64,000 nt of DNA from Halichondria panicea. Taxonomy: Eukaryota > Porifera > Demospongiae > Suberitida > Halichondriidae. Under the pieces are notes generated by a model. It was not told where the DNA came from, made no database searches, and saw nothing but the letters and a program-made list of their open reading frames with translations. Below are positions 1-64,000 of the stretch, in pieces. The position numbers and the translations under genes are program-made. Location of the stretch: positions 1,911,501-1,975,500 of the forward strand of contig NC_087387.1 of the NCBI RefSeq assembly GCF_963675165.1, read 5' to 3'. The stretch's first letter is position 1. Every line of letters begins with the position of its first letter.

Positions 1-72
1 CATCAAGCTGAGATAAGTGATGAGGACAGTCCTAGAATGGTCACTAGTAGAGCAACTATTAGTGTGTCATGA
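1..72 (+). CDS. 3' end of an unidentified gene, partial
   Basis: The frame beginning at base 1 stays open for 23 codons and ends in TGA at 70-72. A canonical AATAAA follows at 170-175, so this looks like the terminal exon of a gene whose body lies to the left of the window. The visible tail is polar and acidic/serine-rich (for example EISDEDSP) with no recognisable domain. If real, it runs tail-to-tail with the FERM gene, with about 156 bp between stop codons. The open stretch is too short to prove coding by itself. Confidence 0.35.
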   Translation, partial: HQAEISDEDSPRMVTSRATISVS

Positions 73-169
73 ACACAAGTATCATTCTAGCTTGCAATTG
101 GAAGTTTTGTCTCTTTTGTGTTCTTATTAATAATGTACTATAATAGCAGTATGTAATTATTGAATAGAA

Positions 170-175
170 AATAAA
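170..175 (+). terminator. AATAAA polyadenylation signal, + strand
   Basis: Canonical hexamer about 100 bp downstream of the putative stop at 70-72. It supports a + strand transcript ending here. Confidence 0.4.
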
Positions 176-194
176 TTGGATTGTTCTTATGAAA

Positions 195-200
195 TTTATT
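195..200 (-). terminator. AATAAA polyadenylation signal of the FERM gene
   Basis: TTTATT on the + strand reads AATAAA on the minus strand, about 30 bp beyond the TAA stop at 229-231. It lies only 20 bp from the opposing + strand hexamer, so the two convergent transcripts probably overlap at their 3' ends. Confidence 0.5.
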
Positions 201-228
201 GAATGAGTCTAAAAAAATTGTTTGAGAG

Positions 229-3200
229 TTACAGGTCATACGTTGTAGGAGTGGAGATGGACGACCGCTTCGGCTGGTCTGGAATGGAATCATTCAGTGG
301 GCTCATAACGGGGGTTGTGGGCGAGGTACTGAGGGAACTATGATTCGGTTGGTCCAGGTCAGAGCCATTCAGTGAACTCCTGATCATGAGGGGAGTTGTG
401 GGTGGAGTACTATGCTCCGGCTGGTCCAGGTCAAAGCCATTCAATGAACTTCTCACGGGGGTTGTGGGTGGAGTGCCAAGGGGGTACTGTGTGTGTGTGT
501 GTGTGTGTGTGTGGTTGGGGTGGCGTTATTTATAGTGTGCATAAAAATAAAAAGTGTATTGGTTAATATTTCAAGCCTTTAGAGATGACATAGAGGCTTA
601 GAGCTTTAATTGTAAGCTTTTAATAGAGTATATAGAGTATCATAACACTCCATGGCCATATATACACAGGGCCTCTGCAACATATAGCATGAGTAGAGTC
701 AGAGAAATAGGTGGCCTGAAATAGCTATAGATCCACTCACCCCGGTATCAGGCCCAGAGCTGATGCTGGGAGGTTTAGAGGGGGCCTGATCAATTCTCCC
801 TCGGATGGTCATCTGGATGTAGAGCTCCAGTGTGTTGAGGATCTCTTTTGTCTGGTACGTGTATCCATGGAAATCCTCTGCCCACTCTTTGAAGTTCTGC
901 ATGTGAGGGGAGGGGAGGGGGCACTGACAGACAGTATGAGCAACGACTACTTTGCTGTCGCTATACTGTACATGTACTAACCAATGTTGAATGCCAACTC
1001 TAGATCTACTAGAAAACCAATTACGGAAATTTATACTGCAGAATAAAAAGAGCAGCTGACTGGCTCACCAGCTTAAAGCTGTTCTCTGTAGAGGTCCACT
1101 TGTATATGTCAGAGAACCGATGAGTGAAAAGCACCTGTGGTTGGTGGAGCAATTGAAGTAACCATGCATGTGTAGCCTACGATTAAAGATATTTACAGTA
1201 GATACAACAACTACGCGTACCTTCAATATAACACAAACGCAATTTACACAATATGCCCAAGGGCGTGTTAAATTGCCTATCAATGCAGTGTGTGTGGTCA
1301 CCTTGCCAGTGTCTTGCTCAACACTGCAGATGCCGTGCTGGTTGATACCAAACCAGCGATGTTCCATCTTCCTCCAGGGAATCACCGCCAATATCTCACG
1401 ACGAACAGGGACCTGTACAGTGATGCCAACATAATTCTCACTCAAATTACAACTGCTAACAAAGAGATACCTTTTTTACTGTAATTAGCGTTTCAGGGTA
1501 CTAATTTTGGTGGATTTGTAGCAAATTCATTAGCACAATATTTGTCAAAAGATGTACATAAAAGTATGAGGAATGGAAAGTTTAGAGTCAGATACAGATG
1601 AAAAAAGGGCTAACTTGCTTAGCATACTCTCAACAGTACAGAAAAAAAGAAACATTTTATAAATGCGTTTTATTATTAGCGCGGACTTAATTTAGCGTTA
1701 ATTACAAATTCGCTAAAATTAGTACCCATTTATAATAGGGTAATTTGTTTGTTGGCAACATTTAAAGTGTTTCTTACAACCAGATCTACGATCATCTCAA
1801 GAATAATGTTTATCCTTCGAAAAATCTTAATGATACGTACGTACTAGACTTATGGGAGTCAAAATGTCTATAATTGGTATAATTATAGGCATCTCGGTAC
1901 ACTTACTGTCACGTCAAAGAACACTCCTTGATGAGTGATCAGCTTCTGACAAGAATCAATGAGGTCGTTGATGCACTCATGCGTTGAGGCCCCACTCAAT
2001 TCTTTGTGGGCACGCTCCACTTCTCCCACGATACCAAATGACCCATGAAACTTCTGAGGCAGAAATGTTTTCGCACTGTGGGGGTGAAGTGTGTGTGTGT
2101 AGTGTTAGATGGATTGAATAAGAGGAACCGCTTTTCAAACCATGCAGTGTGTGGTGGGTGTGTGCTACGGGCTGAGGAGGGGATACACACATAGCTAAAG
2201 ATTCACTGATTAACCATAGCCCCCATACTTAATAGCCATAGTAGATATATCCTACGAGATGGTTGCATGCTCACTCATAGTCTTGTGGGGGCCACACACG
2301 AGCTCTCTCTCGGTCGCCAAAGTACACCTGAGTCAGCAGTGCATTCAACTATGGAGGAGGTTGGTCAATATGACATCATCACAATATGGAGGGGAACAAC
2401 ATACCTTTATTGCAGCCTTCCTGTCCACTGGATAAGCTCCTTGAACCAACCCCAGCCAACTCTGCATTGGGAGAGATTTTTACATAAATTATAGTGCATT
2501 ACACAATGATGTACGTATCTCTGTAAACGAACTATGTACATACATTTCCTTTTAAAACAATTATAGAGCTGTATCACGGTATTAACAGTGTAGAGCACCT
2601 TGAGCATAACACACAACCTGCATGTACATGTACACCCCATGCACCCCTACCCACCTGGTAGAAACGACGGTATCTGGCCACGTCAGGATGCTCACAGTCA
2701 GGCCATTCATCCCCGCAATCCAGTGAGCTCTCGTCTGGAGCGTCGACCTCGTCCTCATTTTGGTACATCCTGAGTGGGAGGGTGATATACGTGCTCGATC
2801 ACCAGAATGTCACATGATCATGTGCTTACCGTAGATGCAGAACATATGGTTTGATGGAGAAATCATATTGCTCCCTGAGGCTCTTATTGCTCTCCATCCT
2901 GGGAGCTGCACACAAAACATACATACAGGGTAATTGCTATTGGGATAAATGTGATAGTATACTCACTGAAATCTCCAAATACTGGAGAACTCCTTCGTCT
3001 GTATCGACCAGCGAGAATTCTCTGCACGAAATAGACAACAAGAGTAAAACATTACAATGCTGTGCAACTATAGCTAACCATGCACCCAGGTTTTAAATTA
3101 AAGGTGCCTATAACCTGCATTTTAGACAAACTCACCGGCTTCCCTCCATACTTCTCAATGATTGACTGAATGCCTGTGGGTATCCAGAGATAGTAGTCGC

Positions 3201-6200
3201 TGGGATCACTGATGCTGAATGTGCCACAGATGTCTTTCACCACTTCCCCTATGGCCTTACCAGTGTGGAGCTGTGTGTGTGTGTGTGTGTGTAGGTGAAG
3301 GGGTAACGTACACAGTCGTAGTCATAAGTGAAGTATAGATAGCGATTAAGACAGCCTCAAATGTTTTGCTAATTGAGTGTTTTAAAATACGTAGTCACGG
3401 AACGGTACATATAACGTAGAGATCTGTACCAGCCATTAATTATAACCAACTCACCAGTACTGGCCTGACGTCTTGCTTCATCACCACAATGTGAAAGAGC
3501 TTGTAGTCTTCAAGAATCTGTCGATAATCCTGCATGTACATGTATGTGTAAAGTTAAAATGAGGCTAATACATACGTGTACGTACGTAGCACTATTATAA
3601 TATCAGAAGTCCTGATGATATGCAACAGTCAAGATAATAGCTTTCAACTATTACTACAAGGCCGCACCCCCTTGTGGGGCACACCTCCACAACACACATC
3701 TTATACACTGACCAGCTCAAGAAAGTCCGGAATATGCACTGAAGTCCGACTCAGATCCTTCTTTTTCTCCTCTCTGAGAGGTGTGGCCTTGGGGGACACG
3801 TTGAACTCTATCTCCGTGTCAACAGTGGACACGGGATGGATCACAGCTGACTGCAAGCCCTCGGAACCAGCTGATGGGCTGTCCAAGACAGGAAACACTT
3901 CATCATTTCGTACCTCCCGAGTCTGAAAGAAATGTTGAGCATTTAATGAATGAAGTATAAGCACCTCAAAAGCAGACCAATTATGAAAGAAGTTCTGAAA
4001 ATACTCAGTACACTGTTACAGTAAGCTTTAATTGTGAGCTAATTTAACAGTATACAATCGTAATTCTCTACTGTGTAAAGTGAACATACTGTAGAGGACA
4101 GTACCTCTGCCTCCTCGTTATTAGCAGGCCACTCAAACGACAGGCTACGTTTGTTCATTGTCGTGTCAACAGGCGGGGGGTCAACAGAGCTCTCGCCAGG
4201 TGGTGGTGGTTGATATGCCTCAAGTGTTATGGGATTTACGATAGCTGCCACTGGCAACTGCTTGACGGTAACATCACCATGATAGAGGTGGGAGTTACGT
4301 TTGAAGACCTCGTTGACTTCCGGAGATGTCACTCTTGCAGATACCCTGAATCGTAGTCCTATATAAGGAGGAGGTTACAATAATAAGCAGCATAAATTAC
4401 ATATCGTATAGTGCGAAAATTTCGCTGATTTCGTGGGTTAGCAATCTTACACGAAAATTAAGTTGCCAAAATTGTTAGAACTTATCTGCTATAACGTGCA
4501 AAGATTCAAGGCGTGGCTTTCTGGTAAGCATGCAGTTATTCCATGAATATTGTGCAACAAAATGCTTTTAGAGGCCATTCCACGAAATATAAGTGCCTCG
4601 AAAATTTCGCGCTATACGGTACATGTAATATTGCACAAACGAATACAATACATTTCCATTGTAAACAGGACCAGAGAGTGCATTGACATTAACTAATGTG
4701 GTACTACTAGCCTTTCAACTTGGTAAGATGCACGGCCTCCAAGAGGTGGCTGGACAAGGACTGCCTGTACGGACTGTACAGTGACTGCCAGGACCCGAGC
4801 ACATTCTATAAAAATTAGGAATATAAAAAACATACATTATGAATTATAGACTTATTTTCGAATTGCATGCTTCCAACTGAATTAAGTTACGAGCACGAAA
4901 CTTCAAATGCGAGTCTATATATGTACACCCTTCAGTTTTTGTTGTTAAGACAGTGAGATTTAGCCCTGCCACTAAATGTTGATCTAATTTCTTAATAACA
5001 CACCATGTTATAGCTTCATGATACTCAATCGTATGCATATATTGTGAGACGTACCACTTTGAACAAGTCTTCATTCTGTGAGGAGATGTCCGTGTCCCTC
5101 AGATCTCGGATGCGCCAGGTCTTGTCACTAATAGCCTGAGGGTAGACTCATGCAATCAACACACAATATGACTGGTATATATACGTTATCCTACCTGGAG
5201 TTTCCCGTTGTCGTCAGTTTGGCATAGCGACACTGAGTCACTGTCGATAATGATCACATGATCTGAAGAGTCCTCAGACAGCTGTTAGATGCGTAAAATA
5301 GTGTGAATAGTGAGATCATAGGGGTGATATGTATATGTGACCAGTGAATTTGATACATGCATAACTACTGACTATAGAGAATAAAGTGTAGGAATGAAGG
5401 TGTGACAGGTATACAATGCAGGTTGTATGGTATCACACTTGTGTACACTGCATGTTGTTGCTGGTAGCCATAATGTACAATGTTGTGCCTAATAATTATA
5501 GAGGATCAAGCCTTGGATTGCAGAGAAGGAATGTAACACTATAGTGCAATCTAGCCAATGTTGTATGGTACGTACGCAGCTACTTAATACGCACTGTACA
5601 TGTATACGTCTGTATACTTAATCCTATAAAGAGAGCTTTGGTGTGTGGTGCTGTTCTTTGCACTCTAGTAGTGAGTCTTAGTTACCTTGATGGGGTAGTA
5701 GTTGACCAGGACAGTCTGCTTTACACTGTGCAGCTGCAGCAACTTGTTCTTGGCCTCACTCTGTTCCAAACTCTCAACACGCTCGCGATAAAATGTCTGG
5801 GAAATCAAATACGTATATTAGCTGATGGGACAAGTTATAAAAAAAGTCTTACCGTGACAATCTGGGCGAAGAAACTCGAGTCTTTCTGTCTGGCCTGAGG
5901 CATTACTTTGCAAGTAGCTTCATCATCACTGCAAAGTATCAAAATAATTGAAATATTGCTAAACACGGGCAAACCCACTGCCAATCCTATGTAAAACCTA
6001 CTGGTTTTACTGGTTTTACTAATAATGAGATCTAGAGTTGGTGCATGGGTAATTCTTACCTAATGTTCTCACTTCTCTGCTCGATATGATGGAGCAATGC
6101 TGACATCTATTGAGTGTGATTAATATTATTGTGTATAGTATATAACTGACAAAACATACGTGCTCTAACAACGTACCAGTGAGCATAAGGAGTCATCTTC

Positions 6201-9200
6201 ATGGCAACCTCCGACATACTTGCCTGTCAAATACTGAGTACGAATCTGCACAAAATAAAACATAATTCAATATCACACACCATAGCTATCGTAACCATAG
6301 TCACCTGTTGATATATAAGCTCCCTGAGGTCATCATTGCCTTTGACAGCCTCGTGAATGTCATCGTTGAGAATAAAGAACTTCTTGCGAAGAAGGAGTTT
6401 GTCTCCATCCTGGACATCTTGTCCATTGAGAGAGCTGGTCAAGCTGAGCCATTCATCTGATGGATACAAGAACATTACAATTCATACTTAGTTACAGTAA
6501 AAATATGCAATCACATGCACATTCTCCGTGGACACAGAGAAGCAGCTGACTCACATTTGACGTCTGTATTGGTGGTAGGTCTGGCCAAGGAGAGCTCAGC
6601 ATGTTCCTTTATTCCTGCACAAGAGGGAAAGGCACGGGAAATATAAAGCAGCTGATACTACAACACCTCTAATACTGCTGATGCATGTATATACATGTAC
6701 GTATGTTACACATTCATGCTATATATATATACGTACCACAGCAGATTGCCATGCTAGCATGCTGCTATAATTATTGTAGAAATGGTCTAGCTAGTACGTA
6801 CAGCAAACATACCGAACATGTCGCAGATGGTTGGAACAACGTCCATTAGGGGGAAGCCAAAGTTCACCTCGATCTTTCTGTCTTCTCCATCACATAGGTT
6901 GATCACTATGGGGATGGGAAGTGTCTTGTGACGAAACTGGAGCTGGTCCTGTGTGGATGAGTGGGTGTGGAGTGTGTAGTGTGTGAGGGTGTGAGGGATT
7001 AGCAGCTAGCTCGTAACACGGAACTATAGCTAGGAACAATGGATGATCTCTGCAACATTTAATGGAGGACATGATACTAATGTCATACCATTGGTTCATT
7101 CCTCTTGATGCCATAGTCAGCTATCTCTCTTGAGGGATTCAAAACAATGTCATCTCTTTCGGGACGGACAAGGTAGAGGTCAAAGTCTAAAGATGAAGAA
7201 ATTACAATAATGATTAATTTATATGCTTCTGCATCACGGAACAGTTGCATCACAATGCAAACAGGATGATCTAAAGATTCAAATATCTCGTGTTGTTATG
7301 ACACCCAATTATTAAATTAAGAGAAATCATTCTGTACATAAAGCAGACTAAAGCTTAACACAAGTGATGCCGCTCAAGTAGACATAATTAGCTGACAACC
7401 ATGTTGTCATATTGAGTTGCAGAGAAGTCAATGCAATGACAGTGAAGACTGCAATGTCCATTCCAACGACAGAGAAATGTATCTCACCACACAAACACAA
7501 AACAGCAAACAAAAACAAACAAAATACCTGCACAACTGTGCTGAAGCTAACATGCAGAGGATTCTGAGATTATGAGGAGCAAACACACATGTCAAAATAA
7601 TGTAGCTATACTACACGTGCACTGAGGACTGCAGTAGGTACGGTATATAATTATACACACAGCATTAAGAAACAGCTACAGGGCCATGCACAGACTGCTG
7701 GTTCAATGGCACTCCTGCAAGTGGAAAACCTCTAAACACCAACACCTTTGGCCTGTTTACCGAGAAGTCTTAATAATATTATTGATTTTGGGGGGCTTCA
7801 GTGAGTTTTTTTTTGAATTGCTTGAGTATTCTCATTTTAATAGGCGTCCGGATCTCATTTAGGGGTCATACTGTATGCAATAAGAGCCTTAAGGGGCATA
7901 CCCATATCTCCTGTGAAGATGGAGCAAGTGCCAGTGAGTAGCACTGAATGTTGGGCTGCACAAGGGGACACATCACTCATGCTGGTGGTATCAAACACCA
8001 TTCGATGCATTGTCCTCAGAGAATTAGCTTGTGCTGTCTTAGCTATACAATATCATTATTTTTGTAGAATGCACTACATCTACTATGGCTTACGCACTAT
8101 TATATATACGTCATAAACTCATTGTAAAAATGACTATACTAGTACTATATACACTTCAAGCAAGTCTTAGTTTCAGGAACTGTCACAGCTACACTCTGAC
8201 TGCAAGTAGTACACTGCATGATATTATAGAGTACAGTGTGAACACTGGAAGCGGAACTTGGCTACAAGACGTAATATTTGAAGTATACGCAACAATAAGC
8301 ATGCCAATAACAAACAACAATAAACATACCAGACAAACACAACGTCAACCAGACAGTCGACGTGTCAAAAGGTCAATGAGATAAACAGCAATCACCGATC
8401 CCCACACCAGTATACAAAGCATTGAATACAGGCCAAACAGTATTAAAATTAGGGCATGAGTATCTCACCCTTGAGGAGTGTGTCCATATCCCTTCCATGT
8501 TTGTCTCTCAGGATATAAGCTCCGTTCATAAACACCATCTTAATGGTGGAGCCAGCATTCACCTGCACAATGAGAGTTCGTATAATCATTACGCTATATA
8601 CACACGCACACATGCATGCAGTCAACGATGTGAATTGTACAACATAACAACATAGACCACATCATTGATGTTAAACAAGTAACATCACAAACCTTATAAT
8701 TCCCACATCATGATTCTGTTAATAATGATTATATAGTGTCGTTCCCAGCCTCTAGTTGTCTCTGCTAGGTCGCCAACTACTATTTTTTAAGTTCGTTCTA
8801 TTAAATAAAAATCGGCCTGGGAACGATCAAGGCGTCAAGGAGATATCCATGAAATTACCCATGCATACATGTAATTCCTACAGATGTTTATACTGACTCG
8901 GTGCTGACTTGTATTTCCAAAGCATTCCTATTAATATACTATAAAGGTGCCCATTAATTATGCACTACGGTCAAAATTATGCTAACATAATCTAACAAAG
9001 CCTATTCGCAATACAGCAATAAACTTGTGAATACACGCAGTCTTTTAATGTGTCCATTATTTTACACACTGTTATATGAAACATAAATGCATACGCACTT
9101 CTTGCACATTTAAACACGTTCATGCATATAATGAACGCATGCACTGTCCCATAATTATTATTGTCGTACGACACAATTCAAGTATCATTTAACAAAAGCA

Positions 9201-9528
9201 GTGAATTGCACCGACCCATGCATGCACTATAGCGATGAAGACACAATAATTTTTTTAAAATTGAACTATATCCATCAACAATTCTAGTGTTGGAAGATTT
9301 GAGCACAAGGCAATATTAATCAATAAGCTGTATAGAAGAGTGCATGCAGTGCACATAAACACGCCACGTACGCAGCAACAACAATTGTGTCTGCAATGAT
9401 ATAAGCACCAAAATATAACATACCTTAATGGTGACTGATTCACAGTCAGGTGAGGTCCTCCCCGTGCTGATGCTCAGCTGGACGTCGAATGCAGACGGCC
9501 CTGCATCATCTGCAGCTACTCTCGCCAT
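229..9528 (-). CDS. Tandem-FERM domain protein (27 exons, ~1006 aa)
   Basis: Exons in transcript order: 9424-9528, 8469-8562, 7089-7186, 6813-6948, 6555-6614, 6305-6456, 6177-6245, 6060-6106, 5853-5928, 5686-5796, 5195-5281, 5055-5135, 4712-4805 (GC donor), 4105-4358, 3713-3922, 3455-3529, 3136-3270, 2967-3021, 2830-2905, 2655-2769, 2405-2461, 2275-2348, 1907-2075, 1302-1412, 1069-1134, 741-896, 229-486. They total 3021 bases and stay in frame. Module 1: ubiquitin-like F0 and F1 lobes (about 20-200, ending in a talin-like LLLRKKFF strand), helical F2 (about 200-316) and a PH/PTB-like F3 (about 317-405). A proline-rich linker (PPPPG, DPPP) follows to about 558. Module 2: ubiquitin-like F1 (about 560-690), F2 (about 690-805, with ALLTQVYFGD) and F3 (about 805-905, with WFGINQHGI). 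The 85-residue tail carries three imperfect repeats rich in TTP and DQP. FERM modules link membranes or integrins to actin. There is no motor, talin rod or kinase. Paired FERMs are known in Dictyostelium FrmA and MyTH4-FERM myosins. Function here is inferred only. Confidence 0.78.
488..513. repeat. (GT)n microsatellite at the last splice acceptor
   Basis: Uninterrupted GT dinucleotides directly abut the last exon of the FERM gene. On the minus strand the CA run ends in the CAG acceptor. Length changes here could affect splicing of the repeat-bearing C-terminal exon. Confidence 0.85.
4405..4620. mobile_element. ~210-bp TTCGCG-type foldback element, copy 1
   Basis: The ends carry CGTATAG...CGAAAATTTCG and the inverted form ...AAATTTCGCGCTATACGG. 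The internal sequence matches 10531-10738 in the opposite orientation, including shared core words such as GGCGTGGCTT and GAGGCCATTCCACGAAATAT. It sits in intron 13 of the FERM gene. It has no coding capacity and looks like a MITE. Confidence 0.7.
8740..8826. repeat. Hairpin element, CCAGGCC-type family
   Basis: Terminal inverted repeat CGTTCCCAGCC / GGCCTGGGAACG, with an AT-rich interior. It lies in intron 1 of the FERM gene. The ends resemble the hairpins at 16446, 19715 and 41690. Confidence 0.6.
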
Positions 9529-10114
9529 CACACACCGCAAATAAATGGTATGATCACTAGCTGTTAGCTAACTATTATACACGAGCTGGTATAGTATGGG
9601 AGAGAACAGCTGGGTATAACTTGGCTGCAAAGTGGCCTCACTCAACTGTGCTAAGCAAATTTGCTCAATGTAAGCAGACAGAAGGAACAGCTAGCTAGTT
9701 CAGCATGGAGGTTGCTGGGCTTGAAACTGAATGAGCAACTGGTGTAGTGAGCTGGAATGTATAGCCGGTAGTTATGGATTCCACAAACTTAACTCTATTA
9801 GTTGTGGGGAATTTGATAACTCGTTTGTAATTTAGAGTGCATAATTAAGTGCATAACGCTGTGACTAAGATACTAATTGAGAGAAGCCAGCATTATGGAT
9901 AATACCCACGAAGGTATCTTAACTTGGTTGAACCACCATTTTTAACAAGTAGTAAATTACACTTTGAATTAATTATATTTTGTCACCTGCCATAACAATT
10001 AATTATTACTGTATACTGAACTGGAACTCATTGATCAACAAAACCTATACGTATAAGTGCAATAGTGCTCTCAAAAAAATAAAAACTGTTCCAGCCAAAT
10101 ACATTCGTTATCTG
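9529..10114. other. Spacer between the lactone oxidase stop and the FERM start
   Basis: About 590 bp between two minus-strand genes arranged head to tail. No ORF or recognisable repeat was seen. It presumably contains the FERM gene promoter and 5' UTR on the 9.5-kb side and the oxidase 3' UTR on the other. Confidence 0.5.
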
Positions 10115-12952
10115 TTACAGTCCAAATGTTGTTCTCATGAGTTGGTTTAAAAACAGACCACTTGGGTCAAGTTCTTGCCGTATCTTCAAAAACTCAGGTA
10201 ACCGTGGATATGCATCATACAGCTGATGTGGCTCAAGGTCAAAGTACTTACCAAAATGAACGCGAGGGGTGAAATTCATCCTAACAAGTTCCTGGTAAAA
10301 GGCACTAAAGTATGACGAAACAGTTTTGTCCGAAGGGTTGTACAGCATTAGAGTGAGATAGCAACCGTCTCGCTGGTAGCTAGGGCTCAACCAAATGTCA
10401 TCACTCCTCACAAACCTGACCTGCAGTGAGTGCCAGAGACATTAAGTTTGTATGATCATGTGTATTCGTATTATAACCATGTACACAACATGGGGCATCT
10501 GGAGAGAACGATGAATTTTTGTGTGCAAAATGTAGAGCGCGAAATTTTTATATTTCGTGGAATGGCCTCTAAAAACGTTTCAATGTTCGTGGGATGACTG
10601 CTTACTGGAAGCCACGCCTTTAATCTTTGCATGTTATAGCAGATAAAAAACAATTTTCGTGGACTTAATTTTCGTGCAGGTTTGCTAACCCACGAAAAAA
10701 GCGAAAATTAAGCCCTCGAAAATTCGCGCTATACGGCACACGCACTCTTTAGACGATTTCAATCATTTTATACGTGCAGTCGCACCAAGAGGTAATCCAA
10801 CCATCATGCATGCATACATGTATAGTTTAAGAGTGGCAAATCTATATACTACATATATACAACATAATTATAATTATATATACGTGTGTTGTACTTTACC
10901 TCAGTGATGAGGTTGACTGGTATCCTGTTGTCCAGCACCATGTTCCGTAACAGTTGAAATGCATCGGTACACTTACTTCTGTCGACGGCAATCTCGGTCT
11001 GCAGGTTGCTAGGGAAATAAGGAGTGGGAACAAACACATTGTAGCTCTTGTCCACTAACGAGTACGCTGGAAAAATGTTTATGTAGCTGGCTATGAATCT
11101 CATTATGGATGGTAGCTGGCTTTGAAACCACGACGACAAGAAGAGGAATGGTTCCATGAGTCTCCACTGAGGAAAGAAGAAAGAGTAGAGGGTGGGGAAG
11201 AGTGAGAAAGAAAGGAGAAACAATACATTAAGAGTCGAATAATTATGCATACTAAAATCAATACGTATTTTTTATATTTGAGAGAGTGAAAATACCCGGC
11301 CGGGGTGGTGGGGAAGATTAAGAGGCGGTAAAAAATTATTATAGCTACTCAAAATCACCGCAATTATATCAATTTACGGGAACTGTCAGTTTCTTACGAA
11401 GAGCGTCTAGGCTACATGAATATACTTATTGTTTCAATACCTTTATATCCAGAATCCTCATTACTCCATTCCCAGTCACTTCTTGTTCAGTTCTATTCAT
11501 CCGTATCACTGCACAAGTACCACTATACAACTCAGTCCACAGCTTGACATGATGGCCACTGGTTGCTAGGGTCGGCAGTTGTCGTATGCAATCGTCCAAT
11601 GACAATGGCTCTAGACTTTCCTGCAGACGGAAGGCTGGCACACACTGCAAGGTCACCTTGGTGATGACCCCCAGCAGACCCATACTCACCTGTAGGAGAG
11701 TACAAAGTGCAATAGAAGAGATCGATACATAATTTCATTATACAATAATAGAGAGTGGGAGAGAGTGAGGGATAGCAGATATAATTTACTTCGTATACCT
11801 CCATAAATTATGAGTAGCTAGGAACCAATATGAATAATAGCAAAATCAATGAATTAACTACCGCTAGAGATTAACTAACGAAGGGTACTTATATCTAACT
11901 ACATACCAGCTGACAATACACTCACCAAAGCTGCTTTGAAGATGATTGGGTGATTAGCCTCGCTCAACGAGAGGGTTTCCCCCTCTCCAGTGACCAGCTC
12001 TAGTCCTGTTACCATGGTAGCAAGGTTCCCAAACTCAACCCCTGTACCATGAGTAGCTGTAATAGTGTAGGAAAAGAACAAAAATTAATCACAAGTTACT
12101 GCCACGGTATATATTTGCATATATAGTTATGCCACTCACCAGTGCTGATAGCTCCAGTGATGGTTTGATCAGTGATGGCCGGCAGCGAAGGTAAGGCCAG
12201 ACCTCTTTCATCAAGGTACCGCACTACCTCACCAATGGTGGTGCCTCCTTTGACAGTCACCTGACACGGAGAAAGATCATGTGATAGTCACAAATTGATA
12301 CTGTTTACCCATATGTACAGTGCACATAGAAAGTCTAGTGTAGTACTCTCCGAGCATGCAAATAATACCCTTAAATGGCAGCTAGTTCTTCTATAAACTT
12401 TCACAGTCCGATCCTCACCTGGCTAGCTGCCTTATCAAACTTGAAGATTCCCCTGTACTTGTGCAAAGAAACCATGACATCCTCCGACAGAGCAATGGCC
12501 AAACGGGAATGACCTGAGCCTAAAACACGGATATGATGGCCATTTTCTAGAGCATCGTACACAATAGACAGTATCTCTTCTTTAGTGGAAGGCGTGTGCA
12601 CCTTGCTGGGGTCAAAGAACACCAGGTGACCTGTGTGGATGGGTGGGGGTAGTCACTCAGCGCAGCATGATAAAACACAGTGCCATAATTGAAGAAGGAA
12701 TGCAATATCGGTTAGTACATTAGTGACCTACATGTATGAAAAGTTCGGAACATAAATATTTTTGTTTTTACTCGCACTCTTTCTCTTTTAATACTACTAG
12801 TCCAGGATACACACCCCCTTTCAGGAAACCTTTCATGTGGTTAGTAGTTTCTTACCAAAATTGAGCAGTGGAGGTTGGCTGGGAGAGATGAAGGAGTCAA
12901 TGACCCAGGCACCTAGCAATAGACTCACACTGAGCATCCAAAGGGCAGCCAT
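10115..12952 (-). CDS. GULO-like: FAD-linked sugar-lactone oxidase (L-gulonolactone oxidase/ALO family)
   Basis: Seven exons: 12856-12952, 12419-12630, 12140-12260, 11926-12056, 11441-11689, 10900-11166, 10115-10420. They total 1383 bases, or 460 aa, close to the family's roughly 440. A hydrophobic N-terminus (about 1-22, MAALWMLSVSLLLGAW) looks like a signal peptide or anchor. The FAD-binding half has the GSGHS loop, whose His73 is where the flavin is covalently attached in relatives, then QTITGAIS and THGTG (145-149), then GLLGVITKVTLQCVP. The C-terminal substrate half ends in HFGK (414-417), matching the HWxK/HWGK signature of gulono-, galactono- and arabinono-lactone oxidases. The family oxidises an aldonolactone with O2, giving ascorbate or an analogue plus hydrogen peroxide. 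The exact sugar cannot be read from sequence. It is transcribed divergently from HIBCH copy A. Confidence 0.88.
10531..10738. mobile_element. ~210-bp TTCGCG-type foldback element, copy 2 (inverted)
   Basis: Same element as 4405-4620 but in reverse orientation: begins TAGAGCGCGAAATTTT and ends CGAAAATTCGCGCTATACGG. It sits in the last intron of the lactone oxidase gene. Confidence 0.7.
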
Positions 12953-13125
12953 TGTAGATCTGCTGCTACTGTAGCTCTATCAACAAAAACTTAGGTTGAA
13001 AAGGTCATCCATGTGGTCTGGGGGTGTGTCTGGGATCGATCTTCTCTAAGCTGTACTGTGTAGTGTACTAGTGTATCTCGGTCTATCTAATACTCTAGCA
13101 TAATCTGCTGTGACCAGGAGCTGGA
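12953..13125. promoter_or_regulatory. Divergent promoter gap between the lactone oxidase and HIBCH-A
   Basis: Only 173 bp separate the two start codons on opposite strands, so both promoters and 5' UTRs must fit here or overlap the neighbours. No TATA box is evident. A bidirectional promoter is inferred from spacing alone. Confidence 0.5.
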
Positions 13126-15386
13126 ATGTCTGCATCTCTGATGAGGCTGCCACTTGCTGCTGGGAGATTTATGGCCAGGTATGTGCTATTAAAAGTATCA
13201 AACTTGTGGCGATTGATCGAATGATTGATAGTCAAACTTCATAATATGCAGACTTGAACGACTGACAGTACTAAAACAACACTTGACGACCACTCGAATG
13301 GCTTCCACAACAACACCTGAGGTACGTTATATTCGTTCCTCCCACGCCCCACCAGCACCCACTCCCTATACACACACACACAGGACGAGGTAGTGACAAG
13401 CAGTGACGGAAGTGGAGGAGTTAAATATATCCTCCTGAACAGACCGAAAGCACTCAATTCTCTAAACCTAAACATGACCAAAATCATCACCAGAGAAATG
13501 AGAGTAAGTATTTACGCGTAAAGATTGCAAAATAATTATTACCATTCAAACATTATTTTGCTATCTTATTACCATTCAATATGGTGATCAATGAAACCAG
13601 TTGTGTACATGTATTTAATGTCTGTGGTTACCCAGGAAATAGAGGCGGACCCATCCGTTCGTGTGGTGGTGATGGAGGGGGCGGGGGACAAGGCTTTCTG
13701 TGCTGGAGGAGACATTAGAGGTACTCTAAAGTGTGTAAATCTGGGCTGAAGTATCAACCAAGCTAGATCATGTTTTATCATGACGGGGATATTTTCACCT
13801 TAGCTCACTAGGGATTTTCCCACTAAAATACCAATTACAATACAATACAACGAGCTTGTACCAGTACAAGGCCAACCTCAAATAAATAGCGGCCATTTAA
13901 AAAGGCTATGGCTACAATGTATATTTACTTGCATGAACTCTTCTCTTTTTGTGAAGGGTTCTAGTTTTATTTCCTAATTATTATGCAGCTGTGACTGAGG
14001 CTGGTAAAGTGGGAGACAAGTTAGCGCAGGACTTCTTCAGATACGAGTACATTCTCAACCACCTCATTGGTGAGTCACCAGTTTATTAGCTCGACAACAT
14101 GTAGATTGTGCAGGTACGTTTGGAAAACCATTCATCGCTATTCAGGATGGGATCACAATGGGAGGAGTAAGTTACACACATAATTATATTAGCGTTCGAT
14201 CGTAGTACATTCAGCACATTTATTGTCTTAAAAGCTATTGTCTAAAATGTAGAGACGTGCATTAATAAATTGTATGAGGGTGTGTGTGGGGGGATTGTGA
14301 TTATTTACACCACCCCCTCCACACACTCACACCCATCACCGGCGTCCCCTTCACACACTCACAGGGTGTGGGTCTGTCGGTACATGGAGATTTCAGAGTA
14401 GCCACAGAGTACACACTGTTTGCCATGCCAGAGACTTTCATCGGACTGTTCCCAGATGTGGGTGGGTCCCACTTCTTGCCACGCCTCACAGGAAGCCTTG
14501 GAATGTACCTGGCACTAACTGGTATGTGATGGTGTGGACTGTGTAGCAGGCATATTGTAGCTAATGCCGTCAGTGACAACCTGACAAAGTCTTCTTGTAT
14601 TACATGCAGTGTATAATTAGAGACAAATGTGCCCTTTAAACACGTACATTTACATGTAGTATAATTATGTGTGATATCCTAGTACGTATTTTAATTATCA
14701 CCATGGATTCAGGTTACCGACTGAAAGCAAGAGACGTCACGTTGGCAGGTGTGGCAACTCACTTCATTCCAAGGGCACAGGTATGGAATATATTCCCATG
14801 CCACTCTTATGTATGTTAGATTCGCATTCCCATATTCAGATTCCCACACTGAAAGAGCACTTGTCTGAACTATGTTCTAGCAATGGAAAATTGCCATCCT
14901 CTAATCCGATGACGATCATCAAGCAGGAACTGGATTCCCTTCACCAGAAAGTAAGAGCGTCAATTTACATCCATTTTATTTCTTGGTGTACATGCACAAT
15001 TAGTATGCAGACCCAAGGAAACCTGAAGTTAGTGTGATGATAAATAGACGTGGTTATTAGATCGACCTACAGAATATAAGAATAATAAATTATTGTTCTT
15101 TAGTGTGACTGCATGTGGTGTTCTTAGGTCCATTTAGCACTGAATGTGTTTCTTGCAGTTTTCCACTGAACATGCTCAGTCTGAGCTCACCCTGGCCCCC
15201 CACATGGAGACCATCAACAGATGCTTTGACCAGCCGAGCGTGGAGGGGATAGTGGAGGCACTAGAGAACGAGAAGACTGAATGGGCCAAGCAACAACTCA
15301 AGGTGAGTTCAAAGGTCGAGGTTCGTATGTGCAGTACATACAGTTATATATGTTGACACGAATTACAGTGGAGCTATTAATTTCTT

Positions 15387-15428
<42 letters not shown>

Positions 15429-15870
15429 TGCTTCCGGCCTACCTCCATGTATCGTTGCTGTTGACAGACATTGAGTAAAATGGTGAGTCGAATAACAGCA
15501 GTCAAAGCCATTTTACCATTACGCTATTAAAAGTCAGCACAAAATCTCAATTTTCCAGTCCCCTACATCACTAAAGATTGCTCATCGACAGCTGACTTTG
15601 GGCGCTCAACTGTCCTTTGCTGAGTGCTTTAAAATGGAGTATCGTATGAGCCAGGGATGTATGGTACGTCATATGATAGTCACATGCTTAATGAAGTTAT
15701 GGTGACTGTACGTTCAGGCAGGGAAGGACTTCTACGAGGGTGTGAGAGCAGTGCTAGTGGACAGGGACAATAGCCCTCAGTGGACTCCAGCCATTTTGCA
15801 AGACGTGACTGATGAGTTCGTAGATCAATACTTTGCTAGATTACCAGAGGACAAAGAATTGCAACTCTAG
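13126..15870 (+). CDS. HIBCH: 3-hydroxyisobutyryl-CoA hydrolase, mitochondrial (copy A)
   Basis: Thirteen exons: 13126-13178, 13252-13321, 13384-13503, 13636-13720, 13989-14069, 14114-14166, 14365-14521, 14713-14780, 14840-14950, 15159-15302, 15468-15482, 15559-15663, 15718-15870. They total 1215 bases, or 404 aa, against 386 in human. The first ~40 residues are Arg/Ser/Thr-rich without acids, as expected for mitochondrial import. The crotonase fold shows AFCAGGD (oxyanion hole) and [11 protein letters not shown]. The catalytic [14 protein letters not shown] places Glu177 and Asp185 at the positions of human Glu169 and Asp177. The C-terminal SPTSLKI and the [13 protein letters not shown] block are typical of HIBCH rather than simple enoyl-CoA hydratases. 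It releases 3-hydroxyisobutyrate from its CoA thioester in valine breakdown. Copies B and C lie 30-38 kb downstream. Confidence 0.93.
15388..15426. repeat. (CA)n microsatellite in intron 10 of HIBCH-A
   Basis: About 19 CA units. The corresponding intron of copy C has a shorter CACA run near 53640, so the microsatellite seed predates the duplication. Confidence 0.9.
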
Positions 15871-16385
15871 CATCATTTTCGATGATTGCAAATAAGTTAT
15901 TGTGTGTATGATGATATAATTATATCTCTGTTGCTTTAGCAGAGTTTATTTCAGGTAGGGGCGGAGGGGAAATTTCATCCCCCCCCCTTGGATGAGCAAT
16001 AATGTTACCAATGTCCAAGTAGGTGATCGCAGGATAGCTCCGCAAGTCTAAGCTATAATGTATAATTACAATCAATTGTATTCATGTATATATATAGTAG
16101 CTATAGCTTCACGTCTGGTTGAGCTATCAGCTAGAGTTATAGTCCTGAGCTGCAGACCAGCCCCGTGCATTCCTCTTTTTAGGAAGTGAACAATACTTGA
16201 CGTCCTCCCCCCTGTAGCTGCACAAAATTTTGTTGCCATTAATTGCTTCATTGCATGGGGAAAAGCGAAGCAAGTCTCTATTCTTGTATACCTATATATA
16301 CTAGTAGCCTATAGTATACTCAGCAGTGCAATTTTTTCTTTTCTGTATGATTGCATGTAGTAAGTATCGTAATTTAATTAATGGA
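15871..16385. repeat. 3' flank shared with HIBCH pseudogene B (segmental duplication)
   Basis: The sequence after the stop codon stays closely similar to that after the pseudogene B stop (46976 onward), including AGCAGAGTTTATTTCAGGTA, a poly-C tract and GATCGCAGGATAGCT. Similarity resumes in B at about 47850-48135 after an insertion. Copy C has no such flank: it diverges immediately after its own stop. Confidence 0.8.
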
Positions 16386-16445
16386 ACGATAATTATGTCA
16401 AAGGTTCTCTCACTATATAGGCTCTCTAGCTAGACTAGCTCTCTC

Positions 16446-16516
16446 CTAGCCTCGATTCCAGGCCAATTAAAAATACGTATTTTAATGCGGCCAGCCGCCG
16501 CCTAGAATCGAGGCTT
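16446..16516. repeat. Hairpin MITE, CCTCGATTC-AGGCC family
   Basis: Terminal inverted repeat of the form AGCCTCGATTCCAGGCC / GCCTAGAATCGAGGCT with an AT-rich palindromic centre (TACGTA). One of about ten such elements in the window. Confidence 0.75.
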
Positions 16517-17630
16517 TAATTAATTGTTTATTGTTTTGAGTCATGATTATGTGTTAACATTTGCCAAGTACTGTACGTGGCCACTTCGCCTCAGAATTGT
16601 CTTCCAGTGAAATACTGGACATAGGGAAGTATATATAAGGGATATATTTAGGAGGAGCTCATCTGTCTTTTTATTGTATATTTTTAGCTCATAAGCCTTT
16701 TGAAGGAAACCTTGATTGAAGGCAGTAGCCTAAACTTCTTCATGCAGGACACCAGGCAGGACAATAAAAGAGCTTTACTGTAGCGCATAGGCTATGCGGT
16801 AAAGCTCAAGTGACGCATTGGAAATCGCCACATTGTGCATGACGCATAGGAAAAATTAGCGCATAGCGCGACCTTCAAGGTCACTGTATATACTTATACG
16901 GTTTTCATTGTTCAGTCAAAAGGTCATTTGCTGTTTTTTACATAGATATATACTTGTACCATGATGTGCTCTGACACTATAAGGAATATCCATTGAAACT
17001 CTCAGGATACTCCAAGGTACAAATCCCATGTACCCTGCTAGGGTGTACATTCATCGGTATACTCTAGGGTACATGGCTGTGGTCAGCCTGAAGCGCTCCC
17101 TCCATCCTTAAAAGGACCCTCTCTTTTAAAGAACACTACCGTGACAAAAAAATATGCGGTGTCTGAAGTTGTAAATGTGGTTTGTAAAGTGCAAGCATAC
17201 GCACACAAAACGTATACACAGTGCAATGCTTGTGCCCTCGGGGAATACATAGAACGGCCCCCCGGCCCTAAAATGCTAGCGATTTAGGGTGTTATAGGGG
17301 CCTAGGGGGGCCCTATAGATAGAAGTCAACAGTAATTAGGAGGTTGAGGAGAATCGGAATAATATTTAGTTGCAAACGTGTTTCTGGTCAGCTCACGCGT
17401 ACGTTTTGATAAGTTTCTGACCAGAAACACGTTTGTAACTATAACACTGGCCTTATAATTATAACTAGCCTATAATTTGTGCTGCTTGCATGGTCACTGA
17501 GGATAACAGTATAGCCACTATAGGGCAGCCATCAGTATAATTATGTCCAAAATACCAGCATGAAATAGCCATTGTGTACACAGCACATACATGCATTCAT
17601 GCTGAGCATAAGACCCCCGGGATTGGCTTA
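16517..17630. other. Gene-free spacer with small inverted repeats
   Basis: No supported gene. It contains a local inverted repeat at about 17372-17440 (AAACGTGTTTCTGGTCAG facing CTGACCAGAAACACGTTT) and short direct duplications of GCGCATAGG-type words near 16785-16865. The ORFs here are short and without domain content. Confidence 0.55.
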
Positions 17631-18577
17631 GTTCACTCGATGCCAGGAACGGAAGTTATTTAACACAACACACCCCGCGAATTCTTCACATAAGCTTCAG
17701 GGCACAACATTCATGAAAGAGTATAGTGAATGATGCTGAAAGCCTCCTAGAGCTGTACTCTACAGCTTTAGAAGGCTTTCAGCTAAATATACTACTATAT
17801 GAGTACATTGGTACCAGGACTCCAGTGAGCAAGCTATAGAAACCGGTGCAGGCGGATGAAGAAATCACCCATTGTTACCAAAATAACCTTCAATTGAAAT
17901 TATTATTGCAAATAATTTGTAGGTAACCATTCAGGACAACTAAATAATGTTCGATAGCATCCCATTATTGCTTCGAGCATTCGAAAGCAGCACTGCCATG
18001 TCAGTAGTTTGGTCAGCATGCATGCAGTACTTCATTTCAACACAAGATACACGCGTACACGCAAAGTGGGCTGTCCAGCACACATTCATGTATAATTATG
18101 AGTTGATACTTGCCATCATTTGCTGTTTCATGCAGCAACCATTAATTCACTCGGATCTAAAAAACCAAGGCAACAAAATTGAAGTATTCTTAACAGAGAA
18201 GTGGAGACAACAAAATGTAGTAACATACAATACTGTCGGAGACATGATAAGGCACTAAGATAGGTATATGTCGTCACTTTTCAAACATAATACTTGGTAC
18301 ATGCATTCTTTATACATTTTGTAGGCTAAGGAAAAATTACTGGAATAAAACGCTCCATCTAGTCTCATCCACAAAGCAGATTTGTTTCACTATACACGTT
18401 TAAATTAAATGTATGAACGTACATGCATGTAACGAATGCTCTGAAAGTAAAAGAAGATTGTGGTTTGTGTCAAACATGCGAAGACATGCAGTATTATACG
18501 CAAGAAACAAAGCTGTCAACATAATTATAGAAACTGTGTTTAAACAGTTAATACGCAACTTAATCATTGATACTCAC

Positions 18578-18968
18578 CGGTAGGCCTGTGCCAAATATTC
18601 AAATTTTTTTACCTATTATTCAAATTATTTATTCACATTTGATCAGCCTATTTCAACTTCATCACCCTATTATTAATTGATGTCACCTATTATTCACATA
18701 CATCGCAGCGAAATTAAAATATATAGCACCAAAAAATCAATTTCAGCAACGAAATAACAAACTTTAGCACAAAAATGTGGTCATTAATTGGACTAACATC
18801 ATAAAAATTAGGTTTACTGCCGTGTAAAATGTGGGCGTGTTCTGAGCTACTGCGCATGTGCAACTCAATGAATATCATTAAACTGTTTTCACAGTGCCAT
18901 TATTTAAATTGGAAAAAGACTGCCTATTATTCAAAAAATTATTCCGGAATATTTGGCACAGGCCTACA
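18578..18968. mobile_element. ~390-bp MITE nested at the centre of the long inverted repeat
   Basis: Terminal inverted repeat AGGCCTGTGCCAAATATTC / GAATATTTGGCACAGGCCT with subterminal CCTATTATTCAAA words. The interior is AT-rich and non-coding. TCACCGG occurs on both sides, which may reflect the host palindrome rather than a target duplication. Confidence 0.65.
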
Positions 18969-19714
18969 GTCACCGGCACCATGCAGGCATCTTGAACCAA
19001 GACAATCTTCTCAGAGTATTCGTTGTACCTCTTTCTCCTTTTTTCTCCCTGCATGTTTGTCATAAATACCTCATGCATTTACATGCAAGTACGTTCATAC
19101 ATTAAAGCGTGTATAGTGAAACAAAGAATTTACTGCTTTGTGCATGGCTGAGATTAGATGGACTCAGAAGTGTTTTCTTCCAGTAATTTCTCCTTAGCCT
19201 ACACATGTATAAGGAAATATAATAATTATTATGGTACCAATAATTATGTTTGAAAAGTGACGACATACCTGCCTTAGTGCCTTTATCCATGATAATCTCT
19301 CAAACATTATGTTACTACATTTTGTTGTCTCAACTTTCTTTCCCGTTAAGAGTGCTTGCTTTAGAGCTGATAACTTTGCTGCCTTTATTTCTTTTTTGTT
19401 TAGATCTGAGTGAATGGCTGCTGGGTTCAATGGAAACACCAAATGATGGGAAGTACCTTGGAGACGTGTTTGACTATAGATGTTGAAGTTTGTCCCAGTA
19501 CTGCTGACCAAACTTAGTCTATACTGCTTTTGAATGCTTAAAACAATAAATCAGTGGGATGCCATCGAATGAAGGATTCCAAAACACCGTTAACTATACA
19601 TGTTATTTTAACTTAGTGACTTTGGTAACAATGGGAGTCTGTTCATCGTCCATGCACCTGCACCTTGCTCACTGAAGTCCTGCATGGTACCAATGTACTC
19701 GTAGTACAGTAGAG

Positions 19715-19799
19715 CTTAGCCTCGATCCCAGGCCGAGTTTTCGCTTTCGCCTAACCGTTATAAAAGCGAAAACTCGGCCTGGGATCGAGGCTAAGTAGA
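19715..19799. repeat. Perfect-arm hairpin, CCTCGATCCCAGGCC family
   Basis: Arms read TAGCCTCGATCCCAGGCCGA and its complement and continue into GTTTTCGCTTT. The loop contains CCTAACCGTTATAAAAG. It is inserted within the right arm of the long inverted repeat. Confidence 0.85.
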
Positions 19800-19975
19800 G
19801 CTGTGCAGTTCTATCTAGGAGGCATTCAACATCATCCACTACTCCTCCATAATTATGTTGACCTATTCATTGTTGTGCCCAGTGCCCAGTTTGCCTTCCT
19901 ACTGCTGAAGAATTCGCGGGGGTGTGTTATTTAAATTTAACTTCCGTTCCTGGCATTGAGCAACAACTCTTTTTC

Positions 19976-20188
19976 CAGATTAGCCCTTGATTCAAGGCCT
20001 ATAATCGGCCTGGAATCGAGGCTAGCAGTAATGGTGCTAGTCTCGTCCCAGGCCGAGGTTTCGCTTTTATAACGGTTAGCTGGTTCACCTAACCGTTATA
20101 AAAGTCAAAACTCGGCCTGGGATCGAGGCTAGGCTTAGCCTCTACTCAAGGCCGCTTTAGAAGCGGACTTGAGTCGAGGCTAGGCTAG
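19976..20188. repeat. Cluster of three hairpins of the same family
   Basis: Three adjacent palindromes, about 19978-20026, 20032-20137 and 20140-20188. Each has CCTCGAT/TCAAGGCC-type or CCTCGATCCCAGGCC-type arms. The middle one shares the CTAACCGTTATAAAAG loop with the element at 19715. They sit just upstream of the ROCO gene first exon. Confidence 0.8.
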
Positions 20189-20370
20189 GCTATAATGTTG
20201 CATGCATGCACATTTTCCGTATACAAGTGCGCTTCCAGCTTATCAGCACCCGCGGTACTTTCAGTGTGGAAGTATTAAAGTCAGGGCTTAAACATTGTCA
20301 TTGTCTTTGGGTGTGGTAGGCTAGTAGCTTGTTTGAGTGAGGCTAAATACTTTGCTTTGTGCTGTCTTCC

Positions 20371-23300
20371 ATGGACACAGACACCAGTCAACAAGACTCT
20401 GAGCTAGAGTAAGAAAATTACATAATATGTGTTGTCACTGTATAGTATAATTACATATCAAGTAATTCTCTGTATGACTGACCCCCCCCCCCCCCCCCCC
20501 AACCATCTATTTTGCACAGTGCTCAAAAGAAGCTAGCCAAGGACTTATGGAAAGCTGTACACAATCGTAATGTCATCAAAGTGGTGTCCCTGTTGGAACA
20601 GGGGGCAGACCCGAACCACCAGCTCTACTGGAGTAAGGAGTGGTATACAGATCCTCCATTACACAAAGCTTGCTTGAGGGGCCACCTTGAGATTATGAAG
20701 ACACTGGTTACCCATGGAGCTCGCACTGATAAAGGTGATGGGACGGACAACATGACTCCACTTCACTATGCATGCATGGGAGGTTACAAAGAGATGGTGA
20801 AGTATTTGACTAAGGAGGTCGAATGTAGCACTGGTAAGTAGTCATTATATTTGCATGATTGTATAATTTTGTTCACAATATACTATATAAAATGGCCTCC
20901 TATATATATACCGTTTTTCTTTGATACCGTTGATTGAATAGACCCAGTCCTGTTAAATATTCCTTGTATAACTATTGTATTTGACTGTCTGTAATGTATA
21001 CATGTAGATGTGAGGGATTATGAGGGACAGTCACCACTGGACAGAGCTCTGGAACATCTGTATAATGATAACTGTGTGGATGTTGCCCTCTATCTGATGA
21101 GCCGTGGCTGTGGTTGTGATGAGGATAAGGCCAAGTTACTGTGTGGAGTATGTCGGAGTGGTAAGCTGGATGTGGTGAAGGAACTGGTTGAGCAACACCA
21201 AGTTGACCCCAAAAGTGAGTGTTGACTATGCAGGGTTCTGCCCACAGTGGTCAGTAGTGGTTGGCACCGACCACTGCAGTTCTATAAACGACCACCACTT
21301 ATACCTCTCTGCGACCACTATATAGATCTAGTAACTCTATACAGCTAAGCTAGCTAGCTAAAAGTCTGTTTGCGGAAGTTATGTGGTAAATTATGGCTTC
21401 ATTTATGCTTTATGTGGTGGACAAGTATGCCTGGGACTTCTAATGCTAACTTTTAGCTGGATAGAAGCGCTTTTTAACAAGGAATCCAATGGTATATATA
21501 TGAATTTCAGCAAAGTTATAACAACTTAATGAAGGTCACACTCTCACACAAATAGACTTTAGCTACAGTTGTAGCTGTTCTGAGCATGCCATTAGTCTGC
21601 AGTAGTACTGCATGGCTTACTCAGCAATATAACAAGTTAGTAAATAGGGCTCATGTAAAGTGTATCTAGAAAGTGAAAGCACTAAGAGAATGCAGTGATA
21701 TCATTGTAATGATATTATACAGTGTAATCACCGTAATGGGTGTAATCATATATTCTGAACTATTATTTTTAGACTATATATAGTGCTATACATCCAAAGA
21801 CTTAGAGATAGACAGTAGTCCTACTTCTAAGAGGAGATGCCAAGAAACTGATTCCAGTGCTAGTGCTAGTGCTAGTGATGATAATGCAGTTTAACTAAGA
21901 GTTATACTGCTGATGAGTTCGAGTCAAGCCACTCCACAGCAAGTGAGAGAGGAGGAAAGCAGGCCACACGATTTGCAAATGACTGGCTTTTGGGCTTCAA
22001 AAAAGAAGAGAAGACTAACAATCTAGACTAACAATCTATTTTTAGTGATTCAATGTTAACTGATTTTAGCATGTTTTAAATAATATCAGTACTAAAATGT
22101 TCTGGTGTAATTTGTCTCTAGAATTGCTGAAATTTAATGTAGCGTAAATAAACACTCACATTTTTCCCTATTATGGTCAAGCCACCACTCAACTCATCCT
22201 GGGCAGAACCTTGCTGTTTTTAAATGGCCTCTTTAATATAATGTGTTCACTAATGCTGCGGATCCCATTCAGTAAGCCAATTATAAAAACCGATCATTGC
22301 GATTTTTATATAGTCACTTGTGTGACATCAGCGAGAACACACAAGGTATATCTTTGGTACTTAATGTGTCAATGCAACAAAGTCCTGTTCAATTAAATAT
22401 AACTATTGCGTTTTACTGTCTGTAATGCAGGGGACATATAATATTATAGCTTTATTGTTTCCTATACTTGCCCAGAAACCCCCTTGCTTGCTCCAAAAAT
22501 TGGTGGAGCTAATCATGTGTGCATGCATGCGCATTGGAGACTATAGCTATATATACATGTATAATTATATTATACATTAAACATTTTTATGGCACTACTG
22601 CACCCTTTTTCCTTTCTAGCTATATACGCCCCTGTGTTATTACAGATGTGAAGGGTGATAAGGGACAGTCACCACTGGACATAGCTCTGGGACCTCTGTA
22701 TAGTAATGAACGGTGTGTGGATGTTGCCCTCTACCTGATGAGCCGCGGCTGTGGTGGTGATGATGACAAAGCCAAGTTAATGTGTGGAGCATGTCAGACA
22801 GGAAAGCTGGGTGTGGTGAAGGAACTAGTTGAACAACACAAAGTTGACCCCAAGAGTGAGTATAAAATCCCAATAAAAACATTTGCAACAGTTGCTGGGA
22901 TTGGCCGGGGGAAACACCAAAAGCGTGGAAACAAGAAATCCGCGAGAGCATAACTATAACGTTATTTACAATACTAACACGTATAGTTTTCGCGAAAGTT
23001 TGATTTTTTCGCTGTGCTTTTTTCAACGCTATTTGGTGGCAATCCTAGCAATTTTCCACATTGCTGGTAGGATTTTTGGGGGACAATTTTTCATGGACAT
23101 AATGTACATTTGTGCAAACTAGTGAAATGTTGAGTGTTTGAGTGTTGATAAATCTTGTGCTAGATACAGTATGAAGGGAAACGATAAATATTGTTTCTCC
23201 CTTGATATAGTGTTGAGCACAGGAACACATGTTACATGGTAGTGATTATGTGGTGGATTTTCAAGTCTGTAATTATGCCTCGGTGCGCATGCGCAAACGA

Positions 23301-26300
23301 GGTATACGATAGTGTGTGTGTCTGTCTGTGTGTCTGTCTGTCTGTGTAGACTGCTACAGCTGCTCAAGGATCAATCAAGTGCAAGTATAAGAGTTTCTAT
23401 AGGCTTCCAGTCAGCTTTCTTGTGGATTGGCAAAATAATGCTTCGTTCTTGAGTTATGCCTAGTTTTGCTTACTTGGAATGCCATTGCAGCCTTTTCAGA
23501 AGAGTGCGTAGCAAAACTTGTTTACCGAGTGTTGTTATACTCTACTTAGTATAGTTAGCTCTGCACTAGAACGCAAGCTACTGGTAGCTGCAAGAGTGAA
23601 AAGAGAGCTGCAAGGCTCTGCTGATGCAGCCATTCATTTTACTTGGACTTTTGGCATCAATCGTTTTTATTAACAATCATGGTCGATCATTACCCACTCT
23701 TTGAGTTTCCTTGTGATTCTGGATTCTGCCTGCATACAGCAAAATTAACCATGATAATTATATTATCACTGTGTGTATAAAAGCTGTATTAGTAGCTTTA
23801 TGTTATGTAGCTTTGGCACCTCCACCGAGGCATCAGCACCCGCGGTGCACACTGAATATGTATTGCTCACTGTGGTCAGACATCAAAGGATTGCACTACT
23901 ATTGTAAATACATGTATACCATATAGCTGGTAATTTTTGTGGGTAAAATATTCGTGGTTAGAGCCTCAACCACGAAAACCACAAATATTTGACCCATGAA
24001 AATTAGGCATATGGTGATATCCATCTGGAAGGACTCTCTGGGCATGCTGTTACCTTGTCTGATCATGCTATATAAGAGAATGTGAGACATGGCTGGGGTC
24101 TTTTTATTCCACTGAGTTTCTGGTCAATATGAATGTTGTAAAATGTCAAATTATGAATGATGTAAAACTGTAAAATGAACTGTAACATAATAGTATGATA
24201 TAGATCCAGTTAGGGTTGCTTGCTTGCTCACTTTCTAGCCAGCTTATGATCGAGTCAGCTCTCATCACAGGGACATCCGGTTACTGGGTGGGGTTCGAAA
24301 TGACTGCATTATAGCGCATTCTCAAATATAAGCGTATAGAGCTTTGCTATTGACCCCTTGAGCGTATGTGTGCTAATAATCCTGGGTCTACAGTATACCT
24401 AGTCTATACACCTATATAGGTACTATCAGCTTAGTGCTCTGCTCAGGTGTATTAAGGCACGTCCAGAATCAAGAACAGCCAACGTCACATATATCAAAAA
24501 GTATTCAATATTAAACATAGTAATTGCACATTTTGTTTTGTCATAATAATTTAAGTTTCCTTAATGAAAAAAAAGATCATGTGACTATCATGTGACCAAT
24601 TAACATGAAATTTCCTTGTAAAACTAAATTATAAAAAAACCATTTGTTCCAGCTTAGTTAGATCCTATCTTTTCTTGGAATCCTGATGTACATATCATAT
24701 ACTGATGAAATCCTGTTGCGCAAAAGCAGATTCATAGGTAATCATGGTCTACACAAACAACATGCTAAGATTTACCTGAATTGTCCCCGAGATCTCCTCC
24801 TAACATTCTTGTTTGGTTGCACTCTGTCTTGCGCAGCAGGAAACAAGTTCTCTACTATCTAATAGTCTTAGTTAAGGCCTTTAATAACTACTAGGTAGCT
24901 TACAACAAATAGTTTTTCAGGGTTTTACACGATCAACTAGCTACGGTCAACTTCAGAAAGCTAAGTACAGTGTCATGTGACCGAAGCTCCAACCCCACTA
25001 GTAATTGCAGATGTTTTCCACCCACGCACGTGATAAACATTCCAATGCGATGACACTTGTGTATGAATATCATTATAACAAAATTCCTTGTAATTTTAAT
25101 TTGGACAGTCCTTAATGCCCCTGAGTGAGCCGCTGTCCTCGAGAACAATTAAGCGTTTGAAAATAGCATGTGTTCGATAATCTGTGGTTTACTCTAGCTT
25201 TTGGTAGCTGCAAGAGAGCTGCAAGGCTCTGCTGATGCCGCCGTTAATTTCAGACTTGGACTTTTGGCATCGATCGTTTTTAACAACAATCATGGTCGAT
25301 CATTACTCACTCTTTGAGTTTCCCTATGTGATTCTGGATTCTGCCTACATAAAAATGTTTATGGGATAAAACTTATTGTTAGCTTTGACACCTCCTGGCT
25401 CCACCGAGGCATATCAGCCCCCGTGGTGCTTTCATTATGCCTCGGTGTGCATGCGCAAGCGAGGTATATGGTATAGTGTGTTTGTGTGTGTGTCTGTGTG
25501 CTCAGGATCAATCAGGATCAATGAAGTACGCATTTCTCTAGGCTTCTATAGTCATGTTTTCTTGGATTTTAATCAGTGGTGGATTTGCCAAATAATGCTT
25601 CGTTTTCTCGAGTTATGCCTAGTTTTGCTTACTTGGAATGTTATTGCAGCCTTTTCAGACTTGTCTGTCTATTCTTAGTAGTTAGCTCTGCACTAGAACG
25701 CTAGCTATTGGTAGCTGCAATAGTGAAAAGAGAGCTGCAAGGCTCTACTGTACTGATGCAGGCAGCAATTTATTTTAGCTTTCAGACTTTGTATACTTTT
25801 GGCAGCATCAATCATGGTGGATCATATCCCAGTTGAAAATTATGATATCTGTGTGTATTAGCAATAGCTAGTAGCTTTATGTTATGTAGCATTGATCGTA
25901 GCGATATACCGTTATACATAGCGTGTATATTTCGAGGGTATAATTAAATGTTTGTGGTTTTCGCTGATTAAGCATGTACCACAAACATTTATACCCAGAA
26001 AAAGGGAGACTAATTGAGCATAATCAGCCAAGGCCTATAGCAACCACTCTGATGCAGGAAGGACAATAACTTGGAAGATAGAGTAGCTGAGGTCGTTCTG
26101 TTCGCGCAGAGGAGGTATACTAGACATCACGCATCACGCATTACCTGCACTTCAGTAAACAATCTACATTTAACCGCAAAGATTTAGTTGGCATGAAAAG
26201 TGCAGACTTTCAAGGAGCCAAAACAGCAGCGATCCCAAGGTTATTTCTCTGAAATTTAGCTATCATGTAGTTAAAGGATGGTACTAACTATGGACCGGAT

Positions 26301-29300
26301 CAGCGACCCCAGTGGTAGCTATCCCGCGGCTCAAGTAGCTTGAAATTCACTGTCAAACCTAGTAGTTTTCACTAGGCTACTATGGAGAGCAGTCTAATAC
26401 AGTGTAGGGAGATTAACTCAGGTTAGTTGACGTCTTCCTTAACAGTACGTAGTTTACTCAAGTGAGCTTGATCTACCACAGGCACCATAATGAGCTATAT
26501 ACACTGACATCGAAGGAAAGGTTAAAGATCAAAGGTTCCATGGGTTCCATGGAACCTTTCACACAAGAACACACTGGAGATTAATGCACTAGCTAGCAAC
26601 TATAGTGAACTCAGGTAGTTATACTAGGCTGATGTCATGCAATTGATATGTGGGCAGGGCTCTCTAATGTACATGCTCATTGCTTAGGAAAAGTGCCGAA
26701 TTTTTTTTTTAGACTGTTTTGGAATCTCCCTCTCAAACTTCCTATATTCGCTACTGTCCACACTTCTATTCCCATTTGACTGATGACGCATGTGTTTCTC
26801 GAATACTGGCCGCTCTCTTTGAGGGATGATGATTCGAGGCCAACCCTGAGCCTCTGGAAGAGTTACATTAAAGATGGCAGAATTTCATAGGAAACAGCAG
26901 TCAAGTCTGAGAGGTCATATATCATGTGCCTCGTGAAAGCGATCGCAAATATGAAAAAAATTTACCGTGGCAAAGACTCTATTTGTTTGTAAACTGATTG
27001 CAGAATATCGTTATACAAAGAGGAAAAGCTTCTCAAGAAACTGTACTTACTCACTTTAAACTTAGTCAGTCACTCATTTGTGGTGAGGCCAATAGGAGCG
27101 ATATCAGTGCACTTCTATGCATGTGAACTTTTTTTGAATCTCATAACTTAGTTCTGATCCTTCCCTGCAGAGATATAACAGTTTGAACATGAGAGAAAAT
27201 ACGTTAAACTGTTAAAAAGCTACAAAAGTGGTGCCAATCCTAGTTAAGAAACTGTTAAAATGAAAGCACCGCAGGTGCTGATGCCTCGGTGGAGGTGCCA
27301 TGCAAAGCTAAAGCTAATATATTATCATGATGAACAATTACTGCATTAATTAATTTGCTGCATGTAGGCAGAATCTAGAATCACAGGGAAACTCGAAGAG
27401 TAGGTAATGATCGACTATAAACGATATTCCAAAAGTGCAAGTCTAAAATTCAATGGATGCACAGCAGCTCTCTTTTCACTCTTGCAGCTACCAATAGCTA
27501 GCGTTCTAGTACAAAGCTAACTACTAAATAGAGTAGCAACACTCCATGGACAAGTTTTTCTATGCACTCTTCTGAAAAGGCTGCAATGGCATTCCAAGTA
27601 AGCAAAACTAGGCATAACGCGAGAACGAAGCATTATTTTGCAAATCTATGAATTAAAATCCAAGAAAACATGATTAGAAGCCTATAGAACTCTTACCTGC
27701 ACTTCATTAATTGATCCTTGAGCAGATGTAGCAGTCTACACACTACACACACAGATAGATACACAAACACACTACCGTATACCTCGCTTGCGCATGCACA
27801 CCGAGGCATAATAATCTTTAAATGCATGGTCTCTTTATAATTGGTGGAGAAGTGTTATATACCTTTGTTTCTATATATACCCACTCTTGTCAGGTGTAAC
27901 TAACTATGCTGGCAAGACTCCTCTTGACTTGGCTACACAGAGGGGTCGCACTGAAGTTACTGACTACCTCAAGTCTCTTCCACAACAATGTAAGCGTACT
28001 AGGATCAGAAGTATACACAGTATGCTACAGCTACTCTCTCTATATACAGCTGCTGTGACTGGAGACAGTGACTCCTGGACCATGAGTGAGGAGAATGGAC
28101 CACCACCAACAAAGAATCAAAACGGTAACCTGGTAGATCCTACTTGCTACCCATCAATATGATCATCATAATAATTATACCGAGTAATTTTCGTGATGTA
28201 AAATTTGTTTAACATGATTTTCGTGAGTAAAAATTTCACTTGCTTCAACATACAGGCACTATATAGCTGCATTACATGCACTGCATTGCCTGCGTTCCGG
28301 TAAACCATGCTCTAGGTTTTTGTGGGTAAAATGTTTGTCGAGGTCAGCTTGCCCACAAAGTAACAAATTTTTATCCCATGCACCGCTATACTTATACTTG
28401 ACATAATTGTCGTTATTGTACACGGTTCCAAGCAACCTAATTATAGCGGCTATTACGTATGATGTTATCTCCAGCCATTATTTTACGAATGGCCAATTAT
28501 ACGTAGTATGATAGTGATTCTTAAATTGTCACCTGTGTCAACATTGCTGGGTGTGTTTGCAGGCACTCCATTGACTGAGGAAGACTCTGATGCTCTAGAA
28601 AAGCTGCTCCTAGACAACAAAATCAAAGGATTTGCTTTGACTGGTGAAAGGACATATCAGACAGTTGTACACCACCTTTATGAGCTCGGACACGAGGAAC
28701 TAGCTTCAAACCTCAGATCAAACCTTGACAAAGGTATAGTAGTTATAGTAAAAGCTGTGGGTATAAAGTAGTTGGTGGTATTGATTATCTTGTTATTGAG
28801 CAGGAAGCGATGAAATGGGGGAGATATAGTTGAACATCTTTCAACTACCATAAATTCTGTGTTGATTTTGTTGATTTTCTGAAAGTGACCTTTAAAATAA
28901 TGTTTGATCGGAAACCACACACACTAATTAACGCGTAGAAGCTATTTACCCGCTCTTCTTTCTTTTCTTCATCAACAAGGCAGTGATAGACCTCATTTTC
29001 TGCTCATTGTATACCTAGTTGGCTAGCTATAATATAGAGTTAGTAGCCAGAGCTATGACGTGAGTCGCATGACACTTAAAATCAAGAGTTCAGGAGGCAA
29101 GGGCCTCCTCTGCCTCATTGCTAATTGCTATAGCTACGCCCCTGCATTGTGGAAAGTTACCTAGCTAGAAAGTAATTCAGGAGGCCCTTGCCTCCTCTGC
29201 ATGCCTCGCATTGTGGAAAGCTAGCTAGCACTATAGTTTACATTGTACAGTTTATTATATTAGAATGCTGCATGGCACCTCTGTCCCTTGTTCCGAAAGG

Positions 29301-31746
29301 AACTGCTATTCATCTCAAATATCCCAGATCCAATTATCAAGCCTGAGAAAGCTTGGAACTACTGCTAGAATCTTCAAACAATGAAAAAAAAACAGCTTTA
29401 CACAAGAGAAACTGACTGGCAATCAGTCCAAAGATATTGATCAGTCTAGTAAGTAGGCGGGGCTCACTTACTTGTGCAATTAATAATGACATCATTATTA
29501 TTATGAGCATACGCAGTGAGCTGGTCAAGCCACATTGAGACTTAGCTGAGCAGTGATGCTACTGGCCTCGGTGCCAGGCCGATTTTTTTATAATAGACTG
29601 GAAGGGGGGAAAATACGGCATGGTACCTATTGCGTGTGTGATAGTGTGCGCATGCGTTAATTTACTCTCCATAATCTGGGAATCCCCCTTTCTTTCATCT
29701 ATTTTCTATCTATGTACGTACATCAGCTTAGCTCTCTATTGCGTTGGTCTAGAAGGCTTGAACACCAGTCTGAAGCCATAAGAGGCTCTCATCTACGCAC
29801 CTCTACGATGGCTGTATGTCAGGATGTCTTAGCTTGGATTAGTGTACAGGCTATGGGAAGTTTCTTTAATAACTGCTACTATAGCTTGCGAAGACAACCC
29901 GGCTATAGGACCATCGTAAAAGAGCCTTCTGTCTTCAGACTAGTGTTCAAGCCTTCCAGATGGCATAAGCCACAGCTTCACGGAACTCAGTCATGGAGAT
30001 AAAGTATTATGGTCTTAGTAAACGAACTAATTTACGGTATAATTATGCCTCGAGGCATAGCCGCACAAGGGATACGGTAAAGCTGACTGTGTGTGTGTGT
30101 GTCCGTCTGTGTGTGCGTGTGTGTGTATTCCAGCTATAACTGCTCAACGGTTTCAATGTGGCGAAAGTTAATAGCTTCTATATATATAGGCTTTAGCCAC
30201 GTTCTCTTGGATTTTGATTCGTGGATTTGCAAACTAAAGCTTTGTTCTCGAGTCATGACTAGTTTGACCCACATTGAAGGCTGTTGCAGTCTCTTTAGAG
30301 TCTTTCGTAGCATCACCTGTCTTGCATTAAAGCACTAGCTTTTGTTAGCTGCAAGAGTCAGAAAAGAGCTGCAAAACTGTACTGCCAGAGTGGAGCAGCC
30401 ATTGCAAACTTTAACCTAGCGGACGCACCCCTTCTCTGCGCATGCGCATTCAATCCCACGCGTGTGTGAGATCCTGAGACAGAATACAATTTTTCTTCTT
30501 CTTTTCATGAGGTTCTGGTGAGCCACAAAACACTACTGTCTGTAACAATGCTATACCATGTAGATACACAACTCTTTTCTTATTCATTGACAGATAATGC
30601 AAAATACTACATTGTAGATCTACATGTAGCCTCGATTCTAGACCGCACTTCCTCGAAGAGTGGGCCTGGTATCGACCGCTTGCGCATGCGCTAACCATTA
30701 GCCAGATACTGGCTAACGTAGGATAATAACGTGTATGTGCACAGTAAAACAATGACGTCACAACGAACGGAAGTGAATTGAAGGAAGTAGACTAAGTAAT
30801 CGATCTTCGCCAGATACCTATAATCGGCGGCTATTGCTCGAAGCAAAAGACGATTTTACATAAACTAACTAGTGTTCAAGCTGGCGCTGTGCTAATGCCT
30901 CTCGCCATGATTTGCTTTCGCTCAAAAGTATAGAAGAGAAAGTATAGAAGAGGAAAAAGTGTATAAAATAATCTGTCTAAAACTGACTTGCAATTGTATA
31001 ATTATGGTATCATTGTTGTGTTTTGTGGCTGCTTATACCAGGACCTCAAGGATCTAGGAAGCAACAAAGAAGAAGATTTTGTTTTCAATTAATTATAAGC
31101 GGAAGTGCATAATTATTTCATAAAGTTAGCTTATCTATATAAAGTCACTGAGAAGAAAAGACTTATTACATGCATCTATTGTTGTATTATGTGGCTTTAA
31201 TACCAGGACCTCAAGAAAGAAGAAAATTGGATCTGTAGTTCATGCAGTGTATAATTATAATATTTAAGAAGAAAAGACTTGTGTACATGCATATTGTTAT
31301 CTATAGTAATGTTTTGTGGCTTACCAGGCCCTCAAGAAAAATATGATTCTGCCAGGAGGATCTGGATCTGGGGAATGAGCGCGCATGCGCATTACATCCA
31401 TAGGAATAATTAAAGGGTGTGTCCAAAGAGATCAATTTCACAAATGGCTACTGCTAGCTAGCTGTTTTAACAGGTATTTTCTGAGTCTTGTAGCTAACAA
31501 AAAGCTAGCGCTTTAGTGCAAGGCTAACTCATATGTTGAATAGAAAGTTTGTGCGGACAGATGATGCTATGAAAGATTCTGAAGAGACTGCAACAGCCTT
31601 CAATGTGAGTCAAACTAGCCATAACTCGAGAAAGAAGCTTTAGTTTGCTAATCCACGAATCAAAATCCAAGAGAACGTGGCTAGAAGCCTATAGAAGCTG
31701 TTAGTTTTCGTCGCATTGCAACCGTTGAGCAGTTACAGCTGGAACA

Positions 31747-31786
<40 letters not shown>

Positions 31787-34700
31787 CAGCTTTACCGTGT
31801 CCCTCGTGCGGCTACGCCTCGAGGCATAACTAGAGTAAGGCATCTATATTCAGACACAATGCATGTTCAGACACTCATTCTGAGGAAACAAGCAGTGATA
31901 AAAAATTTTCTTTTGCACCATCTGATCAAGCATGTGTTACTATGAATCTGTGCAAAAAAGAATTGAGAAATGTCAACTACTAAGTCTTCAAGAGCTGAAA
32001 ATGTGCTAGTGTCTGATAAACGGTAAGAACAGACAAAAAAATCGATCATCAGACACAACCTACCGTTTCTTCTGTAGGGGGATATGCTGAGAGTCACATA
32101 GTAATTATGTAAGGACAATAACTAAACAATAAAACCCCCAAAGTTGGAGTTGCAAAACGCTTGTATGTCCATGCAGCAATTATTTCTGCTGAGTCACTCA
32201 CGTATCAATGATCAGACAGAAAATGAGGTCAAAGGTCAAATGTTTTTGGCATCCCACGCAACTGGGGTCAAAGCTCAAATGTTATTTGTGGGCGTGTACG
32301 TGGATGCCAATGACATTTGACCTTTGACCCATTTGCTGTCTGATCATTGATACGCGACTGACTCAGCAGAAATAATTGCTGCATGGCTAGCTAACTTTTG
32401 GCTAGCTATAATTATAACTCTAGCTAGCCAACTAGGTATAATAGAATGAGCAGAAAATGAGCTTCATCACTGCCATTTACACGAGCTTCTACGCGTTTAT
32501 TAGTGAGTGTGGTTTCCGGTCAACCATTTTGCGGGGGCGCAAGCACCCGGTATGCCTCTTTCTTGTATATCATAATAAGTTCATTGTCAACAAAACAAAA
32601 TAATAAGTCAAACTAGCCATAACTTGAGAAAGAAGCTTTAGTTTGCAAATCTACGCATCAAGAACGTGGCTAGAAGCCTATAGAAGCTGTTAGTTTTCGT
32701 CGCATTGCAACCGTTGAGCAGTTACAGCTGGAACAGACACACACACGCTAACACAGTCAGCTTTACCGTATCCCTCGTGCGGCTACGCCTCGAGCCATAA
32801 TGAGACACTAGTTGAAGTTGTTAATAGGCTAGTTATAGTACTTGTAAGCGGTCCTCAAAACACTGTTTTCTAATCGTTGCTTTATAGATTCTCACGATCA
32901 TTCCCCGTAATTATAATGTAAGGTGATTACGGTAAAAGGTTTGTATATATCCGTTTTGCCACTGTGGAATGAAGCTCAACGCATGGGGTGAATGCTCTAT
33001 GAGCATCTTAATTGTTTCGTTATAAATAATACGGAGTGACCTCTTCTATACACTCTTGAGCAAAGCAAAACATGCCGAGAGCTTGCAACATTCATTACAC
33101 TGATGTAACAGCTTACATTTTTCTATTTTTAGTGTACATAACTATAGTAAAGCTGTTTCTCTTGCAGCCATCAAATGGCAGCATCGATACATCGACAGAC
33201 TCATGACTCTAATGGTCGATAAGGAAACGATTGATATGTGCACTTTGAAACTCTGTCTCGTTGGTCCGCCTCACGTAGGGAAAACAACCACACTCAATCG
33301 TCTACTGCAAGTGTACGAAAACATTCAATCAGCTGGAGACAAGGCAAAACATCCAAGCACTCTACTAGCTAACTGCATCCAGGTTATGGCGTTGATTAAT
33401 GAAGATAAGTGGATATCTTCCATGGATGTCGATGAAGAAGCCAAGATGATTTTCGGCTATCTATGTGGCAAAGTAACTCTCGATGAAATAGATCTACCCA
33501 AAGAGGAAATGACAAAGGCAGAAAGTAGTCAAGGATTGGAAACACATTCTAGTGATAAAGACACTACCCCCATCAGCCCAGCTGAAGAAAATTTACCTCA
33601 CAAAGTCAACACACAGACTGTAAAACAAGCCACACTTACTGACTCAAAAGATAAAGCTGCTGTAGACCACCAAAACAAACTCGCACAGGTCATTCTTCGT
33701 TTGCAAAAGCTGATTAAGAGCGGAAACTACTCTCAAATGGCCAAGTGTCTTGGCAACACCTTACTAAACATCAACGATGTCGGAGGTCAACCAGAATTCC
33801 TGGAAATGCTACCAGCCCTGAGCAATGGTCCTGCCATGTATCTAGTGTTCTTGGATCTGAGCAAGGAGCTTGATAAGCCCTATGATATCCCCTTCAGTCG
33901 AGACGGTAAAGTCATCACTCCTTATAAATCAATGCACACAGTGAAAACCGCTGTCTCTCAAATCCTCTCATCCATTGCTAGTGTGCGTCACATGTCGGAA
34001 ATTTCAAAGCCTCTCTTAAAAACTCCTCAGTTGAAAGACAAATTTGAAGCATTTCTCACTGTGCCTCCAGTGGCAGCCCTAATAGGTACCCACAAAGATA
34101 AGCTTGGCGGAGACTCAGCAGATAGTCTAGAAAGAGAAATATATACCAGAGATAAAATGGTGGAGATAAACACAGCATTGAAGCCAATCACCAAGACTTT
34201 TGAGAACATTTTAATTTTTCCCAGACAAAAATCTGACACTTCTAATGATAAAAGAGGAAATTGCTCTTCTGACAGGATGTCCTTTTTTGCCCTTGATAAC
34301 GATAAAGGCACTGAGAACGCTGAAATTTCTCCATTACGTGGCTTAATGAATAATATATTCTACTCTCGCTTCGGCAAAACCTCTCTTCCAATATCAAAAA
34401 ACTGGCTTGTACTAGGAATTATTCTTCGAAAGGAATATAAAATTGCCACAGTAGCAGATTGTATTGAAATAGGCAAAATGTTGGAGATGGATGAAGAAGA
34501 AACCAAAATCTGTCTACTCTACCTTCATTGTATAGGCTCTATCCTGTACTATACAAATGTACCCGATGATGACGATCCATGCTGGCTCCTCAAATGTCAC
34601 GTCATCTGCTTACCTCAAGTGATCTTCGATAGCATAAGCCAACTGATAATCGTGTCTATGCTGAGTGTTCATGGTGGAGGCTACGACACTGAGTTTGAGC

Positions 34701-37700
34701 GAGCAGAATTGATCAGGAAAGGTCAGTTCTCACAGGAGGCCATTGAGAGACATTGCAAATTAGATGTTCAAGTTACCAATAATCTGGAAAATAAATTGCT
34801 GATACCATCCGGACCGCTTGTGAAGCTTCTCAAGCACCTCAACCTTCTCTCTGAGATCACACACAAAGACAAAGATAGTGAACGAATCACCTACCTCATG
34901 CCGGCTATCTTGGACTGTGCTACAATAGACAAGGTGAGCAACCCACCTCAACCAGACACCAACAACCCAGAACCACTCAACATCACATTCAGCTTTGGTT
35001 ACGTGCCAACAGGAGTCTTCTGTGGACTCATCACTCGACTAGTTTCCCAAGGCCCTCATGGAATTCTCGGATTGACATGGGAATTGATGGAGGAAGATAG
35101 TGTTAAACGAAATTGCATCTCCTTTTACGTTGACTATGTACACAAAGTGACACTGCTCTCTCACGACAGAAGCTACGAGATACGAGTTGAACGCAATGCA
35201 GAACAGATTGATTTCTCACTTCACGATCTTTGCTCCTACACTCTGTCAGCAATCATGTATTCTCTCAAGATCCTGTTCCCAAAGTTGAACCTCAGTGTTG
35301 CATTTCCATGCTCCTGCCCCAAACACGCAGCAAGCAAGAGTCTCAACAATGTTTGCACCCTTATTCAAGGCCGAAAGATCCACTTCCTGTGTGGTAGAAG
35401 TCCTGTCACCCTCAGTAAAGGACAACAAGTGTGGTTGGGGAAGGTAAGTTCTTGATCATGTTGGGTAGTTTTGAGCATACATGTATTATGCTAAGATAAC
35501 TTGTTTGGAGAAAAGGGACCGTTTAAATGCATTGTTTAAGTTATGGCTGATATAATTCATATGTAATTCATATAATTGTGTCATGTAGCGTGAAGCTCGC
35601 AGTGGTGTGCAAGTAAAATAGTAGGACAAACTTGTGGTGTATGTGTGTGCTCATGTTTTGTTAGAAATGTTGTGAAAAAAAGAAAACTTTCTTTTTTGTC
35701 TTGCCCATACATGCAGCATGTGTCTATAGGAAGCAGCACGGAACTAGAGGTGCTAAAGTTTGCTGAGGGTGGTTTCTTATTCCACTGGAGCAAAGAGGGC
35801 TCCAGACGTCAGATCAAGACAACTGATGATCAGCCCAACACTCTGAGCTTCCAGAGTGTGAGAGAGGAGGACTTTGGTCACTACCAGTGTGAGGTGAAGA
35901 ATGCAGCTGCTGGGAAAGTGCTCTTCACTCTCTACACAGCTCTCTACAAAGAGGAGACAAGTTAGTTATATAACATTATAATTACTGGACTGTAATTTCA
36001 TTCTATCAGATCGTAATTCCCACAATAGTTTATATATAATAACTATATCCCGTTGCTATGCTGTTGCTATATATTATGCACCATAATGCACTGAATCTCA
36101 TATTTTGCACTGTATCTCATATTCTGCACTGACCACAAAGCCTTGAGGGATTTAATGATAATTATATACATGGCATTTTTACATGCCGCATAGCACAGGC
36201 TTACAGTTAAAATAATTACTCAGGTACATTAAGGACTGGGACCAGCAATTATTGCTGATTCAGCGGAAACAAAGCTCCGCCCACGATTTTTACTATCAAT
36301 TGTGCAGTAAAAATGGAGTTTTGCTGCTCTAATCTTTCGCTCAAATTCCGGAGCATAAAACCTTAGTTAAAGTGTTTACTTAATTTTTAGTGCAGTAGTT
36401 AGTTCAAAGCTATATACAGGCACTACCGTTAGCGCCTAACAGTGGGATCAGCTAAAGGTGAGATTTTCTAAATAAAGTACTTTTTCAGCTTAATATTTTG
36501 CATGTAAAGGCTAATAATTTACTTTTCATTGATCCCACTGTTAGGCGCTAACGGTAGTGCCTGCATATAGCTTTGAACAACTAACTACTGCACTAAAAAG
36601 TAAATAAGGTTTTATGCTCCGGAATTTGAGCTAAAGATTACAGCAGCAAAACTCCATTTTTACTGCACAATTGATAGTAAAAATCGTGGGCGGAGCTTCG
36701 TTTTCGCTGAATCAACAATAATTGCTGGCCCCGTCCTTAATGTACCTGAGAATTACTGTCTGCTTGAACGGTCCTAGGACACAATCACTGGTTGGAGGCA
36801 TGTCAGAGTTGAGAGCAGCTTTTTTGCAGTAGAGTTTGAGGTGGGGCTGTTCGAGTTGCTCTGCAGCTTTGCCTTTGGGGTTGGGCTGTATTGCAGCAGC
36901 AGCGTTGAGAAGAGAAAGTGTTTTTGCAACGTTCGGGGGGTGGGGCTGCTTTACTCTTGTAGCATCGAGCGAGGAGCCCAACGTTTTGTGAGTCAAGCCA
37001 TTCGTCGTACCAATGACAGTAATCTTGAAGGGTCAGATACTAGTGTCTTTGAACAGAGATGCAAGCAGCTGCGACTGTAGAAAAGCTGTGGTGTATTTTG
37101 TGTTGCTAGGGATATAAACTACGTGCACTCGGGATGCATGGTGTATATTGCACTCAGCCCTCAGGGCTGGCGCCCTTGTGCCCATGTTATATCTATTGAC
37201 ATATTCCTATACCGCATACATAATTATACAGATCCTTTATCCTCAGGACAGCGCAAAAGATCATTGCCATCAGATAAAGAAGTTGAAACTCTGTCAAAGC
37301 GTCCGAAAGAAGATGTCACTGTACAAGGTATGATATAAATAGATTTCAGTTATTGCTCATTGGGCATGGTCAGACATCAAAGGATTATACTACTGTTGTA
37401 AATACATGCAGTAAATGCCTGGATTATCAATATCACCCAGGATGTGGTCAATATACCTGATGATATTGTGTACATTAATTTCACAGCCTCTACACAGGCT
37501 CTCCTTTTTCTGTTCTTTATCACAACAGTATTAATTGGAGGAATAAAGCAAAAATTGAGGAAGCCTGTATCAGGAAGTCGCGTGAGGGTAGAAGGGTGGT
37601 AGAAGGGTGAAAATGAGCGTGGGCATGCAGAGCTAGATATATTAGACTGCAGATCTATGACTAAGACTTTTCCTGCAGCCTAGTCTGCAAGCTGGACATA

Positions 37701-40700
37701 GAGCAGTTTATACAAGCTAGCTATACCTTAGCTAGATTTATACTATAGCTAGATTATGTGTTTATATTTTTACCCATAGTACATTTTCTTGTGTCTTTCT
37801 AAATGCTAGATCTAAACTAATAATAGCTTAATCATCATCATCATCTAGCAGGTAGCTACTGCCACCACAGAGCTGGCCACGCTGGTTCCCTGACTTGCAG
37901 TAGCTTGGTGGTTGTCTCAGTACAATCTGAATTCGTGGGAGAATACCTTACGTCACGATTGTGGGCTACATATCGCCCACGTTCATAAAAATCCTTGTGG
38001 ATCACATGATTTCCCAAACCAGGCCTTACTTTTCCTTAACTATACGCCCATTTCTTTCTTTGCTGCTTCATTTCGTCTATTCTTCTTTTTTTGCTACCTT
38101 CTATTTAAATATATGCATGAAAAATGACAACAGCAAGAAAAAGGAAGGCCTGCTATACTATATACATGTATGTGCATTGTCATTTTTAGGAAATAAAACA
38201 ATTAAGGTATTTTTGGTCTGTATACAGTTCATGAACATGAGACTACAGCGTCTGCAGCTCAGTTGTGTCAAGAGTGCTCGGATGAAGCTCTTCTCCAGTT
38301 GTCTACCGAGATTGCTGGATATGACAAATACAAGCTCAGGCTGGGCCTCAGTGATGCTGACATAGACGCTATCGATCAAAATCCCGCCACGTTTTATAAT
38401 ATCCCAGGGAGATTTTACACTGCTCTGAAGATGTGGAAGAGTAAAGGTATTGATTTGGATAATCCATCAAATTCAACAGCTACTTATGGTCAATTAGTGG
38501 ACATTGCATCAAAGATTGAGGACAGAGAGGCAGTTCGTAGCATTCACAAGGCCGCATACAAGTGAGTTATCTAATCTAGTTTAGTGGTGGATCTAGGAAA
38601 AGGGAAAGGGGGGTTACGCCCACTTCTGGTGAAGACTAGGGAAAATTCCATTCATAGCCAGGGGACGTCTCATGCATCTTAGACTTGCGTAGAGTGCTAC
38701 AAACAGTCAACTATAGCTAGCCTATAGGCTACGATTGATTTTGAACACTCGTTTGGCAATTGATACATCAAAACAACAGGCATACAATCTCATTACAATA
38801 GCTACAAAAACTGATAAATAGCTAGCTATAGTAGCTGTAGAATGAAAGGGGGGGTTCCATAGCACCCTGGGATCACCCTGTAGATCCGCCACTGTAGTTG
38901 AACATCACTTCGACCATTGAGCTTCCAGTCAGACTCTTGTTAAACCGGCCACCCTTGGGACAGTGTGTTGCTTGGCTGGAATAGCGAGATGGCTGTATTT
39001 CAGAAAATAGCCACGGCCCCTACCTCGAATCTAATGACTAATTTTGCGTTTCATTTTGCTTTCTATTTAAGTGCTAAACCACACCCAAAACAACGGCCGT
39101 ACATTAAGAACCTAGTTTGGACGCAGCAGCCAGTATAGTCTCGTGAGCCATACACAAAAACTGATACTACGTATGGTGACAATAATTATATAGCCAGGTT
39201 TTTGTGTTGCAATGGATTGCATCCTGTCATGTAGTGCAAAAACCCACAGTCTTCTCCACAAGATAATTATATAGACACTCTACAGCAACTAAAATGGAAG
39301 AAGCTATCATGTGAACATGTGAACACAATGGATGATTCATACACAACAATTGTAGATCTATATTATCTATAGAGTTGCACATACAATGTTGTCGATTGCA
39401 CTGATTTTTGTTTCCATCACACATTATCATGTTCAGTAACTCTGGAGAGAAGGGGTTTTGACTATTTCTGTCTGGGATAATGAAACCATTTTTGGGCTCC
39501 CTATTCTTTCTTTTCACTGCATGCAGCTATCCATCAGCTATAGATATTCAAGAAAGCAATACAATGATAGTCTTGATCCTATAGAGTGCCTGATTGTACA
39601 ACCAACAGTACTTGTCAACGGCAGACGATAGCCCCTTTTGAATGCTTGCAGTACATTTTTGAAATTCTTGAAATGCCATCATTCTGAAATTCCAGAACTC
39701 GACACGAAAACCTGGCTATATAGTCACCATACGTATATGGTATCAGTTTTCAAAGTATGGCGCATAAGACTACAGCCAGTACTGGCCAGTATACGGAATA
39801 GCGAGTGGCCGCATTTCAAGGCAACTGCGGTAGGCACATAAAGCGTGCGCGGTTGTTTCTAATGCCCACACGCGGTAAGAGACACACAGAGCGCGCAGTT
39901 AAACAAAGAGCCGCCAACAAACTTTAAGATCAGTCTGCACAAGGTCAAAAGTCAATAAATCATATCTGGATTCTACTTAACGCAAGGTATTCCTTGCAGA
40001 CTGCAGGACATGGTTTTTGTATACCGGCCATTTTGTTTGGCATGGATTGCTATAACTATAGATGCACAAAAGTTGCCTTGAAATGCAGGACATGATTGAT
40101 TGACCTTTGACCTTGTGCAGACTGATCTTAAAATTTGTTGGCGGCTCTTTGTTTAACCGCGTGCACTGCACTGTGTCTCCTATCGCGCGCGGACATCAGG
40201 AACAACCACGCACGCTTAATGTGTTTACTGCGAGCAATTAGAATTAAAGCACGCGCGGTTCATTGTGGCGGTAGGTGGAGGTGGGTCACCCTTCTCGGCC
40301 ACCGTACTTGTGTACACTTGCAGCTATTATCAAATGGCATTGTATTGGTGCAAGCACATGTACACTTAGCCTCGAATCCAGGTTGATTAAAATACGGCCT
40401 GATGTTTAATTAATAATAGGCGTAAATACGGCCTGATGTTTAATTAATAATAGGCGTGGCCCGTCCACACCCATGTACTATCTACATTGTATGACCTATG
40501 GTGAAGCTTAGCCAGCTAGCTGTGGCCCTCTATTGTGTTGCCAGAAGGCTTGCACACTAGTTTGAAGCCAGAAGAAGCTCTCATTTACCTCTATAATGGT
40601 CGCATGGTCGCGATTTTGAACTTGGTTTTTGTACTGACTATGGTAAGTCTTTGATTTTGTGCTTCCAACTGTGACTAAACGACTATCGTAGAGGTAGATG

Positions 40701-41033
40701 AGAGCCTCTTCTGGCTTCAGTCTAGTGAATAATACAGCCGGCTGCGCAAGCGCAATGCCAAACCGAATATGACGTAAATACCAGGTTAGGAATAAGTCCA
40801 AAACATTACAGGTTTACTAACGTATAACAAATCCCCCAGATTCAGTTTGCGCATGTGCACTATCACCCGTGCATGCAATAGATACCAGGCCGTATTTTAA
40901 TAGGCCTGGATTCGAGGCTAATGTACACTAGGTTTGCAAGTTCATTACTCTTGTGTCTCCCTCCTCATGCAGGACTGGAGGTCATGGATCAGTCAAGACC
41001 ACAATCCCCATGCACTACTCTGGCAACACTTAG
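20371..41033 (+). CDS. Ankyrin-Roc-COR-Ig-death domain protein (ROCO family, DAPK-like without kinase)
   Basis: Twelve exons: 20371-20408, 20520-20833, 21008-21214, 22646-22855, 27894-27989, 28050-28124, 28563-28733, 33168-35443, 35717-35960, 37247-37327, 38228-38561, 40973-41033. They total 4107 bases, or about 1368 aa, in frame. Residues 13-288 are ankyrin repeats (DPPLHKACLRGHLEIMKTL, TPLHYACMGGY, KTPLDLATQRG). The ~750-codon exon holds a Roc GTPase: P-loop GPPHVGKT at 403-410, DVGGQ at 574, THKD at 678-681. A COR follows (about 780-1129; FGYVPTGVFCGLITRL is COR-B-like). Exon 9 is an Ig-like domain (about 1130-1210) with FHWSKEG and DFGHYQC but no first cysteine, so it is probably cytosolic. 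Exon 10 is basic (RKRS...KRPK), a possible nuclear signal. Exon 11 (about 1250-1345) is a death domain (YKLRLGLSDADIDAI, TALKMWKSKG, ATYGQLV). There is no signal peptide or membrane span. It resembles DAPK1 minus its kinase, plus an Ig insertion. The 20-aa last exon is the least certain. Confidence 0.82.
20482..20500. repeat. Poly-C tract before the exon 2 acceptor
   Basis: Nineteen cytosines about 20 bp upstream of the acceptor of the first large ankyrin exon. It replaces most of the usual polypyrimidine tract. Confidence 0.9.
21230..22213. mobile_element. hAT-like transposon remnant in intron 3 of the ROCO gene
   Basis: The ends are CAGGGTTCTGCCCA (21230) and the complement of AAGGTTCTGCCCAG (about 22200), matching the CAGGG start usual for hAT elements. 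A short open piece at 21896-22020 reads like ADEFESS...TRFANDWLLGFKKEE, similar in flavour to regions of zinc-finger/hAT transposase proteins. A TCT/AGT-rich serine run precedes it. No clear target duplication and no full transposase. Confidence 0.5.
22866..23095. repeat. Inverted-repeat element related to 42280-42360
   Basis: Words such as GTTGCTGGGATTGGCC, GAAACACCAAAA and GCGAGAGCATAACT recur at 42272-42360 (GTTGCTAGGATTGGCC, CACCAAAAAGC, GCGAGAGCATAACT). Part is inverted in the right half (TTGGTGGCAATCCTAGCAA). It lies immediately after exon 4 of the ROCO gene. Confidence 0.5.
23272..23850 (+). mobile_element. Dispersed ~580-bp repeat, family G (full copy)
   Basis: Starts ATTATGCCTCGGTGCGCATG, then a GT/TCTG microsatellite, then a conserved body (GCTGCTCAAGGATCAAT, AATAATGCTTCGTTCT, GAGTTATGCCTAGTTTTGC, AGAGAGCTGCAAGGCTCTG). 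Ends GCACCTCCACCGAGGCATCAGCACC. No ORF. Other copies lie at 25195, 25434, 27262 (inverted) and, as a second subfamily, at 30042, 31435 and 32600. Confidence 0.75.
23930..24012. repeat. Hairpin of the TTCGTGG type
   Basis: Inverted pairing of GTGGGTAAAATATTCGTGGTT with AACCACGAAA...AAATATTTGACCCA. Similar hairpins occur at 25910-26005, 28310-28385 and 50890-51000. Confidence 0.55.
25195..25432 (+). mobile_element. Family G repeat, 3' part only
   Basis: Matches the 3' half of the 23272 copy (AGAGAGCTGCAAGGCTCTG, GACTTTTGGCATC, ACTCTTTGAGTTTCC) and ends ACCGAGGCATATCAGCCCC. It directly precedes another copy in the same orientation. Confidence 0.7.
25434..25880 (+). mobile_element. Family G repeat, copy 3
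   Basis: Begins ATTATGCCTCGGTGTGCATG and shares the body words of the 23272 copy (ATAATGCTTCGTTTTC, CTAGTTTTGCTTACTTGGAATG, GAGCTGCAAGGCTCTACTG). It is truncated near its 3' end. Confidence 0.7.
27262..27812 (-). mobile_element. Family G repeat, inverted full copy
   Basis: Reads as the reverse complement of 23272-23850: opens GCACCGCAGGTGCTGATGCC, passes through AGCTCTCTTTTCACTCTTGC and TAGGCATAACGCGAGAACG, and ends TTGCGCATGCACACCGAGGC. Together with the + copies it makes a large inverted repeat within intron 4 of the ROCO gene. Confidence 0.75.
29560..30041. repeat. Repeat related to the 40371-40921 element
   Basis: Shares blocks such as CTCTATTGCGTTGGTCTAGA, GAAGGCTTG, GTCTGAAGCCA and the CTCTCATCTACGCACCTCTA region with 40525-40610 (CTCTATTGTGTTGCCAGA, AAGAAGCTCTCATTTACC). 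It begins with CCTCGGTGCCAGGCCG, like the hairpin family. Confidence 0.55.
30042..30400 (+). mobile_element. Family G repeat, second subfamily
   Basis: Opens ATTATGCCTCGAGGCATAGC, with a GTGT microsatellite, AACTGCTCAACGGTTTCAAT, TTTTGATTCGTGGATTTGC and AAGAGCTGCAAAACTG. The plan is the same as family G but the sequence differs. Confidence 0.65.
31435..31828 (-). mobile_element. Family G second subfamily, inverted copy
   Basis: Reverse complement of the 30042 type. It contains ATCCACGAATCAAAATCCAA, AACCGTTGAGCAGTTACAGC, a (CA)n run of about 40 bp and the terminal CTACGCCTCGAGGCATAA. Confidence 0.65.
32170..32385. repeat. ~215-bp palindromic element
   Basis: CAATTATTTCTGCTGAGTCA...ATCAATGATCAGACAG pairs with CTGTCTGATCATTGAT...TGACTCAGCAGAAATAATTG. 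Internal words AAGGTCAAATG and CATTTGACCTTTG also pair. It lies in the long intron before the ROCO exon. The flanks (CTAGCCAACTAGGTATA, CGAGCTTCTACGCG) recur inverted at about 28930-29030. Confidence 0.75.
32600..32801 (-). mobile_element. Family G second subfamily, inverted partial copy
   Basis: Repeats the terminal ~200 bp of the 31435 copy almost word for word (AAGCCTATAGAAGCTGTTAG, GAGCAGTTACAGCTGGAACA, CGTGCGGCTACGCCTCGAG). Confidence 0.65.
36222..36749. mobile_element. 528-bp foldback element with ~215-bp arms
   Basis: Outer ends CTCAGGTACATTAAGGAC and GTCCTTAATGTACCTGAG are exact complements. Pairing continues through GCAATTATTG, AAGCTCCGCCCACGATTTTT, AATTGTGCAGTAAAAATGGA and GGCACTACCGTTAGCGCCTA up to GTGGGATCA, leaving a loop of about 90 bp. 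It lies in the intron between the Ig exon and the basic linker exon of the ROCO gene. Confidence 0.85.
39838..40226. mobile_element. ~390-bp inverted-repeat MITE
   Basis: Arms pair over AAAGCGTGCGCGGTTGTT / AACAACCACGCACGCTT and over TAAACAAAGAGCCGCCAACAAA with AGATCAGTCTGCACAAGG. The loop carries no ORF of note. It lies in the last intron of the ROCO gene. Confidence 0.7.
40371..40921. mobile_element. ~550-bp element with CCTCGAATCCAGG ends
   Basis: Ends TAGCCTCGAATCCAGG and CCTGGATTCGAGGCTA are exact complements. Near the left end a 35-bp unit containing CGGCCTGATGTTTAATTAAT is tandemly duplicated. The interior is shared with 29560-30041. It ends about 50 bp before the last ROCO exon. Confidence 0.75.
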
Positions 41034-41156
41034 AAACATAGACAAATGGATTAGTGTATAAGAGGCTATTCACCTGAGGAGCAAATTAGTTGAATGCACA
41101 CATTAATATCAATTTGATTCCGTTTTTACTACGTTCTTGTTAGGTGTGTGCAATTG

Positions 41157-41162
41157 AATAAA
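41157..41162 (+). terminator. AATAAA polyadenylation signal of the ROCO gene
   Basis: Canonical hexamer about 125 bp after the TAG at 41031-41033. It supports the short last exon. Confidence 0.5.
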
Positions 41163-43840
41163 ATTAAACCTGGTCCTTCCATTCTTCCTGGTACGGGGAT
41201 CACTTCACTTCTTTTAGGGTTAGTGTCTTTAGCGAAAACAATAATGGCGACCATTACCTACTCACCATGAATGATGACAAGGCAGGGTCATAGACAGCAG
41301 GGTGACAGTTTCCCCCCTGGCATCTTTTATCCAGAGGAGGTATGACACACGAGTACCTATAGATTTAGCAATTAGATCTAGCTTCTGCAGTAAAATTCAG
41401 CGTCCTAATTTTCCTACTTTTAAAAATCCTGGAGTACTTTCTTATAGCCGGCCACGGTCAAGCTACCTTATAAATCTCCTTATTTGCTATGAATAGCTAC
41501 GTTGGTGATACAGCTAGTTGCCATGAACAGCTATACTCAGAAATAACAGTTGACCTTTTTTTTTTAGCAAAAATGTACAGCTTGCCACCCCTTGCAAATT
41601 TGAGGTATCTACAGCCCTGCAAGGGCAGTCTATCAACTTAATATATTGGTGCATGAATGCATGGATGGACTGCCAGCTGGGGCCACTCTAGCCTCGATTC
41701 AAGGCCGATTAAACGTATTTTAATCGGCCTTGAATCGAGGCTAGGGCCACTCTATACTGCCTTAGCCCTATACCCTTATAATTAGCTGATGCATGGAGTA
41801 CACCTGCAGGTACTTGATAGAATTGCTGGAATTAAGTTCCTAATTCTGGGTCAACTCTGTAAATAAATGCGTGTTGTTCCAATTAACCCCTTCTTGCCCC
41901 ATATTCTCACTCTGCGCACACAAAAGGCTTTATAATTAATATTACTCTCGAAATGTTGGCCTCATACTGGGAGATTTGACCTGGCCTGCGTAGTAAAGAC
42001 TGCTTTACAACCCTGCATGCTCTTGAAATATTGCACTTCAAAGTAGATTCACAGTATAACATGGTTGTGATTTAATAATACTGACTCACGAATTTCGGCA
42101 AACATAATTATACAGCAATAATAAAACGTTTTTTCCAGTCTTGTCTTTTCTTTTCTGATGTTCTACTTATGCATGCACGTAAATTTATACTTCTGTATAC
42201 TGAAAAAGAAAGGGAATCCGACTAGAAAACATTTGCAATGTGAAACCATAGATAGAGAGTAAGGGTGAAACGTTGCTAGGATTGGCCAGGGGAAATCACC
42301 AAAAAGCAATAAATTCGGCGAGAGCATAACTCCAATCCGTTACAAACCTTTGCACACACACAGCAAAAGCGAAAATACATCATCGTATTTTAGTGTCATT
42401 TTAACAGAAACATTACATTTCAAAAGATGCGTTTTGTTTATGTTAAGTAACGATTCACTAATTAATGAATAATATAATTATGATTTTACTGTGCAGCGTA
42501 TACCGTACATGTGTTACTATTGGAATATTTTGGGGGTGAAAAACTTTTGCAAATCAGCCAAATCAGCAAAAAAATTTGACCCATTGCGATCTAACTATAT
42601 ATATTGCGTTCTGGCAAGGATCTTATAGGTTACCCTGAATTAGTATATACAGTCCAAACCATTGAATGTTTGGTAACAGTCCAAGTATTATGTCCTTAAT
42701 TCTATTTAGGAGTGATATATATAGCCAACCAAGTTTGAGGCATGAATTGTATGCTTCTGTCCAGCTGTTAGTGGAGCTGTCTAGGCTTTTCCCAATTATA
42801 ATAATATATGCTAGCATAATTTTGGAATAATAAGGCACTCAATTAGCATTGAGCATTATTCTAGGCATAGATTTTGACATAGGGTGGTGTGGTTTAGAAC
42901 AAAATGGACGTAGTTATTGTAGAAAAATACACTACCACATGGCCTGCACATGCTAATGGCATCATCCCGTAGTAGTGACTCACTGTTCTTAGAATTCATT
43001 TAATGACAGACAAACTCTCGCTCTTCGCAGATTACATCATATAAAGAAGAGAGGGATTGGCAACAGAAATTAAAACGTAGACTTTTGTGCAGGGGGTGTG
43101 GCTTAATCCTGAAACGATGCGTGTTGTCCCCTGCCGTAACGCCGCAAAACACTTTTTTTTATGTTTGAGGCGTTACACAGAGCTTTCTAAGACCCCCCAA
43201 AACTTGATTTCCATGCCCCTTGATGATGGGTATTATATGGAAATTCCCAAAATTTTTTCTAGAAGAGCTAGCCGGTACATAGCGCTTTTTTCACCTCTTT
43301 TCACCTTTTTTTGATGGCTATGTACCAATAGCACTAAGATTGTCTAACTAAGTAGTGTCCTGGGTCACATAATTATAGCCTCAAGCATGGAAATGAAGTC
43401 TAAGTTCAGCAGCAGGATTGTTATACTGACAATCATTTGTCTCCTCAACCGTTCCCAGCCTGGGCTTTACTCGAGGCTGTCTTCCTATGTTGAAGTAGAC
43501 AGCCTCGAGTAAAGCCGGGGCAACACGGATAGTTATTTGAGGTCAATTCTGTTGCCAATCCCTCTTTGCTCTATCACATTGAGGCCTCAGTTATGTTACT
43601 AGAAAATATTTTCATTTGTGAATTTATTTTGGGAATAATGGGTGACGACAAAAGAATAATAGGTGTAGACTCTCTTGGCATAAAAGAAGAGATTTAGCAT
43701 AATTGAGAAAAGCCTAGAGCTGTCCCAGCGAACACCACCCACCCACCCACCTTAAGCTTGCAGCTCGTTTCTGTATATACCTTTTCCAGTTCTTACTTCA
43801 CTCCGTTCACTGCTTTTAATCCCTAGAATATGACACTATG
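41163..43840. other. Gene-free spacer between the ROCO gene and HIBCH pseudogene B
   Basis: No supported coding exon. It holds a 55-bp perfect hairpin at 41690-41747 (TAGCCTCGATTCAAGGCCGA and complement), a second at 43461-43518 (GCTTTACTCGAGGCTGTCTTC paired with its complement) and the partial repeat at 42272-42360. ORFs of 60-75 codons here lack domain features. Confidence 0.5.
41690..41747. repeat. Hairpin MITE, CCTCGATTCAAGGCC family
   Basis: Near-perfect palindrome with CTAGCCTCGATTCAAGGCC arms around an AATACGTTTAAT-like centre. Confidence 0.85.
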
Positions 43841-43928
43841 GCATGCAGTATAGCTGTCATTTCTATATTATTATGGTGTTGATTTCTCATCAAACTGTAT
43901 CAGTCTGTGTCGTTGCTATTTTGCACAG

Positions 43929-46900
43929 CTACAGGGGAGCTTTTCAGATATGGGTACACCCTTAACCACTTAATTGGTGAGTGCTCAACTTAATTGCAAG
44001 AGGGTATCAATTATGCAGGTACTTATGGGAAATCATTCATTGCTAGCTATTATTATGGATGGGATCACTTAGTTAGGAGGGGTAAGTCGTACATAAACAG
44101 TACTATAATTATACTATTTCAGAGTGATGGGATGCTAATAGCGTAGTGTTAGCTATATTCATAGTGGTTTCACATTGCCTTTGGGAGGGTATTCCTTACA
44201 CTATCACCAATCGCTCACACACCCCTCACCCCCTTTATACCACTCACAGGGTGTGCATGAGTATGTCAGTACATGGTGATTTTGGAGTAACCACGAAGCA
44301 CACACTGTTGGCTATATATGCCAGAGACTTTCATCGGGCTGCATGTTCCCGGATGCCGGTACTTCCTGCCACGCTACATGTAGCTTTGCTAGAGCTAGGA
44401 TGATTAGTTATCACCTAGTCTTACCACAAATCTATCCATTGCTTTTGTATACATGACGTGGTTTATAGATACGGTCCATAATTTCAAACCAGCATACCAA
44501 GTTACATGGAGTTGCCTGTCAATGCACATTCACTGAGCCAGGAATACATCGCTAATAGGCACCAACAACAAACAATATAGGGGGTGTGGCGATCTCAAGT
44601 GGGCGTGGTCTAAACTTTTTCGCACCGACGCGCGTGGTTCCTTTCAAACTTCCCCCCAAACTTAAAATCCTGGATGAAACCCTGGCATGTGGGTAGGTGG
44701 GATGTGCAGTATACTTAATTCTCTTTATTACCTCTAAGGCCACAGATTAAAGGCTAGAGACGTATATTGTTAGCAGGTTTGGCCACTCATTTCATTCCAA
44801 CCGCACAGGTACCGTTAGCGTTATGTATAGTATTTCTTTATCAACATGTATCGGATTATTATTCAGATTGCAATGCTGAAGGATTGCTTGTCTAAGCTGG
44901 TGTTGTTCTGAAAAGGTAAAATTGATCCCAAAGATCACACACACACACATTAGAAGTGGACACTCTTCATCAAAAAGTACGGAAGCCTGTAGGGGCCATT
45001 CAGTTCCACTCTAAGATTCCACTCTAGAATGCACTTCCACTCTGAAATTTCACTCTGGAATGCACTTCCATTCTAAAATTCCACTCTGAACTTCCATTCT
45101 GGAGTGCACTTCCATTGTGCCAATCACATGATATCACGCGTTGGCCTCATCTTGTACCGAGATCGTGTCTACTATTAAAACCAGTGACTAAACTGCTCTG
45201 ATAAATCGTTTGTGAGTATGGTATATATTACTGTGTGTGTGTATAGTATTTATTAGTGGACTCTGCAGTTGAGAATGGTTCATGTTTTTGATGACCTCCC
45301 ATGCACATGCAAGTAGATATAAATTACTATATATTCTGTAGCAAGGAGTATGGAGATTCAGCCGTTGTATAGCTACACATCTTTGAGATTATAAATCTGA
45401 CCCCCCCCCCCCCCTACACATACAGTGTGGTATCTGTATTAAAGGAGTGTGCATGTGGAGTATATAGTGTCCTCAATGCAGGATAAAGTCCCGCCACCCA
45501 GCTCTGCCCTCTCTGATGTTCAACCAGAGTGGAGCCTGGAGGTATATGTCAAGACAGCAAAGGTCAAATTGACATCATCTGGTCTGTACGTGTTCAGGCA
45601 CTTAGTAACAGAACTGGCAGCTATGAACATTAAAACTGCAGCTAGAAATTAGCGTTTTATTGATGATTTGTAACATTTATATCAATTTGTGCATGTGTTG
45701 GAGACAGCATTCATGTCCCCAATGCTGTCACCGTATAACAGTGGTTGTTTGGTTGTGTCCTAACTATGTTTCAGAATAAGTATTACAAGCAGTAGTTGTT
45801 GGGGATTAACAAGATAAAAAACACAGGCCGGATTAGCCTGTAAGAATACCCATGCACTCTCAAAATATTAACAAGTTTCTCAACTTTACTATAGCCATTT
45901 TTCACACTGGATGGAGACAATAACACAATGGCATTTCAGAATGGAAATGCATTCTAGAATGGAATTTCAGAATGGAATTTCAAAATGGAAGTGCATTCTA
46001 GAGTGGAATTGCAGAGTGGAAGTGCATTCCAGAGTGGAATTTTAGAATGGAAGTGCATTCCAGAGTGGAATTTCAGAGTGGAAGTGCATTTTAGAGTGGA
46101 ATTTTAGAGTGGAACTGAATGGCCCCTGCTTCCGTAAAAAAGTATAAGATGTTTCAGTTCAGTCACAACTTTTTAGTTTCTACTATACAACCCCCAAATC
46201 ACTTGTTTATTTCTATCTGTAGTTTTCCACTGAGCATGCAGTCTGAGCTCACCCTGGCCCCCCACATGCATGGAGACCATCAATAGATGGTTTGACCAAC
46301 CTAGCGTGGAGGGGATAGTGGAGGCACTAGAGAAAGAGAAGACTGAATGGGCCAAGCAACAACTCAAGGTGAGTTCAAAGGCCAAGGTCCCTATCATGTA
46401 CACTGTAGTATACTTACATTGTATGAGTAAAGATGTACTACTCCCACACACAATTATAACGTTGTTGTTGGCAGACACTAGCTGGGTAAATGGTGAGTCG
46501 AATTACAGCTCTCTTTAAAAAAATTATGCGTGTGAAGTCATTGTTAAACTGAGCTAGCTGTGCATAAGAATGCTTGCATTAGGGCTTACGAGCCATGCTG
46601 CATCTAATGAAGATAATATAAACACTACCTTCTTTCTAAAGTTTGCTATATAAATTTCCAGTCCCCTACATTGCTAAAGATCCCTCACCGACAGCTGGCT
46701 TTGGGCGCTCAACTGTCCATTGCTGAGTGTTTTAAAATAGAGTATCGTATGAGCCAAGCATGTATGGTAAGTCATATGATAGTTCACATGCTTAATGACG
46801 TTATGGTTTACTGTACGTTCAGACGGGGAAGGACTTCTACAAGGGTGTGAGAGCGGTGCTAGTAGACAGGGACAATAGCCCTCAGTGGACTCCAGCCATT

Positions 46901-46975
46901 TTACAAGACGTGGCTGATGAGTTCGTAGATCAATACTTTGCTAGATTACCAGAGGACAAAGAATTGCAACTCTAG
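43929..46975 (+). pseudogene. HIBCH: HIBCH pseudogene (copy B), 5'-truncated and interrupted
   Basis: Homology to copy C begins inside intron 4 at about 43842; exons 1-4 are absent. Remnants: exon 5 (43929-43976, intact), exon 6 (44019-44081, 10 bases longer than in C and so frameshifted), exon 7 from 44250 (several 3-4-base insertions, then lost after about 44390), exon 8 near 44742-44813 (2-base insertion), exon 9 from about 44867 (frameshifts, then split by a transposon), exon 10 from about 46222 (insertion and deletion), exon 11 altered, and exons 12-13 nearly intact to TAG at 46973-46975. The coding part resembles C (shared GCGGTG and ATTTTACAAGACG), while the sequence after the stop resembles A. 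No full-length protein can be made. A read-through transcript is possible. Confidence 0.85.
44979..46135. mobile_element. 1157-bp transposon with subrepeat-rich terminal inverted repeats, inserted in HIBCH-B exon 9
   Basis: Ends ACGGAAGC...AGGGGCCATTCAGTTCCAC and ...CTGAATGGCCCCTGCTTCCGT are inverted. Both arms continue as diverged tandem subrepeats of about 18-22 bp built on TTCCACTCT and GGAATGCAC. The flank AAAAAGT occurs on both sides (44972-44978 and 46137-46143) but once in copy C, giving a 7-8-bp target duplication like those of hAT elements. The ~950-bp interior has an unrecognised 67-codon ORF (45449-45652) and no transposase, so it is non-autonomous. Confidence 0.85.
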
Positions 46976-47141
46976 CATCATGTTCGATGAGTGCGAATAA
47001 GTTATTGTGTGTGTGATGATATAATTATACCTCTGTTGCTTTAGCAGAGTTTATTTCAGGTAAGGGGCAGAGGGGAAATTTCACCCCCCCCCTTAGATGA
47101 TCAAAAATGTTACCAATGTCCAAGTAGGTGATCGCAGGATA

Positions 47142-47850
47142 GCTATATATACGTTATAGTTATTGACTGGTTGACTAGTAATTATGGCTTATAAACAACC
47201 AATGCCGAGGGCGCAGCCCGAGGCTGAGGTTGTTTATAAACCATAATTACTAGGCAACCAGTCAACAACTGATTTATTTACTGCAAAAACAGCAAAACAG
47301 TCATTTGAACATCAGTGGAGACAGTCAAACTTGCTCTCACAGCCTCAGAATTATGCAGTTAGAACAGTTACAGGCATAGAACTAGCACTAGCAGTACTAC
47401 TGTGGAGCTACATGAGCTAGCTAGGTTCAGCTAGCTGGAAGCCATGCATAAACTTTGACCAGACCCGCCCACCACTAAATGCAGCTGCGAGGTTTGTACA
47501 TATAGCTAGCTAGCTACCTGTACTGTAGCTCTGAACACTTGTCTGTTATTGTCAACAACACCACAGTCTACTTGTAATCCTCTACTTCTGAGCCACAGCC
47601 TTGACTACTGAGAAAGCACAGAGCAAGAATTTGACTACAGGCTTCAGCTAGTTCAGTTCAATACTGTCAAGCTTACACAACATTTTTGAATTTTATTGCA
47701 ATGTACCAAATTTTTTCAAGATGCATCATATCAATTCAAATCTGCTGAGGAAGTAGATTATAAGAATAGTGCCTGGGGGAAGTAATTATATAATATAATT
47801 ACTGGACATCACCTAGGATACGGACTGAATCAGTAAATAAGTAAATCTAA
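47142..47850. mobile_element. Insertion splitting the duplicated HIBCH 3' flank
   Basis: Relative to the copy A flank, about 700 bp interrupt GGATAGCT and AAGTCTAAGCT. The insert begins with a hairpin at 47168-47272 whose arms are ACTGGTTGACTAGTAATTATG and its complement, with a GAGGGCGCAGCCCGAGG loop. The right boundary is not sharp. Confidence 0.5.
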
Positions 47851-48475
47851 GCTACATGTATAATTACAATCATATGTATTAAATGTACATGTATATTATA
47901 GTAGCTATAGCTTCAAGTCTGGTTGAGCTATAGACCATGCATTCCTCTTTTTGGGAAGTGAACAACACTTCGACGTCCTCACGACGTAGCTGCACAAAAG
48001 TGTGTTGCCAAGATCTGCTTAATTGCTTCATTGGGGCAAGCGAAGCGAGTTTCTACTATACATCATGTATACCTACTAGTGCTCAGCGGTGCAATTTTTT
48101 GTATGATTTTATGTATAGCTACCATAATTTAATTACACCACTTGAAAAATACATTTCATAGTGGCATATCTTTTAGAACACAAAAAATTGCGTCAATCGA
48201 GCTGGCGCTTATGTTCTATACACCATAGTATACACCTAGTCTGGTGTAAAAGAGTGCAATTTCACTAGATGTACAACTACAGTTTGATTTTTAGTTTCTG
48301 TATATTTTACAGCTGCGTCTAGACAGTAATTGAATGGTATATACCCACCCTATATACCTAATGTATGATCGAATTTCAAATTTGAAACAGATTTCTCATA
48401 TTCTACGCCTCAAGGCATAATCATACCATAATTTTGGAACTACCGTATTACAATAGCCGAATAGGCTGAAACTTT

Positions 48476-48790
48476 GAAGTAAGTATTTAAGTATAGTAAG
48501 TTTTACTTGAAGTGACTTTCAACAGGTGACTTTTACAGAAAAAAGATTGCATATAATTATATATAATATACTGTATAGGATTTACAACTAGTTGTTTCAA
48601 GTTTCGGTGATTTGAAGAAAGTAGTGACTTACATAGTGACTTTAAAAAGAAAAAAATTGCATATTCAAGTTTCGGTGATTGAAAGGTCAGTTGAAGTAAG
48701 TAAGTAGTTAAGTTTTACTTGAAGTGACTTTACAATAGGTGACTTTGTAACTAGTTGTTTAAGTTTCGGTGATTTGAAAAAGGTCCTTAA
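48476..48790. repeat. Diverged tandem repeat (AGTTTTACTTGAAGTGACTTT units)
   Basis: Words AAGTTTTACTTGAAGTGACTT, GGTGACTTT, ACTAGTTGTTT and AAGTTTCGGTGATTTGAA recur in the same order about 230 bp apart, with a partial unit between them. It lies just downstream of the broken minus-strand gene. Confidence 0.65.
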
Positions 48791-49753
48791 AATGGAAGTA
48801 TATTTGGCGTGAGGATAGAGCACCACCATTATTTCAACTTTCAAGGGTAAGTTGAAGTTTTCAAACTGGATCGAGCAACGAATCACTCCAGAATTTTTAT
48901 CAAGGAGAAAGCCGTTTACTTTTTGCGCTTTAGTCGCCTTCTTGTTAATCAATCTACGTATGATTTTGCTCACCAACAGAATGTAGAGGCCTGCATAAAC
49001 TTCACCCATAAATATTTTTCTGAGGCACATCCAAACCAGGCACACTTTTCACTTTTGAGATTTGTCGGTTGTAACGAATATTCAATTAGGGCTGTCGACT
49101 TTTCTTCACTGGAGACATCATCGGAGACATCCATTCCTGGAGTGACAAGAAGCTTGTCCTTGTTGATTATTATGTCTGGGGCCCCTCTAAACAAAAATGC
49201 AGCAGACATGAGTTTGCTAACTTTTAGCAAACCAAGGATTTTTGTATCCCACCGTGGCCCTTTTTCAGCTGTGTAGGAGGTTGTAACTTTAAAACACTTT
49301 GGTATAGCATAGCAGAGTCTTTCCGTCCAGTCATTTTGATCCCAATTGAACACATTTGCACGTGGTTCATTATTATGGTGTTTCTTTCAGATTAGTGCCT
49401 GCCAGCAGTGCTATTTCGTTCCTAAGAGATTGTTGTATACGATCAGGACATCCTTCAGCAGCGACTTCCATGTTGTAACTATCCAAGAGCCAACGATTGC
49501 ATTGGAAGTAAGGCTCCAAGAAAATGTGATCACGACCGGTGTAAATACTAGGCGGCAGTGTTCCATCTTTTGGTTCAATATGCATCAGCTTGGCTATATG
49601 GAAATAACTTGTACCTGAACATGTTGCATGCATTTTGTTAAATCCGTACACGTACATATTTGAAGTCAGAGGAGGAGAAAAAAATGACCCATCAATAGCA
49701 TTGAACAGTCCAAGCAGAGAATTTCTCAACTCTTTCCTAATCAGAGCACCCAT
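48700..49753 (-). pseudogene. Broken gene of unknown family
   Basis: Two overlapping minus-strand frames join into one diverged protein. The 49753-49373 part (SFFSPPLTSNMYVYGFNK, TGRDHIFLEPYFQCNRW) and the 49353-48970 part (RGAPDIIINKDKLLV) run on without a large gap. Near 48970-49045 the reading shifts to a third frame that carries YAGLYILLVSKIIRRLINKK and NGFLLDKNSGVIRC. At least one frameshift is needed. The GAPDIII stretch followed at a distance by acidic and lysine residues recalls, weakly, a PD-(D/E)XK nuclease core, but I cannot name the family. The 5' end abuts the MITE at 49776, so the element may have truncated it. Confidence 0.45.
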
Positions 49754-49775
49754 AGCTGGATTTAATGTCTGAAAA

Positions 49776-50200
49776 TGTGACAGGGCCTAGGAAAACAACC
49801 CTTATGGAGCAAACTAATTAATTGTATTTTATTGCTTAATTAAATAAAGCAGTGCTTAAGCTTCAAATTGATTACAATATCACTCACTTTGCACCTTCCT
49901 ACCCCAAAATATTTTCGGGTGAAAGGGGGACAGTATTGACCTACCGTTTTGAGAAACTAATGTTCCAAGTTCTATCTGCATAATTATAAGAACAGCATGA
50001 AAAAATTCAATGGCTGCCTTGTAACGGCTATACAAAAAATTTTCAGATAAAAAAATTTTTTTTTTAGTTAGAGGAGATATTGAAGTTACTTCTTATGAAA
50101 GAAAACCAAAATCCTAAAATAGCTCTAAATATTTTACTTTGTAGTGTACTGAACATTATTAGTTTGCTCCATAAGGGTTGTTTTCCTAGGCCCTGTCACA
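49776..50200. mobile_element. 425-bp MITE with perfect 43-bp terminal inverted repeats
   Basis: The left end (49776-49818, starting TGTGACAGGGCCTAGG) is the exact complement of the right end (50158-50200). The interior has TTTTTTTCT-rich, non-coding sequence. The perfect arms suggest recent insertion. Confidence 0.85.
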
Positions 50201-50794
50201 AATGCTGAAATGTAATAGTTCCCTGTTTGTCTTCGTTTGAAAGTTGCAATGCGCAACGAAGAAAATAAATACCAAAGTAGTAAAAATGTACTTTAGTACA
50301 ATCTCTTTTGGCACTGGGTTCACCAGCAGCCATAGCCATGTTCTGTGAGGTCAAAATGTCATGATAGTATTAATCAACACATAAACATTATACAAGCAGG
50401 AGTAGAATCGGAATTGAATGGAGTAGAATGTCCACCTGGAGATTTCTCCCATAAGGCTAATTATTGGCTATTGCATACACTAGCCTAGAAAAGGTATAAA
50501 AGAGGCGCCTTATTTAGAACAAGTAGATCTACAGTAAGTTCTATAAAAGACTGGTAGCCATGTTGAGCAAAAAAAGGAGCACCGATTACAATAAAACAAT
50601 CCATTGGATAAGGTGCAAACTAAGCTTTTTCCCAGCCGATCATGTCAATCCGAGGTGCACGCTCTTCAAAATACCATGCAGCAGAAGAGCCATGCCAGCC
50701 CATTGATCTCCAGCTGGCGGAAGGGCACATCAGCTGAATCAGAACTATGTATTACATTACTCTTGTTCTCTGCATACCGCGTACCGGATACCGT

Positions 50795-51002
50795 ATAGCG
50801 GGTATATTTCGAGGGTATAAACTTTCGCGGATTGACTGGTAAAAAGGTTTTCGCGAATTTAATTTTCGCGGAATAGCAATCTTTCTGCAGCATGCATGCA
50901 TGCTATATTAAATTCGTGGGTATAAATGTTCGTAGTAGATCTACATGCTTGATCAGCGAAAACCGTGAACATTTATACCATCGAAATATACAATATCGTA
51001 CA
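50795..51002. repeat. Compound TTTCGCGG / TTCGTGGGTATAAATG hairpin element
   Basis: GTATATTTCGAGGGTATAAA at the left faces TTTATACCATCGAAATATAC at the right. Inner inverted words (AAATGTTCG, GAACATTT) also pair. Related to 25910-26005. Confidence 0.6.
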
Positions 51003-51321
51003 TGATCGTTCTATCTTTGCCTGTACTTGTTTATTTGTCCCCCCTCCCAAGATCTACGGTAAGTGACCGACTGACTGACACGTTACATAATCACGACATC
51101 AACCTACTTTGTCTTTGTTGAAAAATAAGGTAAAAGCTGGCTCAGACAGAGCCGTCTGTCAAATCTCTTCTCACCAGACCGATTTTTCTCTAATGCAACA
51201 ATGTGCCTCACTGTCAAGGCTCTAGGCTCTCAGACTTTGTTCTAGCTCTCTCCTGGATCATATTTTTATCTGTCGAAGGAGGTTTCCAGTGGAAACTGTA
51301 AAGAGAGACCTCTAGGGGTCT

Positions 51322-54263
51322 ATGGCCAGGTTCAACTCTGTAGATCTAACTCAGTATTAAATGCAGAAACAGCAAAACAATTTTTTTTACTAGATAGTGT
51401 ATCTATGGCTAGATTTGTATGTTGATTTGGATATGGACTTACATGCATGCACGTATCTTTCTTATCTTACAGTTTTGTAAGACATGTGACTAAAAGAAAT
51501 ACACTAAAACGTCACTTACACGCCCAATTTCCTTTGTCATCAACAACGAGTCGGGTAGGTACAGTATAGTAATGTATGTCAGTGCTATCCACCTCAAAAC
51601 TCAACCCTTCAAACACACAAGCAGGACGAGGTGGTGGTGAGCAGTGACGGAACTGGAGGGGTTAAGTACATCCTTTTGAACAGACCGAAAGCTCTAAATG
51701 CTTTCAATGTGCACATGGTCAAGAACATCACGAAAGAGATGAAAGTAAATGATCATCAGTCTTTTAAGAGTTGCACAAAACTGGTCGTATAAATGTACGT
51801 ATAATTATAATCATAATTTGTTCAGCTATCAGTGCTAGTCTTGTTGCCTGCATGATGAACCTTTGCGCACACACATAGCTGTCAATGTAATTATTGTTGC
51901 ATGCAGACACTTAGTGGTGTTACTAACTCCAGGAAATGGAGGCGGACTCATCCGTTCGTGTTGTGGTGATGGAAGGGGCGGGGGACAAGGCTTTTTGTGC
52001 TGGAGGAGACATTAGAGGTACTCTAAAGTGTGTAGAAACTGCGTTTAGGACGTTGTTCAAAACCATTAAAAAGAACAACGGTTCTTTTATGCAATGTCAT
52101 ACATTCACAAGGGGATTAAGTACATGTATTGGTTATTGCCCAGCACAAACGAGGGCATTATATTATCCAGTGCAATATATGGCATGTTGCATGAGGGCGC
52201 CTGCAATAACTAACTTGTTGCCCAATGACGTCAAACTTTTCTGATTAGTCGAGTTTTTCCCTGTATATTTTGAGTGGAATTTTAGTGAATTCATGAATTC
52301 CATAGTAAATTCTTAGGTGTTCTTCCCACAACTATTGCAAAGATAATTATTGAGCCTATAAAATGAGTTATTGGCAAAAGCAGATTTTTTTCACGAAATC
52401 TACTGCATTTGACAAAAGCAGTAAATGCATGCAGTATAGCTGCATTCTGTCTTTTCTATAATTATTGTTTGTGCTGATTTCTCATCAAACTGTATCTGTC
52501 TCGTTGCTATTTTGCACAGCTACGGGGGAGCTTTTCAGATACGGGTACACCCTTAACCACTTAATTGGTGAGTGCTCAATTTAATTGCACATGAGGGTAT
52601 CGATATTAATATGCAGGTACTTACAAGAAGCCATTCATTGCTATTAAGGATGGGATCACTTTAGGAGGGGTAAGTCATACATAAACAGTACTATAATCAT
52701 ACTGTTTCAGAGTGAATGGGATCCTATTTCTTAATGGGATGCAAATAGCGGAGTGCTAGCTATATTCATATGGCTTCACATTGCCTTCGGGAGGGTATTC
52801 CTTACACTATCACCAATCGCTCACACACCCCTCACCCCCTTCATACCACTCACAGGGTGTGAGTATGTCAGTACATGGTGATTTTGGAGTAGCCACAGAG
52901 CACACACTGTTGGCTATGCCAGAGACTTTCATCGGACTGTTCCCGGATGCCGGTGGATCGTACTTCCTGCCACGCCTCACAGGAAGCCTCGGAATGTACC
53001 TGGCATTAACTGGTATGCGATAGTGTAGGATATACATGTATATGTGGGTATAGGTGGAATGGGCAGTATACCTCTTTTTATTACCTCTAGGCCACAGATT
53101 AAAGGCTAGAGACGTATTGTTAGCGGGTTTGGCCACTCATTTCATTCCAACCGCACAGGTACCCGTTAACGTTATGTAGTATTTCCTTATCAACATGTAT
53201 CGGATTATTATTCAGATGCCAATGCTGAAAGATTGCTTGTCTAAGCTGTGTTCTGAAAAGGGAAAATTGTCATCGTCTGATCCCAAAGATCACACACTCA
53301 TTATTAAGCAAGAACTGGACACTCTTCATCAAAAAGTATATAAAGATGTTTCAGTTCAGTCACAACTTTTTAGTTTTTACTACAGCCCCCAAAGCACTTT
53401 TTTTTATTTCTGCCTGTATAGTTTTGCACTGAGCATGCTCAGTCTGAGCTCACCCTGGCCCCCCACATGGAGACCATCAACAGATGCTTTGACCAGCCGA
53501 GCATGGAGGGGATAGTGGAGGCACTAGAGAACGAGAAGACTGAATGGGCCAAGCAACAACTCAAGGTGAGTTCAAAGGTCGAGGTCGCTATCATGTATGT
53601 GCAGTATAGTATACTTACAGTAAAGATGTACTACTCCCACACACGCACACACACACACATATAACGTTGCTGTTGGCAGACACTGAGTAAAATGGTGAGT
53701 CGAATTACAGCAATCTCTTCAAAAAAATGATGCGTGTGAAGTCATCGTTAAACTGAGCTAATATTATTCTGAGCTAATATACATAATTATGTATATAAGA
53801 ATGCTTGCACCACTTCCACTATAGTAGTATTAGAGAGAGGCATTAGGGCATACGAGCCATGCTGCATCTAATGAAGATAATAGTAAACGCTACCTTCTTT
53901 TCGATAAAAATTATTACAACAAACTATAAAGTTTGCTGTATAAATTTTCCAGTCCCCTACATCGCTAAAGATCACTTACCGACAGCTGACTTTAGGCGCT
54001 CAACTGTCCTTTGCTGAGTGCTTTAAAATGGAGTATCGTATGAGCCAGGCATGTATGGTAAGTCATATGATAGTCACATGCTTAATAATTTATGGTTACT
54101 GTACGTTCAGGCAGGGAAGGACTTCTACGAGGGTGTGAGAGCGGTGCTAGTGGACAGGGACAATAGCCCTCAGTGGACTCCAGCCATTTTACAAGACGTG
54201 ACTGATGAGTTCGTAGATCAATATTTTGCTAGATTACCAGAGGACAAAGAATTGCAACTCTAA
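51322..54263 (+). CDS. HIBCH: 3-hydroxyisobutyryl-CoA hydrolase (copy C)
   Basis: Exons: candidate 51322-51329 (ATGGCCAG, weak GTTCAA donor), 51473-51554, 51625-51744, 51933-52017, 52520-52567, 52617-52669, 52856-53012, 53091-53158, 53216-53335, 53422-53565, 53680-53694, 53953-54057, 54111-54263. With the 8-base first exon the total is 1158 bases, or 385 aa, one short of human HIBCH. The N-terminus ([17 protein letters not shown]) is very basic and fits mitochondrial import, but the tiny first exon is the weakest call. Catalytic [11 protein letters not shown] is kept (Glu155, Asp163 in this numbering). The next residue is Ala where copy A has Val. Exon 5 is 33 bases shorter than in A. Splice phases match A throughout. 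Exon 10 is almost identical to A while other exons are more diverged. Confidence 0.85.
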
Positions 54264-54577
54264 ACAGTGCAAATGGAAGTTTATTAGCTTTTGGTTAATT
54301 GAGTGTGTATGTAATTCAACTCAAGATGTTCCCCTTCTATTGGGTGTATGGCTGTTTTTTTAATTAGTGCTTCAATCGATCTGTCAATTATCTTTTGGTT
54401 AGCTTCATATCCTTTTTGGTTTCAACACATAATATACTCCTTGTTTATACTATATAGGAATGGTACATGTGCATTTTCGCATAGGTTCATCCTGTGGATC
54501 TTGTAAATCACCCCCTAGACTAGCATGTAAGTTAGCGGTCTATATTTGAGACTACATACAAAACGATAGAATTGAAC

Positions 54578-56431
54578 ATGCCCTCCTTGTGTGGTAGTGT
54601 AGTTCTACTGCTCTCTATGCTAGCAATAACAAGCTATGCTGAAGAAATATCATCGTTTTGTCCTCCTGGATTTGTACGTAATGAGACTGGCAGCTGCTTA
54701 TGTTGGAAACACCACCTGCATGGTATTTTACAGTGCAATGATAACACTGGTGTTGCTAAGATTGCAGATGGTTACTGTATGACATTTGACTATCAAATGA
54801 AATCGATTGTCATTGGAAAATGTCCGTTTCGTAATCACTCCTCTTTTGAACTTGATAGGGAAGCACTTTACACAACTCTACCAGACAGCGTATATGACCT
54901 GGAGTCTAAACTATGTGGGGGTTATCACAGGGAAGGTATTCTGTGTTCTAAATGTGAAGAGTTTTACGGCCCATCTGTAACTTTCTCCATGGACTGTGTG
55001 CCTTGTAGAAATGTGTTCGGACATTTTGGTCGATTTGTTTATGTATTGATTCAATTTGTTCAAGCTACTCTGGTGTATCTGTTAATTATTGTGTTCAATA
55101 TTCGTCTAACAAAGAGCCCAATGAATTGCTTCCTACTGTTTGCGCAAGTTGTAGTGAATATGGTCAAATATGACACAGCTTTGTATTCAAGGTTAGTCTA
55201 CGCTACAAGTAAAAGCAGCTTTTTTAACTACAGTATGAAATTAGTTCTCAGCTTTTACGGGTATTGGAATCTCGATTTCTTTCCTATTATTCTTCCAGAC
55301 TTTTGTATAGCTACCTCACTGAAAGGAATACACCTAATTTTTTTACAGTACATAGTAGCCCTCTTCCCATTGATTCTTACAGCGATAATCTACTTCCTAG
55401 TGAATCTATACACTCGTCATGTTAAAGTTGTTGTGTTATTGTGGAGAGTAATCAGGTACTGTCTGAGTCCCAAACTATGCTGTGGCTTTAGATGGATGTT
55501 AAATAGAATCAGCATGCAAGGCCTTGCCAATTCCTTTGCCTCCTTTCTTCTCATAGCGTATTCTAAAATCATCTTTGACTCTGTTAGTTTCTTTCTTCCT
55601 ACACACCTCTACACAGTCAATACAACGTATACCTCACCTGTTACAGTCATGTATTATGACCCCAGGGTCGAATTCTTTGGCCCTAAGCACTGGTCATATT
55701 CTATACTTGTGTTTATTATCCTACTCTTGTTCACAGTTCTCCCATTACTACTTCTTTTTCTGTACCCATTTTGTTCCTCTCGATGCACCAAGTTCTCCTC
55801 TCACTCCATTCGATTCTTTGTAGAGAGCTTTCAAGGCTGGTTCAAAGATGGCACGAAGAAAGGTACGAAGGACTTTAGATTAATCTCATGCTTAAATCCA
55901 CTAGTACGAATTGTTTTCGGTCTAATGATCATGTTGGTAACCATGTTTGTGGATCCTTCATCAGATTATTACTTCTCTCGATGGCTTTTGGTTGGACTAA
56001 TGTTTGTTGCAACTTCTATGTTCTTTGCTCTTGCTAGGCCATACAAATTTGAGTACATGAACTCTTTTGAGGCATTATTATATTCACTACTAGGCATTAT
56101 CTCATTTCTTGCGTCTTACACACTTGGTTTTTACGTTATCTTCCTACTGTGTCCAATACCAATGATAGTTCTTTTGGGATATGGAATGTGCTTGTTCCTG
56201 AAACGAGTGAGAACTTTGTTTAGAATCTGTCGTGATAAAAAACTGAATCACTATCCTAGCAGTGAAAGAAGGAGGTTGATGCGGAGTGGATATACCGAGT
56301 GTCCATTACCGCATCGATTGGAGAAGCCTGGTTTGTACAAAAGCACACCCACTCCACGGAACATGGATAATTACCCCCCGCCGTTGGAACGCAATATTGG
56401 TAGCTATGGTGCAATCGCTGACTCTAATTAG
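54578..56431 (+). CDS. Cysteine-rich multi-span membrane protein, intronless (paralogue 1)
   Basis: A single 617-codon frame from ATG at 54578; an upstream in-frame TTG at 54572 is not used. A signal peptide (about 1-22, VVLLLSMLAITSYA) precedes a ~125-residue extracellular region with paired cysteines (SCLCW, LCGG..R.G.LCSKC, C.PC). About eight or nine hydrophobic spans follow, near 153-175, 184-198, 250-278, 316-340, 372-398, 445-463, 470-490 and 503-548. A basic cytosolic tail ends with Pro/Tyr/Asn-rich sequence. N-glycosylation sequons occur in the ectodomain (NET, NHS). Ordering and cysteine spacing match the next gene. I do not recognise a named family; a receptor or channel role is only a guess. 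Confidence 0.8.
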   Translation: MPSLCGSVVLLLSMLAITSYAEEISSFCPPGFVRNETGSCLCWKHHLHGILQCNDNTGVAKIADGYCMTFDYQMKSIVIGKCPFRNHSSFELDREALYTTLPDSVYDLESKLCGGYHREGILCSKCEEFYGPSVTFSMDCVPCRNVFGHFGRFVYVLIQFVQATLVYLLIIVFNIRLTKSPMNCFLLFAQVVVNMVKYDTALYSRLVYATSKSSFFNYSMKLVLSFYGYWNLDFFPIILPDFCIATSLKGIHLIFLQYIVALFPLILTAIIYFLVNLYTRHVKVVVLLWRVIRYCLSPKLCCGFRWMLNRISMQGLANSFASFLLIAYSKIIFDSVSFFLPTHLYTVNTTYTSPVTVMYYDPRVEFFGPKHWSYSILVFIILLLFTVLPLLLLFLYPFCSSRCTKFSSHSIRFFVESFQGWFKDGTKKGTKDFRLISCLNPLVRIVFGLMIMLVTMFVDPSSDYYFSRWLLVGLMFVATSMFFALARPYKFEYMNSFEALLYSLLGIISFLASYTLGFYVIFLLCPIPMIVLLGYGMCLFLKRVRTLFRICRDKKLNHYPSSERRRLMRSGYTECPLPHRLEKPGLYKSTPTPRNMDNYPPPLERNIGSYGAIADSN

Positions 56432-56923
56432 ACCCCATACTTAGTTTTGTATGAATAGTGTAATTATCAATATAGCTTGCAGCATCTACAGCATGGTAAT
56501 TGTTTTACAGCACGACTTATTTTCACGAACAGCTTATGGTTATTATTTTGCTGTAAATGGTGTGTGTACTAGTGTGTGCATTAGATATATATACTGTATA
56601 TCTTTCAGATGAAAGCATACAATACAACTGCGATACTTTCATTGTTTTGCTTTCCTATATGCAGAGAATTCCCCTTGACATTTAATACTGTATACTACAG
56701 CCATATTTGGTGTGTGTGTGCATAAGCGAACAATTATCATAACCTTTCAACTGTATACATAAGAGAGTAACAGTGTGTCTAAAGCTATAGTCTAAGAAAG
56801 ATACATAGTTGTGTGCTTGTGTTCATGTGTTTGAATTATAGCGTAGGCATAATTATAATAAATACATTTGAAGTCACTTTATATTTTAGCTATAGCCTGT
56901 ACTAAGCTGACAAATTAAGTGGA

Positions 56924-58660
56924 ATGTCTAGCATAGTTCCTAGTATTTCTTTGTGTGTAGCTGTGCTAGCGTTGCTGCCTCAAGGGTATTCACAACCACA
57001 TGGAATTGACTCATGTCCACCTTGGTTTCAATACAATGGATCTTACTGTGTGTGTGGTGACACTAACAAAACTGGAGGTATTGTAACTTGTAATGAGACT
57101 CTTCAAATGTCATATCTACTACTGGACTATTGCATGACCTACGACAATGTCATCAATGAAACAATACTCTTTTACTGCCCTTACGACACAAGTAAGCATA
57201 AGAATCATACTCAAGTCAAACAGTCACGCCAAATGGTACTCAATACAACCGTTAGCAAACTTATCAGCTTCTTTTGTGGTCCTTTAAAAAGACAAGGGCC
57301 GTACTGTGAGCAATGCATGAAAAATCACGGTCCGTCTGTATTTACAGAAAACCTGAAGTGTATAAATTGCGATAAGACTTACAGTGGCTGGACGTTTTAT
57401 TTAACTCTTGAGTTTTTTCCTCTTACTGTGTTCTTTCTTGTGATCGTTCTCACTGGTATTAGTCCCTGTTCTGGAAGCATGAATTCATTTGTTATGCTCA
57501 GCCAGCTGTTTTCTTTACTGTTCTCCTACGGCAACCAAGATCAACTCGTTCCCCCTTACGGAGAAGCTGTTCACGTGATAGTGCAATTAATACGGACTTC
57601 CTACGGTTTTTGGAATCTAGATTTCTTTAGAGGTCTAGTAGGTAATTTTTGTGTGAGCAGTCATCTAACTAATCTACAAGCTATTTCCCTACACCTGATT
57701 CCACCGTTCTATCCAGTTATTTTACTGATTGTAGCCTCAGGATTAATCTATTTGTATCACCGAAACTTTCGTCCATTTGTGAGAGCGTGGAAACCGTTCA
57801 AAAAATGTCTCTCTCATTACCCACTTCCAAATGATCTCCGATGCTCTATTATACGATTGTTTGTTACCTTTTATCTATTTGGCTACACTAAGATATTGAG
57901 CACATGTACTTTACTTCTTGTTCGAGGCTCTTTGTTTAAACTGAATAGTAGCGAAAAAACTTCTGTCCTTTTGATGTCTCCTGATATTGAATATTTTAGC
58001 ACTAACCACACAGGTTATGCCGTCATTTCACTCATCTTACTAATACTAACAATTTTCATACCAGCTGTATACCTAACGATACACCCTCTGTTAGAGAAAA
58101 AGTGCAATGGCTTCACACGTATAACGTTTATTACGATCACAGTGGATGCATTCTCATCTTGTTTCAAGGATGGTCAAGATGGGCAAATGGACTGTCGACA
58201 TTTTGCTGGAGCCTATTTGTTGCTAAGAGTTATCGCGGTGATGCTGTTTTCTGTTATCTGGAGTCCATTAGCAACTTACCTCACAATCACAGGCGTATTT
58301 TTCCTAGCAACTGTTACTGTGGGTGTGTGTCGTCCTTACAAGCAAAAGTTACATAATGTTCTAGACATTGTGTTTTTTTCTCTTCTCACCATTGGAATTC
58401 TCTTTGCCTCGCTCGCAAATTTTTTGGTTTTGAGTGACAGTGTTCAAATTTTTTTTACTGTGATAGTCCTGTTTAGTTTTTTAATTCCCCTCCTATATGC
58501 GTTGCTATACATCAGCTATCATCTCATAAAGCTTGTTATTCTTCTGGTATCATGCAGCTGCAAGAAGAGACGACAGTACGAGGAAATTACACAGTATGAA
58601 GATTCGGCTTCAATAAGTAATGAGCATTCTGCCAACAACAGCGACGCACACAACAAATAG
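56924..58660 (+). CDS. Cysteine-rich multi-span membrane protein, intronless (paralogue 2)
   Basis: A 578-codon intronless frame about 490 bp downstream of paralogue 1 on the same strand. It has a signal peptide (about 1-23), then the same cysteine layout (SCPPWF, CVC, FCGPLKRQGPYCEQC, HGPSVF, C.NC) and the shared YGFWNLDFF motif (YGYWNLDFF in paralogue 1). A FKDG motif lies between spans in both. The tail is short, acidic and serine-rich instead of proline-rich. Tandem duplication with strong divergence is clear. Lack of introns contrasts with every other gene here and suggests an ancestral retrocopy or an intronless family. Confidence 0.8.
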   Translation: MSSIVPSISLCVAVLALLPQGYSQPHGIDSCPPWFQYNGSYCVCGDTNKTGGIVTCNETLQMSYLLLDYCMTYDNVINETILFYCPYDTSKHKNHTQVKQSRQMVLNTTVSKLISFFCGPLKRQGPYCEQCMKNHGPSVFTENLKCINCDKTYSGWTFYLTLEFFPLTVFFLVIVLTGISPCSGSMNSFVMLSQLFSLLFSYGNQDQLVPPYGEAVHVIVQLIRTSYGFWNLDFFRGLVGNFCVSSHLTNLQAISLHLIPPFYPVILLIVASGLIYLYHRNFRPFVRAWKPFKKCLSHYPLPNDLRCSIIRLFVTFYLFGYTKILSTCTLLLVRGSLFKLNSSEKTSVLLMSPDIEYFSTNHTGYAVISLILLILTIFIPAVYLTIHPLLEKKCNGFTRITFITITVDAFSSCFKDGQDGQMDCRHFAGAYLLLRVIAVMLFSVIWSPLATYLTITGVFFLATVTVGVCRPYKQKLHNVLDIVFFSLLTIGILFASLANFLVLSDSVQIFFTVIVLFSFLIPLLYALLYISYHLIKLVILLVSCSCKKRRQYEEITQYEDSASISNEHSANNSDAHNK

Positions 58661-59132
58661 TCACTCATGTCATGTGTTTTGTGCATTTTATCTGCATCTG
58701 TGCTGATTATGAATGTGCTTTCATTTTTACTTTATCTGGTTGAGTTAACATGTAAAGTAAAGGGGAGGAGTTGAGCTTCAAGCAATTGCACACATCAAAA
58801 CAGGTCGTAAAAGAGTCTTTCCTATGTATATACACAAGGCAGTATACATGTGGCCAAAATTTCAGTCCCCCGCATGTCCCGGGATAGGGAGGGGGGGGTG
58901 AGGGGGTAGTGATTGATAGTGCATTATGCCTTGAAGTTATTATGAATGAAAGTGTGATAAAAAGGGGAGGATTATGCCTTCAAAAGTGTTATGGAAGTGT
59001 GATTGGCTAGATGATCTTAGATCTATAATGTTTATCAAAAGGGGAGGATCTGCAGTGGGGACCATTTCCAGATTTGCCAATTATCTTTTGGTGTCAAACT
59101 GAAATCCAAACCAGAGGTCTGAACCAACAGTC
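58661..59132. other. Spacer with partial direct repeat
   Basis: A G-rich stretch near 58877-58912 and two related passages (TTATGCCTT...GTGTGAT, AAAAGGGGAGGAT) about 60-120 bp apart. No coding signal was seen. It should contain the promoter of the DNase gene. Confidence 0.5.
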
Positions 59133-62100
59133 ATGCTTGTAAATGCAATACTGACTGTCATAGCACTTCAGTTGCTGTGTCCTCAGTATGGTGTTCTCTC
59201 TCTGCGTATTGGAGCTTTCAATGTGCAAGTCTTTGGCCAGACGAAATTTGGGAAGCAGCATGTTGTCTCTACATTGAGCCAGGCACGTACATAGCTTGTA
59301 TGTGCATGTGTAAACAGTATTGTATGTGTTGATCACTGTGTATTGTTCACTTTGTATTGATCACTGTATATTGAACTGTGTATTGTGTGTGTGTGTGTAC
59401 GTGTATTGAATCACTGTGTATTGATCTCTGTGTATTGATCACTGTGTATTGATCTCTGTGTATTGATCTCTGTGTATTGTTGATCTATGTGTGTCACAGT
59501 ATTGTATTGATCACGTGTATTGAATCACTGTGTATTGATCTCTGTGTATTGTAGATCTATGTGTGTCACAGTATTGTATTGATCACTATAAAAGCTGGCT
59601 CTGTCAAAAAACGTGGCCTCTGTAGTTGGAAATTGATGTTTAAGCTTATGGATGGAAATCTTGTGTGCATAGTTGGGGGATGTCAGGTACATCGCAAGCC
59701 CATATCAAGTTTTGTTCTGCTGTAACTTAAAGTTGCAGCCCAATCAGATTGAAGCTTCACCGTCATCACCACATGGTACACCCACGTGTTGATACGCAGA
59801 GCATGCATGCAGGTGCATATTGTGTATGTATGTTCATACATATACTGGACTGCAATCTGATTGGTCTGATTCGGTTGAAAATAATTATGGTTGCAGCAGA
59901 ACAAGGCATGATTTAGGTTTGCAAACCAACCATGTGCGCCTGTTTCTCGGACGTCGGGTCATGCCCAACTAGAGTATGCACACTGTATAAAACTTTGTCT
60001 TTTTGTTATCCTAGCCTTTACATCATGGTTCCGCTGTAACCTAGCCTTTACATCATGGTTCCGCTGTAACCTAGCCTTTATATCATGGTTCCGCTGTAAC
60101 AGTGGAAGACGTCTAAAAGCCGACGCTACAACCATTTTGGAATTTTTACCTAATAGAGTTGTACTTCATAACTTTTCTCTGAACAGATTGTTAGGAGGTA
60201 CGATATCATCCTTGTACAAGAGATCCGAGATTCATCAGAAAGTGTGATTTATTCTTTCTTGGACATTGTTAATAGGTATAATTATTGTAAATGTAAGCAA
60301 TCATGGATATATCTCTTATTAATTAATTCATTTCCATGCAGTGAATGTCCACCTCATGTGAAATACAACCTTGTTGTAAGTGAGAGATTAGGACGATCTG
60401 CCAGCAAAGAGCAGTATGCTTTCCTATACAGGTACACATGCACATCCATTGCATACATGTACATTGCAAGCTAGTATTCTATCTCATGTGTCATATGTAC
60501 ATGTATGTATAGATTGGATAAAATTGAAGAACCGGAGGTATATCAGTATGAAGATGCTTTGGATCATTTTGAGAGAGAGCCATATGGCATATTTGTGCAA
60601 CCAAAAGAAATAGGTGAGCACATAAAAGGTGTATGATATGAATTGAGAAACTGTTTGTTATAAATTGGATACATGACATATTGTACAAACAGTGCGAGTA
60701 AAAGCTTGCATATAATAGGCTTCTAGCCATGTTTTCTTGGATTACGGTATTGTGGCTAAAACTTCGTTCTCGGATTGAGTTTTGCTCACAACTTAAGCTT
60801 ATTACGGTCTCTTCAGGATTGTTTAAGCAATCTACTTATTAGTTCGTTCATGAACATCAGCCATTACTTAAGACTTTGAACCTTTGGAATCCTTCTTAGC
60901 AACGACAATTGTTGACCTTTTCCCATTGATTTTCTGCAAATACATTTCGAGAGCAAATATTTTTGTGGATTTCACCAAACCGCGACCGCGAAAATGTGTG
61001 ACAAAAACAAAGCCAACCTCGAAATAATATAATTACGAAATTCACAAAAATGGCTAATCCCGGAAAAAAGTTGACCCTTGAATATTACCCGCTGTACGAT
61101 ATTCAAAAGCTATTGTTTTATAGCTTGTTTTTTTGTAGCCATAATTTTTGTAGCCATAATTATAGCTCGTACTGAGTGAGGCATTAGCACCAGTCTTACT
61201 GTGGCTTAGGATTACTGGCGCACATGGGTGCTAGTGATTTTTTTGACCTGGCATTACAGTCATAGAAAAATCAGCCTTGCGACAAACCAAGTTTTGATTA
61301 TTTTTTGCTTGCTTGCTCGTTATATAGCGCCATACATAATAAGAAACATCAATACCTCTCGATTAACACAGCTAGGTTATGATGATGCTGATGACTCTAA
61401 TTAAATCTCATACAGTGTTAATTAGACAACGGTCAAATGCTTCATTGTGCAGCTCAAGGTATTACGTTAATTAATAATTATGTTACTCTGTAACAGGATG
61501 TCCACCGTTTTTTATACTTGGAATTCACGTAAAACCAAGCGAGGTGGTTCAAGAAATGAACCAGCTTGACGAGGTGTTTCTTCAAGCTGCTCAAACATTT
61601 AAAACTGAAAATGGAATAATCCTTGGTGATTTCAATGCTGGCTGCTCCTACCTCTCATACTCGGAATACATGTCCCTGGATCTGATGACTGACACGAGGT
61701 ATTCTTGGCTGATTGACATCCATGAAGACACAACAACTACTGACAGTGACTGTGCGTATGATAGGTGAGAATACGTGACATCGCACGTTCTGATAATATA
61801 TACTGCTTTCTCTCTTTTCAACAGAATTGTTGTGTCAGGAGAAATCAGAAATTACATTCCTAACCAGAATATTGGAGTGTTTAGATTTGATGTGGAGTAT
61901 GCCCTGTCCTTAGAAGAGAGTCAGGAAGTTAGTGATCATTTCCCAGTCGAATTCGAGGTTGGAGGTACGTTTGATTGCAAATGCAACTTTCGAATGCAAA
62001 TGAATTATGCACTCGTGCATGTCCATCCCTATACATAGGCACCTACATTTCTAAGCAGTGGGATCCAGTATCACTGGAATGTGATCTTGAAGCTACTGCC

Positions 62101-63601
62101 CCTGGTCTAAGAGTTGGTGCTTTCAATGTTAGGATTTTCGGAGTCACAAAATTCAGTGAGGCTGATGTTGTGGAAATTTTGCGTCTGGTGAGGAGTTAAG
62201 AGCTGCTCGTGTTATACAAATTTCCATATCTGCGTAATGTATACATGTCGAACTAGTTATGTAACCATATAGATTACCCATCGCTATGATGTACTTCTTA
62301 TTCAAGAAATTCGCGACTCCTCTGAAGAAGTTATCTATTCTTTTCTGGACGTCGTTAACAGGTCAGTTCCAGAGCTTTTATGATACTTATAAGATTTATC
62401 ATGGATTTTTATACAGCGACTCCGAGGTGAAATATAGAATGGCTGTCAGTGACCGCTTGGGACGATCAACCAGCAAAGAGCAGTACGCCTTTTTGTACAG
62501 GTAATACAGTGAATGGCACATCGATCAAGTATTTGCATTAGCTAGTGCCACAAGAAGCTTTGTCGAAAGTCCTTATCAGACTGTCCTCTAATCTTTGCTA
62601 CTATAATAATTATAAGTTATGTGCTGCAATCAAGCACAGTTTTGAGTTGTAGTTTGGCAGTATTAGTACACTCGACATTATGTATTATTATGTACTCATG
62701 TGCGACACACTAGCTGCTGGTAGAAAATGTGGACAGTATTCATTCATACAATACGTCACATAAATTATGATATAGAGATGACAAGGTGGAGCTGTTGAGT
62801 TTATATCAAGAAGAAGATATTGAAGATGTGTTTGAAAGAGAACCATTCTGTGCTTTCTTTAGAAGCAGAGAAATCAGTAAGAATACAAAATAGTGCTCCC
62901 TGGAGTTACTCTCTATGTGCATGTTTTTATAGATGTCCCAGACTTTTTCTTGGTTGGTATCCACACAAAGCCCAGTGAAGCAGTTGAAGAGATAAACCAC
63001 TTGGACGATGTTTTTAAGAGGGCTTCTTCAGAATTTCAAACTGACAATGGAATAATTCTCGGTGACTTCAATGCCGACTGCTCTTACGTTTCCCCTGGAG
63101 AACATAGTTCATTGGACCTGGTGAAAGATGTAAGCTTCACTTGGTTGATTGACAGAAAAGCGGATACAACCACAACTGATACTCTCTGTTCATATGACAG
63201 GTCCGTATAATTATATGTACACGTATATAATATATCACTGTGCGTTGCACAATTGTGTAGACAAAGTTACGATACAAGTCATGATTAATAGAAAAATCTT
63301 CTCATGGGGCACATAATTATAACCAGGCAGCTGCATGATCTCGAAAGAGTTTAATCTTATACCCATGCGAATAATTATGTATACAAATTGTTTGTGAGAT
63401 ACACTCTGTCATCACATGCAGTGTCTCTATATCTACAGAATTGTCGTAGGTGGTGGTGACCTGATGAAGTACATTCCCAAATGGAGTGCCAAAGTATTCA
63501 GGTTTGACATAGAGTATGCTCTGTCCAAGGAAGAAACTCAGAAAGTCAGTGATCATTATCCAGTGGAGTTCCAGTTGCTTAGTGAGTTACACAGCATGTG
63601 A
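59133..63601 (+). CDS. Secreted protein with two tandem DNase I domains
   Basis: Exons: 59133-59282 (GC donor), 60187-60275, 60342-60431, 60513-60613, 61497-61764, 61825-61964, 62039-62187, 62273-62361, 62417-62500, 62776-62876, 62933-63200, 63439-63601. They total 1692 bases, or 563 aa. A signal peptide (about 1-22) is followed by domain 1 (about 23-278) and domain 2 (about 300-555). Exon 7 joins them without a stop. Each domain keeps the DNase I landmarks: GAFNV, QEIRDSS (metal Glu), SKEQYAFLYR, GIH.KPSE (catalytic His), GDFNA.CSY, DTTTTD, YDRIVV and SDH.PVEF (Asp-His). The Tyr before KE in human DNase I (Tyr76) is Ser in both. The family cuts double-stranded DNA using Ca2+/Mg2+. The splice-phase series repeats between halves, so the gene arose by internal duplication. 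A GTGAGT at 63580, in the phase used at the end of domain 1, could splice to a third unit beyond the window. Confidence 0.85.
59330..59590. repeat. Minisatellite in intron 1 of the DNase gene
   Basis: Repeated ~17-bp units of the form TGTGTATTGATCACTG / TGTGTATTGATCTCTG, arranged with higher-order duplication of a ~110-bp block containing CTATGTGTGTCACAGTATTG. Confidence 0.85.
60011..60100. repeat. Three 30-bp tandem repeats
   Basis: Three head-to-tail 30-bp units (60011-60040, 60041-60070, 60071-60100) starting CTAGCCTTTA and ending CCGCTGTAAC, with one substitution in the third. They lie in intron 1 of the DNase gene. Confidence 0.95.
60690..60830. repeat. Fragment of the dispersed family G repeat
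   Basis: Contains TAGGCTTCTAGCCATGTTTTCTTGGATT and CTTCGTTCTCG words shared with the family G copies at 23272-32801. Shows the family extends outside the ROCO introns. Confidence 0.5.
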
Positions 63602-64000
63602 TTCGATGGGGACGCAGAGCTTGCTGTGTATGTAGACCCAGCTGTGAGGAAAACTTATTGAATTGAACCTTTTGTCGCTCCCTGCATATACTTACAGAGT
63701 TTCATCAGTTAGGGGGGAGGTTTGTTACGCGCGCCACAAAATGTTTGACCACTCCCACATTTGTTGGCCACACCCCTTATTACATGCTAGTGCATCACAC
63801 TACATATTTCCATCATAGACAGTATACGTACTGATGTGATGATATCATTATTCTACAACATTTTTGAGGGGAAGGTTCACCTTTCCCCCCCCCCCCCCCC
63901 CCCTACTAGATGTGAAACCCTGCTTAATTGTGTAGGCTATATTGAAAATTTTCTTTGTGCACTAAGCCAAGTCTAGACACTGTGATATGATCATATTGTT
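63602..64000. other. Downstream of the DNase stop: no gene seen
   Basis: Contains a C-rich tract at about 63884-63902 and otherwise unremarkable AT-rich sequence. No third DNase exon could be found before the window ends. Confidence 0.5.

What the first reader, a model, noticed from the sequence alone, without database searches (positions are those of the whole stretch)
20371..41033. Ankyrin-Roc-COR-Ig-death protein: a DAPK-like ROCO without kinase and with an Ig insertion
The 12-exon model stays in frame over 4107 bases and joins five module types. DAPK1 is known to carry kinase-ankyrin-Roc-COR-death. Here the kinase is absent and an Ig-like domain plus a basic linker sit between COR and death. 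The Ig keeps the core Trp and second Cys but lacks the first Cys, as expected for a cytosolic Ig. Ig plus death recalls MALT1-type architecture. The combination suggests an innate-immune or cell-death switch.
Basis: partly seen in the sequence, partly recalled or inferred. Interest (0 to 1): 0.75.

Follow-up and report, generated by a model that had tools for sequence, protein, structure and literature searches.

The report
Expanded ankyrin-ROCO-Ig-death gene family
This gene joins ankyrin repeats, a Roc-COR GTPase switch, an immunoglobulin fold and a death domain, and it belongs to a very large gene family in the same genome whose immunoglobulin exon has been swapped between members, as one would expect of a fast-changing immune or self-recognition repertoire.

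Summary
Eleven GT-AG exons (20371-41033) join in frame into 1388 aa: ankyrin, Roc-COR, Ig, basic linker, death. Paralogs repeat this order, so it is probably one gene. 'DAPK without kinase' is too narrow. Fifty-six close Roc relatives lie in this genome; 55 have the Ig exon within 4 kb downstream (0.3 expected). A 77-aa Roc probe matched 150 of 150 scored candidates. Death-like ends differ between relatives, and one gene carries the same ankyrin, linker and death modules on a distant core. New here: the Ig exon is an exchanged cassette. Against a C6 array gene, Roc-COR silent sites are near saturation (dS 1.7-2.3) but Ig dS is 0.14, with 93% DNA identity over 228 bp only; COR and Ig trees reject each other (AU p 1.4e-78 and 7.5e-8). 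Best reading: an NLR-analogous ROCO repertoire, with ankyrin sensor, GTPase switch, Ig adaptor and death effector. Anatomy, family size and exchange are shown; GTPase activity, signalling and immune role are inferred.

The parts
20371..20408 (+). exon 1, start ATG (MDTDTSQQDSEL)
   Evidence: ATG and donor also in the C4 paralog
20520..20833 (+). exon 2, ankyrin repeats
   Evidence: genome matches to 76% identity
21008..21214 (+). exon 3, ankyrin-like, symmetric phase 1-1
   Evidence: similar exon in L002
22646..22855 (+). exon 4, ankyrin-like, similar to exon 3, phase 1-1
   Evidence: similar exon in L002
27894..28124 (+). exon 5, last ankyrin repeat plus linker, phase 1-1
28563..28733 (+). 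exon 6, 57-aa segment without a Pfam family over cut-off, phase 1-1
   Evidence: 28 genome matches, paralogs to 89% identity; diverged copies (33-38%) before Roc-COR in L008-L011 and L013, none found in L012
33168..35443 (+). exon 7, Roc-COR GTPase core in one exon
33263..33286 (+). G1 P-loop GPPHVGKT
   Evidence: Gly32, Gly37, Lys38, Thr39 invariant in 12
33776..33799 (+). G3 DVGGQPEF
   Evidence: DxGGQPxF in 12 of 12 of each set
34088..34099 (+). G4 THKD
   Evidence: 12 of 12; relaxed to GTxxD in the wider set
35717..35960 (+). exon 8, Ig domain
35741..35968 (+). DNA tract shared at 93% with C6 array gene L008, no match outside it in the stretch compared
37247..37327 (+). exon 9, basic linker with a bipartite-NLS-like pattern
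   Evidence: related linkers in L007, L022, L014
38228..38561 (+). exon 10, death domain
40973..41033 (+). exon 11, short C-terminal tail and stop
   Evidence: acceptor and first 29 nt conserved in L007 and L006, not found in L001, L004, L014

Best explanation
The gene encodes a cytosolic (perhaps nucleus-entering) receptor-like ROCO protein. Ankyrin repeats at the N-terminus bind a ligand or host target; the Roc-COR GTPase core changes nucleotide or dimer state; the Ig domain directly after COR transmits the change or selects a partner; the C-terminal death domain oligomerises and recruits death-fold adaptors for inflammatory or cell-death signalling. It belongs to a large family diversified by duplication, by sharing of end modules between different cores, and by gene-conversion-like exchange of the Ig exon: a repertoire that works like NLRs but uses a Roc-COR switch. 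Shown here: domain content, gene structure, family size, Ig coupling, Ig exchange, sharing of end modules with one distant-core gene, low dN/dS of Roc-COR. Inferred: GTPase activity, ligand sensing, death signalling, immune role.
For: Domains and in-frame model. G1, G3 and G4 motifs kept in 12 relatives. dN/dS: Roc-COR 0.21-0.32 (5 comparisons), death 0.38-0.62 (5), ankyrin exon 2 0.68-0.85 (3), so the ends change faster than the switch; exon 6 0.27-1.59 and Ig 0.46-1.82 (5 each) rest on few sites. 150 of 150 scored candidates (212 found) match a 77-aa Roc probe; array on C6:3.35-3.67 Mb and a dense C1 cluster. Ig within 4 kb downstream in 55 of 56 clade members, 0.3 expected. Different death-like frames after Ig in L005, L008, L009, L010 (18.3-22.4 bits, all just below the 22.6 cut-off). 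Ankyrin exon 2, linker and death modules shared at 73-76% with a gene (L014, L015) whose Roc-COR is 26% identical. Ig exchange. No signal-like N-terminus; the most hydrophobic 19-mer lies inside COR.
Against: No transcript, protein, GTP-binding or interaction data. In the window's clade Roc and COR-A stay below the Pfam cut-offs judging by best E-values, and COR-A matches only 6 of 12 members at E 0.1. The window gene is not among the 60 COR-A matches of the genome. AlphaFold without an alignment failed for Ig (pLDDT 43.5) and was weak for death (57.3); Foldseek gave no hit under E 0.001. Ankyrin dN/dS stays below 1, so positive selection on the sensor is not shown. Some copies are broken by stops, and near-identical distant copies may be uncollapsed haplotypes. 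Hybrid Ig copies have a Cys next to the first-Cys position.
Confidence: 0.55

Rival explanations
1. Allorecognition rather than pathogen sensing: the expanded repertoire marks self and non-self between fusing individuals and triggers cell death on mismatch.
For: Large, clustered, recombining family with a death effector; the link between cell death and allo-incompatibility in sponges is stated in the introduction of PMC8195603 (passages seen).
Against: No population data; the predicted protein has no signal-like N-terminus, so it would have to act downstream of a surface receptor. The host being a sponge was not established by me.
Confidence: 0.17
2. A kinase-less DAPK relative with a housekeeping role in cytoskeleton, autophagy or cell death, the expansion being incidental.
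For: Order ankyrin-Roc-COR-death as in DAPK1 minus the kinase.
Against: Ig after COR in 55 of 56 clade members; large recombining family; a kinase-first locus with COR and death frames lies elsewhere in the genome (L024). The LRRK2 match is not evidence against DAPK by itself.
Confidence: 0.1
3. Two adjacent transcription units: an ankyrin gene and a Roc-COR-Ig-death gene.
For: A 4.4-kb intron (28734-33167) and about 5 kb between ankyrin exons 4 and 5.
Against: Exon 6 and ankyrin exons lie upstream of Roc-COR in paralogs, at closer spacing in several; phases are compatible.
Confidence: 0.08
4. Mostly a decaying multigene family spread by segmental duplication, the window copy being a non-expressed remnant.
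For: Some copies carry stops or are truncated.
Against: The window copy has no stop; Roc-COR dN/dS 0.21-0.32; 121 of 150 Roc matches lie in open frames of 500 aa or more, by my count of the listing.
Confidence: 0.1

Closest known systems
DAPK1 (third Roco group)
   Same: Ankyrin (recalled for DAPK1), Roc-COR and C-terminal death domain in that order
   Different: The DAPK1 group has a kinase before Roc-COR (passages of PMC6337361). Here no kinase was found, an Ig follows COR, and the family is large
LRRK1/LRRK2
   Same: LRRK2 Roc is the best profile match among solved structures; ankyrins upstream
   Different: No LRR, kinase or WD40 match here; a separate LRR-Roc-COR-kinase locus exists in the genome (L023)
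Brown-algal LRR-ROCO candidate immune receptors
   Same: Expanded ROCO repertoire, repeat sensor on a Roc switch, exon shuffling (abstract and sections 10 and 14 of PMC11378527)
   Different: Theirs are LRR-Roc-COR (a few with peptidase or DUF900 ends), 9-47 genes per species; here ankyrin, Ig and death, with clusters and an exchanged Ig exon
Sponge and cnidarian NLR expansions
   Same: Large repertoires, some with death-fold domains; 126 NACHT+LRR genes in Dysidea avara (passages of PMC12909245 incl. part of its abstract)
   Different: Switch is Roc-COR, not NACHT; sensor is ankyrin, not LRR
TRADD-N/death-like expansion in Amphimedon
   Same: Lineage-specific death-fold architectures, many with ankyrin repeats; 357 proteins (passages of PMC8195603)
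   Different: Built on TRADD-N; the passages seen describe no Roc-COR-Ig proteins
MALT1
   Same: Ig and death folds in one cytosolic protein (recalled)
   Different: No ankyrin or Roc-COR there; no paracaspase match here

Membership tests
ROCO (Roc-COR) family | Roc GTPase motifs G1, G3, G4 | tested here: met
   GPPHVGKT, DVGGQPEF, THKD; profile aligned with LRRK2 Roc at 3.3e-5, though the single sequence is below the Pfam Roc cut-off
ROCO (Roc-COR) family | COR domain directly after Roc | tested here: inconclusive
   COR-A E 0.0032 in the exon, below cut-off, at the right place; 6 of 12 relatives match COR-A at E 0.1, best 5.8e-6
DAPK group | N-terminal CaM-dependent kinase before Roc-COR | tested here: not met
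   Start ATG precedes the ankyrins and recurs in the C4 copy; no kinase match in the joined protein or in 10 of the 12 flanking frames of 120 aa or more; short kinase exons are not excluded
DAPK group | C-terminal death domain | tested here: met
   Death 23.3 bits against 22.6
DAPK group | Roc-COR core phylogenetically within DAPK | not tested
LRRK group | LRR before Roc and kinase after COR | tested here: not met
   Neither matched in the joined protein
NLR | NACHT NTPase | tested here: not met
   No NACHT match at E up to 10 in the joined protein
Ig domain without the canonical disulfide | Ig fold; no Cys at the first-Cys position | tested here: met
   Ig Pfam match; Val at the position taken by eye in 12 of 12; but a Cys one residue earlier in 8 of 8 hybrid copies; fold not confirmed by AlphaFold
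Expressed single gene | Transcript spanning ankyrin to death | not testable with these tools
   No RNA data; supported by paralog colinearity

The most novel reading that the evidence does not exclude
An animal immune or self-recognition repertoire built on a Roc-COR switch in place of NACHT, with more than a hundred genes, in which an intracellular Ig exon is a cassette renewed between loci by short-tract (about 140-370 bp) gene conversion, sometimes of only half the domain. Two Ig types and their hybrids would set partner or ligand specificity independently of sensor and effector: an Ig-based, conversion-diversified system inside the cell.
Probability: 0.35. Interest if true: 0.93.

Novelty: new variant of a known kind. 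Interest (0 to 1): 0.74.

Why it matters
ROCO counts quoted in PMC11378527 are four in humans, at least 17 in Trichoplax and up to 47 in a brown alga. This genome gives 150 Roc-like matches, 121 of them in open frames of 500 aa or more by my count, which is more than any count I saw. Members of the window's clade fall below the Pfam Roc and COR-A cut-offs, so cut-off-based surveys may miss them. If the immune role holds, this would be an animal counterpart of NLR repertoires on another switch, and the Ig exchange would give a direct test of how an intracellular Ig domain gains variability.

Tried and rejected
Rejected: a chance chain of frames (colinear paralogs; low Roc-COR dN/dS); a canonical DAPK (no kinase found); an isolated oddity; constraint alone as the cause of low Ig dS: L025 and L059 match at 99.1% over 561 bp at the COR end, then not at all for about 373 bp (intron plus first half of Ig), then at 95.9% over 148 bp; of 1485 pairs, 32 have COR at or above 0.95 with Ig below 0.80, and 248 have Ig at or above 0.90 with COR below 0.72. 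Not every pair is discordant: against C8, C10, C13 and C14 genes, COR and Ig dS are both high (1.3-1.6 and 1.0-1.2), and against the C4 gene both are low (0.37 and 0.25).

Led nowhere: AlphaFold without alignments of the Ig exon (pLDDT 43.5) and the death exon (57.3); Foldseek with the latter gave 7 hits, all at E 2.7 or worse; 5 of the 7 are death-domain entries, which is not significant. PDB sequence search with the death exon gave two unrelated hits above 0.2; with Roc-COR alone nothing under 0.1. The Pfam Roc search of the genome mixes in small GTPases and was not used for counting. The bipartite-NLS-like pattern is weak: about 0.5 such sites per shuffled protein of this length. CARD-like and TIR frames downstream of Ig in L011 and L013 may belong to those genes or to neighbours; not resolved. 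Two frames after Ig in L012 looked death-like by eye but had no Death match.

Row selection: one search mapped 65 of 65 Roc rows, 69 of 70 Ig rows (one overlapping piece dropped), 28 of 28 exon-6 rows, 105 of 112 death rows and 114 of 150 ankyrin rows (mostly the weakest dropped) (counts). One search used 56 of the 150 rows (identity 71% or more) and the lists. One search used 55 of 56 genes (L062, partial Ig, dropped). dN/dS is pairwise Nei-Gojobori and rough for short exons. AU p-values assume no recombination within a segment, which the hybrid Ig exons violate. The COR-tail classes a and b are a cut at 72% identity to the window; b is mixed.

Literature: eight searches showed no ankyrin-Roc-COR-Ig-death protein and no sponge ROCO expansion in the titles and abstract openings listed; most lists were cut (20 of 67, 20 of 42, 3 of 3, 15 of 20, 12 of 233, 15 of 33, 10 of 34, 0 of 0), and the library is only open PubMed Central. 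I read no paper whole.

Full report
Check of the observation. I rebuilt the gene from the sequence: 11 exons between 20371 and 41033, all introns GT-AG, 4167 nt including the stop, 1388 aa. The end at 41033 I took from the finding; the frame's stop falls there. Pfam finds ankyrin repeats (4.7e-37), an Ig domain (ig 21.9 bits against 21.8) and a death domain (23.3 against 22.6); Roc (20.2 bits) and COR-A (16.7 bits) lie below their cut-offs. A profile of 12 relatives from this genome supports Roc: the best solved structures are LRRK2 Roc domains (3.3e-5), and a bacterial Roco entry (3dpu, listed as Rab family protein; its nature recalled) appears at 0.02. In those 12 the P-loop Gly-Lys, DxGGQP and GTxxD are invariant.

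One gene or several. Each main exon was searched against the host genome: Roc-COR 65 matches with 59 of 322 candidates scored, paralogs up to 87% identity; Ig 70; death 112; exon 6 28; ankyrin exon 2 150 matches with 150 of 1778 candidates scored, the weakest being general ankyrin repeats. Placed together, they repeat the window's order on one strand many times. In loci cut from the genome, tblastn finds ankyrin, exon 6, Roc-COR, Ig and death in the window's order on C4 (L001, L002) and on C1 at 13.3 Mb (L003, L004); L006 has ankyrin exon 5 to death, L007 exon 6 to death, L005 ankyrin to Ig without a window-type death exon. The start ATG and first donor recur in the C4 copy. The last exon's acceptor and first 29 nt are conserved in L007 and L006 but were not found in L001, L004 or L014. 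dN/dS is 0.21-0.32 for Roc-COR, 0.38-0.62 for death and 0.68-0.85 for ankyrin exon 2; for Ig 0.46-1.82 and exon 6 0.27-1.59, on few sites. This favours one coding gene without an upstream kinase exon.

Family. A 77-aa Roc probe matched all 150 candidates scored, of 212 found; some rows may be pieces of one gene. By my count of that listing, 121 of the 150 lie in open frames of 500 aa or more. Fifty-six matches at 71% identity or above form the window's clade. In 55 of these the Ig exon follows within 4 kb on the same strand, against 0.3 expected; the remaining one has an interrupted Roc-COR with the Ig about 7 kb on. Of the 56, 17 have a window-type death exon within 9 kb. Different death-like frames follow the Ig in L005, L008, L009 and L010 (18.3-22.4 bits, cut-off 22.6). 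Of six loci from more distant ROCO clades, an Ig-like frame follows Roc-COR in three (L016 Ig_3 20.9 bits and L020 I-set 16.3 bits, both below cut-off; L017 by eye only), one has an Ig frame over cut-off before Roc-COR (L019), and in two I saw none (L014, L018). L014 and L015, a ROCO gene at the start of C1, share ankyrin exon 2, linker and death modules at 73-76% identity with the window although its Roc-COR is 26% identical with saturated silent sites; L020 shares the death module at 61% with a 29% identical core. End modules have therefore been shared between different cores.

Ig exon. In 12 aligned copies the core Trp and second Cys are invariant, and the position I take for the first Cys is Val; hybrid copies have a Cys one residue before it (8 of 8), so a shifted disulfide cannot be excluded there. 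The exon has its own history. Between the window and the C6 array gene L008, Roc-COR dS is 1.7-2.3 but Ig dS 0.14 on about 50 synonymous sites, and DNA similarity near the exon is confined to window 35741-35968 at 93%. With L006, 35834-35974 (the second half of the exon and 14 bases beyond) is shared at 95.7%, while the first half is of the other type. Of 56 genes, 37 carry Ig type A, 10 type B, 8 a B-A hybrid and 1 is partial; COR-tail class and type of the first Ig half occur in all four combinations (9, 3, 28, 15), though full type B occurs only with COR class b. For 55 genes, Ig data reject the COR tree (AU p 7.5e-8) and COR data reject the Ig tree (p 1.4e-78). L025 and L059 show a replaced tract of about 373 bp between 99.1% and 95.9% identical flanks. 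Gene conversion or an equivalent exchange is the simplest cause.

How it likely works. By analogy with other ROCO proteins (effects of nucleotide on DAPK1 and MFHAS1; passages of PMC6337361) the ankyrin end would sense, Roc-COR switch, and death recruit. Position and exchange of the Ig suggest that it selects partners or passes the signal. A basic linker with an NLS-like pattern follows it and is conserved in L007 and L022, so nuclear entry is possible, on weak evidence. Ankyrin dN/dS is higher than that of Roc-COR but below 1, so diversifying selection on the sensor is not shown. Differential regulation, mostly downward, of GTPase-related genes, and of some ankyrin genes, after LPS in Halichondria panicea (passages of PMC8242945) is compatible; the passages name no ROCO.

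Comparison. DAPK membership fails on the kinase; LRRK on LRR and kinase; NLR on NACHT. It is a ROCO by its Roc motifs, COR being supported mainly through relatives. It works like an NLR-type receptor without being one. The nearest published parallel seen is the brown-algal LRR-ROCO repertoire (9-47 genes, exon shuffling; PMC11378527). No listing or passage seen describes ankyrin-Roc-COR-Ig-death or Ig exchange, within the searches named.

Caveats. No RNA or protein data. Near-identical distant copies (for example L007 and L033) may be assembly duplicates, so counts may be inflated, while unscored candidates make them lower bounds.

Noticed in passing
L024 (G000:C7:580500-588400): On one strand: SH2 (44 bits), tyrosine-kinase tail (39 bits), a P-loop frame, COR-A (57 bits), COR-B (21 bits, below cut-off) and death (54 bits): possibly a Src/Csk-like kinase fused to Roc-COR-death, kinase-first like DAPK but with another kinase; that it is one gene is not shown.
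   Followed up: partly
L011 about 7760-8860; L013 about 8815-9720: CARD-like frames (18.4 and 19.9 bits, cut-off 23.9) and TIR (80 bits in L011; the L013 frame looks alike but was not scanned) 2.6-3.4 kb downstream of the Ig on the same strand; either alternative effector ends or neighbouring CARD-TIR genes.
   Followed up: partly
G000:C1, e.g. 2480970 and 2481854: Eight of the 56 clade members, all on C1, show two window-type death exons after the Ig.
   Followed up: partly
window 21008-21214 and 22646-22855: Two similar ankyrin-like exons, both phase 1-1; exons 3 to 6 are all symmetric 1-1, which favours exon shuffling or alternative splicing.
   Followed up: no
window 54536-56428 and 56906-58657, + strand: Two long frames (631 and 584 aa), both with a hydrophobic stretch near the start and a similar CPP..C.C motif by eye, no Pfam match: perhaps a tandem pair of uncharacterised secreted or membrane proteins.
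   Followed up: no
window 10852-11271, - strand: A frame with a match to D-arabinono-1,4-lactone oxidase just below cut-off (22.8 bits against 23.1).
   Followed up: no
L023 (G000:C4:7045500-7055400): LRR, Roc, COR-A and kinase frames in that order: an LRRK-like locus in the same genome.
   Followed up: partly
G000:C1:2488613-2491456 and 2511813-2514656: Three death exons of equal score repeat exactly 23,200 bases apart: a very recent tandem duplication or an assembly duplicate.
   Followed up: no
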